Shown one piece after another: positions 1 to 64,000 of a stretch of DNA of 64,000 nt. The notes under the pieces are model-generated. The model was not told where the DNA came from and made no database searches. It was given only the letters and a program-made list of their open reading frames with translations. The position numbers and the translations under genes were made by a program. The stretch lies in assembly GCA_019096065.1 (NCBI GenBank), contig JAGUCH010000004.1, forward strand, positions 2,976,001 through 3,040,000, in the 5' to 3' direction. This DNA is from Paracyclopina nana (taxonomy: Eukaryota > Arthropoda > Copepoda > Cyclopoida > Cyclopettidae). Every line of letters starts with the position of its first letter. Position 1 is the stretch's first letter.

Positions 1-1185
1 CTTCGTAGCTAACACTTATGAGGTTAACGCACATCAAGTTGTCAAGGGTAGAAGGGCTAAAGTTGCGCACAAGCAGGTCCATGTAATCATGCAATTCATC
101 TCTTCGATGAAGGAAATCAGCAAACCTTTTGATGGGCATATTTGTCATAGTGTACAGGGAATTGAAATCAATATCAAAGGCCTCTTTCAGTTCAGCCTTG
201 TACTTTGTCTCCAGGTCACTTTGCTCAGGAGGCAAAAAGGCTCCCAACGGATTGTACACCAAGTCCAATTTGAGGCCAGTCCCATCAATGCCATATCCGA
301 GGTCATTGAGCAATTGAAGAGCGGAGATGCTCCTTTGGAAGACTCCACTGCCTCTCTGAAGGTTGACGTTTTTAGCTGAATAGCATGGTAGTGAAGCCAC
401 AACTTGAACTTTATGCTCAGACAAAAAATGAGCAGTATCCTCTTGACCAGGCTCCAAAAGAGCAGTAAGATTGCATCTGTCAATGATTGTTTTGCCAAGC
501 TTGGACGACTCCTCAACAATGTATCGAAATTCTGGACACAACTCCGGTGCTCCACCTACAGTTGCACAATTAAAGTTCTTCTTCGGTTAAGAGAGGGTTT
601 GAGGTAGTACCTGTGATGTCAACAGTTGTAATAGCCTCAGAATTCTTAAGAATATGAATGCATCTCTGAGCAATCTCATTGCTCATGACCTCTTTGATCT
701 TTTTGGGCGAACTTTCAACGTGGCAATGAGAGCAAGCTTGGTTGCAGTACAGCCCAATGTTAAGTTGCAGAGTTTTAGCCTGCTTGCGTACCAATTCCTG
801 AGCAGAGCTCTTAACAAATTGATGAAAAGGGGGAACTCCCAGAGCATCAAGAGCTCTTTGGCGTTGCTTCCTTTCTTCTCTAGTCAAAGCCTTTTGGCCT
901 TGTTCTTTTAGGGCTTTTTGAGCAGCTTGAAATTCGGTGTCATTGAGCATCTCCCTAAGAGTTTCAGGAATCAAAGAACCCTAGGCATAAAAATCATGAT
1001 GTATAGCTTGACACATTGGCTAAAAACTTCAATACTTGAGGTGCAGAAGCCAATCTTGTTTTTCTAGTTGGCCGGGTTAATTTGTGCTCGTGAATGTTGA
1101 TTGTCGTAGGTTGATCAATCCCAGAGGTGGACATAGCACGAAAGGGCCATCTCACCCTCATGTAGGGCAGCCTCAGCGAAATCAT
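1..1185 (-). CDS. ArsS-like radical SAM protein (5' part; runs off window start)
   Basis: Three minus-strand exons can be read: 1185-1036, 980-611 and 555 to beyond position 1, separated by two 55-bp GT-AG introns; phases agree. Exon 1 encodes an Arg-rich, acid-poor leader (starts MISLRLPYMRVRW) that could be a mitochondrial presequence (inference). Exon 2 carries the radical SAM cluster motif CNQACSHC (CX3CX2C), which binds the 4Fe-4S cluster that cleaves S-adenosylmethionine, then VDITGGAPEL across the exon 2/3 junction. Exon 3 has the conserved blocks YNPLGAFLPPEQ and TNMPIKRF typical of the ArsS/DUF3641 family, linked in bacteria to arsenosugar synthesis. The C-terminal part with its later Cys-containing motif lies outside the window. 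The animal function is unknown to me; the family call is firm, the substrate is not. Confidence 0.85.
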
Positions 1186-2269
1186 CTGAAATTGCGTGCT
1201 CTTAACTTATTGTTTGTAATGATATTAGGATTCAAGAGAACTTGAGAGGAACATTCTAATTCAAACAATGTGGTAGATAGTGAGAATTTATATTCATTAA
1301 AAAGCTCTTTTGACATGTAATTTTATTTATACTTTTTTTAATTTTTAGTATCCGCTAACCGCTTTAAGCTGTTCTACAGCTGCGTTTTTTGTATTGCGTA
1401 ACAAAAGGCGAGTGTGCGAATTAATATTTCTAAGGTTTTTTTATCAAAAAGCTTACGGAACACAAATTTAAAAAATCGTTCAAAAGGCTAAGCAAATTGC
1501 TCACATTTTGCTTTATTTCTCTCTTGGTAAAAAGTATGAATTTTTCATGAGTCTGAACTGTTAAAGAGGGAGCTTTTTTAAAAATATTACAATGGGCTTT
1601 TTCGATCTTTCATTTTATGGCCAAACTCTGGCGCGGAAAATTGACTAAAGAATCGAGCTTGTTGTAATGAGGCCTAAAAAGGAAAACAGCATCAAGAAGT
1701 AATAAAAGATAAATTGAGAATAATTCATGATACTTTGTTTGAGTTATCCTATTCAATAAACAAATATGGAAGAATTGATTGTTTTGATGAAAACACCGAT
1801 TTCTTTAGTCTTATACAAAAAAGCACAATTGGCTTGATCTGAGACTGTTCCATCACGTTCCAAAAAATCAAAACATTTCCAAAAATCTAGTAAACTTCAT
1901 CCAAAGGAAGAAACTACGATCTCTTTTTGCAATTGCCGCTTTCGCTGCTTTCGTTGGCTTGGCTAGAGGTAAGAAAATAGCTTAGGTGCGGGAGAAGTCA
2001 CAAAGGCCTATAATAGGGGTAAGTTTAAGGTTCTGATATCATGGTGGGCTTAAAAGCGTGCACTTTTTTTGCTCTGGGTCTAAAACCTAATAGATTGATG
2101 TGAAGATCTAACCATCTGAGTAAAAAGCACATCACTTCTGTATACCTAGGTTTTGAATTCTAGACGGCTTTTTAAGACCTTTTAAGCTCTTAAAAAGTGA
2201 CTATATTTTGATTTATTGTTTTACAGTCTGACCGTTCAAAATTGGATAAGGAAAATCCATGAAGCAAGC
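1186..2269. other. Intergenic region between divergent genes, with ELYS 5'UTR exon and intron
   Basis: Between the divergent ArsS-like (-) and ELYS (+) start codons. A probable non-coding first exon of ELYS ends at the donor CTAGAG/GTAAGA at 1968/1969; the intron 1969-2226 ends in TTTTACAG. All three frames through the junction contain stops before the main ATG, so this exon is 5'UTR. The rest is AT-rich; I see no other gene. It presumably holds both promoters, but I cannot point to a definite TATA element. Confidence 0.5.
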
Positions 2270-2273
2270 ATGA
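2259..2273 (+). promoter_or_regulatory. Four-codon upstream ORF overlapping the ELYS start
   Basis: The first ATG after the 5'UTR splice acceptor opens ATG-AAG-CAA-GCA-TGA. Its stop codon at 2271-2273 overlaps the main ATG at 2270-2272 (ATGA arrangement). Such a uORF would force either leaky scanning or stop-coupled reinitiation. Sequence observation; the regulatory effect is inferred. Confidence 0.5.
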
Positions 2274-5200
2274 GTCTTTTGCCCACGATGGGTGGGGGCT
2301 TCATGCCCATGGAGTTTGCCAACAACGTTCAAAGCCAGCTGAGTGAAGATTTGGCCGGGTCGCTCAAGAAAGGCTTTGTCAGTGAGGATTGCCGCATTGG
2401 CGTGGTCTATGCGGGCTCGCATTTGGAAGTTGTCAGTCCTCAAAGCGGTGAAAGGTTGGCCGCATGGAATTTCGCCTCTTCCGTCAACCCCGAGAGGTTC
2501 AGAAATGCAGACAGCGGTCTGAAGCCAAGACACGTAGAAATCACGTGTTGCACTGAAATGGTGACAGCAGGAGACTCCACCAGCAGTCAAGCAAGAGGAC
2601 CGAATGAAAAGTCACAAAGTGGCCGCTATCTTGCTGTTGGCCTTAGCGACGGACAAGTCTGTATTTTCGACATTCGCTCCTCGTCGGTAATACGATGCGT
2701 TAGTCTCCCTAATCGCATTACAGCCCTGGCGAGCCTGTCTTCATCCACATCTGTACCCAGGTTCCTGAGCGAAGAACTGCTTCTATTCCACGGACTTGCT
2801 GCGGTTGGAACTCAAAAAGGACACATCTATTTAGTCGATTTCGCTCTTGATGAGGAGTCTCCCGAGTTCAGCTCGGACGAGACTAATCCTAGCCAGCCTT
2901 TGTTTGTCGACTCTAAAACTGGCGGGGGAGTGGAGAAAATGGCACAAGTCAGAGCATCAGCGACCTACAGGGGACAACATGTGTGCATTTCCCTGAACTG
3001 TAGGAAATCTGCGGCTGGTCTATTCAACTTCACTGACAGCATTGTGGGCGAAACAACGTCCTTCCAAGAGGATGGGGTGATTGTCAGCTCACTGCGTCAT
3101 GAGCCTCAAATTGGAGCCCTTTTGGTTGGCTACAATTTCGGTGCCTGGCAGTTGTACAACGTGTCAGCTGTCCTCTCGAGAGGAAATCCCTTCAGCTTGG
3201 ACTTTTCGTCCGAGTACATCAACAACGCTCTGCCAGTGGTTGGGTTCAGTTTTCAAGAGCCTGAAAATGACCCCCGGAACTTTGCCTACATTTGGGTCGT
3301 TCGAGGTGAAAATGATTTGGACTCTCATGAGGAGAAGGAGGAAGTGTCCTCCAAGGCATCACTTTCTCTCTACGCTCTCGCCTTTCAAAACAGGGATGAT
3401 AACGACGCGGGAGTCATCTATTCAGGATTGATGTCCTCTAATCAAAGGTTCGAGTACGAGCTGTCATCGCCTAGCGAAGCTTGTAATGTGAAAGGCAGCT
3501 TGTGTCTTGGCAATTCAACTCTGGCCGTGGGAGTGTACGACAAAAGGTCCGGATTAGGAGAAGCTGACACTGCTCAAGCCAACCTTGGCCTCTGTGCCTT
3601 CCTATGGGAAGTACTCAGAGAAAATGGCCAAGAAACAGAAGAGGAAGAATCCAGATACTTTCTTGGCATTTTCGACCTGAATGCTTGGTACCAAGCTCAG
3701 ATGCCGGGACATGTTGAACTCGAACCAGCTGTACAGTGCTCCTACTTTAGTGTTTGCTCCCTGGATGATGTGTTTCCACAAGACATCCAAGAGATAGGCA
3801 ACTTGGTCCATTGCAGGATTGACTTGACGACGCTATCCAGATATCACTCCTTATCGAACGCGGAGCAACATTTTTACCCATCCTCCTTGGCTTTCAACGT
3901 TGTCTGCATTTTAGAAAAAGCCATAGTTCATGCAACACATTTAGGCCTTCAGCGGAAAGTCCTGCTGGAACTGCGATCCCAAGGCAAGGATAGCCTTGTA
4001 GATCCGGGACCTCTCTTTAGAATTTGCCTCATAGCCGGATTAATCGAGAATCCACACGAGGAGTTTGACTCTGAGGAGGAAACCACAAAGGTGCAGCGGT
4101 GTACATTGCTGACTATTGCACTTGAGCATTTCCTAACCGACTTTCTTAAGAGCTGCATTTTTCATTGGTGCGATGGTGAGTTGTCAGTCTTTTCTTTGAT
4201 ATGATCAATCGCGATGAACACTTTTAATTGGCCTTATTACTATCTGCTCATTCACTTTTATGGAATGCGATGCATGTAAGATTTTGCTGAAACTCTTACG
4301 AAAGTTGACGCAATTATCTAAAAATTTGATAACCTTCCAAAGTGTGATCGCTACTTTAAAAAAGGCATCTCTGCAGACTCGAACCCCAAACAGGTGAAGT
4401 CAGAGACTGGAGCTGCAACAATCGAGTCACACTCCACCCAAGCTAATAGAAAGCTGAAAAGAGATGGACCATAGCAAAAAGTGACACTAGGGCTGAAATA
4501 ATGTAGACAGCAAAGATAACTTTTACGCTTCACTCCTTTTTATACATTTCGTTAAAAAGCAGCTTCATAATGCTTAACCTTAATTAACAGCTTCGCACAT
4601 CATTTCATTAAAGTCTTCCTAGTCTTATTTTTACTATGTTTTGTGCCAAATGAGTGACGCAAAAAAATTAGAAATTAAAAAGGAATGGCATTGTTCATGG
4701 AAATGCTTTTGACACAAAATGATCCTCTTGTCGGCTTTGCCAGTTTTTGCAGCAGCATGAAAAAAATGGCATTTTTGTGACTTTGCGTGTAGTCTGGTTT
4801 ACCCCTCGGACACCTAAAATATTTTGAATTCATGCTTTCGTTTTAGGGAAGTACAGCGATGCTGGTTGCACAGTCAACTTTTTCATAGAATGGGCTTGGA
4901 ATCGGGTGGCAACAATCAAGCAGTCAATTGACAAAGACTCACTTGTTTTGTTTGACCAATCTTGCATTGACCTCCCTGATGCCATCAGGCAGACCCTAGT
5001 GTCCCAATGTCGCCAACTGCACCACCTAAAAAATCTCCTTGCCGAAGCTATTCACATTTCCAAGACCAAACTCTCGTTTCACTTGAACATAGAGGAGTTG
5101 GACCTCAAGTGGAAAATCACTTGTCTTATTAAGAACTATGTGGATGTGATTTTGTGGTTCTTCAGCGCAGGTCTCCTTCTTGAGAACTCCAACGAGGCTT

Positions 5201-8200
5201 TTGAGAGCAGCTTTCCCGCCAAAGAATTGCAAAATGCTTATGCTGTCAAGAGAAGAAAATTGAAGGCAAGAATTAATAGCTGGTTCAATTCCAACAGTCT
5301 GCGAGTGGACGATGGCCTGGGTGAAACTGGGCTTCTGGTTGACGGGCTTTGCGCTCAACTTGGCTCATCTTTGGTTGTAAGTACTCTTATCGGTTTCCCA
5401 AGCCTTTTTAAGCTACATGAGAAGCGTGAGTAGTAGTGGCTGGAATTTTTTCAGTAGATACAATCAATTTTAAGCCAAAATGAGCATTTTTATGTGAGAA
5501 TTTGAAAACTGAAATATGCCATGTCATATTTCAGTTGTATTTGACTCTCTGAATTTTAGATCAAATGAAGAGAATTAATGGAAAATTTAAAAGGCTCAGC
5601 AGGGAAAATAATAACTTATTTAGTGGCTTAGTGCGATAAAAAGCTCATTTAGAGGAAGTCCTTACTGACTAAACCGATAAGAATGATATCTTGACAGTTT
5701 AGAATTACTTTGTTTTGTTCTGTTCTTGGTTTTGTTCAATGTGGGGAATTCAATATGAAGTTTCTGACAAATAGGTGCGAACTTGTGCTAAGTGGAAGTA
5801 AGCTCACATCTTAGCCAATGTGAAGTTGCTGATCATTTTCACGAATATTTTCAGGGATTGGCTCCCTATGTGCTAATAAGATGCCAATTTTGTTCAATTT
5901 TCTTGTTCCCGCCTATTGCCACTTATTTTAATTCCCGTTGTGATTACCATTTCTTTAAAGTATAGTTAAAGCACTTTTGGCTGTGACATAAAAAGTGACC
6001 TTCTGTGTTTGTCTGATAATGTACTATTTTTTGGCCTATTTTCAAATTTGCCATTGATTATAATATGTTCCTCCTTTAGGCCAATTTTGAGCGAGAGGGC
6101 GGCGATGGTCATTTTCCGCCACCGAGTTTGCATGCTCTGCTCGTGTGTTACTTGGTCAAGTGCGAGCCGCAGCACGAAATCACCAAGCACCGATTGGTGC
6201 AGTACATCTTTCTGGACATGGCCTCCATCTTGAGCAAGCGAGAGGAGCAAAGTGAGGCTGACATCTCCCTTGTGGACAACCTGATCAAGTTTCCCTCCGC
6301 CTTCAGCGTTCCCCCCTCAATCATCAAATTGACGCAAGCCTTTTGGCTGCTGGACAACGAGGACTTCGAGGAGGCTGTCACCATGTTGCTTGACCCTCTT
6401 GTCCAGCCCGGTGACATTTCCGACGAGGAGCACCGCTCCGTGATTGTTGCCCTGCTCACGCAAGGTCACCAAAAGTTGGCCCTGCGCTATTGCAACATTC
6501 GGAAGCCTCCTCAGAAGAGCCCTGGCGACATCCAGGTGCACATTGCCATCCTCATGGCCAATGGAATGGTCCACGAGGCCTTTCAGTACACGCGGGTCAA
6601 ACGGAGTCAGAGTGGATGCCAGGATTTGCTTGCCTTCTTCCTGGCCAAGGCAGAGAAGTTGGGCACACTGGGTGTGATTTTGCAATTGACGCTCACGCAA
6701 CAGGAAGACGCCATATTGGTGGAATTCCTCAAGCAATCTTACCTCGACTCGTCCAAGGAGATTTTGCTGGAGTTCTACTTGCAGCGGGCTCGCTATGCCG
6801 AGGCCAAAATGCTCAATGAGAAGCTGAGTCGATTGAATTCCAGAGCTGGCCAGACCAGACAAGCTATCATTGACAAGTATGCCAGGCTAGTCCCCAGCAT
6901 GATGGTGTCTCGCCCTCAGCCAAATTTTGAGTGGATCAAGAGGTCCTTTCCCGTGGAGCCGCCAATCAACATTGTCCTGCGTGAAAGTGACCACAACATT
7001 CAGCCCATGTTCAACTATGAAAAAAAGGTGGTGGAAAAAGAGCAACAAACGCCTTTGGCTCCAATCACTCCTTTCCGGCCCAAGGCTCAGCGTTTATTTG
7101 GCATTGGGCTCTTTGGAGGTGATGAGAGCAAGAAAGTTGAGGCTGTGTCATCACCGGATCGTAGGCCTCAAAAGCCATATGAAAAGGACATTCTTGAGCT
7201 TCTGTCCACACCAGTCATTAGCAAAAAGAAGAATGATTTGAAGGGTGTTGTTCAAACAGATGGAGGAAGGTGCCACACACCTCAATCAATTTTGAAAATC
7301 AAACGACTCCTGCAAAGTGAAGAGAGTGGCTCTTCTTCACCAGTTCTTTCCAATTCTGAGGATGTCTGCATTGATCCTGAGAAAAGTGCCTGGATGACCA
7401 GGCCTTTGGAGTCAAGAAGCAGGGAGTCGACGCCAGGAAAGTCATTACGCTTCAATGTTCCCAAAAGACTACCTCCCCCTATTCTGGATGAGTCCCCGTC
7501 TGCTAAAGAAGTCAGCATTGACCCAATGGAAGAGGAATCCGAATCGTCGTCAGATTCATCCTTAGAAGTTCTGGAGCTTGATAGTCCTCTAAAGGTTAAT
7601 GAGCAGGTCAGTGACTCGGAAAGTGAGAGTTGTGACATCATCGAGGATGACAAAATGCAAGTGGATCAGGTTGAAAAGGATTTTGAAGCTGGCCAGGATG
7701 AAGACGTAGTAGTTCAGGAGCAGCAGTCTGAATGTTCAAGAGCCGATGATCAACTAGAGGCTGAGAACACTGTAGAACCTGAACATTTTGAGCTGTCCCA
7801 AGATGAACTCCAGTTTGCAGAAACTGCAAGTGAGCCAAGTGACAAAGAAAAAGAAGATGATGACCGGTCTGTTGAAGATGTGAAGGATGAGGAAGGACCT
7901 GTCACCAATATAGTTCATAATGCGACTGTGGCAATGACCCCTCATAGTAGAAAGTCATTAGTGGCTGATCTTGCTAAAGCAGACTTGTTTGAGAAGGCAT
8001 TGCCAAATCATGCAGAAAGTGAATCTGATCAAGAAGAGGTTCAAATGGAGATAACTTTTGGATTTTCGTCGCCTGATGAGCAAACAGTTGCACTGAGTCC
8101 TACTCTCAGAAAAAGCATGGCTGCATCTTTGGCCAAGTTTGACTTTTCCAATCCAATTGTTGCTGCTGAGAGCCCCAGGCAAAAGCGCCAGATCAAGAAA

Positions 8201-11200
8201 AGCCAAAAGATTCTAGAGGCCATTGAGACTGAGCAGCTACTGAAGAAATCTCCCTCTAAATATTCCAAATTTTTAGAGAGGTCTCCCGTGCCTGATGATA
8301 AGGAGAAAACCAATGTTTCTGAGTCCCTTTCCTATGAAGAGGTTGGGCTCATCTCTGGTGTAAAGGAGGCTATTCAAGAGAATGAGGTACCTCAAGAGGA
8401 GGCTCCAAAAGATAAGGAGGAGATCCCACTAGAGGAAGAGGTCTCGCAACAGGAGGAAATTCCACAAGACGAAAGGGATCTACAAGAGGAGGCTCCGCAA
8501 AATAAGGTGGTTTTGCAAGAAGTAAAGGTTCTACAAGGAGAAAAGGTTCCACTAAAGGAAGTGGCTCCTAAAAAGGAAAGAGCTCATCTTGAGGTGGAGG
8601 TTCCACTAGAGGAAGAGATTCCACAAAAGGAAGAGATTCCACAAGAGGAAGAGGTTCCACAAGAGGAAGAGGCTCCTCAAGAGGAAGAGGCTCCTCAAGA
8701 GGAAGAGGCTCCTCAAGAGGAAGAGGCTTCTCAAGAGGAAGAGGCTCTTCAAGAGGAAGAGGCTCCTCAAAAGGAAGAGGCTCCACAAGAGGAAGAGGCT
8801 CCTCAAGAGGAAGAGGCTCCTCAAGAGGAAGAGGCTTCTCAAGAGGAAGAGGCTCCTCAAGAGGAAGAGGCTCCTCAAGAGGAAGAGGCTCCTCAAGAGG
8901 AAGAGGCTCCTCAACATGAGGATATTGTGGAGTCAGCTTCACATGAAGAGGAAATTCCACAGGAGGAAGTAGTTCCACTAGAGGAGGAGGCTTTACATGA
9001 GATGGATCTCCAACTAGAGGACAAGGCTCCACAAGAGGAGGCTCCACAAGAGGTGGTGGTTCCACAAGAGGAGGCGGCAGCTCCACAAGATCATGAAATT
9101 CCACTAGAGGAAGAGGCTCCACAAGATGAGGAGGCTCCACAAGATAAGGAAACTCCACAAGATAAGGAAACTCCACAATATAAGGAAATTCCACTAGAGG
9201 AAGAAGCTCCCAAAGAGGAGGATGTTCCACTAGAGGATGAGGTTCCACAGGATAAGAGTCCACAAAAGGAATCACCTGAGTTAGAGTCGCCCAAAAAAGT
9301 GTCACAACCCTCTGCAAAGCCTTCCTCGAGCAGGAAACGTAGAGCATCAAACACTGATCCAACAACCCCTCTTCGCAGGAGTAGAAGAATTTCTCAAAGC
9401 TCAAATGCTTCTTCGGTTGAGGACAACGACCAGGAAATGTCCGAAACAGCTCCTAAAGTAACCACTATTCCTCTAAGAAGAAGTAGGCGAGTTTCACAAT
9501 CGTCTGATGACGAGTCCTCAAAACCCTCTTCTACATCTGCCAGGCCAAACACGCCAAGATCTTCCACTAGGAAAACAAAGAAAACTTCCCCGATGGAGCC
9601 TTTACAGGAAGATAGGGAAGAAGTGGCTGAATCATCATATGGTAAGTGGTATCTATCTTGGTAATGTAAAAAGTGGATTTGCTAAGAATTTAAAAATTGG
9701 AATTGCTAAATGCGTACTTTTCCTATGTGCTATTTTTTATTTTAGGACCTATATTCACTTATGAAATATTCTTTAAACCGTAATTGATATAAGTTTTTAT
9801 CCAACTTTTGGCTCATTTCTCTTAAACAGGCATAGGTAAAAAGATAAATTGAGAAAACGATAAATATTTGCCCTTAGGTGTGAAATTTTGTGCTTTATTT
9901 TGGAGGTCAATTTCTCGTTTTACTTCAGGGTAAAATGATAAAAAGGAATTATTCTTATCACACTATAAAGTAAAATGAGTTGGCCATTTGAAAGGATGAC
10001 TTTGCTATACCATATCTCTATTGTTACTCTGTATATGCCATAGTCATGGTGACAAGAGGCAATTTTTGCACTTTTTTCAGTAATACCAAGAGTAATACAG
10101 CAAAAAGCAAATCAAAGCTGAAGAAAGAAAATTATTTAACTAGATGATAGCTAGCTAGCAAAGCATGCTGATATAAAGTTTTGAGCTAATGGCTATGTAT
10201 TTTGTCATGAAATCACTGAAAGCCAATAGTTTTGAGCTATCTTGGAACACAAGAGAAGCTATTCCACAATCATTGAATACTTTACCAAGGCACTATTATG
10301 GTAGGCAAGGACCCTTATAGTGATAATATATTCTAAATATGACAATGGGCTTGGTTAAAGAATTTTTCAATTAAGAATATTGAAGCTGCATTTTATAGTT
10401 ATCTTGCTCAGTATCTCTGGAACCAGATGACATAAAGACAAACTCAGTACCAATTTGAAAAGCTAGAAACCCTTAGCTTTCCAACCATTGAAATTAAAAA
10501 GCTGAAATATGTTTGGTTCTGTATTTATGAGCCTTTAAACTAGTTCTTTTTTTTCCGTAACTCCTTAAAAGCAGCACTGTGAACAATCTTAAAAACATTG
10601 AAAATGAGTTCAAATTGAAGAAATTGTCCAAAAAATGGTGCTCATTCTTTTCAAGTGCAGTGTGAAATTCACCATGAAAATAAAATGCAAAAATTCACAC
10701 ATAAGTGCAAATATTTTGCGATTTATCGTTTTAACGCTTTACCCATGCCCCTCTAAAACAACTAAAAAATAGCTATTAAATAATTTGTTAACCTGAAGCT
10801 TTCTTAAACACAGTCCTGTAAATTGAGGAACATGGGAGAAATCGTCATTAATTGTTTTTTGTAAACTTGATCAGAATGTAGTGTTAATTTTCATTTTTTC
10901 CTGGTTAGCTGAGCCAAAATCAACTAGAAAGCGAAGGTTATCAGAAGCACCAAAATTAGACATCATTGCTGAAGAAGTATCGTCTGAATCTAAGTCTACC
11001 CCAAGGGGCGCCAAGAAAAAGTCCATTTCTGCTACTGCGGTCATGCAAAGGTCAAGTAGGGAAACTCCAAGAAAATCATCACAACAAACCACCACTCCAA
11101 CGAGGCTGACAAGGTCGCAAAAGAAGAAAGAGAGCGAGGATGCACCTGAAACTTCTAGCGATATAAAGAAGAAAGGTATTTTTTGGTTGCTATTCCAATT

Positions 11201-11604
11201 TTTGCTTAGATTAATTATTTTCTTTAAGGACGATCTCGTAAGGTTGCTGAAGTTCCACAAATTGACCCAATTGAAGAAGAACCTTCCACCTCTGAGCCAT
11301 TACATGATTTTGAAGAAGGTAAGCAACATTCAATGAGTACGTTGTTTCGTTAGCATAATCTCAAATTATTGAAGTAGTGCCAGTAACGCTCAAAAGATCG
11401 TCGAGGAGATCAGTGTCATCATCAGCCGTACCTCAAAGGTTGTCTGAAGCGCCTGCCACAAGATCTTTGGCCAATGGACAAGTAGCCGACTTTCTCTTTT
11501 CGCCAATGCAAACTCGTGCCAGTAGCAAGTCTTCTACCAAGGCGACCGTGACGACAGACAAGAAATATGCTGTCAACATACAGAAAAAGTCCTATAGAAT
11601 GTAA
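2270..11604 (+). CDS. AHCTF1: ELYS/MEL-28-like nucleoporin (AHCTF1 homologue)
   Basis: Six coding exons: 2270-4175, 4847-5376, 6080-9641, 10909-11175, 11229-11318 and 11375-11604. All phases agree, giving about 2194 residues, close to vertebrate ELYS (about 2270). Residues 1-500 match the ELYS N-terminal seven-bladed propeller, with the hallmark run GERLAAW ... LAVGLSDGQVCIFD ... LPNRITAL ... GHIYLVDFALDE; residues about 600-1090 form the helical ELYS domain. The C-terminal half is acidic and disordered, with a Glu/Pro/Gln repeat at about 1575-1880 and basic RRSRR-containing stretches at the end, as expected for the chromatin-binding tail. In animals ELYS binds nucleosomes and recruits the Nup107-160 complex to seed nuclear pores after mitosis. 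Intron sizes range from 53 bp to about 1.3 kb (9642-10908, AT-rich, nothing recognised). I see no classic AT-hook RGRP. Confidence 0.92.
8617..8915 (+). repeat. 18-bp coding minisatellite in ELYS (hexapeptide APQEEE)
   Basis: Roughly 16-17 near-perfect tandem copies of an 18-bp unit (cctcaagaggaagaggct) encode A/S/V/I-P/S-Q-E/K-E-E. Looser versions of the same unit extend from about 8380 to 9290. The repeat is in frame with the third ELYS coding exon and adds an extremely acidic low-complexity stretch. The long antisense Leu/Pro-rich open frames here are by-products of the repeat. Confidence 0.9.
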
Positions 11605-11609
11605 TTTGA

Positions 11610-11615
11610 AATAAA
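11610..11615 (+). terminator. Poly(A) signal of the ELYS gene
   Basis: AATAAA lies 5 bp after the TAA stop of the ELYS final exon, in an A-rich context. Very short 3'UTR. Confidence 0.6.
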
Positions 11616-11687
11616 ATCAATGCAAGTAGTCAAGACAGTTTTAAGTGGCAGTATGAAAAAAAAAATTAAGCTGGATTGTTGTAGTTG

Positions 11688-12092
11688 CGTAGTGGTTGCT
11701 CTGACCAAGGCAATAGAGGTTACTTATGCAGCTTTCTACACCAATTGGAAGAATAGATTCAAGTTTGAGCAAAAATAGCTTGCTGCAAGTAGTCATTAAT
11801 TATATTTCAAAAGATGCTTTGGCACACAATCAATACAGTGATGTATTATTATCTTTAATTTTAATATATGCAACTTGTAGAAAATCGATGTACTATGCAT
11901 GCTATTTATTGACGCATGAACAGTTTCCACGTCAGAGTGTATCAATTATGTATGTAACAGTATGATAAAAATGAGTCTCTATTTTTTGTAGTGGCTGCTC
12001 TAGCAAAGTCCGTAGGGATCGCTAATGTGGCTTTCTTTGACAATTTTGAAAATGCGCTAGAGCTTGAGCGAAAAGTCTTGATGCTGCATGCT
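11688..12092 (+). repeat. Duplicated exon-like segment (two diverged direct copies)
   Basis: Copy A at about 11688-11793 and copy B at about 11988-12092 are direct repeats with roughly two thirds identity by eye. Both follow an AG that looks like a 3' splice site (TTGCGTAG/TGG and TTTTTTGTAG/TGG). Both read as similar peptides on the + strand: VVALTKAIEVTYAAFYTNW and VAALAKSVGIANVAFFDNF. Copy A hits a stop after FEQK; copy B stays open to a possible GT donor near 12102. They could be alternative or decaying exons of a + strand gene that also includes the pieces at 13283-13568. Copy B overlaps the 3' end of the plexin pseudogene on the other strand. Not recognised. Confidence 0.3.
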
Positions 12093-13270
12093 TGGTGACT
12101 GAGGAGTGGCATAAATATGCTGATTGCTGCCATAGTGAGAGTTGGGACAGCTTTCGAGGCCATTCTTGTAGAAGTCGCTCTCTCCCATGCTGGGGTTGTT
12201 GGCGCTAAACACATTGGCCAGCTCCTGGTAATACTGACTAACATAGAGGAAGATTTCCTTCAGAGCTGTCACCTGGTTGAAGCCAATGGCCGAATGTCTT
12301 TGAGACAAGCTGTCCATGTAGCAGTTGAGATCCTGATCAGTCACTTGGGGCATTTGCTGCACTCGGTCGTACCAGTCGTTGATGAGAGACCTGTAGTCTG
12401 TGATGTCTCATGCAAAGAGCAACTTATGTGAGGGTGCTTCCTTACTCACGGGTTGGCTATCACTGGCTGGCATACAAGCTGTCATCAGGGTCTGGGCCAT
12501 GATGGACAGGTTGAGCTCAGTGGCAGGACTCTGCTCCACATCGAAGACGAATTGCGGATTATTGATGAGCGTGATCCAGAATCGCAGAGGGACGCTGTTC
12601 GACTTCCAAGCATGCACCACATTGGCAAGGTCATTGATGTAGTCATTGTTGGCCATGGAGGCCTCGTCGAAGATGTAAAACAGCCATTTGATTGCACATT
12701 GTGGTATGGAGTCAGAGCTGCATGCATTGAGGAAAGATTCGCAACCACTGCTGCTCCTACTGCTGCGGCTACTTGTCGCATGTCCCATGGGAGTTCCACT
12801 GAAAACAGTGTAGAAAAAGTCATCTATGAACTTCTTCACCATGCCCTTCATTGCCAACAGCCTCGTCAAATAGACCTCTGGAATCACAGATGATGAAGAT
12901 GTTTTCTGCCTGTCTTGCTTGAAGAAGCCTCTGTTTTTGAAGCTGATCACATTGCTGCCATTCAGGTGATCAGGGAGGCATAAATGGAAAGCTCTTAGGT
13001 TGGCCGCTGTCCCATTTCAAAGTGGCGCTACTAGAGAGACCACAGCCTTATTCTTGATCCCATAGTGCCTCAATGTATTCACCCTTTTCAGCCCCAATCG
13101 CTCCTCTTTGGTCGTCAGATCAAAGTCCTTGAGCACCACCTGCGCATCTTGCCCACATTGCCACTCTTAGTCAACCTCGTGCACCAAGGGCCTTAAGCTA
13201 TAGGCCGTGTTCTTGTACACAGCATCCAAGAGGTCAAGAATGCCAAATCGGGAAATCATCCTATCAACTT
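12057..13270 (-). pseudogene. Plexin cytoplasmic-domain pseudogene (C-terminal RasGAP part)
   Basis: One minus-strand frame reads as the C-terminal about 400 residues of a plexin. It starts with LLDAVYKNTAYSLRP (the IYKN...RP block before the Rho-GTPase-binding domain), continues through VYLTRLLAMKGMVKKFIDDFF, WKSNSVPLRFWITLINNPQFVFD and SHKLLFA, and ends at DYRSLINDWYDRVQQMP and YVSQYYQELANV. These match the plexin GAP segments ([52 protein letters not shown]). The frame is interrupted by TAA at 13167-13169, TGA at 13017-13019 and TGA at 12408-12410, all in the same phase and with no frameshift. The region has no introns although neighbouring genes do, so it is probably a retrocopy or decaying fragment. 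The upstream ectodomain is absent. Confidence 0.8.
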
Positions 13271-13282
13271 GTATGACGAGGC

Positions 13283-13568
13283 TGGTTATTATGCTATGAA
13301 ACGAGTATTGGAAAGAGGAGAAGATCCTGCAAGTGTTAAGCCTTTGGTTACAATCGTTGTGAACCATCCTGTGAGTTATTGAAAAATGTGTGTTGCAATG
13401 GTGAAAATCATGTTTTTTTTCTTCTTAGGGAGCTTTTAATGGTCCATGGGTCAACTCTGAGCATATGGCAGGAATTCTGGCTATTTTGGTGTTTTACTTG
13501 GCCTTCTCCTCCAAGGCTCAATTGCTGGCTTACTCTACACAAAACAAAGTTTAGCACACTTAGTTGTT
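13283..13568 (+). CDS. Two possible terminal exons of an unidentified membrane protein
   Basis: An open stretch reading HPINLYDEAGYYAMKRVLERG and ending ...VVNHP meets a donor CCT/GTGAGT near 13371. After a 56-bp intron ending in TTCTTAG it continues as GAFNGPWVNSEHMAGILAIL with a hydrophobic helix and a C-terminus AYSTQNKV before TAG near 13568. Phase is kept across the intron, which supports real exons. I do not recognise the protein. The 5' exon(s) are not evident; the upstream edge runs into the antisense plexin pseudogene, so this gene may itself be truncated. Confidence 0.35.
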
Positions 13569-13848
13569 TTAAAAAAAGCCTTAAAAATAATCAGTTCAAG
13601 TTTTATTAATGAGCAAGTAAAAAAAACCGAAACAATTTCTTTCATGTTCTGGTTATATCCGTGACTCTTTACTTCTCTAGGCGACCCTTAACTCAACACT
13701 GCAAAGTTACCAAATTTGGGCTCGAGCAAATTAGATTTTTCGTCGTTATTATTTTTCCAAGAAAAAGGAAAAATATCACGAGTTACATCTTCATGAGCTG
13801 GTTACTCCTATGCACAATTCCTTGCATTACGAAGTCATACTTTTAGGA

Positions 13849-13970
13849 GGGATATACTAAAATGCGCGACATGCGCGACATACGCGACAAGCGCGACATG
13901 CGCGACAAACTACTAAAATGCGCGACATGCGCGACTACTAAAATGCGCGACAAGCACCACAGGTTACTAA
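13849..13970 (+). repeat. Left terminal inverted repeat array of the Mutator-like element
   Basis: Short tandem GCGCGAC-based units separated by ACTAAAAT spacers. CpG-rich against an AT-rich background; mirrors the right array. Confidence 0.8.
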
Positions 13971-14366
13971 AATGCAAAAAAATGTTTAGTTACCACTTCT
14001 TGAAATATTTTTTCTATTTACTGTTACTGATTAATTGTTATGCTTTTTCATAAATATTACATTTAAGTAGCTCACTCTGCACTGTTCACCTATGGTTATG
14101 GCCGAAATTATGGCGTAGTTTTTTATCAGAGAGGAGATAAAACAATGCAAAATTTTTAGAATTGAAAAAAAAGTAAGAATTGAAAAAATTGCTATGTTAG
14201 ACTTGAAAAAAATTACAATGTTAGACTTAACCAGATGTACATGTCCACATTGTGGACAGCTAGGGTCGAGCACGTTTTCTTAAAGTAGGCTCAAACTTAG
14301 GGCATAATGACTCTGATTCTCTATAAAAATAAGAGGCTGTAAAAATCAGTTGAAAAATAGTTATTT

Positions 14367-14550
14367 ATTTCGAGCTGGGGCACGTAAAGTAGGGTCATTA
14401 AATAGCTGAGCGAGGATTTTAAAATGGAAAAACTCGAGTACAGCTTTACTAGCCCGAGCCTGCGAGGGCTGTAATTGTACGAGTGTTTTTCCATTTTTAA
14501 ATCCGAGGTCAGCTATTTAATGACCCAATTTTACGTGCCCCAGCTCGGAA
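14367..14550. repeat. About 184-bp imperfect palindrome (foldback or nested MITE)
   Basis: The left arm (CGAGCTGGGGCACGTAAA... GGGTCATTAAATAGCTGA... AAAATGGAAAAAC) recurs as the reverse complement in the right arm, with a short GC-rich loop around 14445-14480. The arms are about 75 bp. It sits inside the larger element and has the form of a small inverted-repeat transposon; no flanking duplication was established. Confidence 0.7.
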
Positions 14551-14734
14551 TATACAATTTTATATTCTGTAATACGATTTTTGAGTGTTTTAATGAAGTT
14601 ACCGGGCTGCCCCGTGCCCTAGAAAATACTGCTCGGTTTTTAGTTGCTATGTGAATATCACTGGCTCTCATTAGCTAATATCCAGTGGGTTGGGAGCAAT
14701 TAAATAGACTTTCAAAATCCATTTCTTCAGATGT

Positions 14735-14822
14735 GTTCCTATGGCACATTGGTTAGAGCGCTAGGCTCTTGATTCAGGAGTCTAGGGTTCAAACCCCAGT
14801 CATTCCTCAACTAACTTTTTTT
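14735..14822 (+). ncRNA. tRNA-like Pol III unit 1
   Basis: A-box TGGCACATTGG at 14742-14752 and B-box GGTTCAAACCC at 14786-14796 have tRNA-like spacing and are followed by a T-run near 14815 that could stop Pol III. The acceptor ends do not pair, the T-stem has a mismatch and the anticodon arm is replaced by a longer imperfect hairpin (CTAGGCTC...GGAGTCTAG). It is therefore not a normal tRNA; a tRNA-derived SINE head or tRNA pseudogene is likelier. Confidence 0.4.
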
Positions 14823-14875
14823 CTTTATCTGGCTAAAATTATGGTTAAAGTCCTATACATAGCATGCAATTATCA

Positions 14876-14962
14876 TGATGTTTACATAGCTCAGTGGTTA
14901 GAACATTGGGATGCTAATCCAACTGTCTGAGGTTCGAATCTTGGATGATCCTCTCTTTTTCC
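14876..14962 (+). ncRNA. tRNA-like Pol III unit 2
   Basis: Perfect A-box TAGCTCAGTGG at 14887-14897 and B-box GGTTCGAATC at 14931-14940, with a T-run at about 14956. An anticodon-like arm TTGGG-ATGCTAA-TCCAA would present GCT (serine), but the long variable arm of serine tRNAs is absent and the acceptor stem does not pair. Probably a tRNA-like pseudogene or SINE-type promoter unit, in tandem with unit 1. Confidence 0.4.
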
Positions 14963-16125
14963 AACTTTTTTGGGATTTGCATTACTTCCATGGAATATGA
15001 GGGGCATTAAATTACTTAAAATCCCTCAAATTTGATTCAAGGGCAGTTAAGTATTTAATATCCCCCAAATTGCTTAGAAAGAACTGTGATATAAAAGAGC
15101 TGAGTCGGATCGGTAAACTGAATTATAACACGAGGAAATCGTATTACAGTATATAAAAGTTTCAACAATATCCAAATAGATCACCTTGTATTCTAGATCT
15201 TCTGGTAACGCATAATGATAAGCAAACTTTTAATCTTAAGGGCCTTTCCATGTGCTTGTACAAAAGATAAAACTCAAAAACGGTTTTTGATGGTATAAAA
15301 AATTGGTCTTTGGCAAGTAGCAAAAGAAGTAAACAAATAAGTAAACATCCAGAACGCAAAAAGTAAACAAAAATGTAAATAAACAATGAAAATGGTTTAG
15401 CAAAAAACGGTTTTGCTTGGTACATTTTTGTGTACCTCAAAACCATAAGTGAGCACATGGAAAGGTCCTAAATGGCTGCATCCTTGCATCCATCACTCCA
15501 CCTGTGCGAGAAAATGAGCTGTCATCTTGTTCACTTAAAACCAAATTAGACCAATCAAACCGCAGAATGAAATGCTTTTACTTCATCAGCCAAGTTAAAG
15601 TGTTGTTTAAAGTTTAATATTAGTTCTTATAGGCTGACCAATTAATACAGTGATATTAAAAATTGGCAATTCTGATTGGCTAAAAAGAAAATAACACAGC
15701 CAGCTCGTAGTTACCAGATTGTTTGCTGACTTTTGGCTTCTTTTTTAGCAAAAAATGCCGTTTGACCATACCAGATCAATTTTATAATCTGGAAACTTTG
15801 CACAAAATCTCGACTTTTCCTTCCCGTATTAGAGGATAACTGCAGGGTCTCGAGCGCTAACGCGCTCTCGACCCTAAAAAAGAATTATCATTTTTTCTTT
15901 TCTTTTTGCCTGTTATTTATTATACAGTCTGTACTCGTCCGTTCAATATTGGACGGTGTGGGAATCTAAACTTGGGGTTTCATAATCCAGAAATACTCAT
16001 TGGAAAGCTGGAGCCTTTTCCCATCTTTTTTGTCAAAATAGAAAAAAATACTTAAAATTCAGACTGTATATTATTAATAATGGATTAATAATCCAAGTAC
16101 TTTTGGTTGTCCCATAATTTAATAG

Positions 16126-16281
16126 TCGCGCATGTCGCGCATTTTAGTAGTCGCGCATGTCGCGCATTTTAGCAGTTAGTAGCGCATGTCGCGCATTTTA
16201 GTAGTCGCGCATGTCGCGCATTTTAGTAGTTTGTCGCGCATGTCGCGCTTGTCGCGCATGTCGCGCATTTTAGTATATCCC
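16126..16281 (-). repeat. Right terminal inverted repeat array of the Mutator-like element
   Basis: Longer than the left array: GTCGCGCATGTCGCGCATTT-type units repeated with TTAGTAG spacers, ending TATATCCC at 16281. It pairs with 13849-13970. Confidence 0.8.
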
Positions 16282-17045
16282 CTTTTGGGAAACTCTATAA
16301 AAATTACACAAGCAAAATTATCTCAATCTCTTATGTTGGAGGCAGCTGCCATGGTAAAAGCGCATCATTTATGCGAGCAAGCTTGCTCACTGGGTTATCA
16401 GTGTGGCTACAAATTATTGAGGTAGCAGAAATGACATGCCACTCTGCATGCTGTCTGTGAGTGATGTGATGTAACTTGAGTATCCTTATGAGTTTCAGCC
16501 AAAGCGCCAAACAAATGGCACTTTTTGGTAAGTGTTATTGCTGCCTATGAAAGTTGGATCTGGTCACACTGTAAAAGTCACGACTTTTGGCAGTGAGCAT
16601 ATTTTTTTAAGGCATACACACGAATGAAATCCACCTTAAGAGTCTACACTTGTCATGATCAATGACTAGGAATGGAAAACTAAAATTAGCCAAAATTGGC
16701 CATTTGTTGCTAAAAATCATGATTTGGGGACAATCTTTAGACGAAAGTGGCTTTTCTGTCACTTTTTCAGAAATTTAGAGGTTGATTTCGAACCCCGTTT
16801 GATCACAACAACAGCATCGAACTCGAAGTCTCCAACTAGCCAGAGCAGCAAATGAAAAGCCCAGTTGCCAAGCTGCCTCTCCTAACCCACTACTAGTTCA
16901 TCGAGCTGTTCAAAGTTCATGCCAGTAGCGACGTCTAATCACATAAAAGGGATTAAAAACAACTGAAATTGGTAGCAAGAATTTTCCGTCAAATTGCGTG
17001 AGTCATAACAACCGAGAAAAATGAACTAAGTGAGAAAGCACAGTG
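16282..17045. other. Upstream region of the HECT ligase gene
   Basis: No coding region recognised. It begins with the right-hand target duplication of the transposon and runs to the ATG at 17046, so it probably contains promoter and 5'UTR of the HECT gene. The transposon end lies only about 760 bp from the start codon. Confidence 0.4.
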
Positions 17046-20563
<3,518 letters not shown>

Positions 20564-21423
20564 TTCTTGGTAGCTCTACTGAGAAATTTTAATTACTACC
20601 TGTGATGATCATTGGAAATGCTACGCAATGACTACGCCAAGGATGTAGTCGAGTTGTTCCAGTTACTATTCCAAGAAGGTCGGTTCATGATGTTTCATGG
20701 CTCTGGCTTCAATGTACTATGATAATTAAGAATTATTGAATGTAGTCCAATAGCGTTTGAGCTTGATGAATAAAGGAGTTCTATACGAGATCGGAAGAAT
20801 CCATTTATTAATAGCTACTCAAGTTGCAACGCATGCTATGCTTAAGACAGGATTAAGGAAATTCTGCCGTTGTGTAATCTATTCTTCTAATACATAAGTA
20901 ATTGGAAAAAAGAAAGAGCTAAAATTAGGTGGTTGTCATTTCGGGAGGGGATGTTACAATTTTGGAAAAAAGTTATAAGTACAAAGACGGTTTAATATAT
21001 GGTAGACTCTCCTTCATCTATAGAACTTGGCACGAAGACTTTTCACGGAAAGGGTTGGAGTTTTTCCCATGGAATCCAGTCAAGAGACAATCCTCTTGAT
21101 TATTTCCACGAATGTAGGCCTAAAATAGAGGCATGTGAAAAATAGAACAACTACGAAAAGGCAGCAAAACCACGAAAGCAGAAAACAAAACCATGAACTA
21201 AATACTAAAGCAAAATAAAACACCACAAAAAAATTAAAGAGAATCACTCTAATCACCATTTTTTGACACAAGACGATTTTACAACGAGTCCAGGAGGATT
21301 AAGTAGTAATGACAGGAGTACAAGAATTGGAGTAGGTGATGAACGTAGGAGACATCGACATTGCAGATGATTTAGAAGGATGTATAGATTAAGTCCTGAC
21401 ACAAGACGAGGTTATTGTACGTT
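20564..21423. other. Convergent 3' region between HECT and G-gamma genes
   Basis: Holds the HECT 3'UTR with AATAAA at 20769-20774, and the 3'UTR of the minus-strand G-gamma gene. Nothing else recognised; short open frames here look like noise. Confidence 0.5.
20769..20774 (+). terminator. Poly(A) signal of the HECT ligase gene
   Basis: AATAAA about 206 bp downstream of the TAA stop, within an AT-rich 3'UTR. Confidence 0.5.
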
Positions 21424-21775
21424 TTAGATGAGTTCGCAAGACCAAGTCTTCTCTCGGAAAGGATTGGCCTTCTCACTGGCGAATCCAACGATCAGGTGAT
21501 CCTGCATCATGTGGTCCATTGCATAACGCTAGAGAACCCAAAAGTCAACCCGGGTTAGTAGAAGTTTCCCGAAAAGTAAGTAAGAAGGCTCACGAAAATG
21601 GCCCTACCTTAATGTCTTCGACTGCTTGCGATACGGGTATCCGCTTCATTGCTGCTTCTCGCCTTAGCTGCTCAACTTCCAGCCTTTGTTGCTGCAAGGC
21701 CGTGTTCATCTAGAGAGCTCGAAATATATTCAAGAAGAAACAGACAAGATAAGAAATATCACTTACGGATTCCAT
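21424..21775 (-). CDS. GNG-like: Heterotrimeric G-protein gamma subunit
   Basis: Three minus-strand exons: 21775-21767 (only Met-Glu-Ser), 21709-21608 and 21528-21424, with introns of 57 and 79 bp. They encode 71 residues, the normal G-gamma size. The core reads QQQRLEVEQLRREAAMKR, then AVEDIK, RYAMDHMMQDHLIVGF and NPFREK, the canonical gamma coiled coil and the segment contacting G-beta. The C-terminus WSCELI is a CaaX box; the family normally has Leu last and is geranylgeranylated, and the final Ile here should still favour that lipid (inference). The start is the ATG 9 bp before the first donor; the ATG opening exon 2 is an in-frame alternative. The protein would tether G-beta/gamma to membranes. 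Its 5'UTR continues upstream to around 22 kb. Confidence 0.93.
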
Positions 21776-22342
21776 TTTTGACTGGAGCAAATGTGAAAGT
21801 CTGCTCAAAAGGTTGTGCTGGCTTCAAAACCGTACTGACGGCTGCTTCTGGTCTTCTGGCCTTTCCCTTTTGCTGCGTCGACGTACGTGAGTGAGTGAGG
21901 CTGCTGTTGCTCCACTTCTCCTCGTTCTTTTGGGTCACTTCGACTGCAGACTGCAGAGGCTCGCCCAAACACTGCGCAATCAGAGTTACCTATGCAGCAT
22001 TTTCAGCCAAAAATATTTGAAAACGCCACTTTGTTTGAATTTTCTTTCCTTCAATTTTCCCCCATTTATATTGGCATGAGGCAATTGTGATGAAAATTTG
22101 CTCACTCTCGTTTGACGAAATTGTTTTTATTGTTTATCTTCGCCACAATTTTGAGTCTGTTAACGATTTGATGTGACGTCAATGAAATAAAATATTCAAG
22201 CGCTGCGCGGGAAATTTGAACTGTTATAATATATCGCGCATATATCGCCTCTTCCAATGAAGGAAGTAGGCCTTATGATAATCTCACAAAAATTACGTAG
22301 TTTCCCAGCACTTGTAATCCTGCTTCAGGACTTGCACTCACA
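21776..22342. other. Divergent promoter region with a CRE-like site
   Basis: Lies between the G-gamma start (-) and the secreted-protein start (+). It contains a full palindromic TGACGTCA (CREB/ATF-type) at 22174-22181. The long minus-strand open stretch at 21770-21968 is out of frame with G-gamma after splicing and is treated as 5'UTR. Confidence 0.4.
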
Positions 22343-22571
22343 ATGGCTAATAAGTTAACCATCATTTTACTAATTGCATCTTGGAGCGTGATTAGCTTTG
22401 GTTGCAAATCTAAACCCGGACCATCAAACGACGACCATGACAACACGAGGCCGGTCCTTGAGGCTCCAGCCTTTACAACTGAAATTCCACTTAATTCACA
22501 AGATTCCACATCTAAAGTGGTTGATAACCAAGACGTAACTACTTCTTATTATGCAACAGCTAGCATGGCGA

Positions 22572-22891
22572 TGTTCGAGTAATCACGAGAAGAATCCAAT
22601 AATCGGTCAATGCAAGGCTCTGGTGAGCGAATCCGGACTGGCTGATCCCAAGATCGAGTGGAATGCTAACAGAATGTCTGTAAATGCTAATGTAGCTCGA
22701 TTGGAATCACACTGAATAAACGTAGTCAAAATCTAGAGATCGAAAATAAGATGACTTTTATTGTCGATCGTACGAAATCTAGAATGCAACTGAATAAAAA
22801 GCGGGAAAAAGATGACAGTTTGACAGCTATTTTCCGCTTGGCTCAGCTTGTTGTTGTCGGTGCGTCGCATCTTGAGTACCATGTCTTCACA
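22572..22891 (-). repeat. 3' LTR of the BEL/Pao element
   Basis: 320 bp; the same sequence as 33029-33348. On the minus strand it begins TGTGAAGACATGG and ends CTCGAACA. It directly abuts the split host codon at 22571. Confidence 0.95.
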
Positions 22892-22903
22892 GTCCCCCTT
22901 GCG
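22892..22903 (-). promoter_or_regulatory. Polypurine tract
   Basis: Minus strand reads CGCAAGGGGGAC directly before the 3' LTR. A short purine run of this kind is the expected plus-strand primer site; only AAGGGGGA is pure purine, so it is brief. Confidence 0.6.
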
Positions 22904-23020
22904 ACCGTCGCAACTTAGCTAGCTGAGCGATAATGATCATACTAATGAATTTAACGATTTAATTATGTACAATGAATTTTCTTCTTAAGAGGAGTATCTC
23001 CCTCTGCCTTTGTAGTCTTC

Positions 23021-23926
23021 TTACTGTCTTCTGTGTTTGTCGATCCTCCTGAAAGTCATGCCGTCCCTCTCCTTGATCGCTTTAAACTTGGCATTTCTAT
23101 CCAATGTGACCGCGCCAACTGCATGTCTGTATGCCACAACTCGTTTTTTGACGTGTAGTTGCACCAAGTCTCTTGACATGTGCATTTGTTGCGAGTGACC
23201 ATAATCACCGCAAAGCGTGCATCTGACCGTGTAGAAAGTGCATGCATCAGTCTTGTGCGCGGTACCAAAGCAATTCAAGCAGTGCAATTGTTCGTCGCAG
23301 TCTTTTTCTTTGTGGTCATTTTTCCCGCACTTGCGACAAGGGTGAGGCGTTTCAAGCCTCATCCCTTGTTCCATCGCTTCTGGGGCCGCCATTGCTCGTT
23401 CAATTGCGTCATGTACTACCCCCGGTGCGTGCCAATTTTCTAAATAGCTGACCATGTCTGTTTCAATCTCCGATACTTCTTTTTGTTCTTCGCTCTTCAG
23501 GTACCATTTTTGTAGTTGAAACTCCTTGTCAAAATCTCTGAAGTTTTCAACCACTGTTTTTTCTGTGTTGTACTTGACGTTCGTGTATTTTAATCCTTGT
23601 AATCCATCGTCCACTTTCGTCCCCCGAGGGCGTCCGTGGCCCTCTAGGAGCGCTTCGTAGACTCTTATTGGCTGACCACCAAACTTGAAGGGTCGATCTC
23701 TTAATTGGGCGAGCCAAAACATCATGTAACCTCGGCAATCTGACTTTTCATCTCCACCTACTCGCAAGACTGAGCTGGCTGCCACGAGTTCCAAGCATGC
23801 CAATGGCGTGAACAGATCTTGTCTATCGTAGTAGAGAATCTTTTCTTCGTATTTGTCCACATCGATCGCTCTGTGTTCGATCCTGTAGTCGACTTTCTGG
23901 ATCTTGTTTTCAACCCCCATTATCAT
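23021..23926 (-). CDS. Element ORF3: exonuclease motif III plus three zinc knuckles
   Basis: About 301 residues from the ATG at 23926. The N-terminus contains YYDRQD in a helix-like context (ILYYDRQDLFTPLACLELV), matching motif III (YX3D) of DEDDy 3'-5' exonucleases. The C-terminal third has three knuckles: CRKCGKNDHKEKDC and CLNCFGTAHKTDAC (both CX2CX4HX4C), then CTLCGDYGHSQQMH (CX2CX4HX4H), followed by a basic tail. ORF3 overlaps the end of ORF2 by about 17 nt in the +1 frame. The homologous ORF at 60.85-63.83 kb is continuous across this point, so ORF2 and ORF3 probably make, or once made, one protein. Whether the break is a mutation or programmed frameshifting cannot be told from one copy. 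Confidence 0.75.
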   Translation of the reverse strand: MIMGVENKIQKVDYRIEHRAIDVDKYEEKILYYDRQDLFTPLACLELVAASSVLRVGGDEKSDCRGYMMFWLAQLRDRPFKFGGQPIRVYEALLEGHGRPRGTKVDDGLQGLKYTNVKYNTEKTVVENFRDFDKEFQLQKWYLKSEEQKEVSEIETDMVSYLENWHAPGVVHDAIERAMAAPEAMEQGMRLETPHPCRKCGKNDHKEKDCDEQLHCLNCFGTAHKTDACTFYTVRCTLCGDYGHSQQMHMSRDLVQLHVKKRVVAYRHAVGAVTLDRNAKFKAIKERDGMTFRRIDKHRRQ

Positions 23927-26384
23927 CAACGCACCGTCCTTTCCTGATTTTGGGTTTATAGAGTTCGTTCATCTGTGGGTCCAGCAGCATCACGAGGTGT
24001 TGAGCATCCACCCAATTAGTTACTTTTGCTCCCACTCTGGCGAACTTTCTTAGGTCCATATCGATGCCAAACTGGACCTTGCATATCCTTTTGTCTGCCA
24101 GCAGTCCCTTGAGTCTTTGTGGTATTTCTTTGCCCAATATCTTGTAGCCGACGAACATTACTCTCACGCCGAGCGCGATGCCATTCATTGCCCCGAAGTG
24201 TGCGTAGGCAAATATGTCTCTGTGCTCGCCAACCGTTATTTCCTGGCCCTCGATGTAGGCATTCTTGTATTTTTCTGACATTCCCTCGGTGTCAATTGTC
24301 ATTATCCTCGTGTCCATGATCTCCTTGAAGAAGCCTTTCTCCTCCAGCTTTGCCTCGACCTCTTCCCAGTGTTCTGAGCAATATTCGTTCTTGGTGTCGC
24401 TCGTTCGCCCGAGTATATACGTCACTCTTCTTTTTTGGTCGAAAAGATCATATTTTGTGCCCTTCGCCATTGTGGCATTCCTCAACGCATCCTTAACAGT
24501 CAGTGGTGGGAATATTTCTTCCTGCCTATTGACGCATTCTTCCCTTAAGAACGGATTTGTTGATTGGCACAAATGCGTCTTGCACTTCTTTTTCGTGTAT
24601 CTAGCTGCTTCTGCTGCGCTAATGATCATTCCAAATTCGATGTCTGGGCAATGCTTCGCTGTGAGTTTGGGCTTCTTTTCGTCCTCCATTGGTGGCTTAA
24701 AGTCCGACTTGCCACCCGAGCTCGATCGAGATCTCCTTTTTGGGACGTATATCATGTCTTCCCCTGGGACTTTTTCGTAGTATTCGTCTTCTGCTCCAGC
24801 GGGGATGTAGTTGACTGAACCGGTTGAAGTTGATGATGTTCTTCTTTTTGGTTGTCCTACATCCACTTCCATTGGTTCCAGGCTCGAACGTCCGGGGTCC
24901 GATGCCTTTTGAACCTCGATGATTTTTTCGATGGTCTTTATGACGACTTTTTCTCTTACTGGCATCATGTCGTCAGGCGTTTGTTCAGCTTTGTCTTCGA
25001 TGTGAATCATCTTAACATTTTTGCCTTCCAATTTGCACGCCTCCTTTAGCCAATCCAGGGCTTCCTGCAAGCTTTCTCTTGTCCAGATCCTGAAGCCTTT
25101 CCTCACCGCTGCTAATTGTTTGACCTCCTCGTTTGTCAGGACATTTGCAGTTCTTCTGAGGTACAGGGTGTTCGAATTTCTACCATCATTGAGTACTTTG
25201 GCGATCTCAGGCATTGGTGCCATGCCTTTTCCGCTTTCAATGGCCTTAAACAGCTCCCTTACTTCAATACCCGAATCCATCGATCCCATTGCCTCTTGTT
25301 CCAGTATTTGCCTCGCAGCTAGGAATTGCAATCTATCTTCGTCTTCCAGAACATTTTGCGGTGGGTATTTGCCATACTTGTCCACCGTTCTGACGTACTG
25401 GGGCCCGTGTGAGATAAGCATCGCCTCGTTTGGAGGTACGCCATGATAGAGCTGAATTGCTCTTATTAGGGCCTTCAAGAGATCGATCTTCTGTGCTTTT
25501 CTCCTGTTGCTATTGGGCATGTGCAGTTTTTCGTTTCTTGGTCCGAAATTCAACGTGCTACCTAGGATTATTGTGCCTGGATCATGATAGTACCTTTCAA
25601 AGATCTCTCGCATTTGCTCCGTATCGTAGTCATCGTAGATGACGACTCTGGCCCCAGTTCGCTCCTCCCATCGTCTGATCACCTCATCCAGTGGTGGATC
25701 CGGTGGCTGGTGCTCTGCTCTAGGGCTTGTTTCTTCCTGACTGCTGTCCGACGTGATCCTTGGTCCGAGCCGTGCCTTGAGTTTGGGCGTCAAGCGTCCG
25801 GGGCTTGATCGCTCAATCTTAGGCGTTCGTGCCTCATTTGATGTTGAGGCGCTCTTCTCGCGACTTCTTTTGTTGGCATTTTCGGCAATTTTTCGCTCCT
25901 TTTCTCTCCGCTCGGCCTCACGTCTTCTTTCTTCTTCCCTCTGGATGTCCCCAGATCTTGATCGATCCAGTCTCCTTCTTGCGTCCTTTTCCCTGGAGTT
26001 ACTTCGGCTCCTTCCTCGGCGATCTCGTCCCGAAGGCATTTCGTTGACTATTAGAACCTCGCCGATTGCTCTTGATACTTTGGCTACGTTGTTTCGCAAA
26101 ATTGAGTTAAATTTTATCACGACTGATTTCAATCTACTCACAATCGTAGTAATTAACCCTCCTCGGCGATGGATGGCGTTTAAAAATGACCTCGGCGAGG
26201 TCAAACTCCTTTTTATCAATTTTGGCGGTTGATTTTCGACGTGTTGTGATTTGACGACTTTTTTGTTTTCTTTTATGACTTCCGGTTTTATTTTGTAGGT
26301 TGCGTGTTTTCTTTCTTTTACTTGGTTATGATTTTTGTTATTGTTAGTGCGATGTGAGTGTTTTTTATTAGGCTTGGTCTTCAT
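23910..26384 (-). CDS. Element ORF2: disordered/RS-rich region plus DEDD 3'-5' exonuclease motifs I and II
   Basis: 824 residues. Residues 1-230 are basic and Arg/Ser/Glu-rich (RSRSNSREKDARRR). A middle region (about 230-480) contains VVIYDDYDTEQMREIF and is colinear with the window-end ORF. From about 600 to the end it resembles the WRN/MUT-7 exonuclease fold: TIDTEGM near residue 695 (motif I, DXE), then KVQFGIDMDLRKF near 768 (motif II, with the KxGxxxDL pattern) and WVDAQHLVMLL, the strand/helix that usually follows. The frame ends before motif III, which lies in ORF3. The start ATG overlaps the Gag-Pol stop by 17 nt. Its position is that of env in env-bearing elements, but I see no signal peptide or transmembrane segment. 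Confidence 0.75.
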   Translation of the reverse strand: MKTKPNKKHSHRTNNNKNHNQVKERKHATYKIKPEVIKENKKVVKSQHVENQPPKLIKRSLTSPRSFLNAIHRRGGLITTIVSRLKSVVIKFNSILRNNVAKVSRAIGEVLIVNEMPSGRDRRGRSRSNSREKDARRRLDRSRSGDIQREEERRREAERREKERKIAENANKRSREKSASTSNEARTPKIERSSPGRLTPKLKARLGPRITSDSSQEETSPRAEHQPPDPPLDEVIRRWEERTGARVVIYDDYDTEQMREIFERYYHDPGTIILGSTLNFGPRNEKLHMPNSNRRKAQKIDLLKALIRAIQLYHGVPPNEAMLISHGPQYVRTVDKYGKYPPQNVLEDEDRLQFLAARQILEQEAMGSMDSGIEVRELFKAIESGKGMAPMPEIAKVLNDGRNSNTLYLRRTANVLTNEEVKQLAAVRKGFRIWTRESLQEALDWLKEACKLEGKNVKMIHIEDKAEQTPDDMMPVREKVVIKTIEKIIEVQKASDPGRSSLEPMEVDVGQPKRRTSSTSTGSVNYIPAGAEDEYYEKVPGEDMIYVPKRRSRSSSGGKSDFKPPMEDEKKPKLTAKHCPDIEFGMIISAAEAARYTKKKCKTHLCQSTNPFLREECVNRQEEIFPPLTVKDALRNATMAKGTKYDLFDQKRRVTYILGRTSDTKNEYCSEHWEEVEAKLEEKGFFKEIMDTRIMTIDTEGMSEKYKNAYIEGQEITVGEHRDIFAYAHFGAMNGIALGVRVMFVGYKILGKEIPQRLKGLLADKRICKVQFGIDMDLRKFARVGAKVTNWVDAQHLVMLLDPQMNELYKPKIRKGRCVDDNGG

Positions 26385-29300
26385 CTTCGATCAGAGGTAG
26401 GTTTTGGCACAGGGCTAATTGCCGTATGCCTCTTTCTAGTAGACCATGCTTGACTGTTCTCACCATCGCTGTTCTAACTTTGCCATCTTCACCAAGTAAA
26501 ATTTTCTCTACAGTTGCAACCTCCCATCTGGGTCTATGTTTTTTCAGGTCTTCAGTGGCGACTACGACTCTGTTACCTACATGTAAGTTTTCTTTTTCGT
26601 TTTGCCATTTAGCCCTAACGTGCATTGTTTGCAGGTAAAAGTCCATCCACGTCTTGTTCATCTTCGTCATGTGATCCGCCAATGCCTTCAACTTGTCCGA
26701 GAACTGTGCTGCCACTCCCATGAAGGCTGACTCGCCCGCTCTTCCACTCACCAGGTGGTTTGGTGTAATGACTTCATAGCCACTTTTTCCTTTCAGCACT
26801 GCTAACGGCTTGTTGTTCAGTCTTTCTTCTGCCATCGCTACCATTGTTCTGAATACTTCGTAGTCATGGGTTCCATGTTCGCAGGCTTCCAAGGCCCGCT
26901 TAACAAGTTTGACGTGACTTTCCACAAGTCCATTCGCTTCATGGTCTCTTGGTGGGTTGAAGTACCACTCTCTAATTTTGTCGCTCACGGTGAGTTGAAC
27001 TTTTTTCCAGTCAATGAATTCAACTTTTTCTTTTTTCCTTTCGTCAGGTATCCTGTTGACTTTGACACCCAGTTTTTCGAATGACCCCTCGTTGTCACTG
27101 TAAATGACACTTATAGGTCCTCTTCTAGCCGTGAGTCTCTGGAGCGCCAATACCAATGCTTCGGTGCTGCGTCCAAGTGTTGCTTCCAAAGTGACCACCT
27201 TTGTTTGCAGGCAAACTGTCACTAGTACATATGCCTTATGCTTCTCCTTGTTCAGCTCGACATAGTAGAACCCTGTGAAATCAACCGCAATTTTGCTACA
27301 CGGTTTGATATTTTCTAGTTCCAGGTCTGGTGCAGGACCCATGATTTGCGTCAGCATCTTCGATCTCCACCTTGTGCACTGTGGGCACTGCATGCTTATT
27401 TTCTTTGCCATCTTCCTCACGTGTGGTCCTCCAAATGTCTCTGTGAGTCGAAGCCACAACTGATCTGCAGATAGGTGTCCGCTAGTGACATGGATTCGCC
27501 ACACGATCAACGCGAAGACCCAAGACTTTTCCATCCAGATGGGGTAGATCCTGCTTTGTGGCAGGTCTTTTTGCTTTGAGTTCCTCGTCAGCAATCGCAA
27601 AACTCCGTCCTCATCGAAGACTGGATTGTGTTTTCTTATTTCCTTTGACTGCCACGTTCCTGTTTTCTCATAATTTGTAATTTCTGATTCCAGCGTTCTC
27701 CACTGCCCCAAAATAATCAGCTCTGTCACTGTTTCTGCGATGAGGTCCAATGGCATCGCGTCCTCCTTTTCTGGTAAGTTTTTCACTCTTGTGATGCCTC
27801 TCACCAAAATTGGCCATCTGTACGCGTTTTCTTTCAATTTAAGTTTCTGCATTCTCTTGTACACTAGCCTTGCCTTCGCTATTCCTACTTCTTTGTTTAG
27901 CACGACTTTGTGGTCCAAGATGCTTCCTTTTTGGTCGCTCTTGATGTTGACGGGGCGTCCGAGGCCCGTTAAGAATATTTTGTCAATGCTTCCGGCCAGT
28001 TCGTCTTCTGTAACTTCCAACTCGTATTTTGGCCACTCTGACTTATCTTTTTTCCAAAAGTCTGGTCCTTTCCAATACTTTTCGTCTTTCAGCAGCTCTG
28101 AGATTGTGCAGCCTCTCGATGCGAGGTCACTAGGATTCTCTAGAGTGTTGATGTAATTCCACTGTTCAAGCACGGTAGTATCGCTAATTTCGATTGTTCT
28201 GTTCCTGATGAAAACTTCTCTTTCCACTCCAGGTTTTCGAATCCAACATATTACTGGTTTGTTGTCAACCCAATAGTGGATGTGCTCTCTCTTTATTTGG
28301 AACATTTCTCTGAGCCGATTTGACAGCCTCGCTGACATCAACGCCCCCGCCAGCTCCACCTTTGGGATCGTGTGTTTCTTTGGCTTTTGTAGCTTTGCTT
28401 TCGTTGTGAGGATGTTAATGTTGCCATTTCCATCATCGACACTCACTGTGCAGCCAAATCCAATGTCTGATCCGTCACTTGAGAAGTGCAGCTCGCAGCC
28501 TTCGGCCTTGGTGGCTACCTTCCGTGGGTAGCTCACTTTTGAAGCTTCTTCCAATTGGCCAACCCATTTTTCGAATCTTTTAAGTGCCTTTTTGACCAGA
28601 TCATTGTCCAATTTTGTGAGATCCGTGTCCCACTTTATTTTCACTTCTTTTTCTGCCATGCAGATCCATTGGAAGCTTTCCCTCCCAAAGATCATGAATG
28701 GCGCTAGGATCCCCAGTGGATCGAAGACTTTATGGAGTTCTGCTAATATTGTTCTTTTCGTAATTTTTTGCAGGTCTGGTTTGACGAACTTGTAGCCAAG
28801 ACGATCCTTTTCAGTGTCCCAGCTGATTCCAAGCGTGGAGTGTAACACTTGTCCTCCTTCACTTCCTTCCAATGTCAACGATTTCTCCTGGAATTCTTCA
28901 GGTATGCTATCCATTACAGCTTTTGAATTGGACACAAACTTTCTCAGTTTCATCCCACATTGTTCCAGCAACGACGTCGCTTCCTTCGTGACTCTAATTG
29001 CTGTCTCTTCATCTGGAAAGGCCACCAACATATCGTCCATGTAGATTTGGATGTGCTCCCTGAGTTCCTGGCTGCCAAATCTGTTTAGGTGGTGTTTCAC
29101 CACGAAGTTGGCCACGCTTGGCGCAGCTCTGAGTCCAAACGGCCACCTTTTGAATTGGTAAGCTTCGCCAAACACCCAGATGCGCAGGTACTTTCGGTCT
29201 TTAGGGGGTACTCCAATCATGAGATACATTTTCTCAATATCTGCTGCCACTGCCACCTCACCAAACCTGAATTTAACCAGTACATCAAATATATCCTCGA

Positions 29301-32300
29301 GAAAGTTTGGTCCCGTGTATTGGCAATCATTTATGCTCACACCGTCAAACTTCTGTGCCGCGTTATAGACGAACCTAAACTTTGTTGTTAAGCTTGATCG
29401 TTTTGCGACACAAAAGAAAGTCAACCAAAAACCGTGCCTCTGCTCATTTATTGGGACTTTTTCAATAATGTCCTTTTCAAGATACTCAGCCATAGTCTTC
29501 TGCACCGCATCATGTACTTCCTTATCCGCCTTGTGTGTCATATCTATTCCAGCCTGGATCCTCTTCGCCTTTTCCCAGTTTTCAGGCAAGTTTGGGGGAT
29601 CTTCAATCCAAACAACGTCGACCACGTAATGTCCATTTTCATCTTGGTGAATTGATTCCTGCATCTTCTTTAGTGCGATCTCATCTGCTAGTGTCAGCCT
29701 TTTTGACCTCGATTCGTCTCTATCGATTCCTAAGGCCTCGATTCCGTTGCTTCGATCGACTATGAACTGCAGTTCGCTATCTTTTAGGGCCATTCCAGCG
29801 TTGAATTGTCCCCAATCACTCACCATCATCGCCACTTCGTGTCCCCCCGTCTTGGGATGGTAAAGCATTGTCCATCCAAGCGGTGTTTTTCTGACTAATG
29901 GCCCGTTATGGACATAAATGTCTTGGATGCTTCTCATCAGGTGCAGGTTATCGAAGCCCAGGAGCATTCTCACTGGTCCTTCGACTGGCTGCGGAAAGTT
30001 GATTTTGCTAATTTCCTTGTAGCTGACTTTGATGTCATTCGGGTCCACTGGCTCAATTGCTGCTGGAAGTCCAAATGTTTTTGCTTTCAGCTTGAACCAT
30101 TTTCTTCCTCCTCTGGCCCTAACAAACACTTCCGTTTGGTATGACTTTCTTTTTATCACGTCTCCGTCTCCAACTACATGAACTTTCAGCATTTCTTCTT
30201 TTCCTTGCAGCTCCAAATCGTCTTTTAGTTTAGGGTCGATGATGGTCAAGCTTGAGCCCTCATCCAGGACCATGTTTATTGGTAGGAACGTTTCAAAGTC
30301 GCTCGTGGCAGCTATTTCTATTGGCAAGGTTCTCCAAGACTTGGTGTCACTCGCTGTTAGAGCGATGACGTCGGGGCTGTCTAGGATCTGACTTCCGTGG
30401 TCCGATTCCTCTGTGTTAGCCTTGTTGCTGGGTTGACGTCCGAGGTCACCTCCAGTGAAAGCTACTGCTTCTTTTGACAGTTGATCCAGTTTCTTCTCGA
30501 GGGCTGGCAACCTAGCCAATCTCTGCTCGATGCTCGCAAGCAGTGCTGCTGTCACATCGCCTTCAGATGCTCTTCTCGCGTTGTTGACGTGCAGCTTGCT
30601 ATGATGATCGCTTGCTCCGCACTTGATGCAGTTTTCTCTGGCCTTGCAGTTTTCTACTGAATGCTTTCCTCTGATGCATTTGAAACAAATTCCTGCTCCG
30701 ACCAGTTTTTTCTTGATTTCTGGTATGGTGTAATTTTCCCAACTTTCACACTTCAAGGCTTTGTGATCGTGAACACCACATACTACGCACGGGTCTTTTT
30801 GTTTGTGCGCCCCCAAGAAAACTGCATCATCGTCGTCGCCGTCACTATCCTCATCCGAGCTTGCTGAGTATATTTCGTTGACTGCCATGACTACCTCTTT
30901 TCCCCTCTTGTTGTAGAACTTGACGTACTTTTGGCTTGTTCTCTTTCCATACTCAGTCTGGCCTCCATAGCTTCCCACATGGCTCTCCGATGGCAACTTG
31001 CTTTTCAAGGCTTCCCTAGTATTTCTGGCCTTCATCTCGCTCATTCCTTCCTGAGTTCTTTCTCTTGCCCACGTGAAGAACAACCTCAATGAGTTCTTTG
31101 ATTGGAATTTTGCGATCCTGAATGCATTGTAGTCTTGTTTTGTATCCGGTGTCATCTTGATCATTCCTAACAGGTGATCCTCGCCATCCTTTGGATTCTT
31201 TCCGGATCTGATATTGAGGTCGACCATTTCTTCCAAGATATTCACCATATCACCGATCGTGTTTGGTGCTTTCACATCCACTTGTGGCATTCTTGCCAAA
31301 TGCAGCATTTGCTTTGACAGTTGTTCTGCTGCCTCCCCGTGGTTGCTACCATATTGTGCATCCAACGCTTTGAGCGCTTTCACCAGCCCCAATCTGCTGC
31401 AGTCATACCTGCCAATTTTTCTGTAAGCCTGCCCGCCAGTCCATGCTTTCAGTGTTGCCATCTTGTCGAACCAATCCATATTCTTCTTTTTGATGATCTT
31501 CGCGTGAACCAGTTCTTTGAAGGCCCTGTACTTGGCCGGGTCTTCGCCATCATAGTAGCCCTTCATGTTATCCCTCACGGTGTCTGCTGCAGCAGTGACA
31601 TCGTAATATTGCGTCAAGTTTTTGCCATTATAGAGGTCTGACCAATCAACTTCATTTGACACGTAGTCTTCCCAATCATCCAGGACGGTGTCCTTTGCCA
31701 GATATGTCTCTTCCAGGGTCAGTTTGTCCTTGTAGTCAGCTCTTGTGATATTTGCTGACTGCTGCCATGTTGGTGTTCCCGGAATTTGACTGTAATTTCC
31801 GAACTTTGGCGTCTCAGCTGCAGCTCCCGATGGAGTTGAAAAGTTAGGGTCACCAGGGTATTTGAACATCCTGCCCCTGGCTCCTCCTCTACCCCTTCCA
31901 GCGGTTCTTCCCTTCGGGTTATTGATGAATTCCATGCTGCTAGCCGCCTGTCTTTTTTCCGTAACCATTGCCTGCAAATCCACGTCCTCTCCTCGTGATC
32001 TAGCCTCTCTCAGCTGCTTTTCTGCTTCTGCCCTCTTTGCTTCCGCATCTTGAGCCTTGGCTACCAAGGCCTCGTGCTCAACTTTTGATGCGCTGCGAGC
32101 TGCCATGGCTAGGTCATTGATTCTCTCTGACATCTCATAATGCTCTGTGACCCAATCGATGAGATAGTTTTCTTCGTCATCATCATCTTCATCACCACCC
32201 GCCGTCTGATTGGCATCTTGCATGGTGACGTCCTTATTTTCTTCCTTTTCTTCCTCTCGGAGCATTTCTTCGAACTCCTTTTGCTCTTTCTTTTTGTGAT

Positions 32301-32898
32301 TCTTTTCCGCGAGGTACTCCACAGCGTTGGCTTCTTTCATGAGAGGTTCTACGCTTTCTGCCTTGAATTTTGCGACTACTTGTGCGTCTTCTCCCTTGAT
32401 GCCCTCCAATAATCTTGCTGCCTCGGTGGCAATCTCCATTTTTAACGAATTTGCCCGCCTCGCGATCATCTTGAGCTTTCTCGCTGGCTTGTCCGTGCTA
32501 ATTTCTTTTTTGATCGCCTCCAGGTTCGAGTAGTACTCCGACGCGTCGACTTTCCATCTCTCCACCATTGTGGCCGGCGAAACCTTGACTAGTTCTTTTA
32601 TGGTTGCCTCCATTTCCACGCTGGTATTCGCTGCCATGTCCTCCAGGATTCTAATGCTCCCGGTGGACTCCGTTGAGTCCTCCCTGAATCTATTGAGGTC
32701 CTCTCTAATTTCTACCCTGGAGCTGTTGATGGTGGTATCGTTAAATCCCCACCTTTTGTCTGGTCTTTTCGGAGATTTCTGCTTGTACGCTACTCCACGC
32801 CCCAACGTTCTCTTCCCTCCAACTGAATAACCCTGTAACCAGCCTGGGGGTTTTCTGATTCTTTTTGGTCTTTCCTCTTTCTTGTCCTTGTCAGACAT
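26368..32898 (-). CDS. BEL/Pao Gag-Pol polyprotein (Gag, protease, RT, RNase H, integrase)
   Basis: One uninterrupted 2176-residue frame. Gag carries CX2C zinc knuckles at about 700-765 (CVVCGVHDHKALKC, CFKCIRGKHSVENC, CIKCGASDHHSKLH). The aspartic protease motif is VLDEGSSLTIID near 875. The reverse transcriptase catalytic motif is IYMDDML near 1284, and RNase H has HFSSDGSDIGFG near 1470. The integrase has an HHCC zinc module (HVTSGHLSADQ ... CPQCTRW, about 1800-1840) and DDE core segments VDFTG, YSDNEGSFE (about 1932) and HEANGLVESHVKLVKRA. A C-terminal DUF5641-like block (HRPRWEVATVEKI, near 2120) is diagnostic for BEL/Pao. No internal stop, so it looks translation-competent. Confidence 0.96.
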   Translation of the reverse strand: MSDKDKKEERPKRIRKPPGWLQGYSVGGKRTLGRGVAYKQKSPKRPDKRWGFNDTTINSSRVEIREDLNRFREDSTESTGSIRILEDMAANTSVEMEATIKELVKVSPATMVERWKVDASEYYSNLEAIKKEISTDKPARKLKMIARRANSLKMEIATEAARLLEGIKGEDAQVVAKFKAESVEPLMKEANAVEYLAEKNHKKKEQKEFEEMLREEEKEENKDVTMQDANQTAGGDEDDDDEENYLIDWVTEHYEMSERINDLAMAARSASKVEHEALVAKAQDAEAKRAEAEKQLREARSRGEDVDLQAMVTEKRQAASSMEFINNPKGRTAGRGRGGARGRMFKYPGDPNFSTPSGAAAETPKFGNYSQIPGTPTWQQSANITRADYKDKLTLEETYLAKDTVLDDWEDYVSNEVDWSDLYNGKNLTQYYDVTAAADTVRDNMKGYYDGEDPAKYRAFKELVHAKIIKKKNMDWFDKMATLKAWTGGQAYRKIGRYDCSRLGLVKALKALDAQYGSNHGEAAEQLSKQMLHLARMPQVDVKAPNTIGDMVNILEEMVDLNIRSGKNPKDGEDHLLGMIKMTPDTKQDYNAFRIAKFQSKNSLRLFFTWARERTQEGMSEMKARNTREALKSKLPSESHVGSYGGQTEYGKRTSQKYVKFYNKRGKEVVMAVNEIYSASSDEDSDGDDDDAVFLGAHKQKDPCVVCGVHDHKALKCESWENYTIPEIKKKLVGAGICFKCIRGKHSVENCKARENCIKCGASDHHSKLHVNNARRASEGDVTAALLASIEQRLARLPALEKKLDQLSKEAVAFTGGDLGRQPSNKANTEESDHGSQILDSPDVIALTASDTKSWRTLPIEIAATSDFETFLPINMVLDEGSSLTIIDPKLKDDLELQGKEEMLKVHVVGDGDVIKRKSYQTEVFVRARGGRKWFKLKAKTFGLPAAIEPVDPNDIKVSYKEISKINFPQPVEGPVRMLLGFDNLHLMRSIQDIYVHNGPLVRKTPLGWTMLYHPKTGGHEVAMMVSDWGQFNAGMALKDSELQFIVDRSNGIEALGIDRDESRSKRLTLADEIALKKMQESIHQDENGHYVVDVVWIEDPPNLPENWEKAKRIQAGIDMTHKADKEVHDAVQKTMAEYLEKDIIEKVPINEQRHGFWLTFFCVAKRSSLTTKFRFVYNAAQKFDGVSINDCQYTGPNFLEDIFDVLVKFRFGEVAVAADIEKMYLMIGVPPKDRKYLRIWVFGEAYQFKRWPFGLRAAPSVANFVVKHHLNRFGSQELREHIQIYMDDMLVAFPDEETAIRVTKEATSLLEQCGMKLRKFVSNSKAVMDSIPEEFQEKSLTLEGSEGGQVLHSTLGISWDTEKDRLGYKFVKPDLQKITKRTILAELHKVFDPLGILAPFMIFGRESFQWICMAEKEVKIKWDTDLTKLDNDLVKKALKRFEKWVGQLEEASKVSYPRKVATKAEGCELHFSSDGSDIGFGCTVSVDDGNGNINILTTKAKLQKPKKHTIPKVELAGALMSARLSNRLREMFQIKREHIHYWVDNKPVICWIRKPGVEREVFIRNRTIEISDTTVLEQWNYINTLENPSDLASRGCTISELLKDEKYWKGPDFWKKDKSEWPKYELEVTEDELAGSIDKIFLTGLGRPVNIKSDQKGSILDHKVVLNKEVGIAKARLVYKRMQKLKLKENAYRWPILVRGITRVKNLPEKEDAMPLDLIAETVTELIILGQWRTLESEITNYEKTGTWQSKEIRKHNPVFDEDGVLRLLTRNSKQKDLPQSRIYPIWMEKSWVFALIVWRIHVTSGHLSADQLWLRLTETFGGPHVRKMAKKISMQCPQCTRWRSKMLTQIMGPAPDLELENIKPCSKIAVDFTGFYYVELNKEKHKAYVLVTVCLQTKVVTLEATLGRSTEALVLALQRLTARRGPISVIYSDNEGSFEKLGVKVNRIPDERKKEKVEFIDWKKVQLTVSDKIREWYFNPPRDHEANGLVESHVKLVKRALEACEHGTHDYEVFRTMVAMAEERLNNKPLAVLKGKSGYEVITPNHLVSGRAGESAFMGVAAQFSDKLKALADHMTKMNKTWMDFYLQTMHVRAKWQNEKENLHVGNRVVVATEDLKKHRPRWEVATVEKILLGEDGKVRTAMVRTVKHGLLERGIRQLALCQNLPLIEDEDQA

Positions 32899-33016
32899 CC
32901 GTCTCAGGCGTTCGTGGCCTTCTGACTATCTTTGTCTTGACTTGTCAGGTCCCCCCGACTGGGCGAGTCTCCCCGACTTGACAGTCGGCTTCTTGTTCTC
33001 CTTATGTGAGTTTACC

Positions 33017-33028
33017 CGTTGGGCGCCA
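33017..33028 (-). promoter_or_regulatory. Primer-binding site, lysine tRNA (CTT) type
   Basis: Directly adjacent to the 5' LTR, the minus strand reads TGGCGCCCAACG. This 12-nt run is complementary to the CGTTGGGCGCCA 3' end typical of animal tRNA-Lys(CTT). Complementarity stops after 12 nt. Confidence 0.75.
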
Positions 33029-33348
33029 TGTTCGAGTAATCACGAGAAGAATCCAATAATCGGTCAATGCAAGGCTCTGGTGAGCGAATCCGGACTGGCT
33101 GATCCCAAGATCGAGTGGAATGCTAACAGAATGTCTGTAAATGCTAATGTAGCTCGATTGGAATCACACTGAATAAACGTAGTCAAAATCTAGAGATCGA
33201 AAATAAGATGACTTTTATTGTCGATCGTACGAAATCTAGAATGCAACTGAATAAAAAGCGGGAAAAAGATGACAGTTTGACAGCTATTTTCCGCTTGGCT
33301 CAGCTTGTTGTTGTCGGTGCGTCGCATCTTGAGTACCATGTCTTCACA
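33029..33348 (-). repeat. 5' LTR of the BEL/Pao element
   Basis: 320 bp, reading identically to 22572-22891. It should hold the promoter for leftward transcription; I did not identify a clear TATA box. Confidence 0.95.
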
Positions 33349-33614
33349 GGCGAGTGCTAATGAGCATTCTACAGAGCTGGCTACCAAAACAGGTATATTA
33401 GTCAACGTACCAAGAATAAAAGTACTATACTCGTATGAGCAATATTTTCTCGCTAGGAAATGAAACTGCATTGTTTGGTGCCATAGAAGAAAGATTTTTG
33501 CGTCCTATCAGATGTGGTGACCCTCATTGCATCGGTGATAATGGAGCTTCCCTACCCAAATGCAATTACTACTGCCTCATTTATTTGATGCTATTAGGGG
33601 CTTTTATGCTTTAA

Positions 33615-34121
33615 GCCACAACGTTTTCCCCAGCTTCATACAATATTGACTTTAAAAGCTACTATGATAATAAAAACCTTCCTGTAGCTGTCGTAGGAAA
33701 ATAGCTTTCTCTTGTGCTGGGATAATCAAATCTCGTCATCCCAAGGTAATCTGTTGGAAGATAACGAAACATTAATATGCTAGCTAAGGGAGTATCATTA
33801 GGAAAATGTGATGTCATGTGATGAGAAGAAAAGGGGATTCTATTATTAAAGTTGGAATTAGCTACTTCTAATAGTTCATCAAATAGCAGCCTAATTTGCA
33901 AGCGCGCAACATTTCTTCATGTTATGTAGGCTTATGGCCAGGCAGTCATTTTTTTAATGTGACTTTGCACCAGCATGTACTCTGGCAAGCCAAGCACCAT
34001 AGCTTAGAAAGCTAGCTACATAGCAGTTTGCATTATTTAGTAATTGTACTCCTAAAGCCTTTATATGCTTCGGCAGCTTGAAGCAGATTGAGGAAGTTTC
34101 GCCAAGAAAAGTTTTCGTTAA
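33615..34121. other. Convergent intergenic region
   Basis: AT-rich sequence between the 3' end of the disrupted secreted-protein gene (+) and the stop of the GlcNAc-transferase gene (-). No convincing gene or RNA seen. Confidence 0.4.
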
Positions 34122-36159
34122 TCAAACTTGAGAGCTTTTTAATAACAAGACCTCTTGCGAACGCACTCGTCTTGCTTGACAGATAATTGCTGTTGGATCC
34201 ACTTTTAGATCAAACTTGTTGGCAACGAAGCAATTTTCCGATGAGTCTCGTTTCAAAGTATTACGAAGGTACACTTCCGGCAAATCTGATAGTGACAAAT
34301 GGCAAATGCTTCTCTCAACAGTTCCTTGGCAGACAAAAGGCCTAGAAACAGAGAAGATAGTTCATTAGCACTATAATACTTTGCCAATATCAGCGGGCTT
34401 TTTATTTTTATCCATTTTTCATCCTCTTCAGCCCACCTACGAGTTTGAGGAGCGTTGGAAATAGTACGATTGTACATCCAAATACTGATCCTTTGGCAGA
34501 ATCCAGAATGGGGTGCTATCTTTTTGTCCTTCACATTCTGCTGGACCTTGTATGTGACTGTGCCATTTCTGGGAGAATTCTTCGATAATAAAGTTATACA
34601 TTTTGCTGCCATCGAGATTCTTACGTTTCAAGCAGCTCAATTTTCTGAATTCTGCTCAATGTGGGATAGAAAAGCTCATCACTGATTTTGGCATCTTGCA
34701 GATATTCGAGCAGCTTGACTGCAACCGGATGGTATAGGCTAAACTTGACAAAGTTTCTGCTTACAATGCAATTTTTGTAGCCTTTATATATTTCCAACCC
34801 GTAAGGTGGAGGTCCTTTCTTGCCGTGAGCCACATGAGCCAGCTTCCCATCTACTCTAAAATAGGGATTATTGCAGAGAGGCCTCCTCAATGTAAGAGCT
34901 CCAAATACATTTGAGGTACCCATTTCTTTAAGTATCTTGCTTTGGCGCCCCTGTCATATATTGACAGCAATGAATGCCTAAATCGAGCTGAACTCAATTT
35001 GTCTATCAATTTGTCGACTGGATACAAAGGCAATTCTGATCCAGCTAGATTCAGTACATATCTCCATGGACTGCAATGAAGAAGAAAGCAAATGCAATTG
35101 AACACAATACCAGCATAAAGATTCTTCACTAATTTGCTACAAACTCTATTTACGACGTGCGTAATTCGACAAAAGACACTTGATGCAAATTGATCTACGT
35201 AAAACTAGATTACTGATACTAGTTAGTGCTTTGCATTAGAGTAGGCTATTTTCTGTACTAATTAGCAAATGCAGGGATTCTTTAAGCCTTACTGATTTTT
35301 AAGAGCCAATAGCTGTTGGAAGCAGGTCAAATCTGCATTTAAAAGGCTGTAGTCGCCCCAGGTGACATTCTGAGTGTTCCGAGCCATAAATATTGGTGTA
35401 TCTGGGTATAATTCTTTGTAGCACTTGACAAGATTAGTGAATGACTGAATGGCTGCAGGCTTTGCATTGGTGCCAACATAAATGCAGTAAGCATTAGTGG
35501 GCCTGAATATCATGTGAAGTAGGACTTCAAATAATCCCACTTGATGATGAGCAACAAACGAAAAAGCCAAACTTTTGTTCGAGTACACTCTGGTATCTGA
35601 GTTGAGCCTATAAATATTTGAAGACATATCTTAAGCACGTTCTATCAGTCTGCTATATACAGAAAGTACTTTACCTTTCGAAACTGTCGCTTTGCCAATT
35701 CCGATAAATAACTTTGTATAGCTTTGGCAAGTAGCCTGAGCAATTTGCTGTTCGCTTATCAACCATTTCCTGACTTAGCAACCTATAAAAAACTCGATGG
35801 TCCTTTTTTTCGAAGTCACACTCATTGGACCCATTGCTATTTGCTTGTTTCACAGCCTTTTTAGCGGCAGCTTTCACTGGAGAAGGAGCCAAGTCTTTTT
35901 GAGCAAGTTGAAAACTTTCTGGTAGCTTGAGTTTCAAAGTTGTTGCAGTTTTGTCATCATGAGCAAGCTCAGCAGTGGTTTCAAAATCACTGACCATAAT
36001 CATTCTGTTTATATTGAACACTTCGTTGTCCAAAGAAGCCATTAATAGAACACATGATGAAACTGTAGCCGCCAAGGCTATCAGCAGCCTGAAAAAATCA
36101 GCCTACAGATGGTTTTGACTAAAATAAAAAGCGACAGCAAACCTTTGTGGACGTATCAT
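34122..36159 (-). CDS. GCNT-like: Core-2/I-branching beta-1,6-N-acetylglucosaminyltransferase
   Basis: Seven minus-strand exons: 36159-36143, 36088-35675, 35607-35293, 35070-34909, 34855-34625, 34568-34437 and 34341-34122. Introns are 53-222 bp; all phases agree and give about 496 residues, normal for the family (GT14). The N-terminus MIRPQRLLIALAATVSSCVLL is a type II signal-anchor for the Golgi. Conserved blocks follow: SLAFSFVAHHQVGLFEVLLH and YCIYVG, HPWRYVLNLAGSELPL, LEIYKGYKNCIVSRNFVKF, DELFYPTL, then C-terminal SICHLSLSDLPE and FVANKFDLKVDPTAI. Enzymes of this fold add a beta-1,6 GlcNAc branch to mucin-type O-glycans or poly-LacNAc, or act as xylosyltransferase relatives; the exact acceptor is not visible. 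Confidence 0.9.
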
Positions 36160-36466
36160 GGCAACTGCAAAAGTGGAGCAATTGCACATCTTTTAAAGCT
36201 TTTTTGAACTACATATATGGAACAAGTGGTTTGTACTTCATTTTTGTGAAAGCCATTCACGCCTGCATTATTTTTTTGTTGCGTTGTCGGCAGATGCCTT
36301 GCTGTGTCTTGTAAAAAAACTGTGAGTTTTAAAAAGTGGAATAGCTTTATTACTTAAGATAGCAATGAGACCATATAAAGTAATACTTTGAATTTATAAT
36401 AATCGCGAAAATTGATCATCATCATCATGAGAAAACGTAAGAGAGCATACAAAGCAGTCTCAAAAG

Positions 36467-39400
36467 TTAGAAAAGCCGACCTCGCCTCTTCCGGAACGAC
36501 GAGGAGGAGAAAGAGGAACCACTGACACGCGGAGGCTCTGAAGGTGCCGACAAGGTCGAGGCCGTTTTAGAGTCCGTCACTTCCGAGCCATCAATGATGC
36601 ACTGATCCTGACAATCTTGCACTGACTCAAATTTGTTGCGGCTCCTCGCACAATGGCCTTTGAAAAAAGGCTCACACGACGCTGAGGTCACGTTGTAGAA
36701 GTAGAGAGGCTCTGGTCGAAAGCAATGCGGGTCGTCACTCACCATGGGGGCTTTTCGGCAAAAGCCCCGGATCACTACGAGGGCATTGCCCCCCATTGAG
36801 GGTGGGGCCTCGAGAACTTGATCAATTCTCGTCTCGTTGCCCAGAAGAAGGCCGTTTCGCTTCGCGAACAAGGCGTTGCTCGTCATAATGACAGATTTGG
36901 AGGTTGCAGTTCTGATGCTCTTCTCGGTGCGCACCTCGATTTGCTGTGATTCAGCGGGCAAGACTCGAGGTCGCACTCGCTGCCTTCTGATCGGAGGCCG
37001 AACTGTGGTATTGGCAGCCTCCTCCTCTACTTCCTCGTCAGTCAAGTCTTCAATAGAAAAGGGTCGCTTTTTGTGCACTACCCTCACTTTCATGCGTCGA
37101 TCTCTCAAACTCGCACTTTGGGGCAGCTCAAGCTGAAGAGGCTGACTCCGGCTCAGTAGAGGTCGAGATCGGATTATCTCGTTTTCTGCCACCTCAGCTG
37201 CTGTCGTAATTGGACTGCAAAGACTCTGATTAGTAACGGCAATTATTTTAACAAGATCGATGTTTACCTAGAAGTTGTTGTGGTTACTGTTGTTGTTACT
37301 GTTGTTGTAGTCGTGGACGTTGTTGTGGGTTCTGTTGTAGTGGTTGTGGTTGTAGTTGAAGAAGGTTTAGGAAACAAATTGTTCCTTATCACAGTGGGTG
37401 GAGGCTCGATGGAGGACATGTCCAAGAGACCTCCGCAAGTGCGAACGCATTCCTCCCCTTGCAAAAAGTTATTGCCATTGCCACCGCATCCGGAGTAGCG
37501 GAACTTTTTGCACGAGTTCGTCTCAGGATCATGGTAGTATCGGATGCTGTCAGTGAGGCACGTACCAAAGTCTTTGGGCAGCTCGCACACGTTGGACTTC
37601 AAGGGTAAGCTACTCGGTGGTAATGAGAAAATAGTTGACTCTGTGGATGTTGCTGGCTTTTGAGTGTTGGAGAATATTTGCACTGAAAATAAATAGTCCG
37701 CTGAGTATTCGTAAGAATCAGTAACGAGGATGGAATCTACCTCCGGGAACTGTCGATTGAGGGGAGCTACCTCGGTGACGGTTCTGGAACTTGGTCTTGA
37801 ACCTCTGCAGCCTTGACGAGAAGGACTCGAGAAGGCTGAGTTGCTCTTCTTCGTCCTCATCCGGATCTTGAGTGTCAGGGCCGGAGCAATTGATGATACA
37901 CTCCTCCATAGTTTCAAAGTTATTTTGATTACCTGCAAAAAAATGTGGTCTCGATTATTTTTGGCTGGCTCTGAGGAAAAAATTGCCACTTACCTTGGCA
38001 GCCTCCGAAAATGAACAGCTTGCAGATGCCTTCGTTTGGGTCGAAAAAGAATCGCCTGAGTTTAGCCTGACAGTTCCCTTTGCTGACCGGGAGATTGCAA
38101 TGAGACTTTCTTGGCTTCAAGGAACCTAAACAATATGATGTCAATGATATGTTTGCTGATTTTAGAGTAAAATCGCTTTTACCTTCAAGGTCTGAAATTT
38201 GAAAAGCTGCCTCTCTCGGACCTCCACAATGAGACACACACTCGTCCAGGGTCTCAAAGTTGTTGGTGTTACCCCCACAACCTCCATAGGAGAACAATTG
38301 GCAACGCTCTAACTTTTTGTCATAGTAGAACCTTGGAACGTTTCCTGGACATATTCCGGCATCTCTCTTTTGTGAGCAAGTATCTGAAAGGACAAACACT
38401 GCATTTATTGGCAAGTCTTGAGAGAAAACTGCTTGAATTCAGGAGTTTCATTCAACCAAGTGGTGATAAATTGGACGTTAGTATGGATGAGCCTAAGAAA
38501 TAAGTCATGAGCAATTTCAAGATTTGGGTGGTCGTGTTGTGACAGCACAGACTCAGCCAGTGTTTTCACCACTTCAAAGTCAATCACGGAGGAAGGATCA
38601 TGATCAAGAGATTGGCCAAGTTTGATCCACTGCCAAACTTGAAATCTGCTTATTTCAGCAGTGGCAGAATCTTCAGCGCAACCATCCAAGACAAATGTGC
38701 CATTGCCACCCATCCAGGATGCAATGAACAGCATGCTCACTTTGATGTTTTTGAGGAGGCCTGACAAGGTCACTTGACCTTTAGGAATTGCCAACAACTG
38801 AGAATCATCAAAGACTCCTCCATCAGCTGGAGGTGCTTGGATTTTTGAGGAGCTCCACAACTCATTGAGGACCTTCAAAAACTTGAGATCATAAATGAGA
38901 AATCCATCCACGCCCAGCTCAATTTCAACTTCTTTCATATCCCTCACTTTTTGCACGACTCTGTCGTTGAATGTGGCAGCAGCCATGCCACCAGTTGCCA
39001 ATGCCCCATGATCATGACAAGTGCGAATGACTTTCTTGTAATAGCTTCTCATGAATTGGGCATCAATGTTGACATACTGATGGCGATCGGGAAGAACAAA
39101 TTGCGGTCGGAGTCCAAAAGTGGCCAGAATTGAGGCGGAATAGTCCCACATGCCGCAATTCAGGCCAATTGCGTGATCCTTAATTGCGAACAGCATCGCC
39201 TCCATTTCAAAGGCAGCCAAAATGTTTTCAATCAAGATGCAAGCCTTGAAGGTGCCATAAGGCAGTTTCAACTTTGCTTCTGTCCAAGCAAAGATGCCGT
39301 TCCAAAGAGCAGCCTCTCTTGCATTCTCCAGCTTGCTCAAGTAAAAGAAAGGCCCATTTCTGCCTTCGAATGATGGGCTCTTGTCATCAATCATTTTTCT

Positions 39401-42400
39401 TGCATTGGCAAAAGTGATGACAGCAAAATCTAGCAAGCCACCATTCATAGGCTTATCGTTGATCTTGACCAAATGATCATCCATATTTAGAGCTCTGGGC
39501 CTAAACATCATGATGGGACATTTAGATAAGTCCCTCTCTTCGTCATCAATTATTTTCTTCAAGTTCATCCAGGCATCGATCTGGTTGCCCACGGTTGGGC
39601 AATGTCCATCATCAAAGTCAACCTTTCAAAAGTGGCAGCAACAGCAAAATGAGATCAAAGTGATCAAAACCAAAAGAGAGAGACAAGTTACTTGAATTCC
39701 TTGAAGTTCATTGGGATTGGCTGAGAGGTAACGTTGCAAATCGAAAAAATTGGAAGGTGACACATCCCCAGCATCTATGCGACGATTTCGCAGCCTCGAT
39801 GGCAACGGGCTAATTCTCCATTCCTTTTCTTCAACCTTGGCAGAGTTGTCACTCAAAAACTTGATGATGCCCTCCTTGTCAGGAATTGCATCCAGTAATG
39901 CCTTTTTAGCGGTCCGTTCAGCCAATAACAAATCAATTTTGGGCTGGAACTCGGCTCCGATTTCAGCCAGGAAATCAATCAATTGCGAGTTTTTGTCATC
40001 GAAGAAATCGGTTTTGACAGCAAACGTTATTGAAGTCATCTTGTCGAACGATATGTCACAACTCACGTCAGAGCACAAACAATCCTCTTGCCAAACGGGT
40101 TTAGACACAAATAGCACGTCAGAAAAGCAATTATTCATATATGGGTGAGAAGGGCTAACTCTAATTTTGTCCAGAAGCTTGCCAAGTTGCAGAATTTCAT
40201 TGACAAAAAATAATTGCCGTAGTGGAAAGAGTTAATCACAATCAAAGAGGCATTATTATGATGACATTACATTAGTATGACCCCAGTACGTTGATTAATT
40301 ACTAATTATTAGACCATTTGCAATGTTACACATGTACTCACCAATTTCCGTGGTGACTTCGACTTGGGGCAGAAGAGCAAGGTCGGACTCGTCTCCGCAC
40401 TTTTGGAGACATAAAATCTCCGACACGAAGTTGTTGCCATTGCCTTTGCAGCCACCATAGACAAACAATTTGCAGCGTCGCTGCAATTCGGGAAAATGTG
40501 TTGTTATGATTGCACTTACGTGCGAAAAATAGAATAGCTCTCACCTCAATAGCGTTGTAGTAATATCTGAAGATTTTGTTGTCACAACTCCCACTGTCTT
40601 TGGGTAATGTGCAAGTATAAGCGTCATCTGCAAAAAAATATATATTTATGACGGAGACATTTTTTTAAAGTTCAAGTTCATATACTATAAAACGCAAAAG
40701 GTTAAGCATGCAGTGGCAGAAGACCTTATTATTTGTGATTTATGATTCCGTGTTGAAGTAATTATTGCCCTTTTTCCCCTTCACGGGAGTCATTAAAAAA
40801 AAGAGACGTGAAGGTGAACAACCAAAAAAGCTGAATATACCTGGCGAAACTCTTGTGGCAATCGTCCGTCCGATTCGAAAAATTTGCAGTGCTGACGTTC
40901 CCGATGCGAAGAAACACTTGTTCTCTTTGGTATTAGCTTGGCAGCCATCAATCTTGCAGTCCCAGCAAAGCGAGTCGTAGAGCAACAAATCCAGAGGAGC
41001 ACTTCTACCTCCATTTTGGCTATACTCCAGCGAGATCTTGACCAGCAATTGGGTCTGATCAGTGTTGTCTTTCAGGTCAAAGTTGGTGATGAAGTCTTCA
41101 GAGGGCTCGTGGATTTCCAGCTTGGGCAGCCTGCATAGTACTTGCTCATACGACAAGGGCCTTCCTGATACACTCACAACAGCATCATTGACCAGCTGCT
41201 TCGAAGCCACACCGCGAATCTAAAACGATAATTGTTATAGTGAACAGTTCTGAATTCTTAATAATTTGAAGCACACCTTGTAGATTTCAATGACACATTT
41301 GAGCTCTTCGCCGGATTTGGTGGCCAGTTGCTCAGCGATGACAACCACATCCCGACAAGGCTTGGTTCGCACATCACAAAGTCCAAGATTGTCAAGCGCA
41401 GTGACATGAGGTCCGAGGGTCAAATCAAGGCCGCAATCAGCTCCGCCATAACCGCGGTCACATTTGCAGAACCCTAAATTAGCAGGACGCACAAATTAGT
41501 TTTTTCCGCCAAATTAACCCACGTGCAACAAGAATAGCAAGTAATAACAACACCGCCATCAATTCGCAGAAAAAAAAATGTGATAACGCATGAGGATCAA
41601 AGGCAACAATGCGGTACGTGCGCATAATGATCTTTGATCTTGTCACACGTACTGAGTGCATCGACAGGTGTAAAAAAGGCGCAAGTTGTTCAACAAGGCA
41701 CAAACATAATGTGTAGCAAACTTGTTTTTCTATCACGCAGCTCGACGCCCTAAATGTCACCGGTTTCCTCCACTTGCTACATACAACATTCATTGATTTT
41801 TCCCCCACCATAATTGTCCTTGAATGTGATGTGAAGATTGTCATGCAAATACGGAGTGCAACAACGTACCGTCTTGGCAGGTGCCATGACCCGAACAACT
41901 GGATAGACAGAGTGAATCAAGGATCTCCTCCTTGTCATCAGTTGTCAACTCGAGACTTTTGTCTGTCTGGATAACTTGGCGGCAATCCTCCTTGAGGTTT
42001 TTCAGGTGCAACGAGGCAATCCTGGAGTTGCCAGAGAACAGGAGATCCGCCTGACAACTGTCAGTGTAGCGCGAGGTGGCCACAAAAGGCTTGCACAATT
42101 TGGCTGCTGCTGATGAAGCTATGTAATCGGCACAATACGATGTTGCCACAGATGAGGTCCAACCTATGAAAAGAATTCGACATCAAAGTCTTTGTCTATT
42201 GTTCAACGTTCTGCTCAGCTATGCTACAAATGCTTCTTTGTGTTGTTCATAAACTGTCTGCATATCAAAAATGTCACATGACATGCTTTGGCTGCGGCTT
42301 CAAAAAATATTTGCAGGATTTTCACAGTTCTCTGCTATATAGTATGAAATAATGCACTAATAGGCAATTAGCGGCCCATTATGGGTTCATAAACAACCGC

Positions 42401-45400
42401 ATAATGACAGTGGACGCGCTACGTAGGAAAACGCAATCAAGAAGCTGAAAATGGCTATAATGAAAAAGTAGGTTCGTGTGGCATTTCGCTAGACTTATTA
42501 TGCATAGCTCGAGTCTAGCCAAAGTTGTTATGCATTTGAGTCTTTTTTTAGAACGCGAGCTGATATGAACGGTGATCCTGTCAAATTGTCATCAGCGGTC
42601 AAGATCAAAGTGTATATATCGTCATATTTACTCACCTTCTTCGGGCTCTTTGGAAGGTCCTTCAGAAAAGCTAATCTCGGACAAAGAGGGCGGCCGAATT
42701 CGCGGAGGATTATTGACCGCACTTCGCAATCCCGTAGGCAAAAGATTAGCATTTGACGAATTGGGCTCTTCCTTGACAGCATTTTCTTCATCAGCCGTGC
42801 TAATCAGGGCCGTATAGGGTGCGAAATCCTCATTGACTCCTAGCCTTGTCAGATTATCCAGAATGGACTCCTTGGACTCATCCTTCTCCTCCGAGGCACA
42901 ATTTTCACTCAAAAGCGAGGAGGGCCTCAATTGGCACTGGCTGCCTTCAGATTTGCTCGTGGTTGCATTATTGGTCATGTTGGCCGACATCTTGACCACT
43001 CCGTTGAACAAACTTTGCAAAGGCTTGACCCTGAATGGGGAAAAAACTGCTTAACTCATCGCTCTTAATTGCATTATATGTATTAATTATAGTGCAGCGC
43101 AGGATAGATTCCAACAACAGGTCGACCGTGAAAGAGTGCAAAAACAATGTAGAACACTTATTTATAGCTGTACAGAAGAGTGCAATAAAATTGCACTACT
43201 CCACTAAGTAATTGCCATGCTTGCAACGGAAACGGAGGAACACCTACATGCACCTACATTTTGAAGGACAAAATACAGAACAAGTGGTTCCTTTTCGGAG
43301 CTGACGCAAAAAATTAACTGCATAATTTAGGTATGACAAATGATAGCTTACCGCCATTGATTGAAGAGACACTGAGGACCTTGACAGCTCTCATCTTGGT
43401 CCTGGCACAGCCCATTAGCACTGGCCACTTGACTGTGCTTGCTAATTATGTGGACTTGGGTCAAAAGTGGGTCAACGTTCAGTATGGCTCCATCTGGCAG
43501 CTGGACCTCGTACATGCGGCCTTCCAGACGAGAAATCACGTCAATGCCATGAATATGGACGTCCTGGATGGACTCCTTGGCCCACACCTGAAGGAAGCCC
43601 TTGGTGCACCTGTCGAAGTACACCGCCATGCTTTTCGACCTGACAGCCAAAGCACAGAGGCAATTCGGCCTCAAGTTGCAGTGCTTCATCAAGGCTTGCA
43701 CTTCAATGTCACTTCCTCCGGTTGTCCTCTTGTACAGACTGTAAACAGCCATGGGGGAGGTCAAGTTGAACTTTTGCAGGCCACTGAACGGCTCCAGAAG
43801 ACTGGTGGAGGCTGACAGTGCGCAGGTCATGTACTTTTCCACGCTGGACGGCGCCAAAAGGATCTTTATTGCTGGCAATTCGTACCCAGCCCACTGCCTA
43901 TGGTTCGACTTGACCACGGGAGTCAGTGTATACTTGATTTCATTGCTGTGGTGGTCGTTTTTCCCCGAGGATGCCAACGGAATGACAAGTGTCTGGTTCC
44001 AGCTGTCAGAGCAGACCTGCATTTGGCACGTGGGCAAGTTGATGGTGAGGCCCATGTTGGAGCAAGTGTCATCGTCATCAGGGCTGAGGTTGAACTCGAT
44101 TTCCAAGCAGCACTTTTGATGCTGGTGAGAGCTCGCGAAGAATCTACTCGAAATGGGATACGAGCAGAGTGGCATCACAGTGGGCTTGATGCGGACTTCT
44201 TCAATTTGCTCCCCAGGCTGGATTCGGACAATTGAGGGGGAGGTGATTTTGATGCCAGCGAAGAAGCTATTGCTGAACATTTTTTCTGTTTTGGTGCCAA
44301 TCGTGACATGCCTGGCACGAGCTGAACATCTCACCTGGAAAAAGGAAAAAAAGTTAATGTTACATCAGCTCATGAAAAGATAATTAAAAACACGACTGCT
44401 GCCGTGAAAAAATGGAACATCTTGTGCTGCGCTTTCTACGCGATTATGATGTCGCAATCATTTCGAGCCATTTTTCAGGCACAAAAAGCTCTGGCATAAG
44501 CTATGCCACAACTTCATATCTGTTTTTTGCATGGATGCAATTAGCTCGTGTAATTGAGTGCAGAGCATAAAATGTCACGGGGTGTGGCTGCAATAATTTT
44601 GTCTTCCAAAAACTCACAGTTTGGCCCATGCTCCAGAATTGTGGCTGAAGGGTGCCCTCACTTTTGGCATTCAAGTTGAAGCTCTCTTCGATGACAAGCC
44701 TGTCTTCAACCCACCACTCCACGTCGACCACGACAGTGTGAGGATCCACGATGCCATCCAGCATTGGGAAACAGTAGAACACAATCTCTTCACTGGTTGA
44801 CAGGTCATTTTCAGAGTTACTAGGCACTTTGTTGGGCTTTAAATGCACTTCTCTCAGCTTGACAGGAACTGGAAAAAAATAGCAACCAATATCAAAGTTT
44901 TGAGCAGGAAGCTCAAAATCGGGTTCCCAACCCCAAAACGAAATTAATTAGGCCCATAATCAAGCCACACAATTGACTCATTACGCTGCAACAATTAACC
45001 AATGTGGTTTAATGTTTCAAGGAAGTTGTAAAGGCAGCCCGCAAAAAGTGCATCATAGCTAGTAGCGTCATGCACTTTTGGGCAATTCGTGAGGAAATGA
45101 CCGACTCGGGTTAAATAAAACAAATGAGCTTGACCGTGATGTATATAATTAAAATGGGCCCAGAATCTCAGTTTGATCTTGCTAAAAAGTCGAACCGTCA
45201 TCGCTGACGCTCTGCAGCCAAATTAGCCCGTAAACAAAACCGGAGCGGCAAATTTAAGGCTTACATTCGCACGGTGTAAATCCACTTGGAGAGGTCAATC
45301 CTTCGGGACATGGTAGCCTATGCCCGGCACAATATCCAATGCTGCAAGCTGGGGGTGGCTCCAAAAAGTAGACCATGTGCGAGGAGCAGTTTTTAACGGC

Positions 45401-48400
45401 CAAATTCAGCTGGGTTCCGCAACAGTCTTCCGATGACTCGACAACGCAGCCAACAGCTTTAACGATGCCATCCGATACAGTGGGATGTGAGCCTGGAAAA
45501 AACATAAAATGAGTTTACATGCACGCAAAATTCTCAATTTCGTTTTGTCACAGTTTTGGCGGGGGCTTGAATATTCATGGATGTGTCGCACATCATTTCC
45601 CCCCAAAGTTGTGGAAAAATTATGCACGTTTTAGCTGCAAAATTATTGCACAACTTTCTTCGCGGCGCTCACTCACAATACACAATGTGCGTGAATCTCC
45701 TCCTTCAAATGCTGCTTCACATGACTCTCAAGAAAAGTTGGACAGATAATTTCGATTCGGATTTACTAAATGGCTTGCATGTGCCATTTTTTAAATTCCC
45801 ACAGTGCACTTGCAAAGATAGGGTGAGAAAAAAAGGGTATGAGTGTATATGTAGGAACTGGGCTTTGATTTCTCAATACTTCTTCTTTGGATGAAAGTCA
45901 CGAAGGCAAAAAAAGACTATGTAGGGATGAGAAATTCACCTTTTCCATTCAGAACTTTGTGAACTTGATCTTGGAAAAAAAGCGGGCCAACCTACGCAAG
46001 TAATTTGATTTTATTCGCACGTTAAAGGGCATGCAAGCGTTGGAACTCAAAAACACTTTGCAGAGTTACTCACTTTCGTGTGATCGAATTAGACACATCA
46101 CCTGAAAATGGCAGCGTTTTGAGGCATCGCTTTAATTAGAAGTTGTACGAAAAAAAGGCCCTCTATCGTATTTTATAACAGTTCTGGTGGTGTCCTTTTT
46201 CAATGAACCGAAGCCAAAATTGTTTACATTTTTGGCACTTTCACCTTTCAGTTAACATCATTCCCTTGCTGCACAAATATGCATGTGTGAGCATATACAA
46301 TTCAATCTGCCTTGTATGATCCAAGCAAAAACAACTTGGTCAATATTAAATGCATCACTTGAAAGGCAGCTCCGCCCGCTGCAAACGTATAAATGTTGAC
46401 CTAACTTATTCCAGGAAATCCAAGAAGAACAGAAAAATGTCCGTCACTTGGTTAAAAAATTGATCGAATATAACTACCAAGATAGTATACATAATTTCCC
46501 AAAAAAATAGAACATACTCAATAATATTCGAAGTGCCACTTTCCTTCGCTTAAGGGTATACGTGCGAACGAGCTGCACACTTAGGGTGGAAAACACGGCT
46601 AGTCCTTATCAAATTTCCAATTTTCACATTTGCGATCAGTTGCCTTCGCATGTCCCAGAGTGGAAAATGTGGGTCCTGCTCGCCTTGCTCGTTCTTTTTT
46701 GTGCTGTAATTGCGAGATTCGCAACGGGCCCCAAAGGGCCCACTCGGCTACCCCCAGGGCCACCCCGCGTGCCAATTATTGGCAGTATCCCATTTGTTCC
46801 ACGCGAATTTCGCATCAAAGGCCGAGGTCTGCATACTCCCAAACTGTTCCATTACTTGGCCAGAAAATATGGGCCTGTGTGTCATATTTGGTTAGGACCG
46901 GTGCCAACAATTGTCATTAGTGACGCCAAAATACTCAGGGAGGCCTTCAAGAGCAACAACATGTCATCCAGGCCCATCATGAAGCCGTTTCACGAATTTA
47001 GATACGGATCACAAGTACGGTTTGGATTATGAAGATTTAGCATACAGAAATAATTTCAGGGCCGAGGGGGGGAAAAGAGCAGAAATTAATGCGCGCGCGC
47101 GTCTTTAGTTTCCCATGATCATCATCAACTTGCATACTTGCAATGCTCGTCGTTGACAATTTGAGCAAGAGCAGAAATCTGATGACCTTTTGCAGCGATT
47201 CACTACTCGAGCGAATTTGTGGGCCCGGAAAGATTCAATTGCCATGGCTCTAAAATAGATGTAGCAACTCAAGATAGTAATAATAGCAGCATGTGCATCA
47301 GTTTCCAATACAAATCATGCTTTGCACAATATACTACTTGCTGTTGTGTGGCAAAATGGCAGAAACGTGAGCAATTTTCGTGAATCATCAGCAAAAAAAA
47401 CCAACCCAGTTCATAGAGCAATAATTTTGCAGGACGGCACTCAACGAGGCCTCGTTCTGTCATCAGGCAAAGAATGGGAGGACCAAAGGAAATTCACAAT
47501 TAAGCAATTGAAGGGCTTGGGCCTAGCTCGCAAGTCGATGGAGTCCATGATCCTTTACGAAGTAGGGCAGCTCGCGGATCTGCTTACGGAAGAACTTGAC
47601 GAGCCCATAGATTTGTGCTTCAAGACTAATTTGTCGGTTGTCAATGCCCTGTGGATGATCCTGGTAGGCGAAAGGCTATCCTTGGACGATCAGAGGCTGA
47701 TCAGGATTGTGCAATCGATCGAGAACGTGCTGAAGTCGGCCCAAGTTGCCAGCCTGCTGGCCCTTCTTCTCCCCAATGTGTTCAAGATGATCAGCCCCCG
47801 ATTCGAAAGGGCAAAAGTCATGTTTGAAGAGTGCAAATCTCTCATGAGGACAGCCATCAACGCCCACATAGTAAGACTATTGTTGTTGTTGTTGCTGTTA
47901 ATATATGTCGATTATTTTTTCCGCCAAGGCAAGTCGAGATGACAACAACAGCGATTTCATCCACGTGTACCTCAACGAAATTGACCAGCATGATGTTGAG
48001 TCGAGCAGTTTCTGCGGGGAAAAAGGGCTGCAGTCGCTGGAAATCGTGCTGATCGATCTTTTCATAGGGGGCAGCGAAACAACGTCGACATCCATCAACT
48101 GGACAATTCTCTACTTGCTCCACAACCCAGAGGTGCAAGACAAAATTCACGCCGAGCTAGACCGAGTGGTGGGAAGATCAAGGTGACTCCTGCTCTATAT
48201 ACTATTAAAAGCGAGGATAAGAAGTGGCAGGAGCGATTAAAGAGCCTTCATTTTCCATCTTGGATCGATTATGAAGCTTTGCTGACTCGACACTTTTGGC
48301 GAGAAACTTTCCATTTTTGCAGAGACGACCCTCCCAACTTGTGCCACAACCTCGAGCTCGACTACATGAATGCGGTGATTGCCGAGTCAATGCGGAAATC

Positions 48401-51400
48401 CACAGTGGTCTCGTCCGGAGTGCCTCACCACGTAGATGAAGACACTTGGATTGGAGATTACTTCTTTCCGCGAGGGACGAGTGTCATGGCGAACCTCACA
48501 TACATCCACCACGACCCGCAGCTGTGGGAAAATCCAGAAGAATTCAATCCTGATCGTTTTTTGGGCCCGAGTGGACACTTCGTCGCCAGCCCCAACGTGA
48601 TGCCGTTCTCGGTGGGGAAACGGTTTTGCCTTGGCAAAGAATTGGCCGAGCAAGAATTCTACCTATTCTTGAGCGGGCTCTTGCACCGATTTCGGTTCGA
48701 AAATCCGCCGGATCAGGACCTGCCAAACATCTCATTTTGCCACGACGACGTGAACACGGGCTTCCTTCGATATCCGCCCAGCTACAATGTCATTCTGCGA
48801 CCGCGATTTTAGCGCAGTTTCTCTTCTCTATGAATGCGCATCAGCTCGGGGTGAAAGTAGCTCTCTGGCATCGTAAATAAGTGGACGTGACTCTGGGATA
48901 TTCCATTTGTGAGATTCTCCCGATCTTCCGCAAGTTCCAATCCAGCTTATGGCGTGCGAAACGGCAATAAAACCTTTGCCATAACGATGCCGATTTTTTG
49001 CTTCATAATGCACTTTTGAGCCTTCAATGACTGATCCCAAATGAACAACGTTGCAATCGGCCTAATGGCCTTGTTAGCCAAATTGCACTTTCTTCCCAGC
49101 GTGCAAAAACAATATAATAAAAGCAGCTCAGTTATTGTCATTAGGGAGCAATGAAAAATGAGGCGAAAATGACCTGCGGTATTATATGGTAGTACGGATC
49201 TTAATGGCTGAAAAATTCCGGATGAGGTAGGAAATGAATCGACTTACCGTTGAGCCAGACGGGTTTCCTGGTGCCACAGTAATTTTCTCCAGGACATTCG
49301 GTCGGGATGAGGTTTCCGGCTGGAGAATCGAACCTGTACCAGCCTTGCAGAATGGTCCGGTCACATATGGGAGATTCGCCAATGGCTCCCAATGACAAGT
49401 GGTGGTTGGCACTGCGCTGGGGCTCATTGGTGATGACAATGTGGTTCTCCTCAAGACAAGGGTCAAAGTCATCTTCAACGTCAAGCTGCGGGCGTAAGGT
49501 CGTCGTTGTACTCGTTGACCTGAAATTAAAACGTCTCTCAAGTGGTGAAATTGCACTTTGAGCTACTTCGTGAAGTACGTGAGACTCGCTATACTTGATT
49601 GTGGTTTAATAATAATATTCAGTGGTCAGGTTTTTTTCGCGAACTATAGGAAGGACATTGTACTTATACATATTTATATCGCTTACAAACAGCGTTCAAT
49701 GTCAGTAGCAACACTACACACACGACATTCTATTATTACACGCACGAAATTGGAAGAAAAATGTCAAAATTCCCCCAGAAATGAAACACTTTAATATCAT
49801 AGCATTTCAACATTTTTTGCTCCCTAAATAAACAAAATTGAGCTACATGTAAAGGATGATTATACTCTACAAAGGCAAATAAATATTTTGCGGAAATGTT
49901 CTCTGCAGCGCAATAAAACTCCTACCCTAACTAAGAATCCAAAATTGGATTGTTCCTTCAATTCCCAATGAGTTTGTAATAAGCACACCTTTGTGGCGGC
50001 TGATCACAAAAAATGATGGTAATTATACAATATGTGCTTAGTACGTTGTGGGAAAATGAGGTGACAACATTAATTAGTCGAAATGCACGTGTTCCGTAAC
50101 CTGCGGGGCAATAAAAGCTGATTCATAAAGTCAGATGACACTATATTCACTTTTCCATGAAACGTCACGATCAAGGCCATTTTTCCCCGAGTTTTCATGT
50201 TTAAATGTCGACTGCGACCTTCGGCAACAGTTTTCAGTAAGTGGTTTTGTGCGCATTATTACTAATTAACCATTCACCAATTCCGGTCAGGCACGAATAT
50301 CCTACATGCTACTTAATGCACTTGCGTTGGCTGTGATCATAATGAGGTACACGAACTCCTTTCAGAAGCAATTAAATAGGATGCGATGAACTAAGCCTCA
50401 AATTGGATGGAGCTTGGTGGGCCAAAACGTCAAAATTTGATTTGACAGCTGCAGCAGCTTAAAACATCAAATGGAAAATGTCCTTATTGGGAAGTCAGTT
50501 TTTAATTTCTGCTCCTGACATTTCAGGCAAGAAAATTGGGCTAAAATTGGGTCGAAATGATTATGAACAGACTCCGAATACTCTACTGGATGTGCAAAGA
50601 TATCTAGTAACAAATTCGGAGCATTGTTAGGAAATTCCGTATTATCACTGGCCTCCAAAAGTTTTCTGGGAATTCGTGAATTTTACACACACACACGTTC
50701 TAGTATATCAAATAAAACTATTAGACTGTGGTTTTTATGCGGGGTCCGTTTTTTTGCCTTCTTTTTTAGCATTGATACACTAAGCTATAAGTTGATGATT
50801 CCAATTTTTTTCAAGGTTCACACGAAAATTTACATATAGCATATTCAACGCACACACTGTGAGAAACTTGGCCGTAAATTCTAAAGAGGAAAAAACATGC
50901 CTTGAATACAATTGGCCCAAATGGCTATTTGATAAAAAAAAAGGCCATAAATGACGACCGACAACTACAGGATATGGATTTGAAAAAAAAGCCATACTCG
51001 CAAAAGACTTCAAAATTTGCCATTTACAGTGCCTTCTTTTACTAGCACAAACTATAGCGGCATTTAATGCGTTATTATTACATTGAGCTCCACCCTTCCA
51101 AGTTCAAGGCATTTCTCAAATTGAGAAAACGCAATAATAGGTGAGCAAATCAGTAGAAAAGAAGGCAGATTTTAGAAATCAATTTCATGGCCGGTAACAG
51201 ATCAGTATCACCTCTGCATAAACAAGCTTAGATAGCTGGAAGTCATCTGATGGGATCAAAGGCATTTCCGAAAATTGAGTGCGAGTTTAGAGCATAATTT
51301 TGCAAAACAGCAGCAGCAGCAGCAGCTGGCATAACATAATCAAAGAGATGGAGATCATAAAGAAATTGCGACAAGGTCAATGAGCTGGTCAGTGTAGCCG

Positions 51401-54400
51401 GTTTTGTGAAAAGTGACACCTTTTATGGCGCACTCAATATATAATTGACATTTTCTTAACAGCCGTAAGATCTGCAACAACCATCTTGGCTCATGGCAGC
51501 AAACAGGTTTGCATTTGGTGGAGAAAACACGCCTCATTCATTCCCACATGAGAACAGTTAGCATTTCAAAGTTGTTACGCACCAACCATAAATGACCTTA
51601 ATTTATATGTTGTGCTATGATCATCTAAAGTTGCGGTTGGATAAATGTTTATCAATCATTTGTGCGGTCGTAACTGCAAAAAAGCCACACTACTATGCGT
51701 ATCTCACTTTCCCTCTGTGATTAGGCATTAATTGAGAGCAGGCTTTTGCCACAAAGCCAGTTGGCCATTTGATGACTTGACTAATTGAACCCTTTGAATC
51801 CACGCGAACTCGTGTGCACAGTCAGCAAAAAGCAATCGGAACCGAAATCACCGAACCGCATTCCACACTGGGCACCTACTCCATATAATTACGCACACAG
51901 CTAATCACAATGATGACGGACAAAGCAGGCATGACAAATAGCCAATTTGAGGGAGTAAATCAATTTTTGTAATTTCCTACTTACGAGTACGAGCAGTTCA
52001 CTATTTGCTCATTTAAGCACAATCTACTTTAATAAAAGACCTGTTCGACATTGTTTAGAGTTTTCCGCAGATTTTCACCCACTGTGCGCTGCTCACACAA
52101 GGGGTGCCAATTTCAAAGTTCTTATTTTTATTATCGAGGCCTATCCTAGCTGTGTGAGTAGAGCATGGCTAACAATAGGCGTTTTGTTCTTGGCTACCAA
52201 CAAAGCAAGGTCAATCCATCCGTGAGAGATCTTGGGCAACTTATCAAACCTTAATGGTAAGCAAGGGGGTGGGGGCCTATATCAATAAGAAAAATTCAGA
52301 CTAGTGCGGTTTTTCAAAAAGCTCGTTCCCACAGTGCACATGCGTCAAAGTGCAAAATATGCATCGTGGACAGCCTTAATTGGACAAGACGCCGATTAGC
52401 CTTAATTGAACACGAATAACCACCCGACGAGATAAATAGTCGGATTGATTCTAATTAAAGTCGTGCGTTGAAATCTCCACCGATTGTGTATATGCTCGCT
52501 TTTTTGTATCCACGAAACTTTGCAGCTGATTTGCTTGGCCTCAAAGCATTTAATCATTGAAAAACGGTATAAGAGGTAAATTGTAATTTGCTAAAAGTAT
52601 GCATGGCTAGAATGGCAATTTGCACTTTATAGCGACCAATTTTCACGTAATACCTGGCTAAGGTCAAACCACGTGACAGGCTCCTAAAAGGAAGCTAATT
52701 GATTGGAAAATCCATGAATGGCAAGGGAGAAAACTTGAAATTGGCCTAAATGCTCCAATTGCCATCATCACATCATAAATTTCCTCCTCGTTTTCGATTT
52801 CAGCCATCATGGTGATGGATGCGTTAAAAAATGCCAAAATCTGAATGAATCCCCTGTCAAATTATTTTGACAGAATGAGCGCCTCTCTTTTTTCCTCGAC
52901 ATGAGTCTGGGTTGCACAATTTTGAAATTAATCATCAACTTTCCCCAGAAAATTGGGGGAAAGAAATAGAAGGACACGCTCATACAAAACCTGATTTTCC
53001 ATAACTCTTTGGTACGCATAACTTTGAGGATGCCAACAGGTTTTTGCGGTTCCCCGAGAAAAACTGTCAATGGGCCAAAGATCAAGGGGGAAACCAAAGT
53101 CGATCCGGATTGACGTACGTGCGATGTAGGAAAGAGCGAAATTATGCCAATTTATCATGGCTCTCGCAAGCAGCAGTCGTGTCTGCTGAACGCCCCTTTA
53201 AATAGTGTACATAAATTGCAAAGTGGCATTGGCCACCATCATCCAGGGGTCAGAATACACAGAGGAGTGTGGACAAAGGCTTAAGTGCATTTTCCTGGGT
53301 CGAATGCATTAAGACCGGTGTCTGGTCTATCGACTGCCTAGAAAACGAGCACTGTGGGGCTGGCCAAAAAAAAAAAGTATCGAGGCTGCCATAGGGGAAA
53401 CTGCCTACAGCTAGCCAGCAGCATGAAGATGCAATCAGGCAATATTTTTCGAGATGCCCCAAAGTGCTGCTGGTGAAATGCCCACTAAGCCATCAAGATG
53501 GGCACTTGAGATCCCATTCCCAGCTCAGTGAAAGTTCTTTCAGCATGCACTCCATTTCAGAAGACTATACTACTACTTCTACTATAAATACTATGAACGT
53601 GTCCCGTCAATTGCAACGCGGCGCGGAGAAAAATTCGCGAAATTCGCACTTTAAACCCCCAACTGAAGCCCAACCTTGAGTTTTCATGCGGAAAATCCAT
53701 TAGCGGACGTGCTACTGACTTTTGGTCGGCTTAAAGCTGTTTTTGCTCGACTTGCAACTTTTGCGCCACTTTTCAGGTCCATCGGATAAAGGACACATTT
53801 TTGACATGAACACTATCGCGGAGCAACATCTTTGGACTTTTCCGCAATGCTTAATCAATGGCCACAAATTGCAAAAGTGGACCTCAGTTCAATGGGATTT
53901 CCCTATTTGTATCTAACGCGGGAACATAAAATGGGGCTTTTAAAAACTGAGACAAAGGATGTTGAATTATTGGAAAAACCGAGTGCAACTTTACAACCTA
54001 AGAACACTGATGGAAATAAAACAAGAATAAACTAAATTTCCCCCAAATCATCAAAAAACTAACAATAAAAAAGCTGAGACGAATCATGGATAATCTGAAT
54101 TTTAACGCGAGGAAATTTCGGTAGTTAATAAATGCATCATTTCAAGCAATAACGGGCTTTAGGGAAATAAGAGAAACTCTGCATGAATGGGACGGTAATC
54201 AATGGGACACTTGGCCATCAGTCAGTCTAGGCTCATTGGCATCCTCGCTCTTCGCCATACTATAAATCCTGGCAGACAAACCAGCGCCATACACTACACG
54301 CTCACAGCAAAAAAAAACTGCATACATGCCCACCAATCGAAAATAGCCTGTCAAAGAAAGGCCCGACGCGAAAACACACATGATGGGAGGAAGCCCTTGA

Positions 54401-55349
54401 TCCCATTTGAACCTTGCAAAAACCTGAGTAATGACACCCAAAAACGAGTACCGTACTTCTTTTCTGCGCCAATTATTTACACGCGCTTGAAAAACACAAA
54501 AGTGCGGCAAATCGCGCGAGGTTAAAAATGAAATAATAACAAACTTCTGCAGAGTTCTGCTTACCTTTCGAAGCTTGCGGTGGATCCTAGGGAGGTTCGA
54601 GGCCGCAGAAAACGGGTCGTTGATGACGAGAAGGGAACCAAGGGTCTTTGGTGAAACGCTGTCGTGGAGGCCGTCGATGCGGTCGTGGAGGAGGCCGAAG
54701 TCGTCGAGGAGGTCGTTGTCGTCTCGGGCTCACCGCGCGAGGCCGTCGAGAAACCCCCGAAAAGAGTCCGTGGCGAAATGGAGTGCACGTCTGGAAACGA
54801 GGGTGGGGCCAACGTGGGCACAGCTGACGAGACGGGCGCGCCGGTCAGGCGGTCAAGCGGGGGGCTGAATCGGCTCTCAGGCAGATTAGGCGGCACAGGG
54901 CTTGTTGCCAAGGAAAACAAGTCGTGTCCAAACTGGTTGAATCTGGCAAAACTGGTGGACGTAGTGTGCTGTTGTGGGGTGACCGGCGGCGGCCTTATGG
55001 GTGCCGAGGTTGTGAACGGGTGAGCGAAGTGCGAGGACGGCGGCCTCGAGAGCGGAGGCAGCTCCTTGATTTGAACTGTGGCCTCACTGGCTCTGCCCGT
55101 GTTCAGGACTGTAACGATTGGGGCTGGATCGAGGTCGGCTGTGAATTGTCTTTGCCTTCGCTGTCTCACGTTGACCGGCTCGACGGGGTCATAGTAATAA
55201 TAGGCGGGAGGCTGGACCTCTACCGGCCTTGAGAGCAGCAACGAAGCACCACGAGACCTGAATCTGTTTTCGAATCCGTGGCTGAGGAGCAAAAAGTTGC
55301 ACAGTGCCCAAGGTATGAGAAGGACCCAGTCCAAGAGCGGGTTTTTCAT
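36467..55349 (-). CDS. Large secreted VWDE-like protein: D8C - VWD - EGF - five Kunitz domains
   Basis: Sixteen exons with consistent phase: 55349-54565, 49519-49248, 45492-45265, 44868-44618, 44334-43352, 43030-42636, 42163-41870, 41473-41277, 41219-40841, 40627-40545, 40480-40342, 38383-38183, 38125-37994, 37932-37741, 37682-37268 and 37214-36467; about 1897 residues. Signal peptide, then a furin-like RQRR near residue 60 and a Pro/Ser/Thr-rich region. D8C (GWYRFDSPAGNLIPTECPG ... CGTRKPVWLNG ... YFLEPPPACSIGYC) spans about 300-425. A VWD-like core (PMAVYSLYKR ... CLCALAVR ... VYFDRC) lies in exon 5. An EGF (CSGHGTCQDG/FCKCDRGYGGADC) precedes Kunitz 1-4 (YGGCKGNGNNF, YGGCGGNTNNF, FGGCQGNQNNF, YSGCGGNGNNF), and a fifth has an altered GHCARSRNKF core. 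Residues at the Kunitz P1 site (Asp, Pro, Gln, Leu) are not Lys/Arg, arguing against trypsin inhibition. VWDE plus Kunitz in one chain is an unusual combination. Confidence 0.85.
38405..40039 (-). CDS. Malate synthase, nested in intron 11 of the Kunitz gene
   Basis: Two exons, 40039-39692 and 39622-38405 (intron 69 bp), give 521 residues, the usual length for isoform A malate synthase. It condenses glyoxylate with acetyl-CoA to malate in the glyoxylate shunt. Signature blocks: VDFDDGHCPT across the splice junction, MFRPRALNMDDHLVKINDKP, NGPFFYLSKLENAREAALWN, ACILIENILAAFEMEAML, GLNCGMWDYSASI and ASWMGGNGTFVLDGC ... SRFQVWQW, covering the family's glyoxylate/Mg-binding and acetyl-CoA regions. 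The C-terminus SLKTCQ is not a peroxisomal PTS1. No isocitrate lyase is present in the window and none is fused. The gene lies wholly within the host intron (40341-38384), on the same strand. Its stop overlaps an AATAAA (38404-38409) and lies 21 nt before the host exon 12. Confidence 0.93.
46667..48812 (+). CDS. Cytochrome P450, CYP2 clan, nested antisense in intron 2 of the Kunitz gene
   Basis: Four exons, 46667-47014, 47433-47870, 47929-48182 and 48323-48812, in phase, giving 509 residues. The start MWVLLALLVLFCAVIARF is an ER membrane anchor, followed by the hinge RLPPGPPRVPIIGS. The I-helix oxygen-activating motif is FIGGSETT, the ExxR motif is ESMR, the PERF-type motif reads NPDRF, and the haem-binding loop FSVGKRFCLG carries the axial cysteine. 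A membrane-bound monooxygenase using electrons from P450 reductase; the clan is inferred from overall pattern, the substrate is unknown. It occupies the 3.75-kb intron (49247-45493) of the secreted-protein gene on the opposite strand, so both transcripts overlap antisense. Confidence 0.93.
49520..54564 (-). other. Intron 1 of the VWDE/Kunitz gene (5 kb)
   Basis: AT-rich; bounded by donor GAAAG/GTAAGC at 54565/54564 and acceptor TTTCAG/GTCAAC. I checked both strands for exons and saw none with splice context or family similarity. Short CA and CAG runs occur (about 50690 and 51308). Possibly regulatory. Confidence 0.4.
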
Positions 55350-58300
55350 TTTGCAGCACTTTTTCAGGCCTTCATGCGTTAGTTATTCCGCGATGCCAAG
55401 GTGATAGGAGCAAAAAGAGGGACGTCGTAGCAAAAACCACGCACCGTTTATGATTCACTCTCCTCCTCCTCAATGGCAACCAGTTTTTCCCCCGAAAACC
55501 TTTCAAGCTGGGGCAGTGATGGCTGCAGCCGTAAAAATCATGCCAAACGTGACGGCTTTATGATGATTCGGTCTTGGTAGCACTTTAGATGTTGCAACCT
55601 TTTTCGAGAGGTGCGTTTCTCATGATGCGACGACACCACGGCAGCGATGCTGATATCGTGACCCCAAGATGATTATTTCTTGATCGCGTTTCAAACTTCC
55701 TATGGCTATTATTATTATTATTCTTTCTCGCTCATCTGTGGCCATGATCATGTTTGTCTGAAATCGCTCGTCGGAGAACAATGCATTTTAGCAACGGCTG
55801 CAAAAGAAATGGACATCAGTAGCAGCATTAGTGATTGACAAGGCATCTGAGAGCGGAGACATGACGTCAAAATGGATAGCAAGGATAAATGGAAATCAAA
55901 TGCGCGCGATGGCTAACAACAAAATTCACTGGGTTATCCACGTAGGTAAGGTCATGCAACTCCGCTTCATTGGCTCGTCATAACATTTTTAGAAACGTTT
56001 AAACTCCAAGTACGATTAAATCTGCTTTTTTAATCGGTTCACTTGACCGTATTGCAGTTGTACGAAATTTCGCGCTCAATAGAGCCGTTCGATTGCTTCA
56101 TGAAAAATCTGCGTCTGGTTCCCATCAAATTGTCAAACAATCAGCGAATGTGGAGCAATTTCAGATGCCATTATTTGAACTCAGCGACCGGTTAATTTAA
56201 TGAGTCTTAGGCTAAATTGCGCGCGGCTCGTGCCCTTATCATATCAAACTGCTTTTAATTAGGCTCTTGTTTGACTTCACGAGAGTGCATTTTCCGAAAT
56301 TGGCTTTGAACTTGAACTTGCCTTTTTATTTCTCCGAAAAGAGACAAGCTGTCAGGGTCCCACTTAAAGGCCAGGAAAGGAAAAACTCATTTAAAGCCAG
56401 CTCAGAAATGAATGGGAGTTGTTACTGCTTGAAAAACTACTTATGATAAAAGGAAGTTGTAAAACTTGATTGATCTTTTGCATATGCAGATAACAATCTT
56501 GCCATTTCATTACAATATACCATTATCAGCAAGAGCTTTCAGAGCCGTCATGATCAACATACCTGTTAAAAGTTGCATCAAGATCGATCCTGTTATCCTT
56601 GAAAAGCAGATGATTTCACAATTAATTCACTCTCAATTTTCTATTATTTTTTTTTGCTAGCGAACACTTTTCATTTTCACTTTGTTAGCTATGTTTTACA
56701 TGTTGCATGTGCAGTATTTCGGTTGCGTCGCACTACGATTTGAACATAGGACTGAATTCGAATCCAGCGTCATCGAGCGACTTCGACGCGTCGTGATGCG
56801 ACTTGACGCGCTGCTCCTGCTTTGACTTACGCTGCTTTGATCTTACATAACAACACAACTCGATGGTTCTGCTAAAACTCCCACCTCGTCTTCATTAGAT
56901 TTGCCTTGAACTTGAAATTTAGATGGGAAAATGGAGGGCTGTCATCGGTGTCTTAATGAAATGATGATATTTTTTGCATGCCAACTGTTGATTAATAGCC
57001 CGTCATTAAGCAAAACGTGTATTCTGCTTCAAAGAACTGAAGGAAAGGCCACGTTTATTGCACTGAGCAGAGGAGGCAAAAAACAAAATCGGTATTTTGA
57101 AACATTTCCAGGCTATTTTGCCTCAATTATTTGCTGTCATCTTTATTTTTAGTGCTCACGTGCGCGTTTTGTAATGTCTAAAGTTATTGATGCTTTTATG
57201 GCTGCTGTGAAGAGATCCTACATCTGTTTCGCTCAACCGGCGATGATTTGCGTGTGATCTTTTAAATGGCTTCAACGTTTATAGCATTTTCGGCAACTTT
57301 GGGCGTGCCTAGAAGTAGAATGCAGATTATTTGCTCGGGTTGCTTGAACATAACAGATTCCGTCAATATTAAGACCGGGCTCAAATTAGTTAGGCAAGGC
57401 CAATTCTGATGAACTTTTCCATGATGTGTTGTAATCACGATACTACATACGAACAATGCTGGTAGTAAAATTGTTGCTGCCCCGAGAGCTCCAGTCTTGA
57501 ATTCGAGGTCACTTTCGTGTTTGACATTTTCAGCTCGAATGTAGCTGAATTCTGAGCACGTCCTGCAAAGAAGGGGTGTGTTCAGTTGCTTGTTGCAATT
57601 TGCATTATGTCGACTTGCTGCGATGCTGCAACAGCTGCCAGACACTCCCAGATATGAATGGATGGCATAAAAATCAAGCCTGAGTGGAATCGATTTTTCA
57701 AGTCGCTCGAGTGACATAAAAAATGGCCTGGAAGTAACTGTGGTTGGATGCACTTTTTTTATTACAGCCCCTGTTTCCCAATATATCGATGCTTTTCACT
57801 CTGAAATCAGACTCCTTTTTTCCTCTTTTCAGATGTAAACAAGCCTGGAGAAAACGTCTGGACGCAAAAAAGGCACTCACCATGAAGAACGTGTGTAATT
57901 GCAGCAATTAAATCTAATGTCGTTTTGCATTTGAAGCTGGAACAATCACAATCAGGCAAGAACACAGACACACAATGCTATTTGCAGGTAATCGCAATCC
58001 ATCACTGAAAAAAGCCTTAACGAGACAATACCAGTTCGCGAAAAGGGTATGCATTTATAAATAATAATACGTGGTTGATTAGGTACCGTGACTCCCAACA
58101 ATTCAACAATGAATCCAATGACGACTTGAGGCGCTGTTTTCCGTTGCTTCCTTCCTCACTTTTAGAACTACGGACAAGCTACGTCGTTCTTTAGTGCAAC
58201 CGATCCGTTTGTTTCAAGCACACTGGGCCATCATACATATCTTCGCAGCCGCGATCGAACAAATGCGAAAGTCATGACTTATAAATCGAAAGAAACTTGC

Positions 58301-60851
58301 GAGACTTCACGCTGCTACAACTGATTTGAGTCGTGATCGAAATTCGGTATTGGTGCCCTCACCGTGGTACGCGGCCTCTAATTAGCAATTTTGGTGCGAG
58401 TAATTAGTTTCCTCAATAATTGTTGTAAGGAGTCCTTCTCCGGATGCCGGATGGGAGCGCTTGTACTGACGCCTATGATGTGTCAACGATTGACAAGCCT
58501 TTTTTCAAGGATTAGCCTTGCTTCCCTTTGGTCACGAGCTTTATATGAGCGTTGTCGGAATGTCATTTTTTAGCGAGGAAACCCAAGATTGTCGTGGGAG
58601 TCCCATTATTATTATTATTGTATTATAAAGCGCGCGACATTCACTTTTGCTGCAGTGACACTTCCTCGTGTAATAAATCCTGTGTGTTTTCATCAAACGG
58701 AGCTTGGTCAGAATTTACGATAGGTATTGCTCATGAATATCAGCCTGACATTTAGAGCGAATGCCCTGAAAACCGCCGCTGCTCTATCAAAAGATTGCTT
58801 TCCGCAAAATTGAAAGGAGGATGTTTAAAAATGCCATCAGCAGCAATAGCTCATAATTTTTGGCTTGCAGCACGCGCGGTCATGAATACATAAAGCTGGG
58901 ATCAAAAATGTTTCCTGATTGAAATCTATATGTAGCAAATAACCTATAATACCTAGATTAACAATTTTTTGTTTCAACTTTTAGGTGCACTAGCAAACAA
59001 CCGGTGGGCCCGATTCCTAATTTTAATGGTTTGTTGTGAAGGAATGTATACTACCGAGCCACGAAGGAAGTTGTCGGTTTTCAAGCCAGGTAATTTTTTT
59101 ACTCGATTCTTTTTCCGCAGATTTAATGACATGACCAGGGGGGTCTCGTAAGTGAGTTCTTGACGCAAGTTTTGCATGCTAAAATCACCAAATCTGTTTG
59201 TCTTAGCCTAGGTGGCGCTAGTAGTTCTTACTACATAGCGCGTGAGCTTAAGTGATGTGTCAGTCATGGAAGCAAGCGGGCTAATCTCACGCGTCTTCAA
59301 AAGAGCTCCTAGATAAGTTCTGTATTTTTTAAAAAAGTATGCAATTTGGGCACTTTTTGATAATTTAAGGCAGGTTATGGAAATTTTTGGAAGTGAAATC
59401 CACAGAATTATATTTAAATTTTGTCTTGAAGCCTACCACAGCTCAGTCAGACTGTGTGCTATAGTACAGCAGCGACAAGAACTCACCTTATTACTATAGA
59501 TCATCTTGGACATGACAAATACTCCGCAGGGGTTTTGAATTAAAAGCAGCGTTTGTGACCAAACTTCATTGTCTTAAGAGTAACAGTAGTTCTGTCCACA
59601 AAAAGATTGTCCTTTTTTTTTACATAAATATGACATTTTACTGGCAGCGCCATCACCATCATTATTCACCTTTTTTGGGACGCAAACATTCAAGGTGAAA
59701 ATGTAAATTCGCAGAGCCCCTCGACGCGCAGAAAAAGTTAAACAAGTAAAGCCAACAGCTGCGTTGAGGTCGTTGCAACAAAATTAAGGCGTTATCCAAC
59801 TGAGATCCCACTTAATTGTTTCAATCTTTTAATTAAATGTGTCAATTTGGGCAGACGGGATATTGATTGACTCGTCTAACGATCCATGAAGCTTCTGGAG
59901 CAAAAGAAGTAGGCGAATTAGATAATCAGCTTGTTACATCTTTGGGCGTTGGTCCACTTTTCGATTCGGCGTTTAATCTATTTCTAGGTTTCAATGTCAG
60001 CAGCAGCAAAGTTTTCTTCCGAGAATGGCAATTTGTGTCTTGTTTGACATTTTCGAGACGTCCTACCCTCCAAACATTGCCATGCCTCAATAGGTGAAGA
60101 AGGAAGTGAGAAGGCATTTTTTCATCATTTTCAAGCCTGCATTCTCCACATCAGGGAAAATTCGAAAAGCTCAGGTAAATCTCGTTTTCTCAAAACTAAT
60201 TGATGGCAAGGATCATTTTTAATTAAGCCTGACCTTTGATGCGAGTTTGTTCTTTCCAATCTTGCATGATGCAGTGGAGCACAACAATGCTTAGTAAATT
60301 ATGTCTGTTGTTTCCCAAGCTAGTATCCAAGTTGGGTGGCCAATTCCAAATTTCATCCATAAAACAGCAACAAAGGGCTAACAATATTCATTGTGCTACA
60401 TAAACTTTATATGCATGTGGGCCCCCTTCTTTTTCATCGCAGTATACTTAAAATGCAACCCTTGAAATGCTCTTATTGTAGTTTGCGGTGCAAAAATCAA
60501 GGATTTTGCGGGCTAGTAATTGGGTGAAAATTCCAATCGCACCAAATCTGGACGTAGAGCTGCAGTAGCTTGACCGTGACAAGCATTTTGTGGGGCAGAA
60601 CGACCAATAAAACCTTCCCACCTAGCAAAATCCCACGAATTGATATCACACTTATTGACTTTGCAGATATCTTTTTGATCGGGATTTTAGTCCTAAATCC
60701 TTACGTTGATTGACGCGAAAGACTCGAATGACAACGACATGAAAATACATATGAAATATAAGGAGATACAAAATATACGTGTGTTATATTCTAGTGTTGA
60801 TGATGAACTGACTCTTTTGTTTACATATTCATGACGTCATAGCGTACAATT
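55350..60851. other. 5.5 kb without a recognised gene
   Basis: Contains the promoter side of the VWDE/Kunitz gene and the 3' flank of the ORF at 60852. A minus-strand stretch around 57575-57450 has an acceptor (CTTTGCAG/GACGTGC), an open 38-codon block (CSEFSYIRAENVKHESDLEF...) and a donor (TTC/GTATGT), so it could be a single small exon, but no partner exons or family were found. TGACGTCA palindromes occur near 55863 and 60832. Otherwise featureless AT-rich DNA. Confidence 0.4.
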
Positions 60852-63833
60852 TTAATCATTTTCTCCCTCCTCACGAGGCTGAGGCCTGGGGAACCGATCG
60901 GGCAGGTGAGCTCTGGCAGCCACGACCTCGGCCCGCGCAACAGTGAGCCTGTCTCCCATGAATTGGGCCTTGTAGTGGGGAAGTCGTCGGCGTTCTTCTA
61001 CTTCAGCTTGCTTCCACAGAAACATTCCCCTACGCTTGAATCGATTGTAATGGTATTCAATGACCATATTCTTGTTGTGGAGACGACTAGTGATGCGACC
61101 CATTGGTGCCGAGGCCCAGAACTCCTCAAGCAAGGACGGGAAAGGCCGTTCGCCATGATGCGAGGGCTCGTGACCGAGGCGATGGCAGAGCGTGCATCTC
61201 TGGTGTAGAACGGGGCACACTTGTTCGGCGTGACCAAGTTCCTGACAATATTGGCACTGGAGCGTTTGAGGATCCAGAGGGCAGTCTGGAGTTGCGTGGT
61301 CTTCAACTCCACAAGTTTGGCAACAGTGTGGAAACATCTTGCCGTGCCCTGCAGCGTTAAACATGTATTGTCGTCGGTCCACGAGGTCCACGTCCACGCC
61401 ATAATATTTCGTGATCGACTCCTTGCGCAGCCTGCTAATCATGTCTGAATTGCGAGACCAACGTCTCACAATTGCAATAGACTTGAAAGCATTAATGACT
61501 TGAGTCGGTTCCGCAAATTGTGCCACCGTTAAGAAGTACAGGGGCCACGCCTTGTGCTGCTGATAATTGCCAGTCGCTGTGTCAAAGTAGAAGTCGCGCT
61601 CGAACCAGTCGCCGAATGGTCTTACTCTTTGCTCGGGTACATTGACCGCAGATTCCAGCACCGCCCCAATATTGGCGCATTGGATGGCAAAACAATGCAT
61701 CATCCTGATGATGTCCGCGTTCGCCCCGAACAATTCAATTTGAGCCGCCCGCAGTGCCATTTGCCTCATCAATTCGAAAATGATCGCCGACTCCCACATA
61801 ACGCGCACTTTCATAGCAGTGGTCCATTCGCGAAATCTTAGCGAGTAACGGTGCTCGACATCGTGGATTTGGTTCCTACTTCTGCGCATATCTCGAGAAA
61901 ATTGTAGCGGAGCTTGTAGCTGCTCTGCCAAAAAATGAGGATCAGTCCTAATTTGTTGCCAATCACGGCCGCACTCGACCTGCGGATACGCCATCAGGAC
62001 AAGATTTCGCGCTTCCACGGTCGGTTTGATGAGATAATTTGTTCGCGGGAGGGTATTAATTCGCCTTACTGTCTCCTGGATGTCGAAGCCAATCTTGAAT
62101 ATACCTCTGCTTCGTAGTAGTTTGAGGATTATCTCTGGGACGCCAATTCCATTAATATTTCTGCCATCCCACAGGACATGGATTACCACGACGATGTTGT
62201 TGAGCGACACGAGCGAGATTCCAGCGAAGGCGTTCTTCCATGTTTCTGGGCAGATATTTTTCATCAATTCCAGTTCGTCTTTCGCTGGATTTAAAAGGTT
62301 GATTCCCAGCAAGCCGAATCCAAAAGCCTCGTCAACAAATTGCTTTGTCATCTGCTTGAACCTCGTCTCACAAACGCCCTTTGCCCAGTGAATGATGTTT
62401 GGGGCTCGATCAGGGTCGAGTACTCGTGGCCCATGACGCATAGTTTGAAGTCTCGCAGCCACCGTGGTGATCGTCAGGAATTCAGGCTTCCAGGGACTAT
62501 CGTCAAAGTCAATCTGACGAACGGTGTTACCGGACAAAAAACAATATTTAATGGGGCAATCAGGATCATGAGCTTCGCCGATAATAAATCGCGCCCCATC
62601 ATTAGCCAACACGCATATTTCTTCCGTTTCAGGCTCAGCTGCCGCCTGACTCGCTACATTCGATTCTGCGTCCGAGAACAAATCTTGATCCCCAAGTTCT
62701 AGCTCAATTTCCGCGTCGCTATCAAGCCTCTGACGTTTAGACGAAATAGTGGATGAAGCGCGCGATATTGGACTTACACTCGGCCCTACATTAGATGGGC
62801 CTGGCAGACCCGGTAAGGCTGCCGACTGGGGAGCTAGAGTTGAGGCAGGAACTTCATCCGGTGTCGGCTCTGATGATGGCGTACTTTGGGAGACGAACCT
62901 TGCCGCGCGTCCCATCATGATGACGCCCTCATCCGTATTGTCTGGCGATAGCTGGAGATCGGTGAAGCCTTCCACCTCAAGTCGAGCCTGAGCAAGTTGC
63001 TGTTGCGCCAGCAGCACAACATCTTTACTCAAGACTACAACATTTGATGAGTCTGTCGAGGTGGAGCGATTTGCAGTATTGTAGATGCGATCATTTCCCC
63101 GGGTCAAGTTTTCAGTGACTCCCTTTTGTCTCTCAGCCAGAGTGGGTTGTCGTCCAAGTTCCACAGGCGTATCCACTGCGACTCGAAGTGCTCCCGCAGT
63201 TGGAGGTTTGATTCTAGCCATTACATGCCGCATGAAGCTCATCGAGGCTGGATCTTGAGCCGCCAGAAGATGTCCCAAATCTTGATAAGCGACATCGTTC
63301 AGTCGTTGAGCCGCGGATTCAGCTGCTTTGGCGATGTCCGGTCCAGGTTTTCCTAATCTGGGATCATTGTCAAACTTTTTACAAGCTTTCACCCATAAAT
63401 CGAAGATTGCGGGGTGGCAAAGGACCATGATCTTGGTCACTGCAGCATCCTCAGCCAGCAAGGTTACCCGAGTGAAATTTGTACGTTGTTCATGATTCTT
63501 GGTGTTCTTCGCCGCCCGATCGGTTTTTTCAGTCCGCCTTAATTGGCGAATATAGCTTCGGATTGAGCCTGCCACGAACACGTCGGGACTAGAGTAGAGC
63601 TGAGCGGCATTGTCAAAGTCTCCAACTTCCAACATCCGATCGAAGTCTTCGTAAAACGCCACTTCCTCCACCGCGAAATGCTCGGCAATCCTGCTCCGTT
63701 CATCGTCGACCAGCCTGCGGACTTCGTCGTCGTCCAAGTCAAGCTTCTCCGACTTGACTGCCGTCTCCATTGTGGGCGTTGGAGGTGCGTTCGGATCCAC
63801 GATCACAGACTTTCTTCGCCGTTTACCAGTCAT
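60852..63833 (-). CDS. Intronless homologue of the BEL element's ORF2+ORF3 (degenerate exonuclease plus three zinc knuckles)
   Basis: From the ATG at 63833 (MTGKRRRKSVIVDPNAPPTP) it encodes about 993 residues; the frame is also open upstream to 63992. It is colinear with the retrotransposon's ORF2+ORF3: VAFYEDFDRMLEV pairs with VVIYDDYDTEQM, LGHLLAAQDPASMSFMR with LQFLAARQILEQEAMGSM, and FKIGFDIQETVRRI with VQFGIDMDLRKF. The three knuckles CQTCGVEDHATPDC, CQYCQELGHAEQVC and CTLCHRLGHEPSHH have the same order and the same odd CX2CX4HX4H third member. The exonuclease signature is lost: motif I DXE reads NLL (LLGINLLNP) and motif III YX3D is absent in KVRVMWESAI. No LTR, RT or integrase is seen nearby. 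It may be a remnant of another element or a host gene derived from one. Confidence 0.75.
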   Translation of the reverse strand: MTGKRRRKSVIVDPNAPPTPTMETAVKSEKLDLDDDEVRRLVDDERSRIAEHFAVEEVAFYEDFDRMLEVGDFDNAAQLYSSPDVFVAGSIRSYIRQLRRTEKTDRAAKNTKNHEQRTNFTRVTLLAEDAAVTKIMVLCHPAIFDLWVKACKKFDNDPRLGKPGPDIAKAAESAAQRLNDVAYQDLGHLLAAQDPASMSFMRHVMARIKPPTAGALRVAVDTPVELGRQPTLAERQKGVTENLTRGNDRIYNTANRSTSTDSSNVVVLSKDVVLLAQQQLAQARLEVEGFTDLQLSPDNTDEGVIMMGRAARFVSQSTPSSEPTPDEVPASTLAPQSAALPGLPGPSNVGPSVSPISRASSTISSKRQRLDSDAEIELELGDQDLFSDAESNVASQAAAEPETEEICVLANDGARFIIGEAHDPDCPIKYCFLSGNTVRQIDFDDSPWKPEFLTITTVAARLQTMRHGPRVLDPDRAPNIIHWAKGVCETRFKQMTKQFVDEAFGFGLLGINLLNPAKDELELMKNICPETWKNAFAGISLVSLNNIVVVIHVLWDGRNINGIGVPEIILKLLRSRGIFKIGFDIQETVRRINTLPRTNYLIKPTVEARNLVLMAYPQVECGRDWQQIRTDPHFLAEQLQAPLQFSRDMRRSRNQIHDVEHRYSLRFREWTTAMKVRVMWESAIIFELMRQMALRAAQIELFGANADIIRMMHCFAIQCANIGAVLESAVNVPEQRVRPFGDWFERDFYFDTATGNYQQHKAWPLYFLTVAQFAEPTQVINAFKSIAIVRRWSRNSDMISRLRKESITKYYGVDVDLVDRRQYMFNAAGHGKMFPHCCQTCGVEDHATPDCPLDPQTLQCQYCQELGHAEQVCPVLHQRCTLCHRLGHEPSHHGERPFPSLLEEFWASAPMGRITSRLHNKNMVIEYHYNRFKRRGMFLWKQAEVEERRRLPHYKAQFMGDRLTVARAEVVAARAHLPDRFPRPQPREEGEND

Positions 63834-63902
63834 TTTTTGGCCGGCTTCGACAGTTGATCGCCGGAAATAAGGATCGGAAGTCGACCAGCTAACACTGTTG
63901 CT

Positions 63903-63948
63903 GATTGGTGAATTTTTACTATAGAGTCGTACACGCGTTTTGATTGGT
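63903..63948 (-). promoter_or_regulatory. Paired CCAAT boxes upstream of the 60.85-63.83 kb ORF
   Basis: On the minus strand two ACCAATC motifs (RC of gattggt at 63903-63909 and 63942-63948) lie about 70 and 110 bp upstream of the ATG. CCAAT pairs are common in Pol II promoters; this suggests the ORF has its own promoter, but the motif is short and could be chance. Confidence 0.35.
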
Positions 63949-64000
63949 CCTCGTCTACAACGGAATTTTTGCAATGGGAGGTACGCGCGCAACCTTCCCT

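What the first reader, a model, noticed from the sequence alone, without database searches (positions are those of the whole stretch)
23021..26384. BEL/Pao element encodes a DEDD exonuclease-like, triple zinc-knuckle accessory protein in the env position
Seen: after Gag-Pol the element has ORF2/ORF3 with TIDTEGM (DXE), KVQFGIDMDLRKF (motif II), YYDRQD (YX3D) and three CCHC/CCHH knuckles. Known: DEDDy exonucleases of the WRN/MUT-7 type use these four acidic residues, and MUT-7 acts in small-RNA silencing of transposons in nematodes. Inference: the element may carry an RNA-binding exonuclease to process its own RNA or cDNA, or to interfere with small-RNA defence. I know of no standard BEL/Pao architecture with this module.
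Basis: partly seen in the sequence, partly recalled or inferred. Interest (0 to 1): 0.9.

Follow-up and report, generated by a model that had tools for sequence, protein, structure and literature searches.

The report
Jumping gene's exonuclease-like zinc-knuckle accessory protein
A jumping gene in this animal genome carries an extra protein that looks like an RNA- or DNA-trimming enzyme fused to zinc fingers, many relatives in the genome carry it too, and in some of them the cutting residues are gone while the zinc fingers stay.

Summary
A young BEL/Pao element (LTRs 321 bp, identical) has, directly after Gag-Pol, a gene with a DEDDy-exonuclease-like domain (PF01612, above cut-off) and a CCHC-CCHC-CCHH array. 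ORF2 and ORF3 are pieces of one gene, uninterrupted in 23 of 27 sampled relatives. It is no one-off: 163 places in the same genome match it, 103 of 150 listed BEL/Pao Peptidase_A17 matches are followed by it, and Pol lies upstream in 36 of 36 loci checked. The 12 zinc ligands are kept in 48 of 48 aligned copies. All five DEDDy residues are kept in 25 of 48, which form one side of a tree built without those columns, and in 0 of the other 23, whose domain is still homologous (profile E 3.7e-29, 15 of them tested). The window holds one of each class. The concept is not new: DEDDy ORF3s are published for bdelloid rotifer LTR elements, with the mut-7 idea. The BEL/Pao setting, the fixed zinc array and the active/pseudoenzyme split (as in Maelstrom) are what this adds. 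WRN and EXD2 are the nearest exonucleases found; MUT-7 was not compared. Fold support is by profiles only and activity is untested.

The parts
22572..22892 (-). 3' LTR of element 1 (TG...CA); putative polypurine tract just outside it at about 22893-22903
   Evidence: 321 of 321 bases identical to the other LTR; tract read from sequence
33029..33349 (-). 5' LTR of element 1; target duplication GGCGA at 22567-22571 and 33350-33354; putative primer-binding site starts at 33028 going down (TGGCGCCCAACGGG)
26368..32898 (-). Gag-Pol ORF, 2176 aa, BEL/Pao type; three knuckles of its own starting at 30789, 30687, 30630
   Evidence: Pfam, motif scan
23910..26384 (-). ORF2: first part of the accessory gene; Arg-rich N-terminus, then exonuclease motifs I and II
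   Evidence: PF01612; Arg-Ser/Glu/Asp dipeptides up to 23 per 100 aa
23970..24326 (-). PF01612 match (ORF2 residues 687-805) with D699, E701 and D777
23021..23929 (-). ORF3: second part of the same gene in another frame; motif III Y34/D38 at 23816-23830
   Evidence: one uninterrupted frame in relatives
23180..23338 (-). zinc-knuckle array CCHC-CCHC-CCHH
   Evidence: the same 12 ligands are invariant in 48 of 48 aligned copies (the window's main copy is not one of these rows)
60855..63992 (-). Second, divergent copy (1046 aa, open to the window edge) in another BEL/Pao element; same zinc array, DEDDy residues replaced (N, L, T, R, E at the five positions)
   Evidence: Pol IN/DUF5641 just upstream in L045
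60675..60858 (-). 3' LTR of that second element (184-bp identical stretch; exact ends may differ by a base); partner at G000:C4:3046233-3046416 outside the window
   Evidence: 184 of 184 bases identical

Best explanation
The module is an old accessory gene of this genome's BEL/Pao elements, a separate cistron directly after pol. It encodes a nucleic-acid-binding protein: a DnaQ/RNase H-like DEDDy domain followed by a three-knuckle zinc array. In one clade, to which the window's main element belongs, it is most likely a working metal-dependent 3'-5' exonuclease that the knuckles hold on RNA or single-stranded cDNA, trimming or degrading 3' ends for the element. In the sister lineages the active site has been lost and the protein most likely works as a binder. 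Shown: position after Pol, zinc ligands invariant, catalytic residues kept together in one clade, module and Pol trees with the same main subclades, low dN/dS in the active class. Inferred: fold, binding, catalysis, substrate and benefit. The window's own copy is interrupted in the middle of the domain and probably makes no active enzyme.
For: PF01612 over cut-off in the window copy and at E<=0.01 in 15 of 24 relatives' domains. DxE, D and Yx3D in order in 25 rows (the class was defined by these residues, but a tree without those columns puts the 25 together). Solved-structure profile hits: seven at E<=1, of which four of the best five are WRN or EXD2 exonuclease entries and the other an 'ancestor of diDNase'. 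Twelve zinc ligands in 48 of 48. IN/DUF5641 upstream in 36 of 36 loci checked (28, 8); 103 of 150 listed Peptidase_A17 matches followed by the module on the same strand within 8 kb, about 0.7% expected. Module and Pol trees each split active from inactive on one branch, 100/100. dN/dS 0.03-0.09 in 11 of the 12 pairs with a finite value.
Against: Fold evidence is profile-level only: solved-structure E-values are 0.017 and weaker; profile comparison with four host domains gives probability 21%, E 0.001 for the active class and 9%, E 0.0036 for the inactive one (best of 30 shuffles of the active profile 0.08); PF01612 is below its cut-off or absent in 6 of 6 full-length ORFs (active class: L002 2e-4, L009, L017, L028 at 0.02-0.07, L021 no match; second window copy no match); the whole-genome PF01612 search found only 2 of the module's places, the window's and L004's; the one AlphaFold2 model is useless. 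The trees disagree on how three inactive groups join (neither branch starred). dS is mostly saturated: 8 of 20 pairs, including all 5 of the inactive class, gave no finite value, and finite ones other than L013/L014 are 1.2-4.0. Nothing shows activity, metal or RNA binding, expression or presence in particles.
Confidence: 0.62

Rival explanations
1. Small-RNA counter-defence (a special case that the best explanation allows): the protein binds, trims or sequesters host small RNAs (piRNAs or siRNAs) that target the element; both classes act on the same target, one by cutting and one by binding.
For: Metazoan Maelstrom, a piRNA factor, is a DEDD-fold protein that lost catalysis and binds RNA (abstract of PMC4408791); arenaviral ExoN takes part in suppressing innate immunity (abstract passage of PMC7968707). 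A catalytic and a non-catalytic class with one shared array would fit.
Against: No small-RNA data here. Rodriguez et al. remark that elements with a mut-7-like silencing role would limit themselves and be out-competed. Pfam gave no Maelstrom match in the scans.
Confidence: 0.22
2. A second nucleocapsid-like chaperone: the zinc array and a structural DEDD fold package or remodel element RNA; catalysis is dispensable and the residues are kept in one clade for another reason.
For: Zinc ligands in 48 of 48, full catalytic set in 25 of 48 only; Gag of the same element carries a CCHC-CCHC-CCHH array too (ORF3 against Gag array score 71, shuffle mean 29.9, 0 of 1000 as high; second copy against Gag 44, 14 of 1000 as high).
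Against: All five catalytic residues stay together in 25 copies that reach down to about 26-30% identity to the window copy, hard to explain without catalysis in that clade.
Confidence: 0.25
3. An envelope-like protein in disguise, used for transfer between cells.
For: It sits where env sits; some belpaovirids have an env-like gene of unknown function (PMC8742986, whole text).
Against: Hydropathy peaks (19 residues) are at most 1.6 in 23 of 25 rows; the two above, 1.72 (L028) and 2.02 (second window copy), lie in the exonuclease-like region by position. This was a plain scan, not a membrane predictor. Pfam gave no envelope family.
Confidence: 0.03
4. A one-off captured host gene or a chance resemblance.
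For: Weak match scores taken singly.
Against: 163 places, tree agreement, low dN/dS, 12 of 12 zinc ligands in 48 of 48 rows.
Confidence: 0.01

Closest known systems
DEDDy ORF3 of bdelloid rotifer LTR retrotransposons Juno and Vesta (Rodriguez, Kenefick and Arkhipova 2017, PMC5408684)
   Same: LTR element, ORF after pol, RNase D-like DEDDy domain with invariant residues said to be intact, a zinc motif noted in Vesta2/5, roles in 3'-end processing and a mut-7-like idea already discussed
   Different: There Juno/Vesta lineages, motif given as DEED, acquired at least twice and shared with Penelope-like elements; here BEL/Pao, DEDYD, a module that follows Pol's subclades, with a fixed three-knuckle array and a large non-catalytic sister class. 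No direct sequence comparison was possible
Metazoan Maelstrom (MAEL domain; PMC4408791, PMC2628886; abstracts)
   Same: DEDD-fold family with catalytic and catalytically dead members, zinc-binding residues, RNA binding in the dead form
   Different: Host piRNA protein; zinc is bound by ECHC residues of the domain, here a separate knuckle array; no Pfam Maelstrom match
EXD2 / WRN exonuclease (PF01612)
   Same: First among solved-structure hits; EXD2-like domain best of four host domains
   Different: Cellular proteins; similarity weak (E 0.017 and up); a knuckle array in them is not known to me and was not searched
BEL/Pao (Belpaoviridae, Semotivirus)
   Same: Peptidase_A17, RT, integrase, DUF5641, LTRs, order gag-pol-third gene
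   Different: The ICTV profile (whole text) describes gag, pol and sometimes an env-like gene; the 2011 survey (term search) does not use the word exonuclease
Viral ExoN of nidoviruses and arenaviruses (PMC7968707, passages)
   Same: DnaQ-like exonuclease held to be hijacked from cells, with zinc fingers
   Different: RNA viruses; other zinc sites; recalled as not of the Tyr (DEDDy) type

Membership tests
BEL/Pao LTR retrotransposon | Pao-type Pol: Peptidase_A17, RT, integrase, DUF5641 | tested here: met
   (rve and Integrase_H2C2 found but below cut-off, the others above)
BEL/Pao LTR retrotransposon | LTRs 0.2-1.2 kb, TG...CA, short target duplication | tested here: met
   321 bp, GGCGA duplication; second element about 184 bp, slightly under that range
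DEDDy 3'-5' exonuclease (PF01612) | profile match above curated cut-off | tested here: met
   window ORF2 24.9 vs 23.6 bits and L004 25.3; but 0 of 5 full-length active-class relatives above it
DEDDy 3'-5' exonuclease (PF01612) | DxE, D, Yx3D in order | tested here: met
   25 of 48 rows, one clade; in the window copy split over two frames
DEDDy 3'-5' exonuclease (PF01612) | DnaQ/RNase H-like fold | tested here: inconclusive
   AlphaFold2 pLDDT 31; profile support only
DEDDy 3'-5' exonuclease (PF01612) | metal-dependent 3'-5' activity | not testable with these tools
   needs a bench assay
DEDDy 3'-5' exonuclease (PF01612), second class | DxE, D, Yx3D in order | tested here: not met
   0 of 23 rows keep all five
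Maelstrom | MAEL domain | tested here: not met
   no Pfam Maelstrom match; the ECHC site itself was not looked for
Retroviral-type Env | transmembrane anchor or fusion protein | tested here: inconclusive
   hydropathy scan only: 23 of 25 rows at most 1.6, peaks of 1.72 and 2.02 in the domain region; no envelope family in Pfam
MUT-7/EXD3 | closest to MUT-7 among DEDDy proteins | not tested
   EXD2/WRN rank first among what was compared; no MUT-7 sequence was compared

The most novel reading that the evidence does not exclude
These retroelements carry their own analogue of the Maelstrom 'active-site switch': one ancient accessory protein family, inherited with Pol, that in one clade trims and in the others only binds host small RNAs or their precursors, giving the elements a lasting counter-defence against small-RNA silencing.
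Probability: 0.17. Interest if true: 0.92.

Novelty: new variant of a known kind. Interest (0 to 1): 0.66.

Why it matters
Third genes of LTR elements are often assumed to be env. Here one genome has 163 places with a non-env third gene, in natural catalytic-looking and catalytically dead-looking versions. That makes the open question of what element-borne DEDDy proteins do testable by comparison, and parallels the host piRNA protein Maelstrom.

Tried and rejected
Rejected: one-off capture; programmed frameshift as the reason for two ORFs (23 of the 27 loci L002-L028 have one uninterrupted frame of 1030 aa or more; L007, L008, L026 and the window's own copy L001 are interrupted, L023 is short); nematode host (the SL1 search rang nowhere, not in its controls either, so it shows nothing). 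Disfavoured: env-like protein. Led nowhere: three searches of 5.8 billion proteins gave no relative, which says little, as I do not know how well animal proteins are held; single-sequence searches of solved structures (one search gave two weak effector-protein matches that I take for chance); Pfam on the second-class domains; the AlphaFold2 job. An Arg-Ser/Glu/Asp-rich N-terminus (23-30 dipeptides per 100 aa) is in the window copy and in 13 of 13 rows of L002-L006 and L009-L016; the other 11 rows have 6-15, so it is not part of the common mechanism. Whether the knuckle array came from the element's own Gag stays open. Rooting of the module tree by host exonucleases was not done.

Rows dropped: L001, L007, L008 and L023, L026 before the 40-row alignment; L014 from A4; 4 of 5 fetched host domains used. 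The 8 rows added are in no tree and in no profile. For the census I entered the main match of each place and left out further pieces of the same places; the 163 places include broken and partial ones.

Full report
What is there. On the minus strand lies a complete, young BEL/Pao element, 22572-33349: two 321-bp LTRs, identical over their whole length, TG...CA, flanked by GGCGA. Its 2176-aa Gag-Pol has Peptidase_A17, RVT_1 and DUF5641 over cut-off. Directly downstream comes the accessory gene; its ATG lies 16 nt before the end of the Pol stop. In other clades that distance runs from -75 to +184 in the uninterrupted loci. The window copy shows two frames, 824 aa and 302 aa, that overlap by 59 nt with ORF2's stop included. 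ORF2 holds motifs I and II of a DEDDy exonuclease (PF01612 at E 2e-5, above its cut-off); ORF3 holds motif III and three knuckles.

One gene, not two. In the same genome (92 Mb, 10 contigs) relatives carry both halves in one open frame, for example 1129 aa at 89% identity. Of the 27 loci L002-L028, 23 have an uninterrupted frame of 1030 aa or more; L007, L008 and L026 are interrupted and L023 is short. The window copy (L001) is interrupted and so probably inactive for this protein despite its identical LTRs; a real mutation and an assembly error cannot be told apart here.

A second copy in the window. ORF 60855-63992, minus strand, is a divergent homologue. Its domain core aligns with ORF2 (local score 82, shuffle mean 27.2, 0 of 1000 shuffles as high) and its knuckles with ORF3 (score 119, mean 30.1, 0 of 1000); the stretch between them (ORF3 1-190 against residues 701-885) does not (944 of 1000 shuffles as high). 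It lies in another BEL/Pao element: IN/DUF5641 is just upstream (L045), Peptidase_A17 further up, and its LTR has a partner outside the window, identical over 184 bp.

Census. Four protein searches of the genome give 163 distinct places after merging, broken and partial ones included; each search scores only its best candidates, so more may exist. Of 150 listed Peptidase_A17 matches (a capped list), 103 are followed by the module on the same strand within 8 kb; about 0.7% would be by chance; wrong order 1, opposite strand 2. The other 47 had no match to the four queries. In 36 of 36 loci for which I held upstream DNA, IN/DUF5641 is upstream (28, 8).

Two classes. Forty module regions were aligned (five broken or short loci left out), later 48. 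The twelve zinc ligands are invariant in 48 of 48. The five residues D-E-D-Y-D are present together in 25 of 48 and in 0 of the other 23. The class is defined by those residues; the independent point is that a tree without these columns sets the 25 apart (40 rows; the 8 later rows are in no tree). The other rows show varied replacements, some with partial retention (L063 A-E-D-Y-H, L029 H-T-D-Y-E), as erosion from a catalytic ancestor would give. Profile comparison of 24 rows of the first class with 15 of the second gives probability 99.8%, E 3.7e-29 over 221 columns, so the second-class domain is a real homologue. I call it inactive from residues alone; neither class was assayed.

Inheritance and selection. 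A Pol tree of 35 rows and a module tree of 40 rows each separate the classes by one branch with 100/100 support and share their main subclades. They differ in how three groups of the second class join: the module tree sets L029/L031/L032 nearest the active class (90/84), the Pol tree puts L029/L031 with L041/L042 (91/89); neither branch is starred. The roots are not inferred, and treekit warns of long branches. The simplest reading is one old acquisition inherited with Pol. dN/dS (Nei-Gojobori) is 0.03-0.09 in 11 of 12 pairs with a finite value; the near-identical pair L013/L014 gives 0.28 on almost no changes; 8 of 20 pairs, all 5 of the second class among them, had saturated dS.

Is it really a DnaQ-like exonuclease? 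For: Pfam in the window copy and in 15 of 24 relatives' domains at E<=0.01; of seven solved-structure hits at E<=1, four of the best five are WRN or EXD2 entries (WRN E 0.017, EXD2 E 0.025) and the other an 'ancestor of diDNase'; order and conservation of the motifs. Against: these E-values are weak; full-length relatives fall below the Pfam cut-off; the whole-genome Pfam search picked up only 2 of the module's places; comparison with four host domains is marginal (E 0.001, probability 21%; second class E 0.0036, 9%; best of 30 shuffles 0.08); and the AlphaFold2 model failed (pLDDT 31). Among four host domains the best is an EXD2-like one (16.2 bits against at most 1.2). MUT-7 itself was not compared.

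Host. TTAGG repeats 9278 matches, TTAGGC none: an arthropod-type telomere (recalled). That the host is a branchiopod such as Daphnia is my guess from recall (genome size, gene look) and was not tested.

How it probably works. The constant part of the protein is the zinc array; the variable part is catalysis. So the shared job is most likely binding nucleic acid, with 3'-5' trimming kept in one clade. Substrates could be element RNA 3' ends, single-stranded cDNA, or host small RNAs. The data do not choose between these.

What is known. Rodriguez et al. 2017 (PMC5408684; parts 1-3 of 5 read, that is abstract to discussion; not the figure legends or the supplement) report DEDDy ORF3s in bdelloid Juno and Vesta LTR elements, acquired at least twice, with a zinc motif in Vesta2/5, and discuss 3'-end processing and a mut-7-like role. 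The review PMC6338049 (two passages) lists DnaQ-like exonuclease among known LTR accessory domains. The ICTV Belpaoviridae profile (whole text) mentions none; the BEL/Pao survey PMC3118150 and the Daphnia LTR paper PMC2996953 have the word exonuclease 0 times (term searches). Paper searches listed no report that I could recognise of such a gene in BEL/Pao; I judged from listings and opened few of them, supplements were not searched, and subscription journals and preprints are not held. Maelstrom (abstracts) is the best functional parallel: a DEDD fold with a catalytic member in an amoeba and RNA-binding dead members in animals.

Verdict. Real and widespread in this genome, and by the trees old; a new variant of a known kind, not a new kind.

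Noticed in passing
60675-64000, minus strand: A second BEL/Pao element runs off the window edge; its 3' LTR (184-bp identical stretch, partner at C4:3046233-3046416) overlaps the end of its module ORF.
   Followed up: yes
G000 C9:5655153-5672972 (L013, L014): Two nearly identical module copies about 10.7 kb apart on one strand, perhaps tandem elements sharing an LTR.
   Followed up: no
30586-30789, minus strand: Gag carries a CCHC-CCHC-CCHH array like that of the accessory protein; array duplication within the element is possible.
   Followed up: partly
17043-20563, plus strand: Host ORFs that look like C2, WW and HECT segments of a Nedd4-type gene (recalled, not searched) end about 2 kb before the element.
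   Followed up: no
6128-9664, plus strand: A large host ORF contains a low-complexity stretch of EEAPQ-like repeats.
   Followed up: no
38405-39592, minus strand: ORF that looks like malate synthase (recalled), a gene with a patchy distribution in animals; not searched.
   Followed up: no
13871-16268: Inverted repeat, 105-nt arms, 91% complementary, 2.2 kb apart, perhaps a DNA transposon or foldback.
   Followed up: no
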